Assembly (NCBI GenBank): GCA_934045905.1
Contig: OW203766.1
Span: forward strand, 16,920,309-16,984,308
Source of the DNA: Leuctra nigra
Lineage: Eukaryota; Arthropoda; Insecta; Plecoptera; Leuctridae
DNA: 64,000 bases
Reading direction: 5' to 3'
Shown: one piece after another, positions 1 to 64,000 of the stretch
Layout: each line of letters opens with the position of its first letter
Numbering within the stretch: position 1 is the first letter of the stretch
Notes under the pieces: generated by a model
The model's database searches: none
Seen by the model: the letters and a program-made list of their open reading frames with translations, nothing else
Told to the model about the DNA's origin: nothing
Program-made: the position numbers and the translations under genes

Positions 1-55
1 TTCGTATACGCGCAACACCTCCAACCCAACTCCAGTGATGTGTCGAAAACTAATA
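1..55 (-). mobile_element. Family H 3' fragment cut by the window edge
   Basis: TTCGTATACGCGCAACACCTCC resembles the family H 3' region on the minus strand (CGGATACACGCAACACCTCG at 16635 and 18695). Too short to say more. Confidence 0.35.
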
Positions 56-233
56 AATTAATTGTGGGAAATATATTAAATAAAAAAATATAATAAAATT
101 TCACATTGCTCTTTGACGCTATTCTGTATATAAATAAAATATAATCTCAACATTAACCTATTCCCCATTGTTTTAGTACTTTGTTTGAAATGTTTAATTG
201 TTTTATATGATTTGGTTTTTTAAAGTTAAGTTT

Positions 234-276
234 TGTCCTGAAGAAGGTCCAAACATATGGACCGAAACTGTTGACA
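234..276 (+). ncRNA. Hammerhead ribozyme-like motif in a Penelope-like 3' tail
   Basis: Core CTGAAGA (238-244), a perfect 5-bp stem II GGTCC/GGACC around loop AAACATAT, then GAAA (264-267). Stem III is one C-G pair, the cleavage triplet is GTT and stem I is TGTC (234-237) with GACA (273-276). All invariant positions of the type I hammerhead fold are met. The host element has no coding remnant here. Confidence 0.6.
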
Positions 277-502
277 TTACCTACAAATAAACTATTACAG
301 GATTAAATATCCCAATCAAGATGATTTTAATAATTGTAATAATCCTGAATCTTTAAAAACTTTTATAAATAACAAGGATTGATTGTCAAGGAACCTGACC
401 AGTAGCCAATCCGTTTTGTGCAAAGTACCGTTTTTTATTGGTTTGAGTGTACATACCTGGGCATTCTAAACATTTTCGTGCAAGACCACGTGAGTATTAG
501 AT

Positions 503-568
503 CATAGCCAACTGACATTACGTGGTTGAAAACACCACATTTCAACCACGAAATGTCAGTTGGCTATG
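503..568. repeat. Long hairpin, 29-bp arms
   Basis: CATAGCCAACTGACATT...GTGGTTGAAA and its inverse TTTCAACCAC...AATGTCAGTTGGCTATG flank an 8-base loop. Near-perfect arms suggest a small fold-back element. It lies between the two inverted ribozyme motifs. Confidence 0.75.
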
Positions 569-751
569 GTTAGATATTGCACTACTCTCATATAATTAGA
601 GCTGACATTTTGCTGCGGTTCTACACTAGATCTAAATTGTATTTTAATACGTCAGTAGCTGAAAATGTAATCATGGGAAATTTTTAAATTTTAGTCATAA
701 TTATTATTCTTGGGACATTTTGTCATGTTTTAAATTTATTGAAAATATGTA

Positions 752-794
752 TGTCTACAGTTTCGATCTGTATGTTTACATCTTCTTCAGGACA
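752..794 (-). ncRNA. Hammerhead ribozyme-like motif, diverged inverted copy
   Basis: Minus strand: TGTC (794-791), CTGAAGA, a weakened stem II (GAT/ATC), GAAA (764-761), C-G, triplet GTA, GACA (755-752). It shares AAACATA and GAAACTGT with the motif at 234-276, so the two are related copies in inverted orientation. Confidence 0.45.
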
Positions 795-1096
795 GTATAT
801 TCACAAACTTTTAATTGAGAAACAATTGGTTTCAAAAGAAAATACATTGACGGATTATGAAAATCGGCTCGGAAAATGGAAATAATTTGTAGATAACCTT
901 GGTCTTACAATATCTGTAATCACATGTCTTTGATGTATGACAAAACATCAGCTATTGCCGTATAAATAGAGCTTGATGGTGGTCCTATTGTAATAACGAT
1001 CAAAATTTGGATTTAGGACCAGCTTTTGATAATGTTTAATGAGATCACGTTGTTGCATGCTCTTTCATTGTTCTGTCAATGAAACTACTTAGATTA

Positions 1097-1735
1097 CTTG
1101 TCGAATAAGTCTGACAACACTGTCGCCACGGCGCGTATATGAGCAGTGTTGCCAGGTGATATTGAAAACCACGGCGTCTTTGAAACCACGGACAAGTGTC
1201 AAGCAACTGACAACACTGTCGCCACGGCACGTGTGTGAGCAGTGTTGCCAGGTGATATTAAAAACCACGGCGTCGTGTGCGAAGCCGCGGACAAGTGTCA
1301 AGCAGTCTGACAACACTGTCGCCACGGCACGTGTATATGAGCAGTGTTGCCAGGTGATATTGAAAACCACGGCGTCTTTGAAACCACGGACAAGTGTCAA
1401 GTCAATCTGACAACAATGTCGCCACGGCACGCGTATTAGCAGTGTTGCCAGGTGATATTAAAAACCACGGCGTCGTGTGCGAAGCCGCGGACAAGTGTCA
1501 AGCAGTCTGACAACACTGTCGCCACGGCACGTGTTTATGAGCAGTGTTGCCAGGTGATATTGAAAACCACGGCGTCTTTGAAACCGCGGACAAGTGTCAA
1601 GCAGTCTGACAACACTGTCGCCACGGCGCGTGTATGAGCAGTGTTGTCAGGTGGAAACCACGGCGGCTGTTAAACCGAGATGTCGAACAAGTCTGGCAAC
1701 AATGTCGCCACGTCACGTGACTGCACAGTGTTGCC
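1097..1735. repeat. Satellite array, ~95-101 bp monomers alternating between two types
   Basis: CTGACAACACTGTCGCCACG (or close variants) begins at 1111, 1206, 1307, 1407, 1507 and 1606, with a degenerate unit at 1693. Monomers alternate between a form with GTCTTTGAAACC and one with GTCGTGTGCGAAGCC. Each contains CAACACTG...CAGTGTTG, an internal hairpin. The small open frames across it are by-products of the period. Confidence 0.88.
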
Positions 1736-2317
1736 GGATGAGGTGGTAATTGAAAAACACCGTGCCTCATGTTTTTCCACGTGTACACGCCGTGTAGGTG
1801 ACAGAATACAGATTAATAGCGGGTGTTACAAGCACTTTTACATCTGTTCCCCCTACCTACATTTCAGAGTCGATGTGGCAACATGGTAATGTGGGGCGTA
1901 TTGTGGATGAGGATTTTATTAGAAAATAGTTTCACAGAATTCTACGAAAACATGTTTTCATATTATACACGTTTTTATTAAACTTTTATGACTTTTTTCA
2001 TCTTCATATGAAATCTTTGGAATATTTCGTCTCGTTTTGTTGGAATATCCTTGTCAGCAGTTTCGAATCTCTATTCGATTCCACCCCCATCTTTTAAAAT
2101 GATTCCTATTCACGTAATAAACAGTCGATATGAATAATTCCAACTTTCAGATAAAAAATCTAAGTTCATTCAATGGGATTTTACCCTACATCAAGAAACT
2201 GATGACAATGAAATGCTTTTTTGTGCCTTGCTAGGATGAAATACAACGGCAAGTGACAGAAATCACTAGAAATATGAAATATTTTGGCAGGCTCTCTGTC
2301 TGCATTGTACTTTTTAA

Positions 2318-2515
2318 AATTATTTAAGTGGCGTTTAACGTCGTACCCTTCTGAAACTATGCTAACGAAGAAAGATGAATGATTATGATAGGTAGATGCT
2401 GATGAATGGATAATGGATGTACCGTGGGAAGGAGGCGGTCGTGGCCTATTAATATGGAACCTTCCAGTATGTATCTCTCGACTGAGAGGAACCACGGTAG
2501 GTAATATCCTCAGTC
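2318..2515 (-). mobile_element. SINE copy (family S1), minus strand, 5' truncated
   Basis: On the minus strand it matches the body of the full SINE at 55708-55996: CGTGGTTCCTCTCAGTCGA, a ...GGAAGGT... block, TTAATAGGC, CGACCGCCTCCTTC, ATAATCATTCAT and a terminal TACGACGTTAAACGCC. The tRNA-like head is missing. Divergence is moderate. Confidence 0.7.
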
Positions 2516-2529
2516 AGAATATACAGCTG

Positions 2530-2990
2530 CGGGAATGGAACCTTTGACCTATTGAGTCCAAGTTTATAGCAGCATTTTTCAGATTTTTTTTATCCACCAG
2601 TGAAAATGTAATATAGAGAAGGGAGGAGAGGAAACCCGGTACCGGCATGTAGCCTACTCCTGACGAAAGATACCAAGGGGACCAACGGCATAACGTCCCA
2701 TCCGAAGGACGGTGTAACATTCACAGCATGGGCCTCCACAACCCGCGCCGTCGAGAGACTGATAGCAGGTGGAGGGAGGTCGTCACACTAACCCCCAAAC
2801 ACACCAATCTCTCTGGCAAGCCAGAGGTTGTTACGTTGTTTTATTTGACCATTGCTCTGGACCATTCCGCTCTGGGAGATTTTCGAGACTGTCGTCGATG
2901 TCTAGTGACAAAGGATACCGACCCGTTCTTACGTACAGACCAAGGTCAAATTCTTCACGCGTCCGGCTGAGATCGTCTTACATAGGACAA
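2530..2990. other. Probable degenerate repeat, unclassified
   Basis: This stretch contains ACCCGGTACCGGCATGTAGC and ATAACGTCCCATCCGAAGG, wording I associate with dispersed arthropod short-element sequence, but no boundaries or duplication could be found. Short overlapping frames here look non-coding. Confidence 0.3.
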
Positions 2991-3162
2991 GATTGCAGGG
3001 AAAACTGGCGCAGCTCAACAATATGCTTTATACACATGTCTGTTATAAATATGAAGACAGGACGTAGTATTAAACAAAATTAATAATATGTCTTTATATT
3101 GCCAGAATCTTGTCTTGCAGTGCGGCCTCCGACATCGGCGAAGGCATAGAGTGAAAGTCAAT

Positions 3163-4458
3163 GATTGACGATGCCATGTTGCCATGTTGCAGGGCCAATG
3201 CTTGATCAACGTGGGCGGCGACGTTGTCTACGTGTCCTATACGCCCGGATGACCTTCGACCTTGCAACTGTGTTGACGATGCGATGTTGCCATGTTGCAG
3301 GGCCAATGCCTGATCAACGTGGGCGGCGACGTTGTCTACGTGTCCTACACGCCCGGATGACCTTCGACCTTGCAACTGTGTTGACGATGCGATGTTGCCA
3401 TGTTGCAGGGCCAATGCTTGATCAACGTGGGCGGCGACGTTGTCTACGTGTCCTACACGCCCGGATGACCTTCGACCTTGCAACTGTGTTGACGATGCCA
3501 TGTTGCCATGTTGCAGGGCCAATGCTTGATCAACGTGGGCGGCGACGTTGTCTACGTGTCCTACACGCCCGGATGACCTTCGACCTTGCAACTGTGTTGA
3601 CGATGCCATGTTGCCATGTTGCAGGGCCAATGCTTGATCAACGTGGGCGGCGACGTTGTCTACGTGTCCTACACGCCCGGATGACCTTCGACCTTGCAAC
3701 TGTGTTGACGATGCCATGTTGCCATGTTGCAGGGCCAATGCTTGATCAACGTGGGCGGCGACGTTGTCTACGTGTCCTACACGCCCGGATGACCTTCGAC
3801 CTTGCAACTGTGTTGACGATGCCATGTTGCCATGTTGCAGGGCCAATGCTTGATCAACGTGGGCGGCGACGTTGTCTACGTGTCCTACACGCCCGGATGA
3901 CCTTCGACCTTGCAACTGTGTTGACGATGCCATGTTGCCATGTTGCAGGGCCAATGCTTGATCAACGTGGGCGGCGACGTTGTCTACGTGTCCTACACGC
4001 CCGGATGACCTTCGACCTTGCAACTGTGTTGACGATGCCATGTTGCCATGTTGCAGGGCCAATGCTTGATCAACGTGGGCGGCGACGTTGTCTACGTGTC
4101 CTACACGCCCGGATGACCTTCGACCTTGCAACTGTGTTGACGATGCCATGTTGCCATGTTGCAGGGCCAATGCTTGATCAACGTGGGCGGCGACGTTGTC
4201 TACGTGTCCTACACGCCCGGATGACCTTCGACCTTGCAACTGTGTTGACGATGCCATGTTGCCATGTTGCAGGGCCAATGCTTGATCAACGTGGGCGGCG
4301 ACGTTGTCTACGTGTCCTACACGCCCAGATGACCTTCGACCTTGCAACTGTGTTGACGATGCCATGTTGCCATGTTGCAGGGCCAATGCTTGATCAACGT
4401 GGGCGGCGACGTTGTCTACGTGTCCTACACGCCCGGATGACCTTCGACCTTGCAACTG
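3163..4458. repeat. Minisatellite, 12 units of 108 bp
   Basis: TGTTGACGATG recurs every 108 bp from 3271 to 4351, preceded by a variant unit at 3163. Units from 3487 to 4242 look identical. Earlier units carry GCGATG, CCTGATC or TATACGCC variants and the unit at 4243 has ACGCCCAGATG. Because 108 is 36 codons, one frame on each strand stays open for over 1.3 kb: plus 3165-4487 and minus 4455-3094. The predicted repeats are a basic/Cys-rich unit and a QGRRSSGRVGHVDN-type unit. I see no start context, splice site or known domain favouring expression. Confidence 0.92.
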
Positions 4459-4499
4459 TCATCGCGTCTAGCGTGTTGACACGTTGACTAGATGAATAG

Positions 4500-5936
4500 A
4501 CGCTCGTGCCAAATAGCCGGCCATCGTGTTCATAGATGGCGCTGATCCTCACGATAATGGTTCAGGTAACTGTAACCCTTTATACGCCACGAACCATCAT
4601 AGTGTTCGAAAAATAGGGAAGTCTCCTCTAAATTAGATGTCAGAATAATGATTATTTTATGGAAGTTGAGGTGTGCCAGAACTCTGGGATGGTATATTTT
4701 TGTTTTACGATGTAATAGTCTGTAAGGAATCAATTTACAAATTGATAGAAATTTTATATTTTATTATTCTGGTTTTAAAACAGTAGGTATAATAACATTG
4801 GCGTCATTCACTCATTGAAAGTTTTAATTTGTCTTGTTAGAGGTGTGTTTGTCATTATTATTTGTGTTGATATTTACAAATTAATGACCAAAAAATTAAG
4901 GATACTTCCTATGTACTGTAAAGTGTTTCTCCCTAGATATGTAATTGTATGTTGACTTGGCAGTATGGACCTAATCAACCGCTAAACTTGACAGCTAATT
5001 TAATAAAGCTTTGAAGAACCGGCCCTAACTTTTCTAATCTTGTCTCGAGCTACGACTATGGTTGTAGACAGCCTAAGTTGGCCTAAAGTGTGATTGCATA
5101 ACTATTAATTGGAGATGTATAGCCAATGGTGAGATGGCCTGTCTTTCGATCGCCTGACAATCATTTTTCCAATACTAGAAAAGATTTCACGGAGTTCATT
5201 TAATTTGTAAGAAATAGTTTTGTTATGTTTCCCAGTTTTATTTGGACATATATAATTTGACTTATAAAGGGTTGGTTGTTGAAGCTTCCTTTAAGGACGA
5301 GATAAAATGTTTACATTATAAAACCTTTTTGGAAGTTTTAAAATGTAATAGAATCTTTGGCTGAAGGTAATATTATTGTAGGTATTTAGCATAGTGTGAT
5401 CCAATTGGTATTCATCATATTATCTCTTAATTGGTCTAATCGGGTCACGCCTCAGATCTTATAAGTTATGTGTGCATACGGATCATATCATCTGGCGTTA
5501 TAAAAGTTCAAACGTGCATCTAGTTTCTGAGATTAATGGAGTTGAAAATCAGTCGTCGGTAACTTTTAAACTATTAATGAGGAGGACTCGTTTCGTATCG
5601 ATATATTTGCAAAAAAAATATTTTCTTGTTAGATGGAAATATTGAAACGTACCAACTTGTTACATTTCAAAAGTTATCAACAAAAAAGACATAATTTTCC
5701 TATATCTCGTGTGTTAAATTGCTCGTCATCTACAGACAAAAAATTTAAAATTCAATACAAGTACACCGTTTCACATCAAAGATTTTTAGAGTAAAATAAA
5801 AAGCAAAAGAGAAATGCTATGAACTTTAATTGGACCCCAGATCAGTCCAGCTCTACTTAACGTGTGATGACACAAACAAATGTCATAATGTCATAACTTA
5901 TCATGTTTCCCATGAGACAGCTCTAGCTCTCTTTAC
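4500..5936. other. AT-rich intergenic sequence, nothing recognised
   Basis: No open frame of note, tandem array, inverted repeat or transposon end was recognised in this 1.4 kb. Confidence 0.5.
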
Positions 5937-6145
5937 CTCAGAGGCAGAAAGCCGGAAGTCCGTTCACTCGATTTTGCGTTGCACACTTTTGGAATGATGT
6001 AATCAAGCTATTTCATTTGCAATTGGCTGATGTATTGTATAGTATTCTCTTACACAATGATTCATGTCACCATTATACAAATATGATTGGATTACTGGTC
6101 ACCTCAAGAATCATTGAAATAGACTTCCGGCCTTCTACCTCTGAG
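5937..6145. mobile_element. MITE family M1, complete copy
   Basis: Terminal inverted repeats CTCAGAGG.AGAA.GCCGG at the left and CCGGCCTTCTACCTCTGAG at the right enclose 209 bp, flanked by TTAC on both sides (candidate 4-bp duplication). Interior words TTTTGCGTTGCA and CACAATG recur in the copy at 12970-14020. Confidence 0.8.
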
Positions 6146-6442
6146 TTACAGATATGACATCCTTTCCTATGTTGCTTACCAGTTGTTCACAGCTTGAGAG
6201 AGTGAAGAATACTTGCCATTGTCAAGAGTACACGGGAATAACGATAAAAGTCCATTTTTGAAGAGTACAAATTCGTAGTGATTTCTTTAATCTTTGAAAA
6301 TGTTATCTCGGATTGTAGGATATATTGCTATAATTCCCCTGATGCCGTCAATAAGTCCTTTTATCTTCGAATTAGAATTATATCAAGTTGACCTGTATCG
6401 TTATTTCCCTGCATTCTTCGAGTTACATCCATGACAGATGTA

Positions 6443-6722
6443 CACTTGGCCAAACAAAACTTGAACGTTTAATAAATCTGATAGGCTGATTCGGCATTAC
6501 ACCAGCGGATTCCCGACACTTCGGCATTACACCGAAGATTACACATTACAGAACATTACACCACCAAGATCGCACCATCAGAAGTCAGTCTAAGCGATCT
6601 CATTGTCTCACTCTAGTAGGTGACCTCACATTTCAATGATAATAACAAGCTTTGATTGGTTATGGGACATGACCAGCAGTCATTCAAATTTGGTCAACGT
6701 TCAAGTTTTGTTTGGCCAAGTG
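6443..6722. mobile_element. MITE family M2, copy with an internal expansion
   Basis: TA-flanked element with inverted ends CACTTGGCCAAACAAAACTT and AAGTTTTGTTTGGCCAAGTG. Compared with the 207-bp copy at 53894-54100 it carries about 70 extra bases near the left end, built from GGCATTACACC repeats. TA target and short size fit a Tc1/mariner-type MITE. Confidence 0.85.
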
Positions 6723-7154
6723 TACCTTTAGTTGAAACTCATCCTAGACGTTTGTTTTAAATAATGATCCGCTTTCCACTGTGATATTTATAGATGAGTC
6801 ACTTGAACTTTTACTGGTTTATGCCGACTATTTGCCAAAAGCAGCATTGTTTGCCACTTTTTAAAGAACACGAATAATTCATGTTTTAATTATTTTAATG
6901 GGGACTGTTGGTTTCTTTGGGGTAAACCAGCTTTTGATATGGAAATGCTCTTAGCAGTTTATTTGATATTAAACACACGTCATTTCTATGTAATTGTTGT
7001 TTCAAAAGTGCTATACAGTAGGCCACTAGAGGAGGGAATTAAAATACACACAAAATGGCTCCACTTTTGTGAAATTAATACATTTTTAAAACTTTCAAGT
7101 TGTCTTATATCCACTGTAAAGTCAGGTATATTTCACAACTGGTTGACAGCGTAA

Positions 7155-7400
7155 CGAGCGTCACCACGGTACTTTTATGACACTTTTTACTCTGTATTTT
7201 GTCTGTTTCTTTGTGTCAAGCTAAAATCTTGCACACACACTAATGTCATAGGAGCGGTCACGTGTCTAGTCTTTGAATAAGATACTGTGATTGGTTGAAA
7301 ATTTAAAATAAAAACCGATTTACCAGTCAAATTCAAATTTTATTTATTTCGAATTCAAATTTATGACATGCGAGTATACATCTACAGTTAGCCAACTGTA
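7155..7400 (+). mobile_element. Helitron-like family H fragment
   Basis: GAGCGTCACCACGGTACTTTTATG, a T-rich tract, then CTTGCACACACACTAATG and TGTGATTGGTTGAAAATTT match the 5' half of family H (compare 13031 onward). The 3' terminus is absent. Confidence 0.6.
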
Positions 7401-7600
7401 AAAATGTCAAGTAATGGAGCCGTTTTATGTGGATTCTACTCCCCGTCTCTCAAGGCACATTATGAACTCTTCCCAAATCTAGTCTTATTAACTACTGTTT
7501 TCATGTTTTAATTTGCTTGAGCGAAACTTTAGTTTCACTCTGTCAAAAGTGAGTATACTGAAATAATTATCTATGCAAGTATTGTTTAGCATTAAGCTTG

Positions 7601-7704
7601 TCTTCCATGAACGTGAAATCTTGCCACAGCTCCATGGTTACGCGAATCAACAGCACATGTTGGTCGCACAGCCAATGTGATCCTGTATCCATGTTCATGG
7701 AAGA
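7601..7704. repeat. Inverted repeat, 12-bp perfect arms
   Basis: TCTTCCATGAAC at 7601-7612 and GTTCATGGAAGA at 7693-7704. The interior is non-repetitive; possibly a decayed MITE. Confidence 0.55.
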
Positions 7705-7810
7705 ACACGTGATCTAAAGGTCCCCAGGGACGCCAGGGATTCTTGCTAGGCTGGACAGCGTGAGGTGCCTAGTATTTCTTGCGTGTGGGACACATATTTT
7801 TACGCTGTAT

Positions 7811-8108
7811 TGCATGAGAAAATGTTTACCTCGTTGTCATGCCAACATGATTCAATATGGCCGCTCCCAGGGCAACATTTTGAATTGTCAGACCAATGTT
7901 TACATTGAAAACGTTCATGTAAAATGTCAAAAAATATTTGTAGTGACTTTTATAAGTAAAGACATTGAAGGTTAATACAATACTTCGTATTTTCATGGTT
8001 TAAAATAATAACGATTTGATGTTCGTTCTGACAGTTCAAAAAGTTACCCTGGAAGCGGCCATATTGAATCATGTTGCCATGGCAATGAGGTAAACATTTT
8101 CTCATGCA
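7811..8108. mobile_element. Palindromic MITE, ~95-bp arms
   Basis: TGCATGAGAAAATGTTTACC at the left is answered by GGTAAACATTTTCTCATGCA at the right, and pairing continues through CATGATTCAATATGGCCGCT. The right arm carries an intact GTTGCCATGGCAA. No clear duplication was seen at the edges. Confidence 0.8.
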
Positions 8109-8819
8109 GGATGATTGATAGAGATGTTTGATTAAGATGGGGGACGTGGTTTTTTTGTATTTTTAAGTCAATAGAGACGAAATTGGGACGCTAGATGGAC
8201 AGTTTTTTGGGGTAAAAAGGGATTGGAATATCATATAAAACGTTTAGAAAACTTTGAAAATTATCCTATTTTAGTTATTGGATTCTTATTTTATTTAAAA
8301 GGTCCAGGTTAAAAAAAAAAATGGCCAGAAGGATGCCAAACAAAACATGTAACATTATTTTATACATAGTGTCTTACCAAACAATATAAATTTTGGATAA
8401 AGTTTCTTAATTATTTATTTTATAGCAATAAATATCCGTAATAGGTGTAACATCTTTACATTTTGGGATGACAGAGGGTGGCCAAGAGACAGTTTTACGC
8501 CCATCCCTGGCGCAATCCCTGGTTGTCACTCGACGTTTAGTACAAGCATAAACATGTTCTTGATCGATCTGTCACTCACATATTGACATCTCGTTTAAAT
8601 GTAAAACAATATTCAATCATTGAAGCAACTCAAATCATAAACCGTTGGCTTGACGTGTATATTAATGCGTGTTTTGTGTACAATGAATATAAAGATGATT
8701 ATATTACTGATGTCTCTTTTGTTTTCTTATCCTTCTCGTCACTGGCCCATCCCGTTTGCCTTTTCCCAGTCCTGTCAGTAGAAATAGAGCAGAAGTTGTC
8801 ATTTACCAAGGTCAAATGA

Positions 8820-9460
8820 GGGGGTGGGGACGTAAAAAAATGTTTTAAAATGTGCCGCGACCTGAGACCCTATTCTAGAACTTTTAAATTCCCAATTCTG
8901 ATGAAATCTGATTCAGTGCAATGTTAATCCTTATGGTCGTGACCGGATTCCATCAGGAATGGAATTGGGAAAACGTTCTAGAATACGCCTCCAGGTCGGC
9001 TGAATTTTAAAGGAGAGCATTATGATGACATGGAAATGAATATGAAGAATAGGTAAAACATCACCAGAAGAGCTCCACAAAGTCACGTCGTGTAGTGCAT
9101 CCAAGAATTATTTCTTAGGTATGAGCATCCACTCAAATGTGTTCGCATTGTATAAATAAAAGCAGGGGATGAACACGATTATCTTAATTTTCCATTGCGT
9201 AAAATAAAACAACTGCTTGTAAGTTTCATTTTCTTTATACGCTTCAAACCTTGGCCGTCAAAGCGAGAGGTCTGCCATGTAATGTATTGTATTTTAACAT
9301 TTATTGGGCGTGGGTAGAGTGGCTATACTCCCACTTAGCCCCATCGCTACAAGAAATACTTCTGCTCTCTGATCGACAAAGCATTCTGTTTTTCTGATGT
9401 ATAATGTAAAGGGTACTTGAACACAAACTGAAAGGGATTTTGAAATACTTAAACGTTTAA
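8820..9460. other. No gene recognised
   Basis: AT-rich, with an inverted pair CTATTCTAGAAC..TTTAAATTCCCAATTC (8871) and GAATTGGGAAAACGTTCTAGAATA (8958), about 20-bp arms, suggesting another small fold-back element at about 8870-8985. Confidence 0.4.
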
Positions 9461-9510
9461 GAGGGCTGAAGTGAGCGTGGCCTTGAAGAGTTTTTTTATC
9501 GATTTTTATC

Positions 9511-9788
9511 AATATCTTTTACCAATGTAATTGTTAACAAAATAGGGCTTTGTACGAGTCTTCAGAGCAGTTCAGTGAAAAAAATTTCATAGTTTGGAAT
9601 AAGTTATTAGTTTTATTTTGTCCAACAGATGTTTAGTGCCATAATTTTACTAATATTCGGGCACTAAACGTCTGTAGGACAAAGTAAATCTAATAAACCA
9701 TTACAAGCTATGGAATTATTTTCATTGAACTGTTCTGAATACTCGTACAAAGCCCTATTTAGTTATCAATTACATTGGTAAAAGATAT
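9511..9788. mobile_element. Palindromic MITE, ~125-bp arms
   Basis: The left arm starts CTTTTACCAATGTAATTG and the right arm ends CAATTACATTGGTAAAAG. Both arms carry GGGCTTTGTACGAGT/ACTCGTACAAAGCCC and TTTAGTGCC/GGCACTAAA around a ~25-bp centre. The sequence is absent at the symmetric site near 11241, which shows it is an insertion. Confidence 0.8.
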
Positions 9789-9790
9789 TA

Positions 9791-11240
9791 GTGAGGGATG
9801 TAAGCACAAAAATAGTGCAAAATGTGATACAAATTTTTCCTTTGGCAGTCTTATAGGAAATTTTCCGCTCTTTCATAATTTCGATATCCTCAAAAAATCG
9901 GGCGGCCATTTTGGGCTCCAGGGCTGTCCAAAGTGCCAAAAAGTGTGTATTTCAGTGAAATTATAAAACTTTTGTAAATTTATTGTTCTTGTATAATAAA
10001 CGATGTGTCAGGAACGTACGATAAAAAAATAAAAATTCTAAGTCTACCGAAAGTTGTATTTATTCAAGAAATTAAAGATGTCGGCGAGTAAGCTCTAAAA
10101 TAGCCGCCATTTTCAGGGAATTCGTGTTTCAAGGTTGCAGTTGTTCATATTATGGACATTTAACTTAAAAATCGATGGATCGCGAAATTAACCCTTTGGG
10201 GGGTGGGGGGTGGAGACCAAAAGGTTTCGATGTGTGTAAAATAATCCATAGTAGATAGGGACTAATAATTTCTTGCACACACTAATAAAACTGTGCTCTG
10301 TTCGAAAAAAATCACGAGATCCCAAAATTATGCCGCCATCTTGGATGAGACGCGTTTATATTTCGTTATTTTGCGCACAGCAGTTGAAAAATGATGATAA
10401 ATTGGCTACTTTGCTCATCCCTTGTTCACTGCAAAGGTATTGAGTCACCGCCTCCTGAACTAAAATTACATGTTAAAATCCCTATCTTGTGACATTTTAT
10501 CAACACACAAACGAAGTTTTAGGGAGAACGGTTGGAGATACATAGAATATGTAAATTACAAATGTCTTTATTAGAATTAGTGCTATATTTTATGTCAAAT
10601 AAACTTTTTCGTATTGTATGGAGAACGTACTGAAATTGACAAAAAAAGAAATATAAGCTCTTTTTATCCAAGATGGCGGCATTATTTTGAGTTCTCGTTT
10701 TTTTTTTGAAGAGATCACATTTTCTTTAGTATGTGCATGGAACCATTTTTATCTAGCTAGTGTGGGCTATTGTATACACATCGAAACCTTTAGGGCTCCA
10801 CCCCCCACCCCCCAAAGGGTTAATTTCGTGACCCATAGATTTTTAAGTTAAAAGTCCATAATATGAACATAGATAAGCAACTGCAACCTTGAAACACGAA
10901 TTCCCTGAAAATGGCGGCTATTTTAGAGCTTACTCGCCGACATCTTTAATTTCTTGAATAAATACAACTTTCGGTAGACTAAGAATTTTTATTTTTTTAT
11001 CGTACGTTCCTGACACATCGTTTATTATACAAGAACAATAAATTTACAAAAGTTTTATAATTTCACTGAAATACACACTTTTTGGCACTTTGGACAGCCC
11101 TGGGGCCCAAAATTGCCGCCCGATTTTTTGAGGATATCGAAATTATGAAAGAGCGGAAAATTTCCTATAAGACTGCCAAAGGAAAAATTAGTATCACATT
11201 TTGCACTATTTTGGCAAATGTATGTGCTAACAGCCCTCAC
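9791..11240. mobile_element. Fold-back element family F, complete copy
   Basis: 1.45 kb beginning GTGAGGG.TGTAAGCAC and ending GTGCTAACAGCCCTCAC, flanked by TA. The arms (9791-~10370 and ~10665-11240) are inverted copies of each other, including CCTTTGGCAG, a G-rich AACCCTTTGGGGGGTGG block and ATGCCGCCATCTTGGAT. Short open frames in the arms mirror each other and do not look coding. Confidence 0.8.
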
Positions 11241-11939
11241 TATATTGATACAAATCGATTAAAAAAACTCTTCAAGGTCAAACTCACTACCCAGCCGTCT
11301 TAAGGCGATTCGACCGAAAATCTTTCAACAATTTCTTCATATTTCGATCGAGGATGTTGGCTACATAATAAAATAGTGCATCATTAATACTAATGATTCG
11401 TCATTAGTCATTTTGGGCACCACAAAATCTCCGGGACGTTCTGAATGTGTAAAATAAATGTTACTTGCGCTAAAGAATAGACAACACTATTTGTCTGAAA
11501 GAAACGAAACTTCGGGAGAATAAATTCACATGATTTTGCGTTCAAATATTACCGATTTAGTAGAGGCTACAGTCAAAGTAGGAAGGATGTACCCACCTGA
11601 CATTTGAGGGCGATCATTTCTTCCACCATGAACAAAAATAGCTGTCGGAGAAGTTTGTAGTGTGAAGAATTAATTTTATTGAACTTCATGAATTTTACGT
11701 TTATTTACAAATATAAAATTGACGTACATTTTTCGGTACAAAAGTCTTGTGGTAAAAAAGTGCCAGTGAGTACTGAGTTGTAGAATCACTTATTGAATGA
11801 GAATGAAAATGCTCTCTCGCCCCTTTGAGTGCAGTATAGTTTGACTAATTTACAAGTCCATACGTCAATTTATGGGTCAAGGGTCAATGCATTTTTTAAA
11901 TGTGAATGGAAATAAATCTGAATCTTTAAAATCTATTTA

Positions 11940-12091
11940 AGGGCCGGTATAACCAAAGTTAATCTGAGCCGGATTAACTAAATATTGGACTAAATTGGCG
12001 GCACAGCCAATCAGATACCTTAAAATGAGTGAAACAATTGAATCCAAAATTTAGTTAATCCAGCACAATTTAACTTTGGTTATTCCGGGCC
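11940..12091. mobile_element. Small palindromic MITE
   Basis: GGGCCGGTATAACCAAAGTT at the left and AACTTTGGTTATTCCGGGCC at the right, with further inner pairing (GGATTAACT/AGTTAATCC). It directly abuts the next element. Confidence 0.75.
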
Positions 12092-12617
12092 TAAGGTGCT
12101 TCAAGCGCTCGGCCGTTTTAGAAAATTGAGAGAGAAAAATTGTTTCATAAGTGGGTGTAACTTTGATAGGATGTTCACATGATCAGTCTGAGTGTATAGT
12201 AGCACTTTTTCATTTTAATTTTGTGCCTTGTTAATTAGGCGCCGGTTATGCAACAAAACCCCACAAAAGGATCAAATTTCCGATACGATTGGAGACCAAA
12301 CTCGTGAACCAATTAATCTCAAGTTTTAATCATGATTAGATGAAAGACAAACTTAGGGTTATCACTTGGCACTGTTTGAAAATTTATTTTATACGCTACC
12401 CAGCGAGACAAGAAAGTAGCTTATTTTTCACCAAAAATCCATTAATTAGTACTAATTAACGAAACAAAAAAATAAAATTGTACCAAATTTGTCTTTTATC
12501 TAATCACGATTAAAATTTCAAATAATTGCGTCATCCCATTTTGTCTCCAATCGTATCCAAAAAAGTGTCTACAAATTACAAAATGCAGCAAAATCGCTCG
12601 CGCTTGCAGCATTCTAA
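12092..12617. mobile_element. TTAA/GGTG MITE, copy 1
   Basis: Matches, in reverse orientation, the cleaner copy at 60098-60624. Shared words include AATTGAGAGAGAAAAATTG, TAATTAGGCGCCGGTT, CGATTGGAGAC and CGCGCTTGCAGCA. TTAA flanks are eroded here. Confidence 0.8.
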
Positions 12618-12969
12618 AGTTATTATGTGAGTGGGCCTCTAGCCTTTCCCAGACCTACGGGAGTCTGTATTTGAACTTGAACCCAAATTTCAGATATAAA
12701 TATTCTATTTTTGCTTGAGTGCTGTTTGACACTCATTAAGGCTGTGGTTTGCGGAATGCGAAATCGAGTCAGAAGTTCAAAGAGGAAGATAGCGTCAACA
12801 ATGATTACAAGAGTGAACATGAAGCAATATGGAAAGTGAAAGCTGAAATATTATGTGTCCCACTTCATAGGAATTATTCAAAAAGATACTACAATCGAGG
12901 GAATAATTTTTTATGTTAATTTGAATATTTTACTTAGTTACATTACAATACGAATACATAAATCTGTTC

Positions 12970-14020
12970 CTCGGAGGTAGAAGACCCGGAGTCCATTTAT
13001 TCGATTTTGCGTTGCATACTTTTGGAATAATTGAGCGAGCGTCACCACGGTACTCTTATGGCACTTTCTATGTGTGTTTGTTTTTTGTTTGTTTTTTTGC
13101 CTGCACTTCCCTGGTCAAACCGCTCAACCAATCGATCTGAAATTTTACACACATACTAGCGTAATCTATGCGGTCTCTGGGATCGTTTTTGAACGGGATC
13201 GTGTGATTGGTTCAAATTTAAAAAATATATATATTTCGATTGGTTGGTCCGATCAATTTGAAATTTTGCAAAGTCATTGCAGCCAACATTGTCTCCAATC
13301 TTACAAAGTTTCAGCCAAATCCTCCCATTGGTTAAAATTTAAAACCATCTTTCCTGTGATTTTTGAAATGTAAACTAGAACCGATTGACTGATCAACTTT
13401 AAACTTCGCATGGTCATTGGGACCAACAATTTAGGTATTTTTGCCAATTTGAAGACTTATCTGTCGTTATTTTCAAAAGTTATTGTTATTTTAAGGACAT
13501 TTTATTCTATAATCTTGAAATATTTAAATTTTCATCCCTGCCTTCTTGATGATTCAGTTCCAATTCCAAGTCCAAGCTGATACTTGCAAACGCGACGCCT
13601 ACCAAATCGGAAGAAATGAAGTATCGAAATGAATTCCACTGCAACTGAATCTGATTTGCTTTATACCAGAGTGTATAGATTGCTATTCTTAAGTTTCAAT
13701 AGAAAACAGATACTTTTATATTGATTGAGTGGATCCTATTTCAATTTAATATGGATGTAAAATGTTTCTGTGCGTTTGGTACGAAATTCCTGTTAAGAAT
13801 TTGCACGTACCCGTGCTCGCTCATCAACGCGTTACACTGAGCATTTTCCTAATATTATCATTGCAATGTGACTAAAGTCAACAAAAGTTATATTGAAATA
13901 TTCTCTTATACAATGTCTTATATGTCACTATAACATATAGGAATGATTGAAGGCAAATACTGATTTTTGAGCCCTCCTCAAGAATCATTGAAATCGACCT
14001 CGGGCCTTCTACCTCTGAGA
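12970..14020. mobile_element. MITE family M1, copy split by a Helitron-like insertion
   Basis: The left end CTCGGAGGTAGAAGACCCGG and right end GGGCCTTCTACCTCTGAG match M1 (5937-6145), as do ATTTTGCGTTGCATACTTTTGG and AAGAATCATTGAAAT. The middle is occupied by a family H element (13031-13853). Confidence 0.8.
13031..13853 (+). mobile_element. Helitron-like family H, copy A
   Basis: 823 bp from TTGAGCGAGCGTCACCACGG through a T-rich tract and CAATCGATCTGAAATTTT to the terminal CGCTCATCAACGCGTTACAC, then TCCTAAT. The AACGC...GC(G/A)TT stem precedes CTAAT, a match to the Helitron 3' CTRRT rule. No coding sequence. Confidence 0.7.
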
Positions 14021-14397
14021 TAATAAATAAAATATTTATAAAGGTTCCAACATTGTGTTGGCCTTGATTTCTGATAGCTTCGTGAATTTACATTCTTCCA
14101 GGAGTGCTCGATATTGGTATTTTCGAACAAGAATCACGTGGGCTGGGAATATAATTATCTTGACGCCTACACATCTTCTGCAAGGTCTGCTTGGCTTTGC
14201 TGCTGATACATCGCTCAATCACACGCAGCTTACAGACTGAGCCAAGTCAAGGGAATCTGTCGCCAAAATTCGACATCATCGATTAGATGCCATGCTAGAT
14301 TTGCTGTCTGAACAAAAGATTTTGTATCAGAATTCTGTAAAAAGGGTACAGAATATCCACCCAAATATTTCAATTAGTAAGAAAAATGTGTTGTAAC

Positions 14398-15409
14398 CAG
14401 GGGCGAAGCGTCAGGGGAGACAGGGGAGACAGTGTCTCCCCTGGAAAAAGCGGACAGTGCTGTTCATATCTTTCATACATTAAAATTTGCTGTAATTGTA
14501 TTTTATTTTTATGTATCGTAATTTTATTCGATGTATTAATTGGTGTTGTAATGAAAAACATTGATTGTCAGTTGAAAACCGTGCTCAATTTGGTGTCTTT
14601 ACGAGCGAGCGAGTGTTGCCGCTGCGCGCGCATCTCCTATCTTATAATCCGGGAGACATAAGCTACTTGTGTCCTCGCAGGCGAACGCAGAAGTATCTGC
14701 ATCCTTCTTCCACTCGTTGTTCACGCATTCATATGTTTTCTCCCACTCGCACTCACACTAACATCAGCCAGCCTATCCCTCGTATGGACATTCCATGCGA
14801 TAACAGTCTTGCAAAATAGACTCCGAGGTAGACGTGTCTCCTTGGTTATTATAATGTCCCTTGACAGCAACAAGAACATATTGACTGGAATGTACACACC
14901 GCAGTGCCATGCCAGCCGCCTCGCCTACGCCGTTGTGCAACACACACGACATTCGCATAAACGCACTATGTCAGCAGTAAAACTAAAAATATCTAGAAAA
15001 ATGAGTCAGACTTGAAAACAAGTCAGTTCACACATTGAAATTGCATTGATTAGACGTATTATTTCCTCCAGATATTTTAGTTCGTTAATCGTTTGTATTG
15101 TGTTTGTGTACGGTGTATTATTTAATAATTTATGTATCACTAAAATGGAAACTGACGTTGACAATGACGTTATCGATTATTTATTTATTAACAAACAGTT
15201 TTGCCGCATTTCATATTTTGCATTCATACGAATAAAAGTGTTCAATAAGATCAAACCGGCTTACGCCTCATCTCGATATTGTATAATATGTATAGAGATG
15301 GTAAAATAAGTCGTAATATACAAAAAATTTAGGTAAGCCAAAATACGCTATTTTCTATTTATTTGTTGTCTTGTGTCTCCCCAATTTTTGGAGGTACGCT
15401 TCGCCACTG
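14398..15409. mobile_element. Non-autonomous hAT element
   Basis: 1,012 bp with inverted ends CAGGGGCGAAGCGT and ACGCTTCGCCACTG. It is flanked by 8-bp duplications GTTGTAAC (14390-14397) and GTTGTATC (15410-15417), one mismatch. Subterminal GGGGAGACA motifs occur at both ends. No transposase frame. hAT is inferred from the CAG terminus and 8-bp duplication. Confidence 0.87.
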
Positions 15410-15912
15410 GTTGTATCAATAAAAAGTTGGTTAGCTAATGTTTAGTTTAGTTTATTTCCAATAGACAAGGTACAAGTAGGTACAATGCATGATACCCTTA
15501 AACATAGATATGCTTTGTTCAGGGTGTATGGAATATCATATTGCTAAAATATTGCTAATATGTGAAATGTTCAAAAAAAATTACTTATAAGATACTTGGA
15601 AAACGCTCTTTGAAACGCGTTTTGATAAGCGAGCCTTCGTATTGCATCAAAGTAATATTCATTTGAAAGTTGCATTGAACTGAATATTTTTGCTTAGCGG
15701 CGCGCCTCATCTTGTTCACTTTATTGGTGTAAAAGTTGCTGCTCTGGCAGTATTTAGGAAGACAATCAAACCAAATGCGTCATTGGATCAGTGATGAATT
15801 CACGAAAAAATTTGATAAATAATTCAAAAAAATCATAAAATGTCAAGTTCTCTCAAGTTCTTTGCAGATATAAATTAATTCGTTGATTTTATTTGAATAT
15901 TCAATAATAGTA
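15410..15912. other. No gene; degenerate family H 3' end
   Basis: GGAAAACGCTCTTTGAAACG and TTGATAAGCGAGCC near 15598-15640 resemble the family H 3' terminus on the minus strand. The rest is unremarkable. Confidence 0.4.
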
Positions 15913-16595
15913 GTGAGGGCTGTAAGCACAAAAATAGTGTAAAATGTGATATAAATTTTTCCTTTGGCAGTTTTATAGGAAATTTGCCGCTCTTTCATAA
16001 TTTCGAGATCCTCAAAAAATCGGACGGCCATTTTGGGCTCCAGGGCTGTCCAAAGTGCTAAAACATTTGTATTTCATTGAAATTATAAAACTTTTATCAA
16101 TTTATTGTTCAAGTATAATAAACAATGTGTCAGGAAGGTACGATAAAAAAATTAAAATTCTAAGACTAACCAAAGTTGTTTTTAATCAAGAAATTAAAGA
16201 TGTCGGCGGGTATGCTCTAAAATGACTGCCATTTTCAGGGAATTCGGGTTTCAAGGTTGCAGTTGATTATGTAGGTTCATAATATAGACATTTAACTTAA
16301 AAATCGATGTATCACGAAATTAACCCTTTGGGGGTGGGGGGTGGAGACCTAAACGTTTCGTTATCTGTAAAATAAACGACAGTAGATAGGGACTAATAAT
16401 TTCTTGCACACATTAATAAAACTGTGCTCTGTTCGAAAAAAATCACGAGATCCCAAAATTATGCCGCCATCTTGGATGAGACTCGTTTATATTTCGTTAT
16501 TTTGCGCACAGCAGTTGAAAAATTATGATAAATTGGCTACTTTGTTCATCCCTTGTTCACTGCAAAGGTATCGAGTCACCGCCCCCTGAACTAAA

Positions 16596-17419
16596 ACTAG
16601 GAAAACGCTCTGTGTAACGCGTTGATGAGCGAGCACGGATACACGCAACACCTCGAACCGAAATTATGTCTATCGAATGTCATTAAAAGCCAATAATTCT
16701 TTAGTTTCGTCACATACTTGTATAAAAATCTCCAAAATCTCCAAAAATATTGATGCCAATCCTTGCTAAGTTTTAAGTTGATCGATTAAACCTTTATGAT
16801 TGAACGGTTCCTTGTTAATTTTCAAAAATCACAGGATCTCGTTCAAAAAATATACCTGGGACCACCCATATGATATGATATGTAGTGTGTGTACACAATA
16901 TCAGATCAATCTGTTGAACGGTCATTATTAGTTTCATATCTTTTAAAACTTTCTGCTCTAACTACCTTGCCTTGAACTGTAGATTCGAAGTCGCCGTGAA
17001 TTTGACAGCCAACACGCAAAATGTCCCTAAAATGACAAAAACTTTTGAAAATAACGACAGATTAGAGTGAAAATTGGCAAAAATACTTTAAATGTTGGTA
17101 CCAATGACAATGCGAAGTTTTTAGTTGGTCGGTCAATCGGTTCCAGTTTAAATTTCAAAAATCACATGAAAAATGGTTTCAAATTTGAACCAATTGGAGG
17201 ATTTGGCTGAAATTTTTTTTCATTGAATACAATGTTGGTTGCAATGACTTTCCTAAATTTCAAATTGATCGAACCAACCAATCGAAAGATAATTTTTATA
17301 AAATTTGAACCAATCACAGGATCCCGTTCAGAAAAGATCCCAGGGATCGCATAGATTACGTTAGTATGTGTACAAAATTTCAGATCGATTGGTTGTGCGG
17401 TTTGTCCTGGGCAGTGCAG

Positions 17420-17461
<42 letters not shown>

Positions 17462-17519
17462 ACACACACAGAGAAAGTGCTATAAGAGTACCGTGGTGAC
17501 GCTCGCTACGCTCGCTCAA
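16596..17519 (-). mobile_element. Helitron-like family H, copy B
   Basis: 924 bp on the minus strand, from TTGAGCGAGCG (17519) through TCACCACGGTACTC, CACAGAGAAAG-complement, a 39-base homopolymer (17422-17460) and CCAATCGATCTGAAATTTT to CAACGCGTTACACAG and TCCTAGT (16596). Complete at both ends. Confidence 0.78.
17422..17460. repeat. A39 homopolymer followed by (CA)5
   Basis: Thirty-nine consecutive A on the plus strand, then CACACACACA. Other family H copies have a T/G-interrupted tract at the same place, so this one may be expanded or an assembly artefact. Confidence 0.9.
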
Positions 17520-18658
17520 TTAACTTATTCATAACTTATTATGAAATGTATTTAACTTTATAATTATTATAACAGATATTATACAGCCATTAAAACCTCA
17601 TTCAAAATTGAGCTAAAAGTTGACAGTAGATTTCAAGGTCGTCATTTTTACAGTGAAAGGTACTTATTGATGTCTGAGATTATTATTGTTTATTATGCTT
17701 TTGCGTCCTGAAAGCGTAAGTTTCAAGACTTGGCCTCAAACAAGATGCATTTACGTTAAATGCATCTCAACAATGTACTTCTTATTATCACTGATGATCT
17801 CTTGATTAGCTATCACTCAGTAATAACGTCATTTGTTATTCAGTTACTACTCTGACCAATGAGTGATTTAGTCTGTGGTCAACTCTACAGATAGCGCGCA
17901 CGTGGCTTAATTGCATTCCGAACAGCCCCTCAATGAAGACAGCGGTCAACTAATTGTAGTTGATTGCCAGTGTAATTAATGGACCTGAGCTGAATCGAGG
18001 AACAATTCAGTTGTTTTGATGTCAGCGAAATGTCGATACACAGCGTGAGAACTTGGATCGCCTTTCAAGCAGGGACTGGAACCGAAACTGGAACCGGAGC
18101 CCTTATTAATTTTTAAGGTGGAACCGGAACCGGAAATAAATATGAAACACTTTTCCACGAAACGTTCATGATGCTTACGGCGGACAACTTATCGTCCTAT
18201 CTTTGACATGCCCTATTCTCACAACATAAAGTTTAAAAAAAATTATAATAATTTATAAATCGCTATTTTTTCCTTATATGCATATTATTTAAACAATTTT
18301 TATTAAACAAATAAAAACAAGATGGAATTTTTGGCTTTCATAAATCATGCGAACTGTTCGTAGCTTAATTATAAATAAAATAATGAACTCTCTATCACAA
18401 AAATACTAGACGTTCTCTCTGTTGGAATATATCGTTCTGCCCTATAAAAGTAGTTTTTAGGAAAAATCAGTTTAAGATTGTACATTGTGTAATAACATCA
18501 TGACGCAAAGAAAATATTATCAATAAAAAAACTACCAATCGGATTCTCTCCGTTTTTTTTATTTTGGAATAGAAAAGCAGGTGATTACAAATAACCAACA
18601 AGAAAAAATTAGTAAAATAAAATGAATTATTGATTCATTATTTGATGAATTATTTTAA
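17520..18658. other. Non-family-H DNA between two family H copies
   Basis: 1.14 kb with no gene recognised. It contains a dispersed motif (TTTCAAGGTCGTCATT, 17635) also found beside Ms at 41868, and a GGAACCGG-repeat block (18075-18145) resembling an eroded TIR element. By the empty-site argument it may have been carried in with the flanking copies. Confidence 0.6.
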
Positions 18659-19194
18659 ACTAGGAAAACGCTCTGAGTAACGCGTTGATGAGCGAGCACG
18701 GATACACGCAACACCTCGAACCGAAATTATGTTTATCGAAAATGTCATTAAAAGCCAATAATTCTTGAATTTCGTCACAGACTTGTATAAATATCTCCAA
18801 AATTTCCAAAAATATTGGTCCCAATAACCTTGCTAAGTTTTAAGTTGATCGATTAAACCTTTGATTGAACGGTTCCTTGTTAAGTTTCAAAAATCACAGG
18901 ATATCTTTCAAACAATATACCTGGGACCACTCATATGATATGATATTACTGTGGACACAATATCAGATCAATCTGTTAAACGGTCATTATTAGTTTCATT
19001 TCGTTTGAAACTTTCTGCTCTAACTACCTTGCCTTGAACTAAAGATTCGATGTCGCCGTGAATTTGACAGCCAACACACAAAATGTCCCTAAAATTACAA
19101 AAACTTTTGAAAATAACTACAAATTAGACTGAAAATTGGCAAAAATACCTTAAATGTTGCTACCAATTACCATGCGAAGTTTTTAGTTGGTCGG

Positions 19195-19425
19195 TCAATC
19201 GGCAATACCCGCTGCACGAGAGCGGGTATTGCGTTGATTGTTTGAGTATCTCCTTGCAGCAGTCTGGTCGGGGGTCTCTTTGCTCCTTGATGCTTTATTA
19301 TTAACGACATTTTGTTTCAACCTTTTAGATTTAGCTTCGTCAGTTTCTTGATCTTCAATTTCACGCAGACGCTTTTTCGCCTTTATGGCTTTCATTCTAG
19401 CAGAAGTCTTTCCATTTTTCGGCAT
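19195..19425 (-). pseudogene. Fragment resembling the N-terminus of Helitron Rep/Helicase
   Basis: A 76-codon frame starting MPKNGKTSARMKAIKAKKR. It is highly basic, with ...KASRSKETPDQTAARR... followed by NQRNTRSRAAGIAD. The ETP(D/E)QTAARR-type motif in a Lys/Arg-rich context is characteristic of the N-terminal extension of arthropod Helitron replication-helicase proteins. Everything after it (Rep domain, helicase) is missing: the frame meets a stop where normal family 3' sequence (GATTGACCGACC) resumes, so an internal deletion removed ~95 percent of the protein. The final codons overlap a 12-bp perfect hairpin (19202-19232). The assignment is by remembered motif, not by search. Confidence 0.5.
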
Positions 19426-19619
19426 GTTTAAATAGGGATAAGATAGGTAATGAAAAAGTAAGAAGTAGAGTACCTACCTAATTAAAGTACAATAATATTT
19501 GTGTGATCAATGTTTGAAATGCACGAAATGTGTGCTCAAAGACGTAATGTATTCAATGTCGTAATGTTACGAAATGAATCTTGAACAAAACATCGCAAAT
19601 ATGAAAATAAAGTAAACAC

Positions 19620-19860
19620 CTTTCAACTAATAAGCGAAAGGAATCAAAGTTCCACACAAAAAAACGGATCAGGTAAAATAGTAACTACCTAGTTTAGAAA
19701 CGGAATGAATCCAACGTTCCACAATTAAAATAAGACAACGTAATGTTTTGAACTGAATGAATCAAAACTTTCAAAAAAAATAGCAACCTTCAAGGAAATG
19801 TCAGGCTAGACAGAAGCTCAGAAACGGAATAAATCCAACGTTTCCAAGAAGAAAATAATT
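19620..19860. repeat. Four degenerate direct repeats upstream of the Helitron-like frame
   Basis: GAAACGGAATGAATCCAACG and variants at about 19633, 19696, 19752 and 19821, spaced about 56-70 bp apart, directly 5' of the open frame (minus-strand sense). They may be promoter or iteron-like units of the element. Confidence 0.6.
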
Positions 19861-21512
19861 TGAAATAATCAATCCCCTGGACAAAAACTGTAGATACCTA
19901 ATATCTATGCTTTAAAAGCGATTCAATTTTACTAATACCTTCACAAAGTACACCAAATTGCCAAAATTATCAACGAAAAGAAGCAAAATGCAGGAGAGAT
20001 TTGGAATGACGTGTGAACGCTAGAAGAGAACAAACGCCACTCAATGATATTATTGAAATGTGAGCTTATGTTTCTAATCCCTCCTGGATGCAAAATCAGC
20101 CAAGTAGAAACACGGGAGGCACGGCCATTAGAACTACGAATTGACGAAAAGACAATCAAGGTCCATAAAAACTCGAAATGATTTGTTGGAAACTATGATC
20201 CAAATTGAATTATTCAAATTTGATCAACTCAATAAACATAAAAATATCTGCTTTTCACTAAAAAACTGTACATACCATCAAAACACTCTTGTACCTAAAG
20301 CAAATCAGATTCAGTTGCATTGGAAAGACATTCATTTTCAATGTTTCATTTCTGACAGCTATTAAAATGTCAATAAGTGCATACTTTCTTGACAGATTCG
20401 GCTGAAAATTTGTAAAATAAGTGACATTGTTGGTCTTACTGACCATGCTAAATATGAGTTTGATCACATTTCTCGAAGACCATTTTCATTTTTTAGGCTA
20501 TCAGGAGATACTTATTTTAACAATGAACCAATGGATGGATTTAAAAAAAAAATTGGGTCTGCAAACAGAGAAGGTTGTCTTTACATGTGTGCAAAATTTC
20601 AGGTCGATCGGTGAAACGGTGCGACTTCCATTGCTTCCTTTAGCATACAAAAACAAAAACAAAAAAAAAAACAAAAAAAAAAACAGAGGTCCGTGCTAAA
20701 AGAGCCAAATGGAGTCGCTCGCTTCGCTCGCTCAAATTACATGTTAAAATCCCTATCTTGGGACGTTTTATCAACACACAAATGAAGTTTTAGGGAGAAC
20801 GGTTGGAGATACAGAAAATATGTAAATTACAAATGTCTTTATTAGAATTAGTGCTATATTTTATGTCAAATAAACTTTTTCGTATTGCATGCAAAACGTG
20901 CTTAAATTTACGAAAAAAGAAAAAGAAACACTTTTTATCCAAGATGGCGACCTAATTTTGAGTTCTCGTATTTTTTTTTGAAGATAGCATATTTTTTTAA
21001 GTATGTGCAAGAAATCAATTTATTGTAGCTAGTATGGGCTATTGTACAGATATCGAAACCTTTAGGTCTCCACCCTCCACCCCTCAAAGGGTTAATTTCG
21101 TGACCCATCGATTTTTAAGATAAAGGTCCATAATTTGAACCTACATAAGCAATTGCAACCTTGAAACACAAATTCCCTGAAAATGGCGGTCATTTTAGAG
21201 CGTACCCGCCGACATCTTTAATTTCTTGAATAAATACAACTTTGGTTAGGCTTAGAATTTTTATTTTTTTATCGTACCTTCCTGAAACATGGTTTATTAT
21301 ACAAGAACAATAAAATAACAAAAGTTTTATAATTTCACTGAAATACAAATTTTTTGGCACTTTGGACAGCCCTGGGGCCCAAAATTGCCGTCCGATTTTT
21401 TGAGGATCTCAAAATTATGAAAGAGCGGAAAATTTCCTATAAAACTGCCAAAGGAAAAATTTATATCACATTTTGCACTATTCTGCCAATATGATGTGCT
21501 AACAGCCCTCAC

Positions 21513-23358
21513 TATAGGTATTAAAGTTTCGTTTAATTTGTTGTCTTCTTTTGCAAAGATGAGAAAACAAATCGATAAAAATAGAGTCGTCGATTTAATC
21601 TACAAACTATTGGTTGTGGGTGGTTATTGAAGTGTACCGATCAAAGATCCGAACAAAATATTTAGACAAATGGCTCCCTGCTTTAGAGAACAAACTATCC
21701 AAGAGTCACGCCCGCCCAACTACATGACTACACCGTCTCAACTTCGCTGAAACTTCTTGGCCATCACTGCTGGCAGACACGTCTTGTATGACCTAACTCC
21801 TTACAACTCCACTGGGTCCTGGAGATGGATGTCACATCCTCAGCATGAATCAACTGCTACTTGGAGTCACGTGTCACCTGTTGCTCTTGGCAGCTCACAC
21901 CTCATGTCACGGTGACAGCTGCTCAATCATCCGCTGACAGGTTTATCTCCCCAGGCCACGAGAGAGGGGGGAGAGAAAGAAGCGAGACCATTCTTCCGGT
22001 ATTTAGAAGTTTAAACAGATTTTAGCATGCCAAAAGTCAACTTCGAATCAAGAATAGTCAATTAGTCAGTATGATCGAAGTTCAAACGGAAGCGAACGTG
22101 AATCGCACGGTTCGTCAGAGATTTTTTTTGAAATTTTGTCTTCCCACTAAATAATTTTACAAAATCAGATAGTAACGACCCATAACAGCCCAATAGACTA
22201 AATAATACCGTACACTGGAGTACTTTATGACCTCTCAAAGTATTTTAGATGTGTGTAGATATAAGATTTAAGATTCTTGTCTACCATTCTTTCTTTGTTA
22301 AATGGCGTCAGTTCTTTGAGAAGCCAACGATATTACTAATGTTCCATTGTCTCGCCCGTGAGTGCACTTGGAATGCAATTCTCCTGCAGACAGCAGCCGT
22401 GTTTATGTCTCGATAGAGTGCGCTGCAACTCATTTATGTCTGCTGTCTAAGTGACATCATATCACTCCACTACTCCATGATGCAGTAATAATATCTTGCA
22501 TTAGGCATGTCGTAGAGGCCAAGTATGAAGATAAAAGAAGTCAGGGAATTGTATCAAAAGTAGCGTATTGTATTATCAGAAGTACGCGATGGTCTGTGAT
22601 CATACCATTGCAAACCCCGTCTCAATAACTCAAAATGTGTGAAAATGTATCTTATCTATATCTAAATTAACTACAAAATAACGTCTGTGTACTTTTTTTA
22701 ATTGTTCATGAGGTATGAATAACAAAAAAGTTTTCGAAGAAATATTGTTAACTCAACCTTTCTAAAAGGTTCTATAAGGAATATTTAAAGGCACACGATC
22801 TTGCAGTGAATGTAGGTACTGAGATTTTTTTATCAAAATTTAAAAAATTGCTGACTTCCTCCTGGCATAAGTCCTCATAAATCCTCTGTATAGTACCAGT
22901 AATTAAGTTTAAACTGTCATTCAAAGAATATCATTGGTTGTTGCCATGGCAATATAGTCTTAATCAACTGTTTAAAATTTAGCAAAGATTGAAAAACTGG
23001 ACCGTAGGGTTATATTACACTATCAATTTATTGAACAATCTCAGTCAATTTGATTCCAAAGTCTCATTAAAAATTGTAATTGTAGTTGCATTGTGTAATC
23101 CAGTCTTAAGATCCGAGCACATCTTGTAGCTAGGAAGTGAGTAGCTCCATTAGCCGTCACCAGGTGGCAGTGTTTGTATCCATTAGACCGAGCATCACTT
23201 GCTGTCACGACACGTCAAGAGCGACGAGCGAAGAATGAATAAACCACGCCGGCTTATCTCAACTCTCCCCTCCACAGCCGGGTTAATTTGTTGGCAAACT
23301 CATTACGTGCCTTGCAAGTGGAACATTCAGTCGAACTGATGAGCAAGAAGTGGGATTG
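21513..23358. other. Mostly unique sequence, no gene recognised
   Basis: About 1.85 kb with few repeat signatures and some GC-richer stretches (21700-22000, 23100-23280). It contains a short frame, ATG at 21845 to stop 21935-21937, with a signal-peptide-like start (MNQLLLGVTCHLLLLAA). It is preceded by an acceptor-like ATCCTCAG, but there is no further support. It could be intronic or regulatory DNA. Confidence 0.4.
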
Positions 23359-24504
23359 TTGAGCGAGCGAAGCGAGCGACTCCATTTGGCTCTTTTAGCA
23401 CGGACCTCTGTTTTTTTTTTTGTTTTTTTTTTGTTTTTGTTTTTGTATGCTAAAGGAAGCAATAGAAGTCGCACCGTTTCACCGATCGACCTGAAATTTT
23501 GCACACATGTAAAGACAACCTTCTCTGTTTGCAGACCCAATTTTTTTTTGAAATCCATCCATTGGTTCATTGTTAAAATAAGTATCTCCTGATAGCCTAA
23601 AAAATGAAAATGGTCTTCGAGAAATGTGATCAAACTCATATTTAGCATGGTCAGTAAGACCAACAATGTCACTTTTTTTACCAATTTTCAGCCGAATCTG
23701 TCAAGAAAGTATGCACTTATTGACATTTTTAATAGCTGTCAGAAATGAAACATTGAAAATGAATGTCTTTCCAATGCAACTGAATCTGATTTGCTTTAGG
23801 TACAAGAGTGTTTTGATGGTATGTACACTTTTTTAGTGAAAAGCAGATATTTTTATGTGTATTGAGTTGATCAAATTTGAATAATTCAATTTGGATCATA
23901 GTTTCCAACAAATCATTTCGAGTTTTTAAGGACCTTGATTGTCTTTTCGTCAATTCGTAGTTCTGATGGCCGTGCCTCCCGTGTTTCTACTTGGCTGATT
24001 TTGCATCCAGGAGGGATTAGAAACATAAGCTCACATTTCAATAATATCATTGAGTGGCGTTTGTTCTCTTCTAGCGTTCACACGTCATTCCAAATCTCTC
24101 CTGCATTGTGCTTCTTTTCGTTGATAATTTTGGCAATTTGGTGTACTTTGTGAAGGTATTAGTAAAATTGAATCGCTTTTAAAGCATAGATATTAGGTAT
24201 CTACAGTTTTTGTCCAGGGGATTGATTATTTCAAATTATTTTCTTCTTGGAAACGTTGGATTTATTCCGTTTCTGAGCTTCTGTCTAGCCTGACATTTCC
24301 TTGAAGGTTAGGTATATCTCGGATTACACATTAATGGTGGTCATACAATGACACATTGTTTTATATTGATTCAGTGGATCGTAGTTTGCTTTCAGTTTGA
24401 CTTAAAATAATGTTTTCTGTGTGTTAACGAACGCATATTCGGTTAATGTTTGCGCACGTGTCGTGCTCGCTCATTCAACGCGTTACACAGAGCGTTTTCC
24501 TAGT
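23359..24504 (+). mobile_element. Helitron-like family H, copy D
   Basis: 1.15 kb complete copy: TTGAGCGAGCGAAGCGAGCG start, T-rich tract, and hairpin CAACGCGTTACACAGAGCGTT followed by TTCCTAGT at 24504. Its first ~950 bp (to ~24310) are nearly identical to copy C, in inverted orientation. It then jumps straight to the 3' part, a larger internal deletion than in C. Confidence 0.78.
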
Positions 24505-24746
24505 TTATTCAAGATGGGAGATGGACAAGTTGACAAAATGCAAAGGAGTTAATGGATGACGTGATGTTTTGTCAACTGTCGTTCTTGGAAAATTATTATG
24601 CTATTATGATACTTAAATTAGCTATTAATAATATTAATATTTATGCAATGTTTTGATTACTTTAATTCACTATCCCACATGATTAATTGTGATTTAATTT
24701 GTCGCCTATCGTCAGAAAGATTACTTTACTGGCACATGGACCCCTT

Positions 24747-24893
24747 TTCGAGATCGTTCGAGTGCTCGTATAATCGAACGTGACGTCAGACCGCACTTAA
24801 TATCATTCAAGCTCACAAATCAGTGTATTATTTTATTTGGTCTGACGTCAGAGGATAGGAATACGTATGCAAATCAAAACGAACGATCTCGAA
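24747..24893. repeat. Small fold-back element
   Basis: TTCGAGATCGTTCG and its inverse CGAACGATCTCGAA, with inner GACGTCAGACC/GGTCTGACGTC arms. 147 bp, MITE-like, no duplication identified. Confidence 0.65.
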
Positions 24894-25214
24894 TATTACC
24901 CTCATGGCGTCTCACTAAAAATATCCTGTTTCGGTTTTTCCTTTACGTCTTTTAATATATATTACATGTTTTTTACACTTCTTCCGCTTCATGCATTTCT
25001 GAACTCAATATGAGTATATTGGAGGAGTTGTTGGTTCGATGCACCCCGCAATACATGCACGTGTTGCGGGCTGCATTCAGGCGCACACACGGCGCCTCCA
25101 CTGATGTTGACGTCACCATTCACGCATATGAGATTCAAATATATAGTATATAACTTGTTATGTTCCTGAACTGATACACATTCAGTTAAAATACTGTGAG
25201 AAGACATGGGTAAA

Positions 25215-25738
25215 ATCATGAAGCTATAATTTGGTTCCTAAAATCAAACCCGTAAAAAGCAGTCCGCGTAAAATCATCAGCCAAGTCTCCTCTTTTATAA
25301 ATATTAATTAAATCTAAACATTTAGCACTGCAATGTTCAAAAAATATTAAAAACATTATGATATTAAAAATTGTGCCAAGTCAACAAGTTAATTCAAACA
25401 AAATTTAAGAAAAAAAATAAGTAGATACTTGGTGCATCGTGTAATGGTGTAACCAACAATAGGAGCGAAGTGTATTGGGAAGAAATCAAATATATCTTCG
25501 TTGAATGCTCGAAAAAATCGATGCGCCAAGCATATTTTGATTTTTAACAATAATTTTTGAATTATCGTGTTGCCTTGGCAAATTATTAGGATATTTCACA
25601 ACAGTGTGAGATTTTCCATTTCTAAGATTCAGTACGACCAAAATGCCAAATTGATATCATAGTTTGGCAGTTTAACGGTCGATATGAAGTCTGTGCGCAA
25701 AGTACGACTTGGCTGGCGTGAAGCACCACCCCATTATA
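25215..25738 (+). mobile_element. Diverged, shortened copy of the 1.33-kb composite element
   Basis: CAGTCCGCGTAAAATCATCAGCC, GCACTGCAATG, TACTTGGTGCATCGTGTA and later GATATTTCACAACAGTGTGAG, TACGACTTGGCTGG follow the order seen in the copies at 44083 and 48308. Much of the middle is missing. Confidence 0.6.
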
Positions 25739-25892
25739 TTAAATAATAAAGAGTAAAGCATCCATCCAACTTAGAGTACTGCATAAGATATGAGTATAAT
25801 ATCACCGTCAAATGCATTCTAGCATGCAGCATGACGTGACTCAAAATAAAAGCGTCATATAAAAGTAGAGACATAAACTAAGTGTAAATAAT

Positions 25893-26089
25893 GTCGTGGA
25901 CGTTTTCGGAACCATCTTGTAATGACATGGCAGTGGTGACGGTTTGTTCCGTTCATCTAGAAGATGAACCACTGCCTTCATCTTCTGGCCAGAAGATGAA
26001 GGAAGTACATCCTTCGAAACGTCGCGAACTGCCCTTATCAGGGCCACCAGCACCTCCAACGGAACAAACCGTCACCACTGCCATGTCAT
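25893..26089. mobile_element. 197-bp hairpin-rich insertion with 14-bp target duplication
   Basis: TAAGTGTAAATAAT occurs at 25879-25892 and 26090-26103. The insert carries a perfect 30-bp inverted repeat (25921-25950 and 26061-26090), nested hairpins around TTCATC/GATGAA, and AAGGA...TCCTTCGAAACGTC, which looks like part of a hammerhead core without the CUGANGA box. No coding sequence. Confidence 0.8.
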
Positions 26090-26187
26090 TAAGTGTAAAT
26101 AATTTAATATTTCGCATTTGATGTATCTGTACATATTACTATGACTTACCTATGCTGAAGTGTCATAAAGATCATAGGGTGTGAATA

Positions 26188-26631
26188 CCCCCCGACGGCT
26201 GCCCCCTTATCGCGGTGGTGGGGTTTGTGTTGGCCAATGATCCATTGCAGCTACGCCGGCGAGCATATGCTCATGTGTAAGGGCTACCCATGCTGGACAG
26301 ATCAGTGGTGAGGCCTAGACCAAGAGCAGCCAGGGTCGGCCTAACCATGCCCTCCCTTGAATTTGCGGTCCCCTCGGGCCGGCCTTCCCCCTCGAGATGG
26401 TGATCCCCCTGAAATCGGGTTCAGCCGGCCCGAATCCTCACACCCCCCGGTCCGTCCCCATTCCTGCCTGGCATTCCCACCAGTGCTGGACTCCCCCGGA
26501 TCGGGCCCGTTAGGTCGACCCCATCCCCTTGCCCTCCAATTATGATCAACAAAGTTAAATATAACAATTAATGTGCGCAATATAACCTCGTCGTTGACGC
26601 GCCATTAAACCAAACTAATCTAATCTAATCT
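26188..26631 (+). mobile_element. 444-bp LINE-derived short element (SIDE-like)
   Basis: Flanked by a perfect 12-bp duplication, AGGGTGTGAATA (26176-26187 and 26632-26643). The GC-rich body starts CCCCCCGACGG and ends with a (TAATC)n tail after GTTGACGCGCCATTAAACC. No Pol III boxes were found. The tail and duplication fit mobilisation by a LINE of the I-like group. The open frames across it are compositional. Confidence 0.8.
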
Positions 26632-26652
26632 AGGGTGTGAATAGCTCTAGAG

Positions 26653-26720
26653 CAGTGGTTCTCAACCTTTTTGCCCCCTTTCACCATTAGTCACAATATA
26701 ATTACCAATTTCAAATGTTA
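26653..26720. mobile_element. Left end of a hAT-type element
   Basis: CAGTGGTTCTCAACCTTTTT is a classic hAT terminal inverted repeat. I could not find its partner. A TAACCCTTTATA/TATAAAGGGTTA pair (26717 and 28221) hints that the element extends to about 28.2 kb and hosts the next insertion. Confidence 0.5.
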
Positions 26721-27340
26721 ACCCTTTATAGGTTACTGGTACAATTGTTCTGCCACCACAAAAAAAAAATATTGCACTCAAATTTCTTTAGTACCACTAA
26801 GGTCCACTTTATTGTACATTTGAATCACCCGGGTTTTTAACGTACTGACCTCAAACATGACCATTTGTGCCATCTATCGTGGTTTATGTGATACATCGGT
26901 ACACTGTATGTACCAGTGATGTTTTCAAGCCAGCAAAATTATAGAAAAAATTTCCATTCCATGTTTTGACATGTGTTTCAAGAAATCTATCAGTTTTGAT
27001 TTGAAATAGAATGGTAAGTTGACTGTGTAAAAGATAATTACATTTGTTTTAGCGAGAAATTGTGTTGTGAAACCTGTTGATTAGTAAATATAACCCATTT
27101 TCTGAATCTTGGTTTGGGAAAAATCGTCCTCTCGATTGAAATGCCATTTTTCAATAAATAAAATGAAATTCCTTGATATGTAAAATGTACTTCACAACCG
27201 TTTTATATTTTCAGTAACATATTCAAATTCAATAAAAAAAATAACTCTAGTCCTATTTATAATCGGGAAAGATGTTATTTCAAGTTGAACTCATGTTGTA
27301 GTTGTCAGGCTGATTTTTGCATGCTATTTTGACAGCAAAG

Positions 27341-28004
27341 TAGGGATGGCACCCGGTAAAATTTACCGGTATATTAAGGTAAATTTACCGGTAAATTTAC
27401 CAATGATTAATTTACCGGTAAAAAAAATTGTAAATTTTGTTTTTTTGATCCTCTCCAATGTATGAATGGAGATATCAAATTTTAAGTAAAAACTATAAGT
27501 AAACATCAGTGTGACAACATTAGCAGTTAGGCATATTTTACGTTGATTTTTGGTTGTCCTCAATCATTCAGAATGATAACTCCATCCATATACCATTACT
27601 TCCAATGTCGGAATCTCTCTTCAGGTTTGCTTGTTTAGCAGACACAGATTGTAACTTGATCAAATTGGTGGTCGACAATTCCTCTTATGGGAGAATAACA
27701 CAGGCATGGCATAGCCTACACTAGATTGGTCGAATCAATGCTATTCGGTTATATCATCCCTTATCAATATGGAGTATTGTCATTATTAACATTGATTATA
27801 GATGTAGGTATTGTTATTGACCTGACTGCGGTAATCTTTGTAAATGGGTCAAATAATAAAGTAGGGTAATTTTTGTAATTGGTATAGTAATGAATTGGTA
27901 TCTGCCATCATTTTTCAAAATTTACCGCTGACCGGTAAATTTACCAGTAAAAATTACCGGTAAATTTACCGATTTTTTCAGACCCGGTAAAAGTGCCATC
28001 CCTA
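27341..28004. mobile_element. Non-autonomous hAT element with TTACCGGTAA palindromes
   Basis: 664 bp, ends TAGGGATGGCAC and GTGCCATCCCTA, flanked by the perfect 8-bp duplication CAGCAAAG (27333-27340 and 28005-28012). Both subterminal regions are packed with TTTACCGGTAAATT-type palindromes, likely transposase-binding sites. No transposase. Confidence 0.9.
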
Positions 28005-29379
28005 CAGCAAAGTACTACATAATCTTACTTTTGTACTACTGTACCAGTGAGTTCGCCATAAATGCGGTATGCAGGAATGGTCAATATTAGGTACAATAGC
28101 TGTACCACCCTTTTTCTCAAATTTGGTTTTGATTTTTGGATTTTCAAAATTTTTCCTATGCTCCTCAACTCTAATTAAAGCCATGGAAAAGATGTTTTTT
28201 TTTAATTTTTATGAACGGCGACATTCTGCCCTATAAAGGGTTAATTAAAATAATACGCATATTATTGATATTTTTGATTTATTTCTCTGTTAATGGGACG
28301 GTATTTTGAGTAAAACACGTTTGCACACGAAGCCCTCAAACACATCAAGGGGGTCTGGGCCCCACAAGCTCGGGATAAGAAAGTGAATTTAGAACTTTCT
28401 TTTGCGTTTCGAATGATAGCTTTCGGTGATTTGATATTTGGTCACACCCCCGGTGAATTTTTCACCGTTATGTACGGGATGTGGGGGGGGGGGCAAAATG
28501 TTAAGATCATTGGGTGGGGGGGGGGGGGGGTTCTCCAGCACACACGGAAGAATATTGGTTCGTTTTGGACATGATTTGTAATAAAATTTAGTGCGTTTTC
28601 TATGAAACAAAAAACATACACATTTTATTTTATTTCAGTCAGATGTTCCCACTTTGATTGCAAAATGAACAAAAGAATACCGTATAAGATCAATGTAATG
28701 TGTCTCTAAAAAAGTAGAGAATCACTTTTTTGGAAAAAGGACAACAAAATTTTACTGATATTTATTTCCATCATTTTCGGTTTTCCAGAGTCTCGGATTC
28801 TTCAAGCTTCCAGACGCCCATGAGATGATCGTGTACATCTTGGTCGTGGGAGGATGCTGTGACGTGTGGAACTCTATTACCTGGTCTCGAGAAGATCAAA
28901 GCGCTCAATCTCTGACAATACCTGATCTAGTCCATAACTAGGTCACGTGTTCCTCTCATTATGTTCGGCTTCATCAGCAAGTCGGAGAAAACTTGTCGTT
29001 TACGTAGGTACAAGCGATCGAAATAGCTCGCCTTTGCCAACGAAAATGACGTTCTTTTCTGCAAAGGAAATGCATTTAAATAGGAAAATTTAGCGATTTT
29101 AATTAAGAATTTTTGTATGATGAACTCTTGTGACAGAGGACAATCTTTTGAAGCTTTATCCCAAAGTTTTTGTTCAGAAATTGTTAATAATGGTATGTAG
29201 ATATCCAAAGTTAAAAAAATGTGTTGTATAACACCGAGGCCGACTGTTTCTGAGTTTCTTTTTTGTCCTTATTGTACGTCAGGTTTTGAAGTTTTTGCAA
29301 GTAACTGCATACTTGATGCACCATGTGAAGTCAAAACAAGATCGAATATGAGAGTTATTAAGGTTTAAATCTTTCTTGT
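28005..29379. other. No gene recognised; G-rich runs
   Basis: Holds long G runs at about 28480-28530 (G-quadruplex potential). The rest is AT-rich without repeat boundaries I could define. Confidence 0.45.
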
Positions 29380-29995
29380 TTTTTGTCTGCACACTGCCCA
29401 GGTCATACTGGTCAATCTATTTGATAATTCTGTGATTGGTAGAAAAATTAAATGAACCGTTTTTCCGATCAAGTTTAAATTTAAACTAGTCTAAATCTAA
29501 ACTAACTAGTCTAAACTAGTTTATGCTAGTCTATGAGACTAGCATTTATTAGAATTTCCAAATTTTTAGCTAAATTTGTCAAGAATTTTAAGAATTATTG
29601 ACATTTTAATCACATTTTGAATTATTTGTCAAATTTGTCTTATTGAGAAAGTACAGCAAATCATTATGATTACATTCATAGCTTTGGCCAATGTCTAAAG
29701 CAAAAACTCTCACACATCGTATGAATATGTACACTCGGCAGAACAAAAATTGATCGGTGAACAAATTTGAATGACTGCTGGTCATGTTCCATGCCAATCA
29801 AAGCTTGTTATTATCATTGAAATGTGAGCTCACTTACTAGAGTGAGACAAGGAGATCGCTAGGACTGTCTTCTGATGGTGCGATCTAACATAATTTTATC
29901 AGTCAATCAGAGTTATTGAACAATCAATTTTAGTTGTGCCAACTGTCAAGTGTATAAGCTTTCTTATCAACGCGTTATACCAATCGATTTCCTAT
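29380..29995 (+). mobile_element. Diverged Helitron-like family H copy hosting an M2 MITE
   Basis: CTGCACACTGCCCAGGTCATA and TGTGATTGG early, and CTTATCAACGCGTTATACC plus TTTCCTATTCT at the end, match family H 5' and 3' parts. The MITE 29732-29952 interrupts it. Confidence 0.55.
29732..29952. mobile_element. MITE family M2, diverged copy
   Basis: TA-flanked. The left end CACTCGGCAGAACAAAAATT and right end TTTTAGTTGTGCCAACTGTC..GTG are degraded versions of the M2 ends, with the shared interior TGACTGCTGGTCATG and TCTGATGGTGCGATCT. It lies inside a Helitron-like fragment. Confidence 0.75.
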
Positions 29996-30817
29996 TCTAG
30001 TACCAATTAAATATATATTCAAACCTGATGTCTCTTACAAAATTCTCTTCCAAAATAGAAATCTCTCCAAGGTGCATTCCTGTGGAAGTTGAAAGTCAAA
30101 AACCTCATCACAACTCAAAATAAATTATCAACGCTTCATTTTCTTCGAATATTTTCAGAAATACTCGAGCCCTTGAGAAATCCGAGGGTAATCATTAGAT
30201 CGGGGATTTGACGCAACAAATTCACGTCTCAAATAAAAAATGTGATTCATTGACATTTTGTAAATTATAATTTTTTATATCGGATACCCTCTGCGTCTTC
30301 CAGAAATAACGTAGACAGATTGGCAACGCACAATAATAATAATACTTTGGTGGCAGCTGGAGGACGACTCTAAGAAATGACGAAAATATGACTGTATTTA
30401 TCAAGGCAATAGAAACACATTTACAATTTAAATTAGCAATAAATTAGCAGTAACGTGAAGTGATGTAATAAAAGCAAAGAAGAAGATAATATACCAGGAA
30501 ACAACTTAGTAAAATACAATTATTTGAACAGAAACACTGGTATTGTCAAGAAATAAAAATTAAAAGAGTCCGCAATATTTGTGAAGTGATGTGATGTGAA
30601 GCAGTAATGTGAACGACTATGAAGTCGTTCACAACTGTGTTGTAATAAGAACGTAAAGTAGCATTATGTAACAAGGTTTTGCAAATACCAAACTTTTGTT
30701 TCTAATTTTACGTTTGCTGTGAGACTGAGCTAATGAGACACGAATACGGTGTTGCGAGCAGTGTTGTCAAGTATCTACAAGACTGTATCTGTATCTAGAT
30801 AGCAAGTAGTTTGACCA

Positions 30818-30978
30818 GGAGGCCAATTCTTGAGTTTTCATGTTTTGAAACCATGTGTGGTTTCATTGTTTAAAACGTAAAAAAGTTGAAGACTAAGCAA
30901 TAGTTGTCAACTTTTTTACGTTTTATACAATGAAACCACACATGGTTTCAAAACATGAAAACTCAAGAATTGGCCTCC
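30818..30978. mobile_element. Palindromic MITE with ~70-bp near-perfect arms
   Basis: GGAGGCCAATTCTTGAGTTT...and its inverse enclose about 20 bp; the arms continue through ACCATGTGTGGTTTCAT and AACGTAAAAAAGTTGA. A decayed relative lies at 32195-32340. Confidence 0.85.
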
Positions 30979-31209
30979 AGTGAAGAGTGAACACTCACTC
31001 AGATTACAGTGTCTTAAAATCGTATCCAATGTGTTTTTGAACTTCTAAACTTGTAAAAGCACGCGGATCAATATTATCTAAATGATGCTTACATTACACA
31101 GACTATAATTGCATTTCATGAGAAAACATGAATTTGAAAATAACGATCACATTTGAAATTTATTTAAAGTTCTTTTGATGGGCATTTTATACTTGATTTG
31201 AAACATTTT

Positions 31210-31376
31210 GTCAAATTTATTTAAATAAATTCAAAGTCAAATGATCACTGCTCATTTGACTCATTCTATCTTCCTCCTTTTTCCAAGGTCATTACAGAGC
31301 AGGATCTTCACGCGTTTATTTTGCATGTAATACGAGCTCGCTTATCTTCCCATTACACTGAGCGTTGTCCTAGTAT
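31210..31376 (+). mobile_element. Helitron-like family H 3' fragment
   Basis: TACGAGCTCGCTTATC..CCATTACACTGAGCGTTG then TCCTAGT at 31376 is the family's 3' terminus. Upstream similarity is weak. Confidence 0.55.
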
Positions 31377-31865
31377 TTTATATCAGTAGTGATATTACCT
31401 ATGTAGGTAGGTAAATAGCCACTTGTCATGATAAAAGAAACGTAATTACAATTATTATATTCATTCTGTTGATATTATATTGTGATTGAATGTCATTGAG
31501 ATTAGGAGACCTACTTGCAAGTACAGTCCCTGCGATTGACTTCAGTGCTCCTACAGTCATGGCGGTGGTGTGTGGTAAGTTAATATTCTGTTGAAATTAT
31601 GTTTATACGATACATTTCGATCTTCTATCAAAACTCGTATAACCGCAACAAAATATAATATAAATATGATAAAATATAATATAAAATAAAATAAAATACA
31701 ACAAAAAACATGTAATAACATTTAAAACATAAAATATGAAGTTCAATGATAATCTAAAAATATGTCAGTCTATTTCTTAAAATACACAAAAATGTGGTTT
31801 GTGTAATACAAAAAAGGTCTGTATACCAAATTTGGAACGTTCACACATTTCGAGTAAATAATGTA

Positions 31866-32135
31866 CCCCATAAAAAACTCTCCGTGTATAAATACCAGCC
31901 AAGTCTCTTCAACTACAAAAAGAGCAGAAGTCAATTCAGAACTGAAAAGTATAGTGATTCTTTTGTTTTATCACGTCGTTTTAGATACCTTGTAGTATTT
32001 ATTTTTTGACCTACACTTTTATAAGTACTTTTAATTTATACACGATGCTCCAAGTATATTTTGTTTTCTTAATTAACGTCTTGACTTTGCAGTTTTTTGA
32101 CATCAGTATTTTTAAGCGGAGTGCTTTTTATGGGG
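31866..32135. mobile_element. Diverged copy of the composite element's 5' palindrome
   Basis: Starts CCCCATAAAAAACTCTCCGTG, contains CAGCCAAGTCTCTTCAACTA and ACACGATGCTCCAAGTATAT, and ends GGAGTGCTTTTTATGGGG. Corresponds to 44083-44482 without the downstream ~930 bp. Confidence 0.7.
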
Positions 32136-32194
32136 TATAAATAATTGGAGGAATTTCATCGAAACTGAGAAAATATTCACTATATGAAGTTGCG

Positions 32195-32340
32195 TGTGGC
32201 CAATTCTTGAGCATCGCATTTTCAAACTGTTTTACGTTTGTATAATAAAATTTGAATAAGTTGAAGTTTATTGCCTAGTTGTCAACTTTTCAAGTTTCGA
32301 ACAATGAAAACAACGGTTACAAAACTTGAAAGTTCTAAAT
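32195..32340. repeat. Decayed palindromic MITE, relative of 30818-30978
   Basis: GGCCAATTCTTGAGCATCGC, GTTTTACGTTTG and TTGTCAACTTTTCAAG follow the order of the intact copy, but the arms are heavily mutated. Confidence 0.55.
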
Positions 32341-32410
32341 ACAAATTATCTTCCAATGGGGCTCCACACTTCAAGCTTAGAATAGAGTGAGCTAGGTGCA
32401 ATTATTCCCC

Positions 32411-32424
32411 GTTGCTATGGCAAC
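32411..32424. promoter_or_regulatory. RFX X-box-like site
   Basis: GTTGCTATGGCAAC matches the palindromic RFX-family X-box, known from ciliary gene promoters. It lies about 290 bases before a short frame (32716-32820, MAAWKPIRRDVV...) of unknown nature. Chance occurrence is possible, since similar palindromes also occur in MITEs here. Confidence 0.3.
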
Positions 32425-33197
32425 AGATCAAATGTTGTTGACAGGTTGCTAGATTTGTCTGAATTGAAAACAAAAGAAGTTGTTTAACATAAAGTGATCT
32501 TCTAGAATAAAAATTAAGTAATTGAAACTATTTCTACATTTAAGTAGTATATATTACATTTTAAAACAATTACCTTCACTCCGAACACGACAGTTTGGCA
32601 TTATATTTCAAAACTAGAAGTTTAAAGTGAGCTGTCATCTATCTGTCATTTTGTACAGAGCATGCGTGGAAGGAAAAAATGTAAGATTGTAGCTAGCGCT
32701 CCGTAGTGAGAACAAATGGCAGCGTGGAAGCCCATTCGTCGAGATGTTGTTAACCTCTCCTTGAAGAAGGTCCACTTGCCCGGGACCCCTGGTGGGAGGA
32801 TGGGTCGTGGTAATAGTTAAAGGCGCCAGGAGCTCTGTTCTAATCCAAAATCATCGGAGCTACCTACGTAATGATGGATCCTTTTAATTGAACTAAAACA
32901 CTTTTACTTCAGTTAACCAGAGTATCTTTAATTGTAAGTCACAAGAATGAGCACATGTGAGAAGAAGTTTACAATCACAATAATATGAGTTCCTGCTTCA
33001 ACTTTGCAGAGCCTGCTTAGCTTTGTTACAGTACTGAATCTTTCACTACACATATAAACCAAAACTAGGCACAAATATTGTAAGATTGTTCCAATATAGC
33101 CTCCAATATTCCTCAAAACACCCAGAGTTTCTTCTCTCCAACCCCTCTTCTCTCTTGCAACCCTCCTCACTCAATGTCTACGCTCACTTCCTGCACT

Positions 33198-33343
33198 GCA
33201 ATCGTATAACTTTGCCCGACAAACGATCGACAACTCTTATAAAAGATTATCATTGAGTCGACTTTGTAGTCGATCGACTATGACGTGTCAATGTTATTCT
33301 CCCATAAGAGATGTCGATCGACTGTTGACAAAAGTTATACGAT
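33198..33343. repeat. Fold-back repeat, ~42-bp imperfect arms
   Basis: AATCGTATAACTTT...CGATCGACAACTCTTAT pairs with ATAAGAGATGTCGATCG...AAAGTTATACGAT. Both sides carry a CTCACTTCCTG direct repeat (33183 and 33357). Confidence 0.7.
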
Positions 33344-33434
33344 CCCAGTGCTGTCCCTCACTTCCTGTCTATCCCTCCCCTGACATCTCGTAGCAGTTGT
33401 GGCAACTGGGGGTAGTTCTAAAGTGGCTATCACA

Positions 33435-33574
33435 CTGGGTTGCAACCCACGGTTGGAACCCGTGTATGGATCACGTGATCATTCTGCACATGTGCAGAGA
33501 CCATTTTAGTCTTTGAAAATGCGCATATTGAAAATGTGTCCATACGCGGGTTCCAGCCGTGGGTTGCAACCCAG
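33435..33574. repeat. Fold-back repeat, 36-bp arms
   Basis: CTGGGTTGCAACCCACGG at the left and CCGTGGGTTGCAACCCAG at the right, extending to GTATGGA/TCCATAC. GGGTTGCAACCC is itself palindromic. Confidence 0.8.
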
Positions 33575-33582
33575 CCACTTAA

Positions 33583-34211
33583 GGTGGCTGTTTATCACGT
33601 GACTTTTCAACCAAAAAGCTACACATTTTCAGTTGTTGGAAGGGTTCAGTTCAGCAAATACTTCTCACTCATCAGATAAGTTAGGACACATCAGTTGGAA
33701 CTGATCTAACGCAGAAAAGAACTGCGAAAATAACATATTAGATGATTTTACTTCCTTGCACCTAAATATTATCAAATCAAGACCTGAAGTTGAAGGAAAT
33801 TCTACGAGTTGCCAAGAACAACAAACATTACTCTAATAAAAAGGCATATATGCATCACAAACCTGACGCAATGTCAGAATGTATAACATGCGCTCATTCT
33901 TCGTCTTTCCAGTGAAATATTGAGATATTAATTATATCCACTATTATGAATGTAATGATTAAACGAACAGCACTTGGTTTGACAGCTTTCAAACGCGTAC
34001 GGATACACAAGATTTTTATTTTTTTAATTATTAAACCACTGCAAAAATAAATATTATTGACTGCAAATATTGATAAGATACAGTATGCAGTGAATTTCCG
34101 TCATAAATCACCTTGGATTACTCAACATGAACGATGTAAGGTATGTACTCATAGGTAACTATTTCTTTTAATCGGATATAAAGAAATAAAGTCGCGTGAT
34201 ATACAGCCACC
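33583..34211. mobile_element. TTAA-flanked MITE
   Basis: 629 bp between TTAA sites (33579-33582, 34212-34215), ends GGTGGCTGTTTATCACGTGAC and the inverse of GGTGGCTGTATATCACGCGAC, 19 of 21 matching. No transposase. The target suggests a piggyBac-type mechanism, and the GGTG start recalls the MITE at 60098. Confidence 0.8.
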
Positions 34212-34300
34212 TTAAGTAGGCGGGATATTTGAACTGTTACAATGTTTCAATGTGGCCCTGACAGCGGTTACCGCAGCAACTAGATGTGTTGCTGCGTGTA

Positions 34301-34342
34301 CTCCATCCGGTACGGAGCATGTATACTCCGTACCGGATGGAG
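34301..34342. repeat. Perfect 17-bp hairpin
   Basis: CTCCATCCGGTACGGAG, an 8-base loop CATGTATA, then its exact inverse. GC-rich and isolated in unique-looking sequence. No T-run to suggest a terminator. Confidence 0.85.
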
Positions 34343-35148
34343 GAACTTTGTGTGCTCTGTACAATGTCGGAACTGAACGAAACCTACCCCCGCAACTGGG
34401 AAGAAGATCGCAGTGAGAGGGGCCCCATTTTAAAACAAATCATTATTTTGTGAAAATTAGAAACGAAGATTCTTACTAGGTTCTTGTTTTAGAGTAAGTC
34501 CTCTAATGTCTAGAATTAAATATGATTTTTAAATCAGGAATTGCAAAATGTACATTAAAACATCGCTATTATTAGGTATATATTTCTACAGCAGCCGGAA
34601 TCTCATTTTTGGTTTGTGGGAAGTTCATGGGAAGTTCAATGGGAAGCAAGTGGTAAGAAACATGCTTAATTAATTGCGTACGAAACGGAAGAGTTGGTTA
34701 GTATTATAAAGACGTACACAATTAATATCTCAAGCTGAAGGTTTGGTTTCTCGTATATTTCGTGATGATCGGCTTTACAATTCAGCGACGCTTTGTGACT
34801 TTAGATGCACAAAAGTTGCGTCAACTTCGACATCTCAACACATCTTCATGCAACGTTTTAGTGAAATGAAAACACTTGGCTAAAGTAAAAACTGTATTTG
34901 AACGAAATGGATTAGCTGCTAGTCCGGTTCCTTGACAATAATCGATGAAATCAGAGCTCACCTGCTAGAGTTATTATGCCGCGTTGGCATCATCGGATGA
35001 TGCCATTAAATCTTTCTTGTCCGGTTCTTTCGATTACCGTTTTTACTTTGCCCTAGTGTACCTAATAAAGTACGCAAGTTTGAGTTCAGTGATACTGAGT
35101 TTTTATGGAGAACCTCCAGGGTGTCTCCATGATGAAGAGATGGGTGAA

Positions 35149-35228
35149 ATAAAAAAAAAATGCAGAACCGAGGCTCGAACGCGGGGCCCGGGCGAGAGCT
35201 CTACAACTGAGCTACCCGGCCGAGCGGA
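35149..35228 (-). pseudogene. tRNA-like sequence with Pol III boxes and terminator (SINE head or tRNA pseudogene)
   Basis: On the minus strand GGGTAGCTCAGTTGTAGAGC is a textbook A box, GCGTTCGAGCC a B box, and a T-run follows at 35160-35149 (Pol III terminator). The acceptor halves (GGCCGGG vs TTCTGCA) do not pair and the anticodon arm is not canonical, so it is not a functional tRNA. Confidence 0.7.
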
Positions 35229-35732
35229 CTGATCAGACAAAGAGGACTTATTATAAGGGTTTGACATCTCCGAGGAAAATGGAATGAAGAACAGACTTGT
35301 GGTAACGAAGCTGTCACCAATGTCTCATTGCACGTGCGTGCGCAACTAGTAACATGTACTTTCAAAATATCACGGATTTCCTGAGGAGAGTAGGTACATA
35401 ACCCTAAAATAGATCCTACTTTTAATATTTAGAATAAGAAAGACATATTACATATCTTCTTTGTTTCTTGATACTAGAATTTCAATCAAAGTTTTACAGC
35501 ATCTATGCGATGTGGACATACATGCCCGGGACCGGGTAAGCTGGAAGCAACATGAAGAAGTAAAGTCTCTAATTGAAAGAGCAATCATTGAATGCTATCA
35601 TTAAAAGTTATATATTTTCCAATTGAAAAATGAAACGCATCATCATTTTCGCATCATTGAATTGATCTAAGTTGCATATATACACTTGTTTTTAATTGCA
35701 AAGAAAGATATTGACAAATTATATCGTTCGCT

Positions 35733-36500
35733 GCCTGGAATGAGTAATGTCCAATCATCGCAACTCTCTGAGCTTTTAGAGCATCTGACTTGAAAGTTAG
35801 GTGCGCAACTCTGCGACGCCAGAAGGGATCAACTGAACTGCTTCCGTATCGACTTGCAGGAAGTATCAATGTAAACAATCGGAAAGCAAATACAACGATT
35901 CCCTTGCACGTATTTACCAGAGTTGCCTAGAATGAGTAATGTCCAATCATCGCAACTCTCTGAGCTTTTAGAGCATCTGACTTGAAAGTTAGGTGCGCAA
36001 CTCTGCGACGCCAGAAGGGATCAACTGAACTGCTTCCGTATCGACTTGCAGGAAGTATCAATGTAAACAATCGGAAAGCAAATACAACGATTCCCTTGCA
36101 CGTATTTACCAGAGTTGCCTAGAATGAGTAATGTCCAATCATCGCAACTCTCTGAGCTTTTAGAGCATCTGACTTGAAAGTTAGGTGCGCAACTCTGCGA
36201 CGCCAGAAGGGATCAACTGAACTGCTTCCGTATCGACTTGCAGGAAGTATCAATGTAAACAATCGGAAAGCAAATACAACGATTCCCTTGCACGTATTTA
36301 CCAGAGTTGCCTAGAATGAGTAATGTCCAATCATCGCAACTCTCTGAGCTTTTAGAGCATCTGACTTGAAAGTTAGGTGCGCAACTCTGCGACGCCAGAA
36401 GGGATCAACTGAACTGCTTCCGTATCGAGTTGCAGGAAGTATCAATGTAAACAATCGGAAAGCAAATACAACGATTCCCTTGCACGTTTTTAACAGAGTT
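35733..36500. repeat. 192-bp tandem array, 4 units
   Basis: Units begin GCCT(G/A)GAATGAGTAATGTCC at 35733, 35925, 36117 and 36309 and are nearly identical; the fourth has CGAGTTGC for CGACTTGC. Each contains TAGAGCATCTGACTTGAAAG...TTAGGT...GCGACGCC, reminiscent of a tRNA D-arm/anticodon/T-arm order, but the boxes are imperfect. Confidence 0.92.
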
Positions 36501-38558
36501 TTTCCGATTTTATGACTTTATGCTTCTTCATTCATTTTTTAATAGAAGTAGAAATTTTATTTGTCTCTTTTTATATCATTGGAAGTCGATATTTAATCAA
36601 TTTCGACCTTACTTTTGGAACACTTGGTCATACTAAAAACTGTGTTCGAAAAAAAAACGGATTGACTGAAAATGATTTGATTGCATGCTTCTATAAAGCA
36701 ACATGAAGAAGTAATCGCTAACGCGTCATCTAACTCTAGTAGGTGAACTCTAATTTCATTGATACTAATTGAAATTGATTGTCAAGGAACCTGACTATCA
36801 GCCAATCCGTTTTGTTCAATACTGTTTTTAGTTGTGTCAAGTGTACATGTTTATATACCACATTACGAGCGAAAAACGCAGATTTTCCAATTTCAATAAA
36901 ATTCAATGTGACATTGAACTTATTTTACCATTTTAGTGGGAAAGTGGTGAAATATAAAGAGGGCTAACAGGTCATTGCCACTTCATTTACTCGCCCTCTA
37001 TTGAAATGTTTTCAACTGTGATCTGATTAAATGGTAGGATTCCAATATCCATCGCTTTTGTCCGCGTATTCATTGCCAACGCATGTGATGGTGTTTTATA
37101 AACGCCATTCTATTCGTGGGGAGCTTTGAAATGCGGAAACCTCATCAAAGAAACGAACAATTAATTGACCTGCGCGTGGGCAAGGGATTCGAACCGGGAC
37201 CTATTGGATGCTGGGCAATATCCATCTCATTTCATATCGAGGTAATTTTCCGCCTGATTTGAACTTAGTTCTGATTTGTGTGCAGTGCGGTGCAGAGAGT
37301 GTTGACACTGGAACTTTGGAAGTAGCCGATGGCGACGTTGTCTTGGCCGGGAAGAATATCTTGTTTCATTTCTGGAGATGAGTCGTGGCCTCTTGTGATT
37401 TCATCCCTCAGGTCGTTGAAAATGATATCTTGGATGCAGATAAATTTGATTTTCTCTTTGTTTTCATTGTGTATACTCAGGTAAAAATACTTGCGAGCTG
37501 ATTGGCATCTTCGTCAAATGAAAGCTAAGATTTTAGAAGTTCAGAAGCCATATCGCAACAGTTTTGACCTGGATCATGCCTAGTTATTAGTTATTGTTTA
37601 ATGTTTATGTACCTATTAATTATTCTCTCGGATGCTATTTTGTAATTGTTGCAATTTCTTTTGTTCACCCTACTGATACGCTCCTCCGGAGCTTGTATGC
37701 ATTTATGTATATGTTTGTATTTCTTGTGTGACAATAAAAGATTTTATATTCAATTATCCGATTTTTCACGGGGCAATTTTAATACTCCAAATTAATATTT
37801 ACATTACATTTTTATCATCATTATTCTTTTTTAACTATGGATGCCATTCATTAACTACAATTTCCTTAATAAAAGTAGCCATTAAAGTTTATCTCACAAG
37901 TGTAAATTTTTTTTTTGAATATTACAACATTATAAATATTATATTGAAACTATTTGAAATAAATTATAGTTTTTTCAACGTTTTCTTCTTCATAGGTTAA
38001 AGGTATATCCAAGACATATATCTTAGAATTCTTCCTTCGAAATATATTTTCCTTATCTATGCTAGGATAGCAAATCACCTTCTAAATATTCATCTTGTAG
38101 GCGGGAGGAATTAGAATCTGGTAGGCGTGGACGAATTAATTAACTTGAATGAAAATAGTAACTAATGTATATCATCTTTGTAGATTTAGTGTAACGGTAT
38201 CTGGTGGGAGATACTTTCAATATTTTACATTTCCTTTTGGGTATGAAAGACAACATTACTATGAAAGCGTGTTATCACATCTTAAATATCGTCTATCTGA
38301 ACAAAACCATTTCACCTCCCTGCGAATCTGTTATTTAAAGCCGATGATGTTTAAAGGAGCAAGGAAGTGAAATTGAAGGTGAAAATATTTCTCAAAGACA
38401 CAGCTGTTTATATCGTCATGAAAATAACTGCTCAACGTTTATTCATAAATATCCTACTTCGACATAGAAATACCTACAGATCACATAACTTAAGTAATAT
38501 ACATTTAATTAATTGATATTTAATCAGCGAAACCCATCATGTTTACCAACTCGTGAAG
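36501..38558. other. No gene recognised
   Basis: AT-rich. It includes a degraded M2-like fragment (CAAGGAACCTGAC...GTCAAGTGTACA, 36782-36850, with a similar piece at 387-455) and a minus-strand B-box-like GGTTCGAATCCC (37188-37199) of possible SINE origin. Confidence 0.4.
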
Positions 38559-38732
38559 GAATTACCTGCCAGCGGGATGCGAGCCCACAGTAACGCGGGA
38601 ACAAATTGCTAATTAACGATTTTTCCCCTGCAATTTCCTTCTTTCACATCCGCAAGTTGATTTATATTTTCACATTCACAAAGCTTTTACAATCAAATTG
38701 GTTAATTGCAAACGTACGCTAGCAGGTAATTC
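38559..38732. repeat. Short element with 16-bp inverted ends
   Basis: GAATTACCTGCCAGCG and CGCTAGCAGGTAATTC are inverted with one mismatch, 174 bp overall. It lies about 0.5 kb downstream of the Ms 3' end. Confidence 0.55.
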
Positions 38733-39129
38733 ACCGAGAGGCGCTAGCAGAATCTTGCACATAAAGTATAATGATTATATGTTCACATTAATTTCTGAGC
38801 ACATAATGAGACTTTTATTGTTCGTGAAGCGTATACGGATGTAGGTTTCAGCAAAATTCGTTTTACACGTAACATTAAACACCTTTTTGTAAATAAGTAA
38901 AAAGTAAGCCATCCAGACAAATTAATTTGTACGGGTACATTCTTTAGTGAAGGTAAACCCTCTCTTGTAGAACAATGGTCGGGTTTTACTTAACAACATA
39001 GTACATGACTCCCTTACGAGACAAAGAGTTGAAAAAGGAGCGAAACAAACTTGGCACTAAACAATACAAAGCGTAATTTTTTCCCAGTGGTAGAGTTAAG
39101 TAATAAAATGAAGTAATAAAATGTAGGTT

Positions 39130-39135
39130 TTTATT
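39130..39135 (-). promoter_or_regulatory. Ms: Candidate Ms polyadenylation signal
   Basis: AATAAA on the minus strand, about 110 bases past the Ms stop codon, in AT-rich sequence. It is the first canonical signal I found downstream. Actual cleavage would need transcript data. Confidence 0.5.
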
Positions 39136-39244
39136 TTGATTGTGGAATCGTTGAAGATTACGCGTATAATTGAATATAATTCTGAAATAGCAATGAAATG
39201 TCCAATCATTCACGGTGGTTCTTAGCGCGTACGCCGACGCTGTC

Positions 39245-40516
39245 CTAGCGACGTCTGCCGAACCTCAGGAACACGTGATCGACGTCTTGGCGCTTGACGC
39301 CGCCGTCGATCCGGTCCGCGCTGGTGCCAAGTGGGTAGCCGGCTGAAACATGGACGTACATGTGGCAACGTTGACAGGGAACTTAATTAAAACGTTGGGA
39401 TCCTAAGTACTCCCCGAAGATGACAATGTAATCCTAGTATAGGGGAGAGAGGGGTAAATGTGGACATATGTAGCCCCCTCTTCCCTACACACCGCCATTG
39501 AAAGAAGTGATTGAGAGGATCAACTTGGGTCAACTTGGGATTACCTTCCAGGGAACAGTACACCACCTACAGGGAATGAAATGAAAGAAAAGCTCAAAGC
39601 AATTCTAGTGTGATATGAGTGATAAAACACGAGATTTGCCCAACTACTGTACCCAGGATGTTTGTCTTATTCTAGTATTGATTCTAAATCTCACGTGACC
39701 TTCTTTCCATCTAATACTTACGACAAGAAATTTCTCATTTATACCAAGTCACAATTTGCACTCTACATACTTCTAGAAGAGAAGTTTTTTGATGAATAAT
39801 TTGTTCACGACGACATAACTGCACTCAAATTTCAATAATGTCGTTCTTTCTGACATCTGATTTCCAGCTCTTTTTCGGCGAGCGTGTATTTATTTTACAC
39901 ATTTATAAATGTCTCAGAATTTTTAGTGGCATCTAAAAATGGGCAAAACACCTATAACACCTATAACATAATATGCAGGAAAAGTAATATGCTAAAATAG
40001 TCTAAAGTAAAAGGTTCCCGTGTATATCAAACCCTTCAGTTTCAATCAACGAAAAAGGGTTGAAGTCGCAGTCGGATTAGAGCGATTTTCGTGCAACAAT
40101 CGCGAAAAGTTAGCTCAACTTCAATAATTCGCGCGATTGTCGTGCGACTCAGTGCGTCAAATCAATTACAGAGGCCAGTTTATAATGTTGGTAGATGGCA
40201 TCAAATTGCTGTCAAATCGCAATTATGGGAATTCAATATGGAATCTTACTTTAGAAAATTTTCTGAAACTTTAATACTAATTTTCCTTGTCTTGCAAACA
40301 AAGAAAGTAGTTACCTTTCTCATTAAGATATGTTTCCATTGCGCCTGACAACTCATAGATCGATGCTAACTTCATACAGACGTTCCTTATGTTAAGTGGC
40401 ATATCGTCCAAGAGTGCTGGGCTGCATTGTGGTGGTGGTAGTGCCGACCCCTGCCGTGGTGAGCACGCTAGTAGCACGCTCAGGACACTCAACGCTGCGA
40501 TCATGGTAGACTTCAT
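39245..40516 (-). CDS. Ms: Myosuppressin neuropeptide precursor, join(39245..39342, 40315..40516)
   Basis: Insect FMRFamide-related peptide that inhibits visceral muscle, made as a secreted precursor in neurons and endocrine cells. The first coding exon (40516 down to 40315) has 67 codons plus one base. It encodes a signal peptide (about residues 1-25, hydrophobic core [11 protein letters not shown]) and the family's conserved spacer [15 protein letters not shown]...NVC...IYELS...ETYL, with cysteines at 31 and 47. A phase-1 donor (AAAG|GTAAC) ends it. The second coding exon (39342 to 39245) follows acceptor TGTTTCAG, keeps the frame and encodes KR, then [10 protein letters not shown] (residues 86-95), the amide-donor glycine, RRR and stop TAG. 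Total 99 residues, normal for the family. The start is fixed by an acceptor TTGCAG|G directly before ATG, so at least one 5' untranslated exon lies upstream (higher coordinates, not identified). The oddity is the array of copies of this exon start just upstream. No coding defect seen. Confidence 0.95.
39343..40314 (-). other. Ms: Ms intron between the two coding exons
   Basis: Phase-1 intron of 972 bp. The donor is GTAACT at 40314-40309 on the minus strand and the acceptor TTTCAG ends at 39343. It is AT-rich and I saw no second peptide exon in it. Joining the flanking exons gives an uninterrupted frame with exactly the expected precursor order, so no extra coding exon is needed. Confidence 0.85.
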
Positions 40517-41444
40517 CCTGCAACATCACAAGCAAGAGTGTCGTGAGAGTCAAGGTCGCGTTATGTGAGCCGTGCCGTGCCGAGCCAGGCTAGTAGCACG
40601 CTCAGGACACTCAACGCTGCGATCATGGTAGACTTCATCCTGCAACATCACAAGCAAGAGTGTCGTGAGAGTCAAGGTCGCGTTATGTGAGCCGTGCCGT
40701 GCCGAGCCAGGCTAGTAGCACGCTCAGGACACTCAACGCTGCGATCATGGTAGACTTCATCCTGCAACATCACAAGTAAGAGTGTCGTGAGAGTCAAGGT
40801 CGCGTTATGTGAGCCGTGCCGTGCCGAGCCAGGCTAGTAGCACGCTCAGGACACTCAACGCTGCGATCATGGTAGACTTCATCCTGCAACATCACAAGCA
40901 AGAGTGTCGTGAGAGTCAAGGTCGCGTTATGTGAGCCGTGCCGTGCCGAGCCAGGCTAGTAGCACGCTGAGGACATTCAACGCTGCGATCATGGTAGACT
41001 TCATCCTGCAACATCGCAAGCAAGAGTGGCGTGAGAGTCAAGGTCGCGCTATGTGAGCCGTGCCGTGCCGAGCCAGGCTAGTAGCACGCTCAGGACACTC
41101 AACGCTGCGATCATGGTAGACTTCATCCTGCAACATCGCAAGCAAGAGTGTCGTGAGAGTCAAGGTCGCGCTATGTGAGCCGTGCCGTGCCGAGCCAGGC
41201 TAGTAGCACGCTGAGGACATTCAACGCTGCGATCATGGTAGACTTCATCCTGCAACATCACAAGCAAGAGTGTCGTGAGAGTCAAGGTCGCGCTATGCGA
41301 GCCGTGCCGTGCCGAGCCAGGCTAGTAGCACGCTCAGGACACTCAACGCTGCGATCATGGTAGACTTCATCCTGCAACATCACAAGCAAGAGTGTCGTGA
41401 GAGTCAAGGTCGCGTTATGTGAGCCGTGCCGTGCCGAGCCAGAC
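40467..41444 (-). repeat. 122-bp tandem array (8 units) of the Ms splice acceptor, start codon and signal-peptide codons
   Basis: The motif GATCATGGTAGACTTC recurs at 40499, 40621, 40743, 40865, 40987, 41109, 41231 and 41353, exactly 122 bp apart. The last unit carries a 2-bp GA insertion (124 bp). Read on the minus strand, each unit holds a pyrimidine-rich tract, acceptor TTGCAG|G, ATGAAGTCTACC and 17 Ms signal-peptide codons ending ...VLLA. It then runs into intron-like sequence that reads WLGTARLT and stops, instead of the real [12 protein letters not shown]. Only the unit nearest the gene continues into the true exon. Units differ by a few substitutions; units 5 and 7 share CTGAGGACATT. 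The period is not a multiple of 3, so the array does not form a long coding repeat. Confidence 0.93.
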
Positions 41445-41452
41445 AGCGCTGA

Positions 41453-41795
41453 ACCGGGTCGTGCTGTTGACTACAAAAAGGCACTACATGGGACGACTAC
41501 TAAATGGCGACCTTGAAACATAAAAGTCAAGCCATGTATTAGATTGCCATACAGCAATCTATTAAAAAGGATTTATAATTGAGATAAATGACTCGGCCGT
41601 GGCAGTATATTTATTATTTATTTATTAAATAATAAATTAAGACCGAGAACCGGGTCGTGCTATTGACTACCAAAAGTCACTACATGGGACGACTATTAAA
41701 ATCAATTACCTTTAAGAATGGCGACCTTGAAACATAAAAGTCAAGCCATTTATTAGATTGCCATACAGCAATCTATTAAAAATTATTTATTATCA
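41453..41795. repeat. Tandem duplication beside the Ms array, period about 193 bp
   Basis: GAACCGGGTCGTGCT starts at 41453 and again at 41646, each followed by TTGACTAC, CTACATGGGACGAC, GGCGACCTTGAAACAT and an ATTGCCATACAGCAATC hairpin. A related tail (TTCAAGGTCGTCATT) also occurs near 17635, so the unit belongs to a dispersed repeat. No coding content seen. Confidence 0.7.
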
Positions 41796-41799
41796 TTAT

Positions 41800-44082
41800 A
41801 AATATCATCACAGATCATTAAAGTCGTATTCAAAATTGAGATAAATGACTACAGATTGACAGTAGATTTCAAGGTCGTCATTCTTATGGTGAATGGATTC
41901 AGAAATGAATGGAAATGAAGTAATAAATATTGGGATCTTGGAGGAGAAAGTGACATACCTAATCTAAAAATTATATTATAAAGTGTTTTTTTATACAATT
42001 ATCGCATATCTACAAAGCTATCCATCTCTATTGTAATATCTACACATTTCGTATAAAACATTTTTTTAAGTAGATACATCTATTCAGTTGTCATATTATG
42101 TTAAATCTGCTGTATACGATCGACTTATTAGTCAGAAAAATAGAAATGTGAGCCATTTCTCTTGAATTACCTTCAAATTCGCGAGTATTTATTCAACAAA
42201 ATTTCTCATATATTTTCTCTTTGTAAACGATTCTAAAGACCCTTAAAATTAGAGGGCGTCTGTTGGTATCTAACATCAAAGCAATTTAAATGAAACGAAC
42301 CTCCCACCTTCAGTTTCACACTTCACCTCGAGTCAATTGAAATTGAAATCTCCTATCTCAATAGATCTCATCCTCGCTTACAAAGCAGACGATTCCAAAA
42401 ACACCTTTTCACCGTACAAGTTGGTCAGAGCATCGCAATCGTCTCTTGCACTTTGTACCTCGATTCATTGGATCAACCTACAGGTCGTATTAGCTTCTGT
42501 TGAAGCCATTTGCATGAGGAAACAATCAAAACGCCGTGAGCTATTCAATACAATGCGATGAATATTCCACGCGCGATTGTGCTCATTCTCAATGGAAGTT
42601 TACGAGAACTCGATGATGCAACGTATAATGAAGATCGTAATGAGACATGTTGCGAGAAGATCAGAGAACCTTTGTGATTTTACGGAGGTAAATTCTTGGA
42701 TTATATTTCATGAATTCTTAAAAATAAGATCATCAACTTATAAATACAGTATGGCCAAACTTGATTCAATGGTATAGAAATGGAGGTATTTGTCTACCTC
42801 GGAGGTAAAAGGACGCAAGTCCATGTCAATGGTTTTTGAGGTGAGCGCAAAAAACAGTAATTCTGACGCCATCTAATCATATTTGTAATGGTGACATGAG
42901 TCATTGGGTAAGAGAATACTTAAATATAACTGTGTTTGCTGACATTTTATTGAAACTATTGGTTTTTGTCGCTAGTGAAAAAAATAACAATTGCAATATA
43001 TGTTTCAATATGTGTATCACGGCAATCCGCAGCAAACTAACTTTCGAAAATAAGAAATAATTATAAAAAAATTAATTAAATTCGGTAATTTACCAGGAAA
43101 CATTAACTTAAATTTAAAAATCCCGTTTTCAAAGAAATAACCGATTCAGAGTTTGATTGATTTTTGTACGCCAATATCTACATATTTTCTGAAGAGTGCA
43201 AACAATTACATCATCAGATAAACAACAAGATTTCACATTACTGATTGGCTGGTTTCATACAGCGTGACATTTTCAAATTGTCAATAGGCTTAACAGAAAC
43301 TGGTCATGTATACTAGTTGATATAGAGATTATAAAATAAGACCTTAATCCGTTATAAAACCTCATAATGCTTATTACTTAACTCGTGTACGCCACATAAC
43401 TGGGTAAAGTGAACTCTTGCCCCTGCAGTTAATACCCGCCCGGTCGCCCGGCGTTTAGCACGAGATTATGTATTAATAATGCGAGCAGTCAGGTGGGATA
43501 TAATCTCGCCTCTTACGAGACAACCCACGTAGAACGCGAGAGCGACTTGAGTCTCGCTATTGGGCTGATTACATTCTTCATTATAATCGAAAATAAATTG
43601 ATCAAATGAAAAGTCTGTTACTGACACGATGCTGTTAATATTGTCAAAATGTTTGGATATGAAATAAAATTAGACGGAGATTGAAAATTAAACGTTTTTA
43701 AAGTTGCCAAATCAAGTCGTCCCTGAAATATTTCTAAAATTATACGCGACACATCATATCGAAGTGGCCTATTTTCAGGGTGCGAATTGTTGGGGGGGAT
43801 GGGGGGGATTTCCCCCCTCTGATTTTATCATCCCCGGCTCTGTTTCCCGATAAAACATCCCAGAGGGGGGTAGATTCCCCCCCCCCCCCTCTGTAAAATG
43901 TTGACTTTTAATATACGAAACAACAGATTACCAACTTTTTTTGAAATAAATCTAAAATTATAAAAATAAATTGTCACACAAAACAACTGTCAAATTGCCT
44001 TTATTAGCAAATCAGCTGTGTTTGATAAGATTTATTTTACTTGCCCCCCACTAATACTGATTTCCCTTTAAATTAAAAGCAA
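41800..44082. other. Upstream region of Ms, no exon identified
   Basis: 2.3 kb in which the Ms 5' untranslated exon or promoter might lie (minus strand). It includes a partial M1-like fragment (CTCGGAGGTAAAAGGACG, 42798), a GC-richer island (43420-43560) and long G/C runs (43790-43890). No confident regulatory site. Confidence 0.4.
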
Positions 44083-45410
44083 TCCCCATAAAAACACTCC
44101 GTGTAAAAAACCCAGCCAAGTCTCTTCAACTATGAAACAATAGAAAAAAATCTAAAAATTCAGCACTGAAAAGTAGTGATATCAAAAAAATGGGCCAAGT
44201 CAAAACTTAATTTTAAAAACCAAAATATACTTGGCGCATCGTGTATATAAATAATATAGAAGCATATGCCAAAAACTAAATATACCTAAATATATATAAT
44301 ATACCTATAATGCCCTTAAAAACGAAGCGCCAAGTATATTTTGGCTTTTAAAATTAAGTTTTGACTTGGCCCATTTTTTGATATCACTACTTTTCAGTGC
44401 TGAATTTTTAGATTTTTTTCTATTGTTTCATAGTTGAAGAGACTTGGCTGGGTTTTTTACACGGAGTGTTTTTTATGGGGATATCACTAATTTTTTTAGT
44501 TTATTTACCAAACTTGTAACACATATCGGAGCAACAATGACTAATTCCTTTAAAAAAAATACGCCATTTCTGAATTGGTTACTACGAAAAATTGTGTTTG
44601 GTGCTAAATACAAGCTTAAAGTGATATACCATGAAGAATTGCGAAAGCATCGTTCCCATTGGTCCAGCCGTTTTCGAATTATGGCATCACTCCAGGTTTT
44701 CAAAATGGCGACTGAAATTACTGCCACCTAGAATTTATTTCTATTAATGTTATGTCTCATTATAAGCCTTCTGAATATGTAGTTATAGTAGTAAGAAGTC
44801 ATTAAAGTATGATTATTCATATTTATGACGTCATTTCCGGTTTCGGTAATAGTACATTTCTACTTCAGCTATTGGTATTCCATAAAGATGACCGTCTGAA
44901 TCATTTGGCGCTAGATTCATTCCGATCGGTCAAGCCGTTTTTGAGATATGACGTCACTTCTGGTTTCAAAATGGCGGCTGCCGGTTGGTTTTATAAAAAG
45001 GCACCTCAGACGCCAAAAGTGCACATGTGGTAAAAATTTCAGATCGACCGGTTCAGCCGTTTAGGCTGTGGCGGTGACAGCGACGTTTCCTGATATCATC
45101 ATCATCATCATCATCAGATGGAGATAGGTTTTAAAAGGGGTGCAATTTCACTGTTTTCATGGCCCTCTAGCTCACAAATGTAATAACCTATTGTTCCCAA
45201 ATTTGATATATGGGGTTGGGTGGGCCACAGCTCGAAATTAAGATATTTCGCAACAATGTGATATTTTCCATTTTTAAGATCCAGTAGGCCGAAAATGCCA
45301 TGTTGTTGCTTACAGTAAAAGTGTTTGGTCTGCTCCCGGCATTTACGGTTTGTGGAGTGAGTGTGAGTGTATAGTACGACTTGGCTGGGTGGAGCGACCG
45401 CTCCACTAGA
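44083..45410 (+). mobile_element. 1.33-kb composite element, copy 1 (Helitron/Helentron-like ends)
   Basis: Starts TCCCCATAAAAACACTCCGTG after A and ends GTGGAGC-GACC-GCTCCAC-TAGA before T. The first ~400 bp (to 44482) are a near-perfect palindrome; then come ~930 bp with GACGTCATTTCCGGTTTC blocks and an (ATC)n microsatellite (45094-45115). No target duplication. A|T insertion, a 5' TC and a 3' hairpin fit Helitron-type transposition, though CTAGA departs from CTRRT. Confidence 0.75.
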
Positions 45411-45799
45411 TTCTCTTTTATAATGCCATTTGTCGTGATGAAAAAGGGCTTCAAACAGTTACAAATCACTTAAAAATACACCGAATCCAATCTTGAAATT
45501 CAAAATTTCCCGGGGCTATGGGCGCCGGACTCGCATGGTGTTGAGGGGCCCTCCCCCCAGACCCCCATTGTGTTCGTGGGCAATCGTATTTTTCGCCTTT
45601 TCTATATTTCCCAACATTCTCGGAATTTTTATATTTCCTATCCCCCCCCCCCTCTGAAAATGTAATAATTCTGACTATTTTTAAACATGAGAGTTAAGTG
45701 GAAGAGAAGCCACTGGCTTAACTTCGCTCTACAAATAAAGATATTTATTATTATTACATGTTGGATTCAACAACAAGATTCACCTAGTGGATGAATCTA

Positions 45800-45870
45800 A
45801 GTGGAGCGGTCTTTCCACTCAGCCAAGTCGTACAGTGCGCACACTCTCACACAACATTGGTTCGAGGGTA
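45800..45870 (-). mobile_element. 3' terminal fragment of the composite element
   Basis: On the minus strand CTGTACGACTTGGCTGAGTGG and AGACCGCTCCACTTAGAT match the 3' end of the 1.33-kb element with an eroded hairpin. Confidence 0.5.
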
Positions 45871-46119
45871 GGCACAGATACCTACCTGCCACATGCAGAG
45901 ATGTGACATAGATTCCATTCGTACGAAAATAAATAATAATCAAGTTGGAATTCCATCAATAACTTATATCGAGCCTATTGTTCAGGGTTAGACATGAGAC
46001 TTCATAAAAATGGAATGTCGAGTGAAAGTAAATAAAGGACAAGAGAGGCACAACTCTTAAGGAGAAACAAGAACCGGCGCCTCTTCGCGTTACCATGGTT
46101 ATTTTGCGGCTTCCTCTGT

Positions 46120-46320
46120 TTGAATGCGTGTTTTTTTGCACTGTCCAGGTCACACCGATCAACTAATCTATCTGAAATTTTGCACACACACTAATGCCAT
46201 AAGTCATACAGTCTATTTTATAGTTCGGTTATTGAGCAAAATCCTTTAAATTGTTAAAAAGTAAAATAAACCGTTTTCCGGTCAAGCTCAAATTTGCATC
46301 GTCATTAGGATCTGATTTTA
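46120..46320 (+). mobile_element. Helitron-like family H 5' fragment
   Basis: TTTTTTTGCACTGTCCAGGTCACACCGATCAA, then TCTGAAATTTTGCACACA and ACTAATGCCATAAG, match the 5' third of family H. It is cut off before the 3' part. Confidence 0.55.
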
Positions 46321-46594
46321 TCTTGTGTCTTTACTCAGGTCTATCCATGTCAGTTATCACGTTCAACCAAAAGAGTTCTTGACATCACTTACACATTTTA
46401 AAACATTATTAAATATGTTATAAATATAATTTAGAAAGAAGTAACACGTAATGCACATTGGTACAATAATTAGGTTAGTCTTTGCAGCTGTTTTGAAGGT
46501 CTATTAGGGAGAGTCATTTTCACAAAGAGAGTGAATTTGAATTCAATTGCTTACCATAGAGTTACACACCGTTCTATTTTAGTGTTATTCTGCA

Positions 46595-46745
46595 GCTGAT
46601 AAAAGGGAGACGACGAAGAATTGGTAACGACCGTCTGTGCGAAGGAGTCGGTCGTGAACTATTAGTAGGGGACTTTCCCATCATTTGCCTGTCGACTGAG
46701 GAACACCGCGAAAACTCTCAGTCAGGAAGGACACCCCCGGTAATG
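46595..46745 (-). mobile_element. SINE copy (family S1), fragment
   Basis: Minus strand: TCCTCAGTCGACAGGCAAAT, GATGGGAAAG, CCCTACTAATAG, ACGACCGACTCC, the same order as the full copy at 55708. Head and tail are missing. Confidence 0.7.
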
Positions 46746-47298
46746 AATCGCCTCCAACCTCCAACTTCTACACAAAGTACTGAATGAACTCGGCATATTA
46801 TTTGAATTACGCAATAACCCTGGTTTGTGTCCTCCTGAATTACTAATTAGTTATTGTACTAATGGCAAACAATTGTTCACAGAACCACCGCAGAGAATAT
46901 GTAGCCAAAACAGGTGACCTTGAACGATTATCGTGGTTAATTAAGCTATAGTGTGTCATTCGTCTCCCACGGTAGAATAAAACCACATCAAGTGGCTAAA
47001 TATTATTTCTGGCAGGACATTTGGTGATAACAAAGCTTGTGCGGGTAGTTGTGGTAATGCTGTAATTCCGGGTAGCTCAGTACCCGAGGGTTCTGTGGTT
47101 TTCTGTAGTCAAAGAGGCCATTACCTACTGAAAGATTCTGTACAATGTAACCACTGACTAATTTAATAATATGTTCTTCTATGAGGAAAAGATCAATTTA
47201 AATTATAGTAATCTCCAGTAATGTAATTTTTTTCAACTTATAAACATAGTATACCATGGACGTAGTATTTTGGAAAAATAACGACCATATTGACCCTA

Positions 47299-47492
47299 AT
47301 GCTGGCTTTCCATCCTCCGTCATCTTCCGTCAACGTCCGTCACCGTCCGACGAAAGTGACCCGTCTCGACCAATCAGAGCCATCCCCAAAAATCTCGGAC
47401 GGCGAGCGATTGGTCGAGACGGGTCACGTGGTCGTTTTCGTCGGACGGTGACGGACGTTGACGGAAGATGACGGAGCATGGAAAGCCAGCCT
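47299..47492. mobile_element. Palindromic MITE, ~80-bp arms
   Basis: GCTGGCTTTCCAT..TCCGTCATCTTCCGTCAACG and its inverse enclose ~30 bp. CGTCTCGACCAATC and GATTGGTCGAGACG close the inner arms. GC-rich compared with its surroundings. Confidence 0.85.
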
Positions 47493-47936
47493 TAGACAGT
47501 CCTGCAAACACACCAAATGTTTCGTGTGGTGCCAGTGTGTAAATTGCTAGGTGGAAATTGTAATGCAGTATTCTTTTAAAAAAAAAAATCCTTCACAATA
47601 GCAACTTAAAAACATAATATAATTACTTCACGAGGGCAGTAATCCTTGCTACTCAGACAACTGCATTTTCTTTGACAAAATCGAGCTTAAACTATTGCAA
47701 AAATTCAAAATTAAGAGACAAAATGGAATCAACTGAAGCTCTCAAAACATTGCCATTGATGTTGGATAGACGATTAATCGCCCAGAAAAACTCATTGGAT
47801 TGCTTCAACAAAACCAAGTCATATGCGACGACAATAAACCCCATTAATTAAGAAGAATTCGTGTGTCTTCAATTCTACATACTTCGTGACACTATTGCAC
47901 GGAATGTCTGAATTTGCTGTCACGCATTTACTATGA

Positions 47937-48250
47937 CTAAAAAACGCTCTGTGTAACGCGTTGATAAGCGAGCTTTCGTGCAAGCATAAAATGTCAATTA
48001 CTCTTCAAGTTCTTTTCCAATTGGTCTGAACAGTTTCAAAAACTGTCAGATGTGGTCTCAATGATTATGACATTTGAAGTTGATTCGTCAAACGCATCCA
48101 GTTTCAATTTTCAACCAATCACATGGTGTTGCCCAAAAACTATATACGTGAAAGTTTATATGGCATTAGTGTGTGTGCAAAATTTCAGGCTACTCTTTCT
48201 ATATGTTTCCTTTTTATCTATTCATCAAAATCGCAACCTTGCTTAACAAG
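47937..48250 (-). mobile_element. Helitron-like family H 3' fragment
   Basis: Minus strand ends ...GCTCGCTTATCAACGCGTTACACAGAGCG plus TTTTTTAGT at 47937, with ...GCAAAATTTCAG-type sequence at the 48.17-kb side. The middle is shortened and diverged. Confidence 0.6.
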
Positions 48251-48307
48251 TGGCATTCTCAATTCCCTCTCCAGCTTTGAATTTCTTGTCCCATGGCGTA
48301 GTAGTTA

Positions 48308-49660
48308 TCCCCATAAAAAAACACTCCGTGTAAAAATACCAGCCAAGTCTCTTTAACTATAAAAAAAATAGAAGAAATCTAAAAATTCAGCACTGAAAAG
48401 TAGTGATATCAAAAAATTGGCCAAGTCAAATTTAATTTGAAAAACCAAAATATACTTGGCGCATCGGGTATTAATCTAGTATAGAAGTATATGCCAAAAA
48501 TCTTATGTACCTAAATATATAAAATATACCTATAATGCCCTTAAAAACGATGCGCCAAGTATATTTTGGTTTTTCAAATTAAGTTTGACTTGGCCAATTT
48601 TTTGATATCACTACTTTTCAGTGCTGAATTTTTAGATTTCTTCTATTTTTTTTTATAGTTAAAGAGACTTGGCTGGTATTTTTACACGGAGTGTTTTTTA
48701 TGGGGATATCACAATTTTTTTTTAGTTTATTTAAACAATTTGTAACACATATTGAAACAATGACTAATTCCTTTAAAAAAATAAGCCAGTTCCAATTTGG
48801 TTACTAAGAAAAGTTGCGTTTGGTACCAAAATATGCTTAAAGTGATATTCCATGAAGAAAAGCGAAAGATTTGTTCCAATCGGTCCAGCCGTTTTCGAGA
48901 TATGGCATCACTTCCGGTTATCAAAATGGCGGCTGAATACACTCCACGTAGAATTTGTTTATATAAATGTTTTGTATCATTATAAACCTTGTGAATAAGT
49001 AGTTATTGTAGTAAGAGGTGATTAAAGTCTGATTTTTCATTTTTATGACGTCATTTCCGGTTTCAGTAATAGTACATTTCTGTTTAGACTATTGTATTTT
49101 CATATATATGACCGTCCGAATAGTTTGACGCTAGTTTTGTTCCGATCGGTTCAGCCGGTTTTGAGATATGACGTCATTTCCGGTTTCAAAATGGCGACTT
49201 CCGGTTGGTTTTATAAAAAGGCACCTCAGACGCCAAAAGTGCACATGTGGTAAAAATTTCAGATCGATCGGTTCAGCCGTTTAGGCTGTGGCGGTGATAG
49301 CGGTGTTTCCTGATATCTGAATCATCATCATCATCTAAAGAAGAAGAAGAAGAAGAAGAAGAAGAAGAAGATGAAAGTGATGTAATTTCACTGTTTTCAC
49401 GGCCCTCTAGCTCGCAAATGGCATAACCTTTTGTTCCCAAATTTGGTATATGTGGTGGGGTGGGCCATAGCTCGAAATTAAGATATTTCACAACAATGTG
49501 AGATTTTCCAATTTTATGATCCAGTAGACCGAAAATGCCATGTTGTTGCTTACAGTAAAAGTGTTTGGTCTGCTCCTCGGTTTATTAGGCATTTACGGTA
49601 TGTTGAGTGACTGTGAGTGTACAGTACGACTTGGCTGGGTGGAGCGACCGCTCCACTAGA
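48308..49660 (+). mobile_element. 1.33-kb composite element, copy 2
   Basis: Same boundaries (A|TCCCCATAAAA and CTCCACTAGA|T), the same 5' palindrome (to 48706) and the same downstream order as 44083-45410. Its microsatellite is a short (ATC)n plus (GAA)11 at 49338-49371. Different flanks confirm both ends. Confidence 0.78.
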
Positions 49661-50458
49661 TAATGGAAATGTCGTGAAAGATGATTTAAAAAATGATCAC
49701 ATTTGCGGGAAGAGCACAAAAAGTAGGTAGGTACACTACGTATTTTGCTTTGAAGTTACTTGTGTAAGTGGAATAAACTTTCAACAAAATGTCTCCATCA
49801 TTTTGATCGTTGCGTCTTTTGACAACAGAGAGAAAATACGGAAGCCATAAATAAAACAACAGGTAAATATTATATTTTCATGATATCAGTGTGATAACAG
49901 AAGTTTCTCATCGCTTTCACAATACCTCCTGATTTCAATATAAATTTGTTTATTTGGGAAGTCCACAACTGCATGCAAATAAAAGCTAAACAATCACCAT
50001 TCATATCATCGTGCATCTCAACCGCATCTATGTCAATCTTAAAGGAAATACAAGCAATGATTGTTATTTCAATTAAACATTGTGGTGTCTCATTTCCTAG
50101 GATCCAGATGTATAAAGCATTTCTCTGGAGGTTTGAAAATAAAACCCTTTTCACTTCACGCGCCAAGAAATACCCTTTTCATCAATTAATTAACATTTCC
50201 CTTCTCGTTCAGCCTTTGCTATTGATGAATATGTATGCAATTACCTACAAACCTTACAAAACCCTACTGAAAAAATATAAACGAAAATGAAAAACAAAAT
50301 TATAAAACTATCATTGCACACGTGCCAAATATGGAAACATTAAATTTCCACATGTGGGTGTTTTTGCTCTGCTAACATTTTGGTTATTGTAAACAAATCA
50401 ATGTATATAAACAATTACAATGTTAAAGACTTTTTCACTCAAGAGTTTTTAGAATTAT

Positions 50459-50506
50459 TTATTGAAATATTTCGGCTTTTTTACAAATGCCTTCATCAGT
50501 CAATAA
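50459..50506 (-). ncRNA. Hammerhead ribozyme motif, inverted copy
   Basis: Same motif as the opposite arm of the Penelope palindrome, read on the minus strand: stem I TTATTGA (50506-50500) with TCAATAA (50465-50459), core CTGATGA (50499-50493) and GAAA (50473-50470). Confidence 0.68.
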
Positions 50507-50649
50507 TACTATCCGTGAATACTATAAAAAACTAAACTGACAAGCAAGATCTAAACAAAATTTATAGGCTTCCTTAAAATATGTAAAACAAGGTCATGAA
50601 CTTAATTTACAACATTTCCTAATTTACTCATTATTAGATTCTCAAATTT

Positions 50650-51018
50650 CTAATTTGAATTGTGATTAAATTTATAAATAACTTGTTCTTTGATAGTTTC
50701 AACCCAAATATTATCAAATTCTAAACTTCCCTGGCTTATAATACCAATTTTTTCTTTCTTCAAACATTCCATAACTGCACTCTCCTTAAATTTTCTCTTC
50801 TTCCAATTCTCTTCATTCATTATCCTCTTCGTTACATTCCAATCTATGTCGTGATTTAATTCAGTTGTATGTTCGGCTACTAAAGATTTTGTTAATGATA
50901 AATTCCAAGGTTCTTTCTTTTTATTTTTAATGTTGCATTTGTGTTCTTTTAATCTCACTTCCAAAGGGCGTTTCGTTTCTCCTATATAGAAATCCCCACA
51001 TTGGCATTCCAGCCCATA
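50650..51018 (-). pseudogene. Penelope-like GIY-YIG endonuclease fragment
   Basis: The minus-strand frame reads YGLECQCGDFYIGETKR, then LEVRLKEH, later LVAEHTTELNHDIDW and ending FNHNSN-stop. This is the C-terminal GIY-YIG nuclease of Penelope-like retroelements: CxC before FYIG, catalytic arginine in RLKEH, then the H..NH segment. About 122 codons are element-derived. Residues that an uninterrupted frame adds upstream (from 51150) come from the antisense of the inverted right arm and are not real protein. The reverse transcriptase that should precede it is missing, so it is a truncated remnant. Confidence 0.85.
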
Positions 51019-51019
51019 T

Positions 51020-51190
51020 ATGAATGAAGAGAATTGGAAGAAGAGAAAATTTAAGGAGAGTGCAGTTATGGAATGTTTGAAGAAAGAAAAAATTGGTATT
51101 ATAAGCCAGGGAAGTTTAGAATTTGATAATATTTGGGTTGAAACTATCAAAGAACAAGTTATTTATAAATTTAATCACAATTCAAATTAG
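51020..51190 (+). pseudogene. Second, inverted copy of the Penelope endonuclease C-terminus
   Basis: The plus strand encodes ...NWKKRKFKESAVMECL... to FNHNSN and a stop, the same C-terminal ~56 residues as the minus-strand frame. It is cut off upstream at the palindrome junction, so it cannot encode a functional nuclease. Confidence 0.75.
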
Positions 51191-51320
51191 AAATTTGAGA
51201 ATCTAATAATGAGTAAATTAGGAAATGTTGTAAATTAAGTTCATGACCTTGTTTTACATATTTTAAGGAAGCCTATAAATTTTGTTTAGATCTTGCTTGT
51301 CAGTTTAGTTTTTTATAGTA

Positions 51321-51368
51321 TTATTGACTGATGAAGGCATTTGTAAAAAAGCCGAAATATTTCAATAA
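51321..51368 (+). ncRNA. Hammerhead ribozyme motif of Penelope-like element
   Basis: Stem I TTATTGA (51321-51327) pairs perfectly with TCAATAA (51362-51368). The core CTGATGA (51328-51334) and GAAA (51354-51357) flank stem II GGC/GCC with an AT-rich loop. An ATT triplet (51359-51361) fits the NUH cleavage rule. Stem III is minimal, as described for Penelope-like ribozymes, which may act as dimers. Activity is inferred only. Confidence 0.7.
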
Positions 51369-51545
51369 ATAATTCTAAAAACTCTTGAGTGAAAAAGTCT
51401 TTAACATTGTAATTGTTTATACATATAACCTCAAGAAAGAAGGAACATCGAATTAATAAAAATCAATGTATGTAACTAAAAACATTCCTACTTTATCTAC
51501 TAATTTCTTATGTTTACGACAAAGTTCCACTGTGAATGGTACTAA

Positions 51546-52871
51546 TTGAGCGAGCGAAGCGAGCGTCTCCATTTGGCTCTTTTGGCACGGACCTCTGTTT
51601 TTTTTTTGTTTGTTTTTTTTTTTTTCTGTTACTGACGATATACAGGTCAGAGTTTTTCTTCGATCGAGCTGAAATTTTGCACACATGTACGTAACATTTC
51701 TGATTGTTGCAGACCCTAATTTTTTTGAAATCCATTGATTGGTTCAAATTTAAAAAAAATTAACTTTCGATTGGTTGTTTTGATCAAATTGAAATTTTGA
51801 CAAGTCATTACCCCCAACATTGTACCCAATCAAACAAAGTTTCAGCCAAATCCTCCCATTGGTTAAAATTTAAAACCATCTTTCCTGTGTTTTTAGAAAT
51901 TTAAACTATAACCGATTGAACGATCAACTTATAACTTCGCATGATGGTTGGGTCCAACATTATCTGCATTTATGACAATTTTCATACTAATCTGTGTTTA
52001 AATCCAAACGTTATTGACATTTTACGGACTATTAGCGTGTTGGCTGTCAAATTCACGGCGACTTCGACTCTTCAGTTCAAGGCAAGGTAGTTAGAGCAGA
52101 AACTTTCAAACGCAAATGAAACTGATAATGACCGTTCAACAGTCGATCTGATATTGTGTAGACACACTTATATCATATGAGTGGTCTCAGGTATATTTTT
52201 TGAAGGAGATCCTGTGATTTTTGAAAATTAACACGGAACAGTTCAATCATAAAGGTTCAATTGATCAACTTAAAGCTTTGCATGGTTATTTGGACCAATA
52301 TTTTAGGAATGTTTTGAGATTTCTATACAAATCTGTGGCGAAATTTTAGAATTATTGGCTTTTAATGACATTTTCGATAGACAGAATTTCGGTTCGAGGT
52401 GTTGCGCGTATCCGTGCTCGCTCATCAACGCGTTACTCAGATTCATTGGTTAAAATTTAAATAAATATCTCCTGATAGGCTGAAAAATGAAAACGGTCTT
52501 CGATAATTCTGATCAAACTCATATTTTGCATGATCATTAAGACCAATATTGTCTCTTATTTTACAAAATTTCATCCCAATCAGTTAAGAACGTATGAAGT
52601 TATTTACATTTTTAATATCTGTCAGTAATGAAGTATCGAAATGAATGTTTTCCAGTGCCAATTGAAAATTGATTCTGATTTGCTTTATGAACCCAGGTGC
52701 TTGGATGCTATTTTAAAGTTTCGATGAAAAGCATACACTTTTAAGTTGATATCATAATCAATTCCATATGGATGTATATGTTTTCTGTGCGTTGTGTACG
52801 CATTTCCGGTTCGAGAATTTGCACGTACCCGTGCTCGCTCATCAACGCGTTACACTGAGCGTTTTCCTAGT
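51546..52871 (+). mobile_element. Two Helitron-like family H copies fused in tandem (copy E)
   Basis: Starts TTGAGCGAGCGAAGCGAGCG and runs to a 3' terminus that stops mid-hairpin at CAACGCGTTAC (about 52436). It then continues with TTCATTGGTTAAAATTT...ATCTCCTGATAGG, an internal part of a copy-D-type element, to a second, complete terminus ending CTAGT at 52871. Confidence 0.7.
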
Positions 52872-53893
52872 TATTTTTTAATCTGTGCCTATTTGAAGTA
52901 AGGGAAACAATTATTAGCTTAACCAAGTTGTATGCCTCGATGCTTTAAAAAGCTATAAGCAGGTTTTCAAAAAAACGCTTGATTTTCCTATCCAACTTTA
53001 TCTTTATTTGAATCTCTGAAAACAATTAATTTGAAGATTTAAAAAACACTTAATAGCAAAAAAATAATTACGGCGATGTTGTTTAAAATTGTTTAAAATT
53101 GTTTAATGTGTGTGTTTGCCGACTTCATGACTGAGACTTTTCGACCTATTTCAAACAACCGAGCTACAATATACATGACTTAATCGAGCGCAATAACTAG
53201 AACAAAGAATGTACATCGACTCTCACTTATGCATGTAAGCTAATGACCCTCACATGTGACTCAACTGTCATTTCTGAGCCACTCATTGAATAAAAGAGAC
53301 GAGTGTATTTGCACGATTTGTCAGTCCATGAGATGATTTGATTTTGAAACTGTGTCTAGTAAATTGTTAAATTGAAACATGACACGTCCAAAACGTAATA
53401 ATAACATGAGCTTTTTAAGTGGAGCTCGTAAAATGTTTCCAAGATCTTGTTATTATACTCTGTAAAGTGATATTCTAATCAAATTAGCAGATTCCTCGTA
53501 ATTACTAACAGAAAATGTTTCTGCGGTAGAAACATACCGTATGAGATGACGTCACGCTTTGTTGCTCGGCCATTTTGTTGACACGTCATAATGGTTGCCA
53601 TCCTTACATCTATCTGTTTGGAATAATGTTGATAGCAAGGATAAAGATACCGTGCAATTGAAGGAAAGGAACACTATTTTGGCATCATTTTCGTAATATT
53701 ACAAAATACCATCAATTAACTGGTATTGATAAGTTAAGTCTGACATATATGCCAACAAAATGGCCGCCACGCAACCCAACGCAAGTAGAACCAAAAATAT
53801 TGAGCATGCATAACTGAAATTGAATTACATAAATTTAAGTCCAAAGAAGCATATCACATAATAACATGTCCTCTATCCCAAAATACGTAGGTA

Positions 53894-54100
53894 CACTCGG
53901 CCAAACAAAAATTGAACGTTGACCAAATTAAAATGACTGCTGGTCATGTCCCATAACCAATCAAAGCTTGTTTCATTGAAATGTGAGGTCACCTACTAGA
54001 GTGAGACAATGAGATCGCTTAGACTGACTTCTGATGGTGCGATCTTACATTTATCATCCTATCAGATTTATTGAACGTTCAATTTTTGTTTGGTCAAGTG
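53894..54100. mobile_element. MITE family M2, near-perfect copy
   Basis: 207 bp between TA dinucleotides. The ends CACTCGGCCAAACAAAAATT and AATTTTTGTTTGGTCAAGTG are inverted. The interior carries TGACTGCTGGTCATG, AATGTGAGGTCACC and TCTGATGGTGCGATCT as in the other copies. Confidence 0.87.
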
Positions 54101-54809
54101 TACCTAGGCAATATCAATAGGTAAATTCCTTGGTAATTATCAACTCCGCATCTGAGGATTTTGATAAAAAAATAAGTGGCAATGTTTTTATTAGGCACAT
54201 TTTTGGAATTTTCGTAAACGTTCGTGACACTGACGGAAAACAACACATTCGAATAAAGTAGCTCAAGTATTCTTCTCAACAAGAAACTTCAGCCAAGCCC
54301 GTAATTCTCCACAATTTAACTTCATATAAGAAAGTCTACCCACGCTTCGAAACCGTAGAGGAGATAATTTTCCTGAGATTTCATATTTTTCGACTTGAAA
54401 TCGAAAGAAGTGGGAAGAACACTGTCCATTGTTATCACCTTCCAATCAGTTCAGTTCCCTTCGCGAGTTATTTTAATATCCCAAGTAATTTACATTTTTC
54501 CCTGGAAGAAGTTTTTAATCCTCAACTTCATTCCGACGTCCCGGGTTTGTATCTCGACCAGCTAATGAAATAACACGAGAGGACAAATGAAATAGCGCGA
54601 ACTTGTGTTCATTAACATCGACTTAGAGTTGAGAAAAGACAGATCGAGCTAAACGTAATTTATGTGGCGCTTCGAGCTGGAAAATTACTCCGTGCGTGCT
54701 CTCTTTGTTTCCCTTGAGTTTGCGCAGATCACATCTGTGTGGATACTTGTTGCTTACGCGGTGGAGGCGCCGAGCGCGGGCAGAATACAGACAAAGCGTT
54801 CTCTGTTTG

Positions 54810-55215
54810 TAAATGTTGTTGTTTGTTTGTTTGCTTGAAATGCTCAGATCACACCGACCAACCAATCAATGTGATATTTTGAACACTCACTAATGCCATA
54901 AGTAAGTGCGGCACGGGTATAGTTTTTGTTTCAGCAAAATATTATGATTGATTAAAAATGAAATGAACCGTTTTTTCGATGACGTCAATATTTTATTTTT
55001 TGCATTGCAGTTTTATTTGCAGTTAAATCGGTCAAAAACTAATGTCAAATTTGTGACATCGGAAAAGAAATGTTCACTGTTTCTGATGCATTTGATTAGG
55101 TTAGGATTCACAGCTATAGTTTCAAGGTCTGTAGAGCAGTAATTTTCACACGCATAGCAATTCGCATGCGTACGGATGCTCGCTTACCAACGAGTTACAT
55201 TGATCAGTTTTCTTA
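54810..55215 (+). mobile_element. Diverged Helitron-like family H copy
   Basis: TGTTTGTTTGCTTGAAATGC, CACACCGACCAACCAATCAA, ACTCACTAATGCCATAAG, and at the end GATGCTCGCTTACCAACGAG then TTTTCTTAG. It follows the family order with an eroded terminus. Confidence 0.6.
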
Positions 55216-55707
55216 GAGAAAACAATCTTTTCTAACAAGTCCGATTCAAAAGTAGAGAATCTGTTATCTCAGGCCTTGAATCGAGGTGAAAATGATCTAT
55301 TATATTTGATTTAAGTGAGCACACAGGACTTATTTCAGGAGTTATTCTAAAGATCAAATGTCAGCCATCTTCCAAGTCATTGATCTTTGCCTCGATGGGG
55401 CTCCAGTGACAGAAAGAGAATGTTCAATGTTTATAGAGAATCCAAAGAAGAATCAGATGCCATGAGAGAACAAACATCAAAGGAAAATGGAATGATCTAA
55501 ACCTGCCACAAAAGAAAATGTATAACTGTGAGCAATATTGAGAACTGTGGGAAGGCAAGAAGAAAGGTGGATGAAGCATGAGATATTGTTAGTGTAAGTG
55601 GAAGCAGTTACAGTGAAAATAATAATACACATATCGTTTTACAGAATCTCGAATATTCAGAAGATTTTTTAGGGATCGCAGAGACGTTTACTCAACTTCA
55701 ATAAATC

Positions 55708-55996
55708 GTGCACGGAACAGGTTGGTTGAGTGGTAACGCTCTGAACTTGTATTCAGGAGGCCCGGGTTCGATTCCCGCGGCCGTCCTTCCCGACTTATTT
55801 TTTTTCGTGGTATTCCCTCAGTCGACAGGCAAATGCTGGGAAGGTACCCTACTAATAGGCAACGACCGCCTCCTTCTCACTTTCCATCCTTACCTTCTCT
55901 TTACCATCATCTCCCAATCATCATCATAATCATTCATCCGTCGCCATTAGCCTCGCTGCAAAACAGTGCGACGTTAAGCCCGATACAAAAAAATTA
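55708..55996 (+). mobile_element. tRNA-derived SINE (family S1), full copy
   Basis: The tRNA-like head has GGTTGAGTGGTAACGCTCTG (A box) and CGGGTTCGATTCCCG (B box). It is followed by the family body (CGTGGTATTCCCTCAGTCGA, CTACTAATAGGCAACGACCG, CATTCATCCGTCGCCATTAG) and the tail TGCGACGTTAAGCCCGATAC-A7. Other copies lie at 2318, 46595 and 62270. The tail resembles the GACGTTAAAC ends of I-like LINEs, the presumed driver. Confidence 0.85.
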
Positions 55997-56470
55997 ATCT
56001 TGCATTGTTTGCGCGACGTAGTACGTCAAAGAAACAAAAGATGGCAGTGAATCAGTTTTTCAGATTACTTATATTTTATCGATGCGAGTTCTTATGTGGA
56101 CTTTATTATTTGAGTTTTCTGATAATGTTGGTGACTACGAGTGACAAATCACTGTCAAATCGCAAATCCTGTCGCGTTTTATGGAGACACGAATCGCGTA
56201 TGGCGTGCGATTTTAAATTTAAACCTTGATTATATTCCTGAGTATTCTTCTGGTGGACAAATGCTGGTATGGGTACTAGGGGGGTGTACCTATGTCGAAA
56301 AGGTACATCCTGGTAAAACCTAGTTAACGCCCTCTGGTTTTGCCATGCGGCAAGCTCGATGTCTCGAGTCAGTACTACCAGTAAATCCTACTTCCACGTC
56401 CTCGACGTGTCCACCGGGCAATGCGTGGCGGCCAATGGATGGTCGTTACGTAGCTAACGGAAGAGGGTGA

Positions 56471-56707
56471 ATGGCGGCCCTCCGGCGCTATATAACCGGA
56501 ACAACTCGACTAAGGGAAGGAAACCCTAACAGAAAAACCAGAAAGGAGACAACCTTTATCTTTAAAAAACAATACCAATTTCCTCTGCCATTGCCGGTCC
56601 CAAGCCCGGATGAGAAAGGAGGAGGGCCATCCTCTGGCGAGGCTAGCAACCTACCAGGGGATGTAAAACTATACATGCTCACAGAACCAATAATTGGCCT
56701 CGGATGA
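56471..56707 (+). CDS. RTE-like ORF1, short, function unknown
   Basis: A 78-codon frame starting MAALRRYITG, rich in basic residues in its first third and in proline/serine/glycine later (FPLPLPVPSPDEKGGGPSSG). No recognised domain. Its TGA stop overlaps the ORF2 start as ATGA, the arrangement expected for termination-reinitiation. RTE elements often have such a small ORF1, but a role has not been inferred from sequence here. It could instead be a chance upstream frame. Confidence 0.55.
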   Translation: MAALRRYITGTTRLREGNPNRKTRKETTFIFKKQYQFPLPLPVPSPDEKGGGPSSGEASNLPGDVKLYMLTEPIIGLG

Positions 56708-59526
56708 ACGGATTGTCGAACCCTACGATGAACCCTGCGAGAAAAAGGAAATTGAGTATTTGGAAAAAATCAAACATAATGAGAATAGGTACCTGGAATA
56801 TACGCTCTTGGAATAACAGGGACCAGGAAATTATTAATGAACTTGAGAATTTTAACATCGATATATGTGCCATTTCTGAGACAAAGAAGAAAGGGAAGGG
56901 TATTATGCAATATGGAAAATACTCTCTGATTTACAGCGGAGTGGATAAAGGTTGTAGAGCGAAAGAGGGAGTGGGAATATTGTTGCACAACAAATATGCA
57001 CGCTGCATAAATGAGTGCAAGTACATTTCAGAACGCATACTTATGGTGAATTTACAGACCGATCAAGGAAACATCAATATTATATCAGTGTATGCCCCAG
57101 AGAATAACAAGCCTGCGCATGAAAAGGACAAGTTCTTTGACGATCTTCAAGACACTGTAGACAGTGTTATTGGAGGCGAAAGGATAATTTTGCTGGGGGA
57201 CTTCAATGCTCGAGTGGGAAATGACATAATACCAGGGGTAAAACACCGGTTCAATGAAGATGTCTTAAACGACAACGGAGAACAATTAGTTATGTTTTGT
57301 GCAAGCAATGAACTTCGTTTAAATAACACTTTCTTTGATCACAAACTCCAGCATAAGTACACGTGGGAGAATACTAGGGGTCACAAATGCACCCTTGATT
57401 ATATACTAACGAATAGAGGGATACATCCAACCCAGATACTGGATGTTCGTAGTTTAATTTCAGCTGACATTGGAAGTGATCATAGACTAGTATTAAGTAA
57501 AATGAGACTCAAATTTAGAAAGACCGTTAAATTAGAAAAGGTGTATGAAACGAAATATAACATTGAATCTCTACACGATATTTCCACTACAATCTTATAT
57601 ATGAACAGACTTAAGAGTAAAATTGATCTCACAAGTGTTACTGAGGAAGACGATGTAAATCAGAGTTGGAACAAGATTAAGCATAATATCATGGGAGCGG
57701 CAGAAGAAGCACTTGGACAAAGAAGAGTGTTAGCTAATAAAGATGATTGTAGCACAAGGAAAACACCCTGGTTCTGCGAAGAAGTCAAAGCACTCTCTCA
57801 ACAGAAGAGAGAGGCATATTTGGCTCATCGCAATCAGAATACACAGCAGTCATACTTGGAGTATAAGGTGGTTAGAAATGCAGTGAATGCAGATATTAGA
57901 AGAATAAAACAAGGATATTGGGAGAAGTTCTCAAAGGAAATGGAACACGACTTTTTTGGGCTGCAGAAGCAAGTATGGAAAATAATACAAAATCAAAAAA
58001 AAGAAATAAAAGAATTCGTGGAAACCAAAAAAATAGAAATGGATAAGTGGACGCAGTACTTCACCAACTTATTTCAGGGAGCAGAGATGAGTGAATTGGA
58101 AGATGTCGGACAGAATGTAGAAGAAGTGAGTGTGTCGGAGACTGAAGTGAGAATTACATTAAAGAAGCTAAGAAATAGAAAATCGCCCGGGGAAGATGGT
58201 ATTACTAATGAACTTCTAAAATATGGAGGATCAGCACTTGCGGGAGAGATAACAAAACTCTTAAACAAGATCATGGAGAATTCTAAAATCCCTGATGAGT
58301 GGAGGACAAATATTTTAATACCCATTTTCAAGAAGGGCGATAAAATGGAGCCGGGAAATTATCGGGGAATAAACCTTTTATACACCATGCTCAAATTCAC
58401 AACCAAGATCATTACAAGTAAGCTCGACAATTTAATAGAGCTACAAGATGCACAGCAAGGATTTCGGAGGGGCAGATCATGCATTGATGCAATATTTGCA
58501 GTAAGACAGATTGTAGAGAAATCTTTGGAATACAACAACCCTGCATACATGTGTTTTATTGACTTGACAAAGGCATTTGATCGAATCCGGCTGATAGACA
58601 TAATCAATATCCTCATTCAAAGGAACATTCCACAGTCTATCATTAGAGTTATACAAGATATCTACAGCAATAGTAAAATTAAGGTCAAATGTAACGGACA
58701 GTTCTCTGAACCAATTGATATGAACATGGGTGTAAGGCAAGGAGATTCTTTAAGCCCGCTTCTTTTTAACTTGATTATGGATGAAATTATAAAGTCTGTT
58801 CGAGGAATTAAAGGATACAGTTTGGGTAGAAGTACGATAAATATTATTTGTTATGCAGACGACGCTATATTAATAGCTGATAACGAGGACGACTTACAGA
58901 GATTGGTTTTTAGGTTTAATAATGCTTGTAGTTTGTATAATATGGAGATTTCTACAAATAAGACGCAGACAATGACGATTGCTAAAGAGCCCATTCGATG
59001 CAAAATAGTGGTTAATGGTGACATTATTGAGCAAGTTTTAGAATACAAGTACTTGGGAACGACTATCACCAGTTATGGACACATAGAGAAGGAGGTGAAT
59101 GGACAAATCATGAAGGCCAACAGAGTAGCGGGATGTTTGGGAGATGTTATATGGAGGAACAAGTTCTTGCGCCAGGATGCGAAGTCGCAGATATATAAGA
59201 GCGTAATAAGACCCATTATATCCTATGCTTCTGAAACAAGACCCGACACATCTAAGACAAGACATCAGTCGCAGGTAACCGAAATGAAAGTCTTAAGAAG
59301 AATATTAGGTAAAACGAGACTGGATCGGATACGGAATGAAAGTATAAGGGACACCTGCAGAGTTACAGATGTGGCTGATTGGATTAAAGAAAGAAGACTT
59401 CTTTGGGATGAACACATTTCAAGGATGGATCAAGGGCGATTAGTTAGGGTTGCACGGGACAATCGGCCCAGAGGAAAGAGAAGAATAGGACGTCCAAACA
59501 AGAGATGGAAGGATTCATTAGAATGA
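56704..59526 (+). CDS. RTE-like ORF2: APE endonuclease and reverse transcriptase
   Basis: An intact 940-residue polyprotein that nicks target DNA and reverse-transcribes the element RNA onto it. Residues ~26-271 form an APE-type endonuclease: TWN (30-32), SET with E59, VYAPE (Y130), GDFNARVG (D166, N168), LDY (D232) and SDH (258-260) are all present. Residues ~535-790 are the reverse transcriptase: QGFRRGRS (585-592), FIDLTKAFD with catalytic D620, GVRQGDSLSP (676-685), YADD (717-720) and YKYLG (781-785). The C-terminus has SETR...LRRILGKTR and GRPNKRW (929-935), common in insect RTE/craniofacial-protein-2-like LINEs. No frameshift or stop interrupts it. The methionine at 56704 is taken as start because it overlaps the ORF1 stop; the endonuclease would also fit initiation at M26. 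Confidence 0.93.
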   Translation: MNGLSNPTMNPARKRKLSIWKKSNIMRIGTWNIRSWNNRDQEIINELENFNIDICAISETKKKGKGIMQYGKYSLIYSGVDKGCRAKEGVGILLHNKYARCINECKYISERILMVNLQTDQGNINIISVYAPENNKPAHEKDKFFDDLQDTVDSVIGGERIILLGDFNARVGNDIIPGVKHRFNEDVLNDNGEQLVMFCASNELRLNNTFFDHKLQHKYTWENTRGHKCTLDYILTNRGIHPTQILDVRSLISADIGSDHRLVLSKMRLKFRKTVKLEKVYETKYNIESLHDISTTILYMNRLKSKIDLTSVTEEDDVNQSWNKIKHNIMGAAEEALGQRRVLANKDDCSTRKTPWFCEEVKALSQQKREAYLAHRNQNTQQSYLEYKVVRNAVNADIRRIKQGYWEKFSKEMEHDFFGLQKQVWKIIQNQKKEIKEFVETKKIEMDKWTQYFTNLFQGAEMSELEDVGQNVEEVSVSETEVRITLKKLRNRKSPGEDGITNELLKYGGSALAGEITKLLNKIMENSKIPDEWRTNILIPIFKKGDKMEPGNYRGINLLYTMLKFTTKIITSKLDNLIELQDAQQGFRRGRSCIDAIFAVRQIVEKSLEYNNPAYMCFIDLTKAFDRIRLIDIINILIQRNIPQSIIRVIQDIYSNSKIKVKCNGQFSEPIDMNMGVRQGDSLSPLLFNLIMDEIIKSVRGIKGYSLGRSTINIICYADDAILIADNEDDLQRLVFRFNNACSLYNMEISTNKTQTMTIAKEPIRCKIVVNGDIIEQVLEYKYLGTTITSYGHIEKEVNGQIMKANRVAGCLGDVIWRNKFLRQDAKSQIYKSVIRPIISYASETRPDTSKTRHQSQVTEMKVLRRILGKTRLDRIRNESIRDTCRVTDVADWIKERRLLWDEHISRMDQGRLVRVARDNRPRGKRRIGRPNKRWKDSLE

Positions 59527-60097
59527 AGAGCTCAGTACAAAACGTTTTAAATTGGTTTTGAACAGGATTGTATCCTATATATAAGTTAAAGAAGAAGAAG
59601 AAGAAGAGTATTCTTCTATAAACCCATTCTTTGACTTGAGACGATGAAGACGTTGTTGATTGATATCAATCAAGTTTCCCGATCGATCTCTTGACTCTGA
59701 AAGAATTCTCTATCATTTTCCTGTCAAATAATTGGGGGTTGTTCAATCTCCGGACTTAGAGTGGTCTGGGTCCGGATCCGAGTCTTGATCCGCGAAGACT
59801 TTCCCCGCATAATACGTCACTTTCCTACGATACACCATCTTTCTTGGCTTCAATTCGACGCAGATTCATCTGTTTTGTATCGCCTGACATAGCAATCTCA
59901 CAAAGTCAATACATTTATTTTTGTTATCTCATATTTACATAAAATTATACGTACAAATAGAAAATGTAGGTAAAGACTGAAGCTTTATTTGAAGTATTTA
60001 TTGATATGTTCAGTCTTTCAGGACCTAATAACATATATTGAAACTTTTATTATAACTTCTTGCCGTTTCCAAGACCTGTAGAACGACGCAGCTTTAA

Positions 60098-60624
60098 GGT
60101 GCTGCAAGCGCGAGCGATTTGGCCGCGTTTTGCAGGTACTTTTTTGGATACGATTGGAGACAAAATGCGTTGACGAAATGATTTGAAATTTTAACCATGA
60201 TTAGATAAAAGACAAAATTAGAGTTATCCCTTGGTACATTTTTATTTTTTTGCTTCGTAATTAGTAATAATTATTTGATTTTTTTGTAAAAAATTGTATA
60301 TGTTCTTGTCTCAATGGGTGCCGTATGAAATTTAATTTTAAAAAATGTGCCAAGGTGATAACTCTAAGTTTGTCTTTTATCTAATCATGATTAAAATTTG
60401 AGATCAATTGGTTCACGGGTTTGGTCTCCAATCGTATCGGAAAGTTCATCGTTTTGCGCGGTTTTGTTGAATAACCGGCGCCTAATTAACAAGGCACCAA
60501 GTAAAAATGAAAAAGTGTTACTAATATACAATCAGGCTGATCATGTGAGCATCCTATCAAAGTAACACTCACTTATGAAACAATTTTTCTCTCTCAATTT
60601 TCTAAAACGGCCGAGTGTATCACC
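60098..60624. mobile_element. TTAA/GGTG MITE, copy 2
   Basis: 527 bp between TTAA at 60094-60097 and 60625-60628. The ends are GGTGCTGCAAGC and ...GTATCACC, with inner inverted CCAATCGTATC/GATACGATTGG blocks. The TTAA duplication is typical of piggyBac-type elements, but there is no transposase to confirm this. Confidence 0.8.
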
Positions 60625-60629
60625 TTAAA

Positions 60630-60672
60630 TACGGAGGCTCGCATGAGCGCGTTACATGAGCGTTTTCCAAGT
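60630..60672 (+). mobile_element. Helitron-like family H 3' terminus, solo
   Basis: GGCTCGCATGAGCGCGTTAC..ATGAGCGTTTTCCAAGT is an eroded family terminus directly beside the TTAA MITE, which may have inserted into a family H copy. Confidence 0.45.
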
Positions 60673-61129
60673 TGTAAAGAAAGCAGACGTCTACTGTAGG
60701 CATATCAGCTACAGCTATCACATGTTGTCTTAATCAGTGGCTGCGTTCTTTGATCTGCCTCGACTCCAGTGCAGGGTCGTTATATTGTAATAAATATCGA
60801 GTCTTTGACACGTGATACAAAGTAAAGATGTCAAAGAAACTGATCATGTGTCGTCAGCGTATTAGAGATGGTTGTGATCATTTGAGGGCTTTTGATCGTC
60901 TGCAAACGCGTGTTTTTAACAATATGACTATTCAAGGACTCATAATTGTACTTTGGCAATTAGTGCTCATTGCTCTATTTTATTCGACATTTATTTTTCC
61001 TAAGTTTGATTACATATATTTTGATAAAGGTGTTGGTAAGTTATGGGATCTCATTCAGTCAATTAAATATATCTTCCGAATCAAACAAAATATTAGTTCT
61101 GGACATTTGTTTCTAAAAATTACGTAATT

Positions 61130-62265
61130 TCGGAAACTAAGTAGGTAACTGCTGTAAGTTTAAAACATAATTGACCAATCAAATCAATGTTGATAGGCGT
61201 GGCTTATGAAAATCAGCAAAGTAATATCCATAGTTACCTTAAAAATAAAAAAAAATTACAGTTTGACTGATGAATTTTAGATGAAAATCTAAATCAATAG
61301 CTCAATGGTGTTTAATATCAATTTAAACAGCACAGTCAATATAATTTTAAATCATTAACTCGTATGAATTGATATGCAGGGCAATTATTACAGCAGGACA
61401 AAGAAATAAATTATATTTTGTGAGGTATGTATCCGAAAGTGTTTTCAAAGTCGTCTGTCAGTGGAGAGTTTGGTCAAATTGAATATGGATCAAACTTCTC
61501 TTTAATTATGATGGAGCAATATTCAATTAGATTATTCATTGTGTAATGATTATTGTTGGCAATTTTTAGATTGTAAAGCTGTTCAATTCTGGAAAAATTC
61601 AACAGCATTGCTGAGAATATCTGCTCAAATATTGTCGGGCATTTTTTTATTATGAAACATTTGGTCTGTGTTTGATAACGTCTAAGGGGGAGGAGATCTA
61701 CATTGGTCAATTGGTTACAAACAAAACGTATTTTTTATTTGTTGAGTCGGTCTACCATGAAATGCCAAAATCAGAATCTTTGACATTGGACTCGAGTGTT
61801 TCTCAAAACGTCGCCCACCAGCTCACATTTGTCATCATTCATGTCTGACGATGAAACAACATCCCACAGACGAACTTTCACATCAACATTGTGAAGTGAA
61901 ACGAACAGTTCGATCTCCGGTGCGACCTCTCTCCTCGGTTTCACTCTTCAATTGACTGTCTGGGGGATGAAAAGACCAACCCCCACGCCAAGTTAGAATG
62001 AAGACAAACGCGCCAAACGAGCGCGACATAAAGGAGAAGACTTTTGCTATTACTACACTTAGCAAATTAGCGCAATTTTTCACACCTCTGTGTATGGAAG
62101 AATGTATAAGACTATCTTGGAATGCTTTCATGCCAGATGGTCCGCCATTTCAGGTCTTTGTAAGATCCTTTGGTGAAAATGTATGAGGTAAAGAACGTTG
62201 ACATTTATAAGTTCTAACGTCTGGGAATTTTCTCCTCCCACGAAGTTTGTAACGTGTTCTTTTTG
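61130..62265. other. No gene recognised
   Basis: AT-rich. It contains an unassigned 62-codon frame at 61998-62186 (starts MKTNAPNERD) with no domain or conserved feature that I recognise, and an opposing 82-codon frame over the same DNA. I treat both as non-coding. Confidence 0.4.
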
Positions 62266-62269
62266 TCGC

Positions 62270-62440
62270 ATTATTCTGCAATAGGCTAATGGCGACGGAC
62301 CAATGCTTGGAAGATAACGAAAAAGGGGTAAATATGGACGTTTGGCATATTAGCAGGAAACATTAACCATTGACAAAGAATCGAACCCGAGCGTAATCCA
62401 CTCTGAGCCAACTTGTTCCATGTAACTCTGTCTGATATTA
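62270..62440 (-). mobile_element. SINE copy (family S1), degraded, minus strand
   Basis: Minus strand: GTTGGCTCAGAGTGGATTAC (A box) and CTCGGGTTCGATTC (B box), then after a deleted middle GGTCCGTCGCCATTAGCC, the family tail region. Confidence 0.65.
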
Positions 62441-63639
62441 AATAATTTTGTAACGCTTCTTATATAAAATAAAAATAAATACGACATTTTTGTATGTATT
62501 GTGAGCTCCAAATCAATATTATAATATTAGGTGGCAATTTAAGATTCATTTTAAAATGATATCACATTCAATAAAATCTGTTATTGAAAGGCATACAATG
62601 ATTGCGTTGCTACCGATACGATAATTGTGCAATCAAGTTGTCAAGAAATTCAATTATTAAAAGTTCGTTTTCAGTCCCAACTTCTCCTTATAAAACTCTT
62701 ATCATATAAAATGTAATTTCAAAATATCCAGTGTTTCATCGCTCAGTATTATAATTTATGTGCATGCTTTATTTTGTGGAAAATATCAATCTTCGAAAAA
62801 TTCTCATTTCTTTATTAATCTGCAATCAAAAACAAAACACATTTTGATCAAAGTTCGTTGTTCTTTGATAAAAGTTCATTCTTTGATCTAAAATATTCGT
62901 ACGTAAGTTCAAATTGTAATTGCATGTACCGCAGAACTTTTCTTGGAATTAACGTCAAGTGGCAACAGAGAGATAAACGCGATTTTCTATTGACATTAAC
63001 ATGAAAGAGATACGAAATCCTGTGTTTACACAATAAATTACATTTTGGTTTAATGTGATTTGTACAAGTTCGAGTATAAGGCTGCGTAAACATTGTTGCT
63101 CTGAAAAAAATACGTAAAATGGACAAGTTGCGTTTTGAAATGTAGCTCCTCCATTAGTCTGTCAGTCTGTAAAAAGCCGATAAACATTCTCTGTCGAGTA
63201 GCAAGTAGCCTTGTGCTGTGATTGACCGCGTGTTTGCCGACTGTCAGATTGTGTCTGATATTGAAGCGTTGTTGAAGCAGTGAAAGTGTTGCTTAATTAA
63301 CTCGAGTTAAGTCAACAACAGCACGGCCCGGGTCAAACAACACGGCACGGACTAAGAGGATCAACATGGTGGTTGTTTCATTATTAACATGGTCATTAAC
63401 TAGTTCAGGTGGAACATCTTGTGGTGGGCTTTGGACAGGACCTGGCACCTCCACCGATAGAACACTGACCATTTAGAGTATTAGTTTCTAACAGGAAAAC
63501 ATTGTGTGGAAAACATTCTGATACTTCTGCTCTACAGACGTTGGAAAAGGCAGTAAAAATAATCTAATCCAATGTATCAAAGAGTAGTGAAAATTACTTT
63601 GAAAAAAATTCACAAATATCTCAAAACAAGTATAAAATG

Positions 63640-63960
63640 TCAGTAAAATGTCAATAATTCTTGGAGTTCTTGATTGATTTGACTGAAGATTGTCAAAAAC
63701 TCTTAAAATTTTGGTTTCAATTGCCATGAAAATTTGAAGTTGATCGGACAAACGGTTTCTTTTCAATTTTCAACCAATCACAGTTTCCAAAACTATACCT
63801 TTGACGGCTCATATGACATTAGTATCTGTGCAAAATTTCAGTTCGATTGGATCGACTGGCCCTGGACATGGCCTACAAAAACCATGCAGAAGTGCTATAA
63901 GAGTACCGCTTATCAAACAGGTAGCCAATTCCAAGTGTTTGAGACATACTTCATCGTTTA
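63640..63960 (-). mobile_element. Helitron-like family H fragment at the window edge
   Basis: GTGCTATAAGAGTACCG, GTGCAAAATTTCAG and CAATTTTCAACCAATCACAG match family H on the minus strand (compare 17160-17500), without either terminus. Confidence 0.5.
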
Positions 63961-64000
63961 ATTACATCCCCTTCATTCCGTCCCTTGATAACTTGGCAGT

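Follow-up and report, generated by a model that had tools for sequence, protein, structure and literature searches.

Does the tandem array that precedes the myosuppressin gene of the stonefly Leuctra nigra serve this one neuropeptide gene, or does it belong to something that happens to exon edges throughout this genome? The array lies in a stretch of 64,000 nucleotides, which was analysed as a whole and is called the window here, and it repeats what looks like the end of an intron together with the head of the first coding exon. The myosuppressin gene thus carries several apparent 3' splice sites and start codons, of which only one leads into the precursor.

The myosuppressin gene and its array

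The gene is encoded on the minus strand (Table 1), and joining its two coding exons gives a precursor of 99 aa. This precursor matched the myosuppressins of Periplaneta americana (3.3e-25), Bacillus rossius (3.1e-23), and Carausius morosus (1.4e-21). Six of the 11 candidates in the protein search had an E-value of at most 0.01, three of which were named myosuppressin and three unnamed. As in insect myosuppressins, the C-terminus consists of a KR site, the myosuppressin peptide, a glycine for amidation, and basic residues.

Table 1. Positions of the myosuppressin gene, its array, and a neighbouring repeat in the window
Feature	Position	Strand	Basis
Tandem array, 8 units of 122 bp	40452..41442	-	TRF, unit split, unit geometry, two-unit query
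Seven decoy units, each opening a 25-codon frame	40574..41427	-	Unit split, junction positions
Real first coding exon of myosuppressin, 203 nt, starting within unit 8	40315..40517	-	ATG 40516-40514; donor AAAG/GTAACT
Intron separating the two coding exons, GTAACT...TTTCAG	39343..40314	-	Sequence
Second coding exon, through the stop codon	39245..39342	-	Sequence
Myosuppressin peptide and amidation Gly	39257..39289	-	Invariant block, 7-sequence alignment
Dispersed repeat copy, about 200 bp, close upstream of the array	41693..41899		Genome query

TRF described the array with a period of 122, 8.1 copies, 97% matches, and a score of 1870 over 991 bp, and a separate repeat search found eight copies in register at 122-bp spacing. 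Splitting the array at its junctions (41427-40452) also gave eight units, and all seven spacings were 122. As is typical of a minisatellite, the units thus stand head to tail with high identity. Each unit is composed of 71 nt of intron-like sequence ending in TTGCAG and 51 nt of exon head, namely a G, the ATG, and signal-peptide codons. The 71-nt part ends CTTGTGATGTTGCAG (with one base changed in two units), and the 51-nt part opens GATGAAGTCTACC. Across the junction, marked here by a slash, all eight units read TTGCAG/GATG on the minus strand (40517, 40639, 40761, 40883, 41005, 41127, 41249, and 41371). Units 1, 5, and 7 are identical to the consensus, whereas units 2, 3, 4, and 6 differ from it at 4, 2, 5, and 1 positions, respectively; two of the variants are common to units 2 and 4, and one is common to units 3 and 4.

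Units 1-7 encode MKSTMIAAL(S/N)VLSVLLA, followed by 8 further residues and a stop, and 44 nt lie between the stop of each of these frames and the next ATG. Unit 8 (40573-40452) agrees with the consensus up to and including the second base of codon 17, after which it departs into the precursor. Codon 17 specifies alanine in both cases, with GCG in the real exon and GCC in the adjacent copy. As the Periplaneta precursor also contains LLACSPR, which extends across the point at which unit 8 parts from the repeat, unit 8 is the real exon head. From the sequence, we infer that the acceptor immediately before the myosuppressin ATG is the predicted end of an intron. An earlier note on this DNA had described eight 122-bp units, each with an apparent acceptor, the ATG, and 17 signal-peptide codons, and had stated that only the gene-side unit joins the precursor while the other seven read into an 8-residue tail and a stop. 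All of this was borne out by TRF, the unit split, and the repeat search; the position it had given, 40467-41444, is right to about 15 bp, and the minus strand had been left unstated.

The genome was searched in the assembly of 536,196,549 bases in 144 contigs, with very common words skipped. A query of two units gave four matches, all in the same array, and hence one candidate locus. Copies of the unit at other loci, as expected of a transposable element, were not found by this two-unit query with very common words skipped, and the earlier proposal that the gene itself, not a transposon, gave rise to the repeat therefore holds. The dispersed repeat upstream (Table 1) behaved differently: it gave at least 1485 first-look candidates genome-wide, and 39 of the 40 matches scored were elsewhere in the genome, all within about positions 240-457 of the query. 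This repeat is the neighbour of the array and not its source. Directly beside the array, 41451-41589 is a diverged partial duplicate of the same flank, with pieces of 54 to 87 nt that are about 92% alike.

Several other features were seen in the window. An array of 192 bp x 4 with 99% identity (35732-36500) lies downstream of the myosuppressin stop at a distance of about 3 kb, and another, 99 bp x 5.5, has a higher-order period of 200 bp (1108-1653). A 959-aa open frame (56647-59526) reads, by eye, as a putative endonuclease and reverse transcriptase of a non-LTR retrotransposon, and a 170-aa open frame (50653-51162) has a GIY-YIG match (3.9e-06, above the Pfam cut-off) of a kind found in some retroelements. 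An Rfam scan of the 64-kb window gave no match at the gathering thresholds.

Junction arrays at other loci

The survey drew 20 stretches, each 10 kb long, from ten scaffolds by fixed round coordinates; three others (L026-L028) were also placed at round coordinates. The stretches L025 and L029-L031 were targeted and are excluded from all rates. With a period of at least 40 and a TRF score of at least 100 as the threshold, the 230 kb contained 23 arrays, 22 of which were in the first 20 stretches and one in L026-L028, and the window contained four further arrays. Five of the 23 arrays, in three of the 23 stretches, have the same anatomy as the myosuppressin array, and they belong to a zf-AD zinc-finger gene, a TRP-channel gene, and a kringle gene. 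With three other loci in the 23 placed stretches, there is no support for the claim that such an arrangement is confined to a neuropeptide gene.

In the zinc-finger gene (L007), about 21 copies of TTTGACATTGACAG, followed across the junction by ATATCGC..., are spaced at 121 bp, and the last copy runs into a zf-AD exon (Pfam 1.4e-8, model 36-73 of 75), after which CACAG/GTATGC follows. A 200-N scaffold gap lies within this array (L007 1014-1213), hinting that long arrays break the assembly. In the TRP-channel gene (L009), CTCTGTCCAG followed by GTGTACC... is present in three copies at 70 bp, the last of which runs into the TRP-channel exon. Here, exons flank the array on both sides, and joining the TRP exon to the preceding exon gave a TRPC5 match of 1.9e-18 across the junction. 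The kringle gene (L012) has acceptor arrays of 145 bp (19.5 copies) and 128 bp (21.9 copies) ahead of two kringle exons (1.8e-11 and 2.7e-4), and a 71-bp array at a third kringle exon (5.7e-6) is on the donor side, so that it begins with the real exon as its first copy, followed by 20 further junction copies; the matches of the second and third kringle exons fall short of Pfam's cut-off. In the targeted 10 kb after this stretch (L025), the last copy of an acceptor array of 116 bp x 48 opens a long coding frame, for which no Pfam match was found. The kringle gene region, L012 and L025 together, thus holds four arrays of about 20 to 48 copies.

In each of the seven junction arrays, the rest of the exon is present once and continues from the end copy that faces it. 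The periods outside the myosuppressin gene are 70, 121, 145, 128, 71, and 116; as none of them is a multiple of three, most extra copies would shift the reading frame if they were used. We rejected the absence of multiples of three in the seven arrays as a signal in itself, since (2/3)^7 is about 0.06 and thus not significant. As the same layout is found in unrelated genes, it looks like a habit of the genome and not like a switch of the myosuppressin gene. The finding is in this sense broader than one gene: this is a genome in which exon edges have repeatedly been multiplied on the intron side.

Some arrays were left uncounted. The window array at 3165-4459 (108 bp x 12, 99% identical, GC 0.56, open frames on both strands) is possibly a junction array with a TTGCAG/GG motif. 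Its sequence includes CCATGTTGCAG followed by GGCC... as well as a short frame that stops at TGA, but no gene could be recognised there. A query of two units found no locus other than this one, and the Pfam hits of the array, which were to unrelated families with frames on both strands, were rejected as repeat-composition artefacts. The arrays at L009 4141-4400, L015 8384-9762, and L019 3745-4589 have raised GC, and no junction was recognised in them; the last of these looks like repeats inside a coding frame.

Scaled to the genome, five arrays per 230 kb correspond to about 11,700 (95% interval 3,800-27,200), or to about 7,000 (1,400-20,400) if they are counted as three loci. A recognised exon was present in at least 8 of the 23 stretches (L007, L009, L010, L012, L017, L020, L021, and L026) on the basis of selected frames sent to Pfam or PDB, with the exon matches of L021 and part of those of L012 below the cut-off, and three of these eight exon-bearing stretches have a junction array. 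No arrays were found at the visible exons of O-GlcNAc transferase (L010, L029) and the DEAD-box helicase (L017, L031), and the process is therefore far from universal. Arrays cover 20,626 of 264,000 bases (7.8%, including the window), and a GC content of at least 0.5 was found in 9 of 26 arrays (6 of 22 without the window) versus 6.0% of 5000 random windows.

With junctions assumed to lie 3 kb apart, 0.84 of the 23 arrays would be expected to touch one, whereas five did so (P=0.0018; P=0.054 by three loci). This spacing was extrapolated from the gene and intron counts of another leuctrid, for which PMC12929795 gives 12,857 genes and 6.9 introns per gene. An enrichment of arrays at exon-intron junctions is thus suggestive at the 3-kb spacing assumed. 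As a tentative generalisation, which we hold with somewhat less than even confidence, a genome-wide process might preferentially multiply exon-intron junctions, with thousands of arrays and up to dozens of near-identical splice sites by an intact exon. Introns would then grow by copied exon edges, and the spliceosome would have to pick the one real junction.

Origin of the copies and competing explanations

The myosuppressin array probably belongs to a class of exon-junction tandem arrays in Leuctra nigra, in which a junction-spanning duplication was amplified by unequal exchange or slippage and tolerated since the exon-joined junction would be the one that is spliced. In the myosuppressin gene, a segment made up of the 71 nt of intron end and the 51 nt of exon head would have been duplicated in tandem, and the duplicated segment may then have been multiplied by either of these two mechanisms. 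The extra copies would sit on the intron side and be removed together with the intron, with exon definition presumably picking the exon-joined acceptor, which gives an exon of normal length (203 nt from 40517, versus 325 to 1057 nt from the seven others). As the extra copies are on the intron side, a transcript spliced at the exon-joined junction would be unchanged, and with an unchanged mRNA, junction duplications would be tolerated and able to expand, unlike duplications wholly within exons. The copies themselves would be near-neutral.

Constraint on the copies was analysed in five pooled arrays with 99 copies; the TRP and donor arrays were left out, and copies of non-standard spacing or with more than 10% of positions off the consensus were dropped. 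The copied exon parts (415 nt) had 45 distinct variants and the copied intron parts (217 nt) had 24 (Fisher P=1.0), and selective constraint on the copied codons was therefore not detectable in the five pooled arrays. The myosuppressin array alone had 2 distinct variants in 51 exon nt and 5 in 71 intron nt. Of the five arrays in which copies differed at all, four had fewer raw differences per site in the exon parts than in the intron parts, two of them by a clear margin, but this lower exon divergence was gone once distinct variants were counted, and the shared ancestry of the copies can produce such a raw gap. The acceptor AG was intact in 113 of 114 anchor hits in five acceptor arrays, and the exception looks like a spurious fuzzy hit. 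In the donor array (L012 9846-10000 and L025 1-1349), GT was present in 21 of 21 junctions, and the intron side GTRAGTGT had only a G/A change at +3, while the rest of the unit diverged. This retention of splice dinucleotides is the main observation that a purely neutral reading explains poorly, although it speaks weakly, as few losses are expected at low divergence.

The intact dinucleotides in nearly all examined copies also lean mildly toward what the earlier note had proposed, namely that the copies are regulatory decoys. The upstream acceptors would then be partly used, bringing up to seven of the 25-codon upstream frames into the mRNA, and translation of myosuppressin would be damped or tuned. 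The eight sites indeed have TTGCAG/GATG and the ATG context GCAGGATGA in common, the acceptor AG is kept in 8 of 8 myosuppressin copies, and the position of the copies 5' of the start codon means that their use leaves the precursor unbroken. However, divergence is too low for the dinucleotides to weigh much, and the pooled variant counts given above reveal no constraint on the copied codons. Internal coding exons of unrelated genes moreover show the same anatomy, and using a copy there would usually break the protein; nothing special marks the myosuppressin locus. The reading as regulatory decoys is not supported here, and we consider it unlikely. The copies would appear in the mRNA as repeated mini-exons if each internal unit were spliced as a small intron of its own, as in the potato RdRp gene, where a duplication of the same type created a new intron (PMC4974935). 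By sequence, every myosuppressin unit does span the boundary in this way, with an acceptor-like end and an exon head. A donor supplied by the copied exon piece was nevertheless not found: scored with a weight matrix, the best GT in the unit reached 1.5 and the best in the exon part -2.2, whereas six donors of this genome scored 8.1 to 12.0. Such mini-introns are very unlikely, and as there is no donor-like GT in the myosuppressin unit, a simple extension of the intron is to be expected.

Two further explanations deny that there is a repeated junction. If no intron ended at TTGCAG, the array would be an ordinary minisatellite of the promoter or 5' UTR with a chance acceptor-like motif, and the fact that no exon was identified upstream of the array fits this. 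Against it, TTGCAG exactly heads the copied exon segment and is preceded by a pyrimidine-rich tract, just as at the domain-verified internal exons of other arrays, which makes a chance motif quite improbable. That the assembler multiplied a single real unit is hardly credible, even though the gap inside the zinc-finger array suggests that arrays do trouble assembly and the contig N50 is only 0.6 Mb. The assembly was made from HiFi reads with 12-20 kb fragments at 32x and has a QV of 57.2, so that an artefact is unlikely for an array of about 1 kb, which lies well inside such fragments. In addition, the patterned differences between the units fit evolved copies and not stutter.

Implications and comparison with known systems

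Each array is a natural experiment on splice-site choice, in which 3 to 48 acceptors or 21 donors have nearly the same local sequence and only one is, by anatomy, attached to the exon. Should only the exon-attached site be used, local splice-site strength and a rule of first transcribed, first used would be insufficient, and exon definition must decide. Should other junction copies be used as well, these genes leak mis-spliced RNA. The arrays also represent a concrete route to intron lengthening, and they are a warning for genome annotation, as gene finders may call the copies exons or alternative starts.

We know of no genome with such arrays. Among the titles and abstract openings listed from open-access journal papers, none described such arrays, and the potato RdRp gene was the only close case. 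Minisatellites, or VNTRs, are tandem units of high identity that probably expand by slippage or unequal exchange. The arrays of Leuctra nigra resemble them in having highly identical tandem units of about 70-145 bp but differ in that the unit is a splice junction with an exon edge of the adjacent gene and the copy at the end serves as the working exon. Tandem or competing 3' splice sites, of the NAGNAG type and at longer distances, place several acceptors ahead of one exon. The likeness lies in the several usable-looking acceptors, whereas the predicted acceptors described here are near-identical, lie 70-145 bp apart, and each carry exon sequence.

A study on locust and termite myosuppressin genes (PMC4237046) describes a signal peptide encoded in a common first coding exon and the peptide itself in a later one; the variation in the locust consists of two alternative peptide exons, and the termite gene is described as resembling that of other insects. 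The layout of the Leuctra nigra gene is alike, but its repeated acceptors are a feature of their own and not the variation seen in the locust. In the potato RdRp gene (PMC4974935), one duplication of the 3' end of an intron and the head of the next exon yielded a new intron, which arose through a cryptic donor recruited from the exon. There, too, the copy crosses the intron-exon boundary and inherits the acceptor with its tract. The potato case is, however, one duplication in one gene that led to an extra exon, whereas in Leuctra nigra several loci are involved, with 3 to 48 copies each, and the myosuppressin unit lacks a donor-like site.
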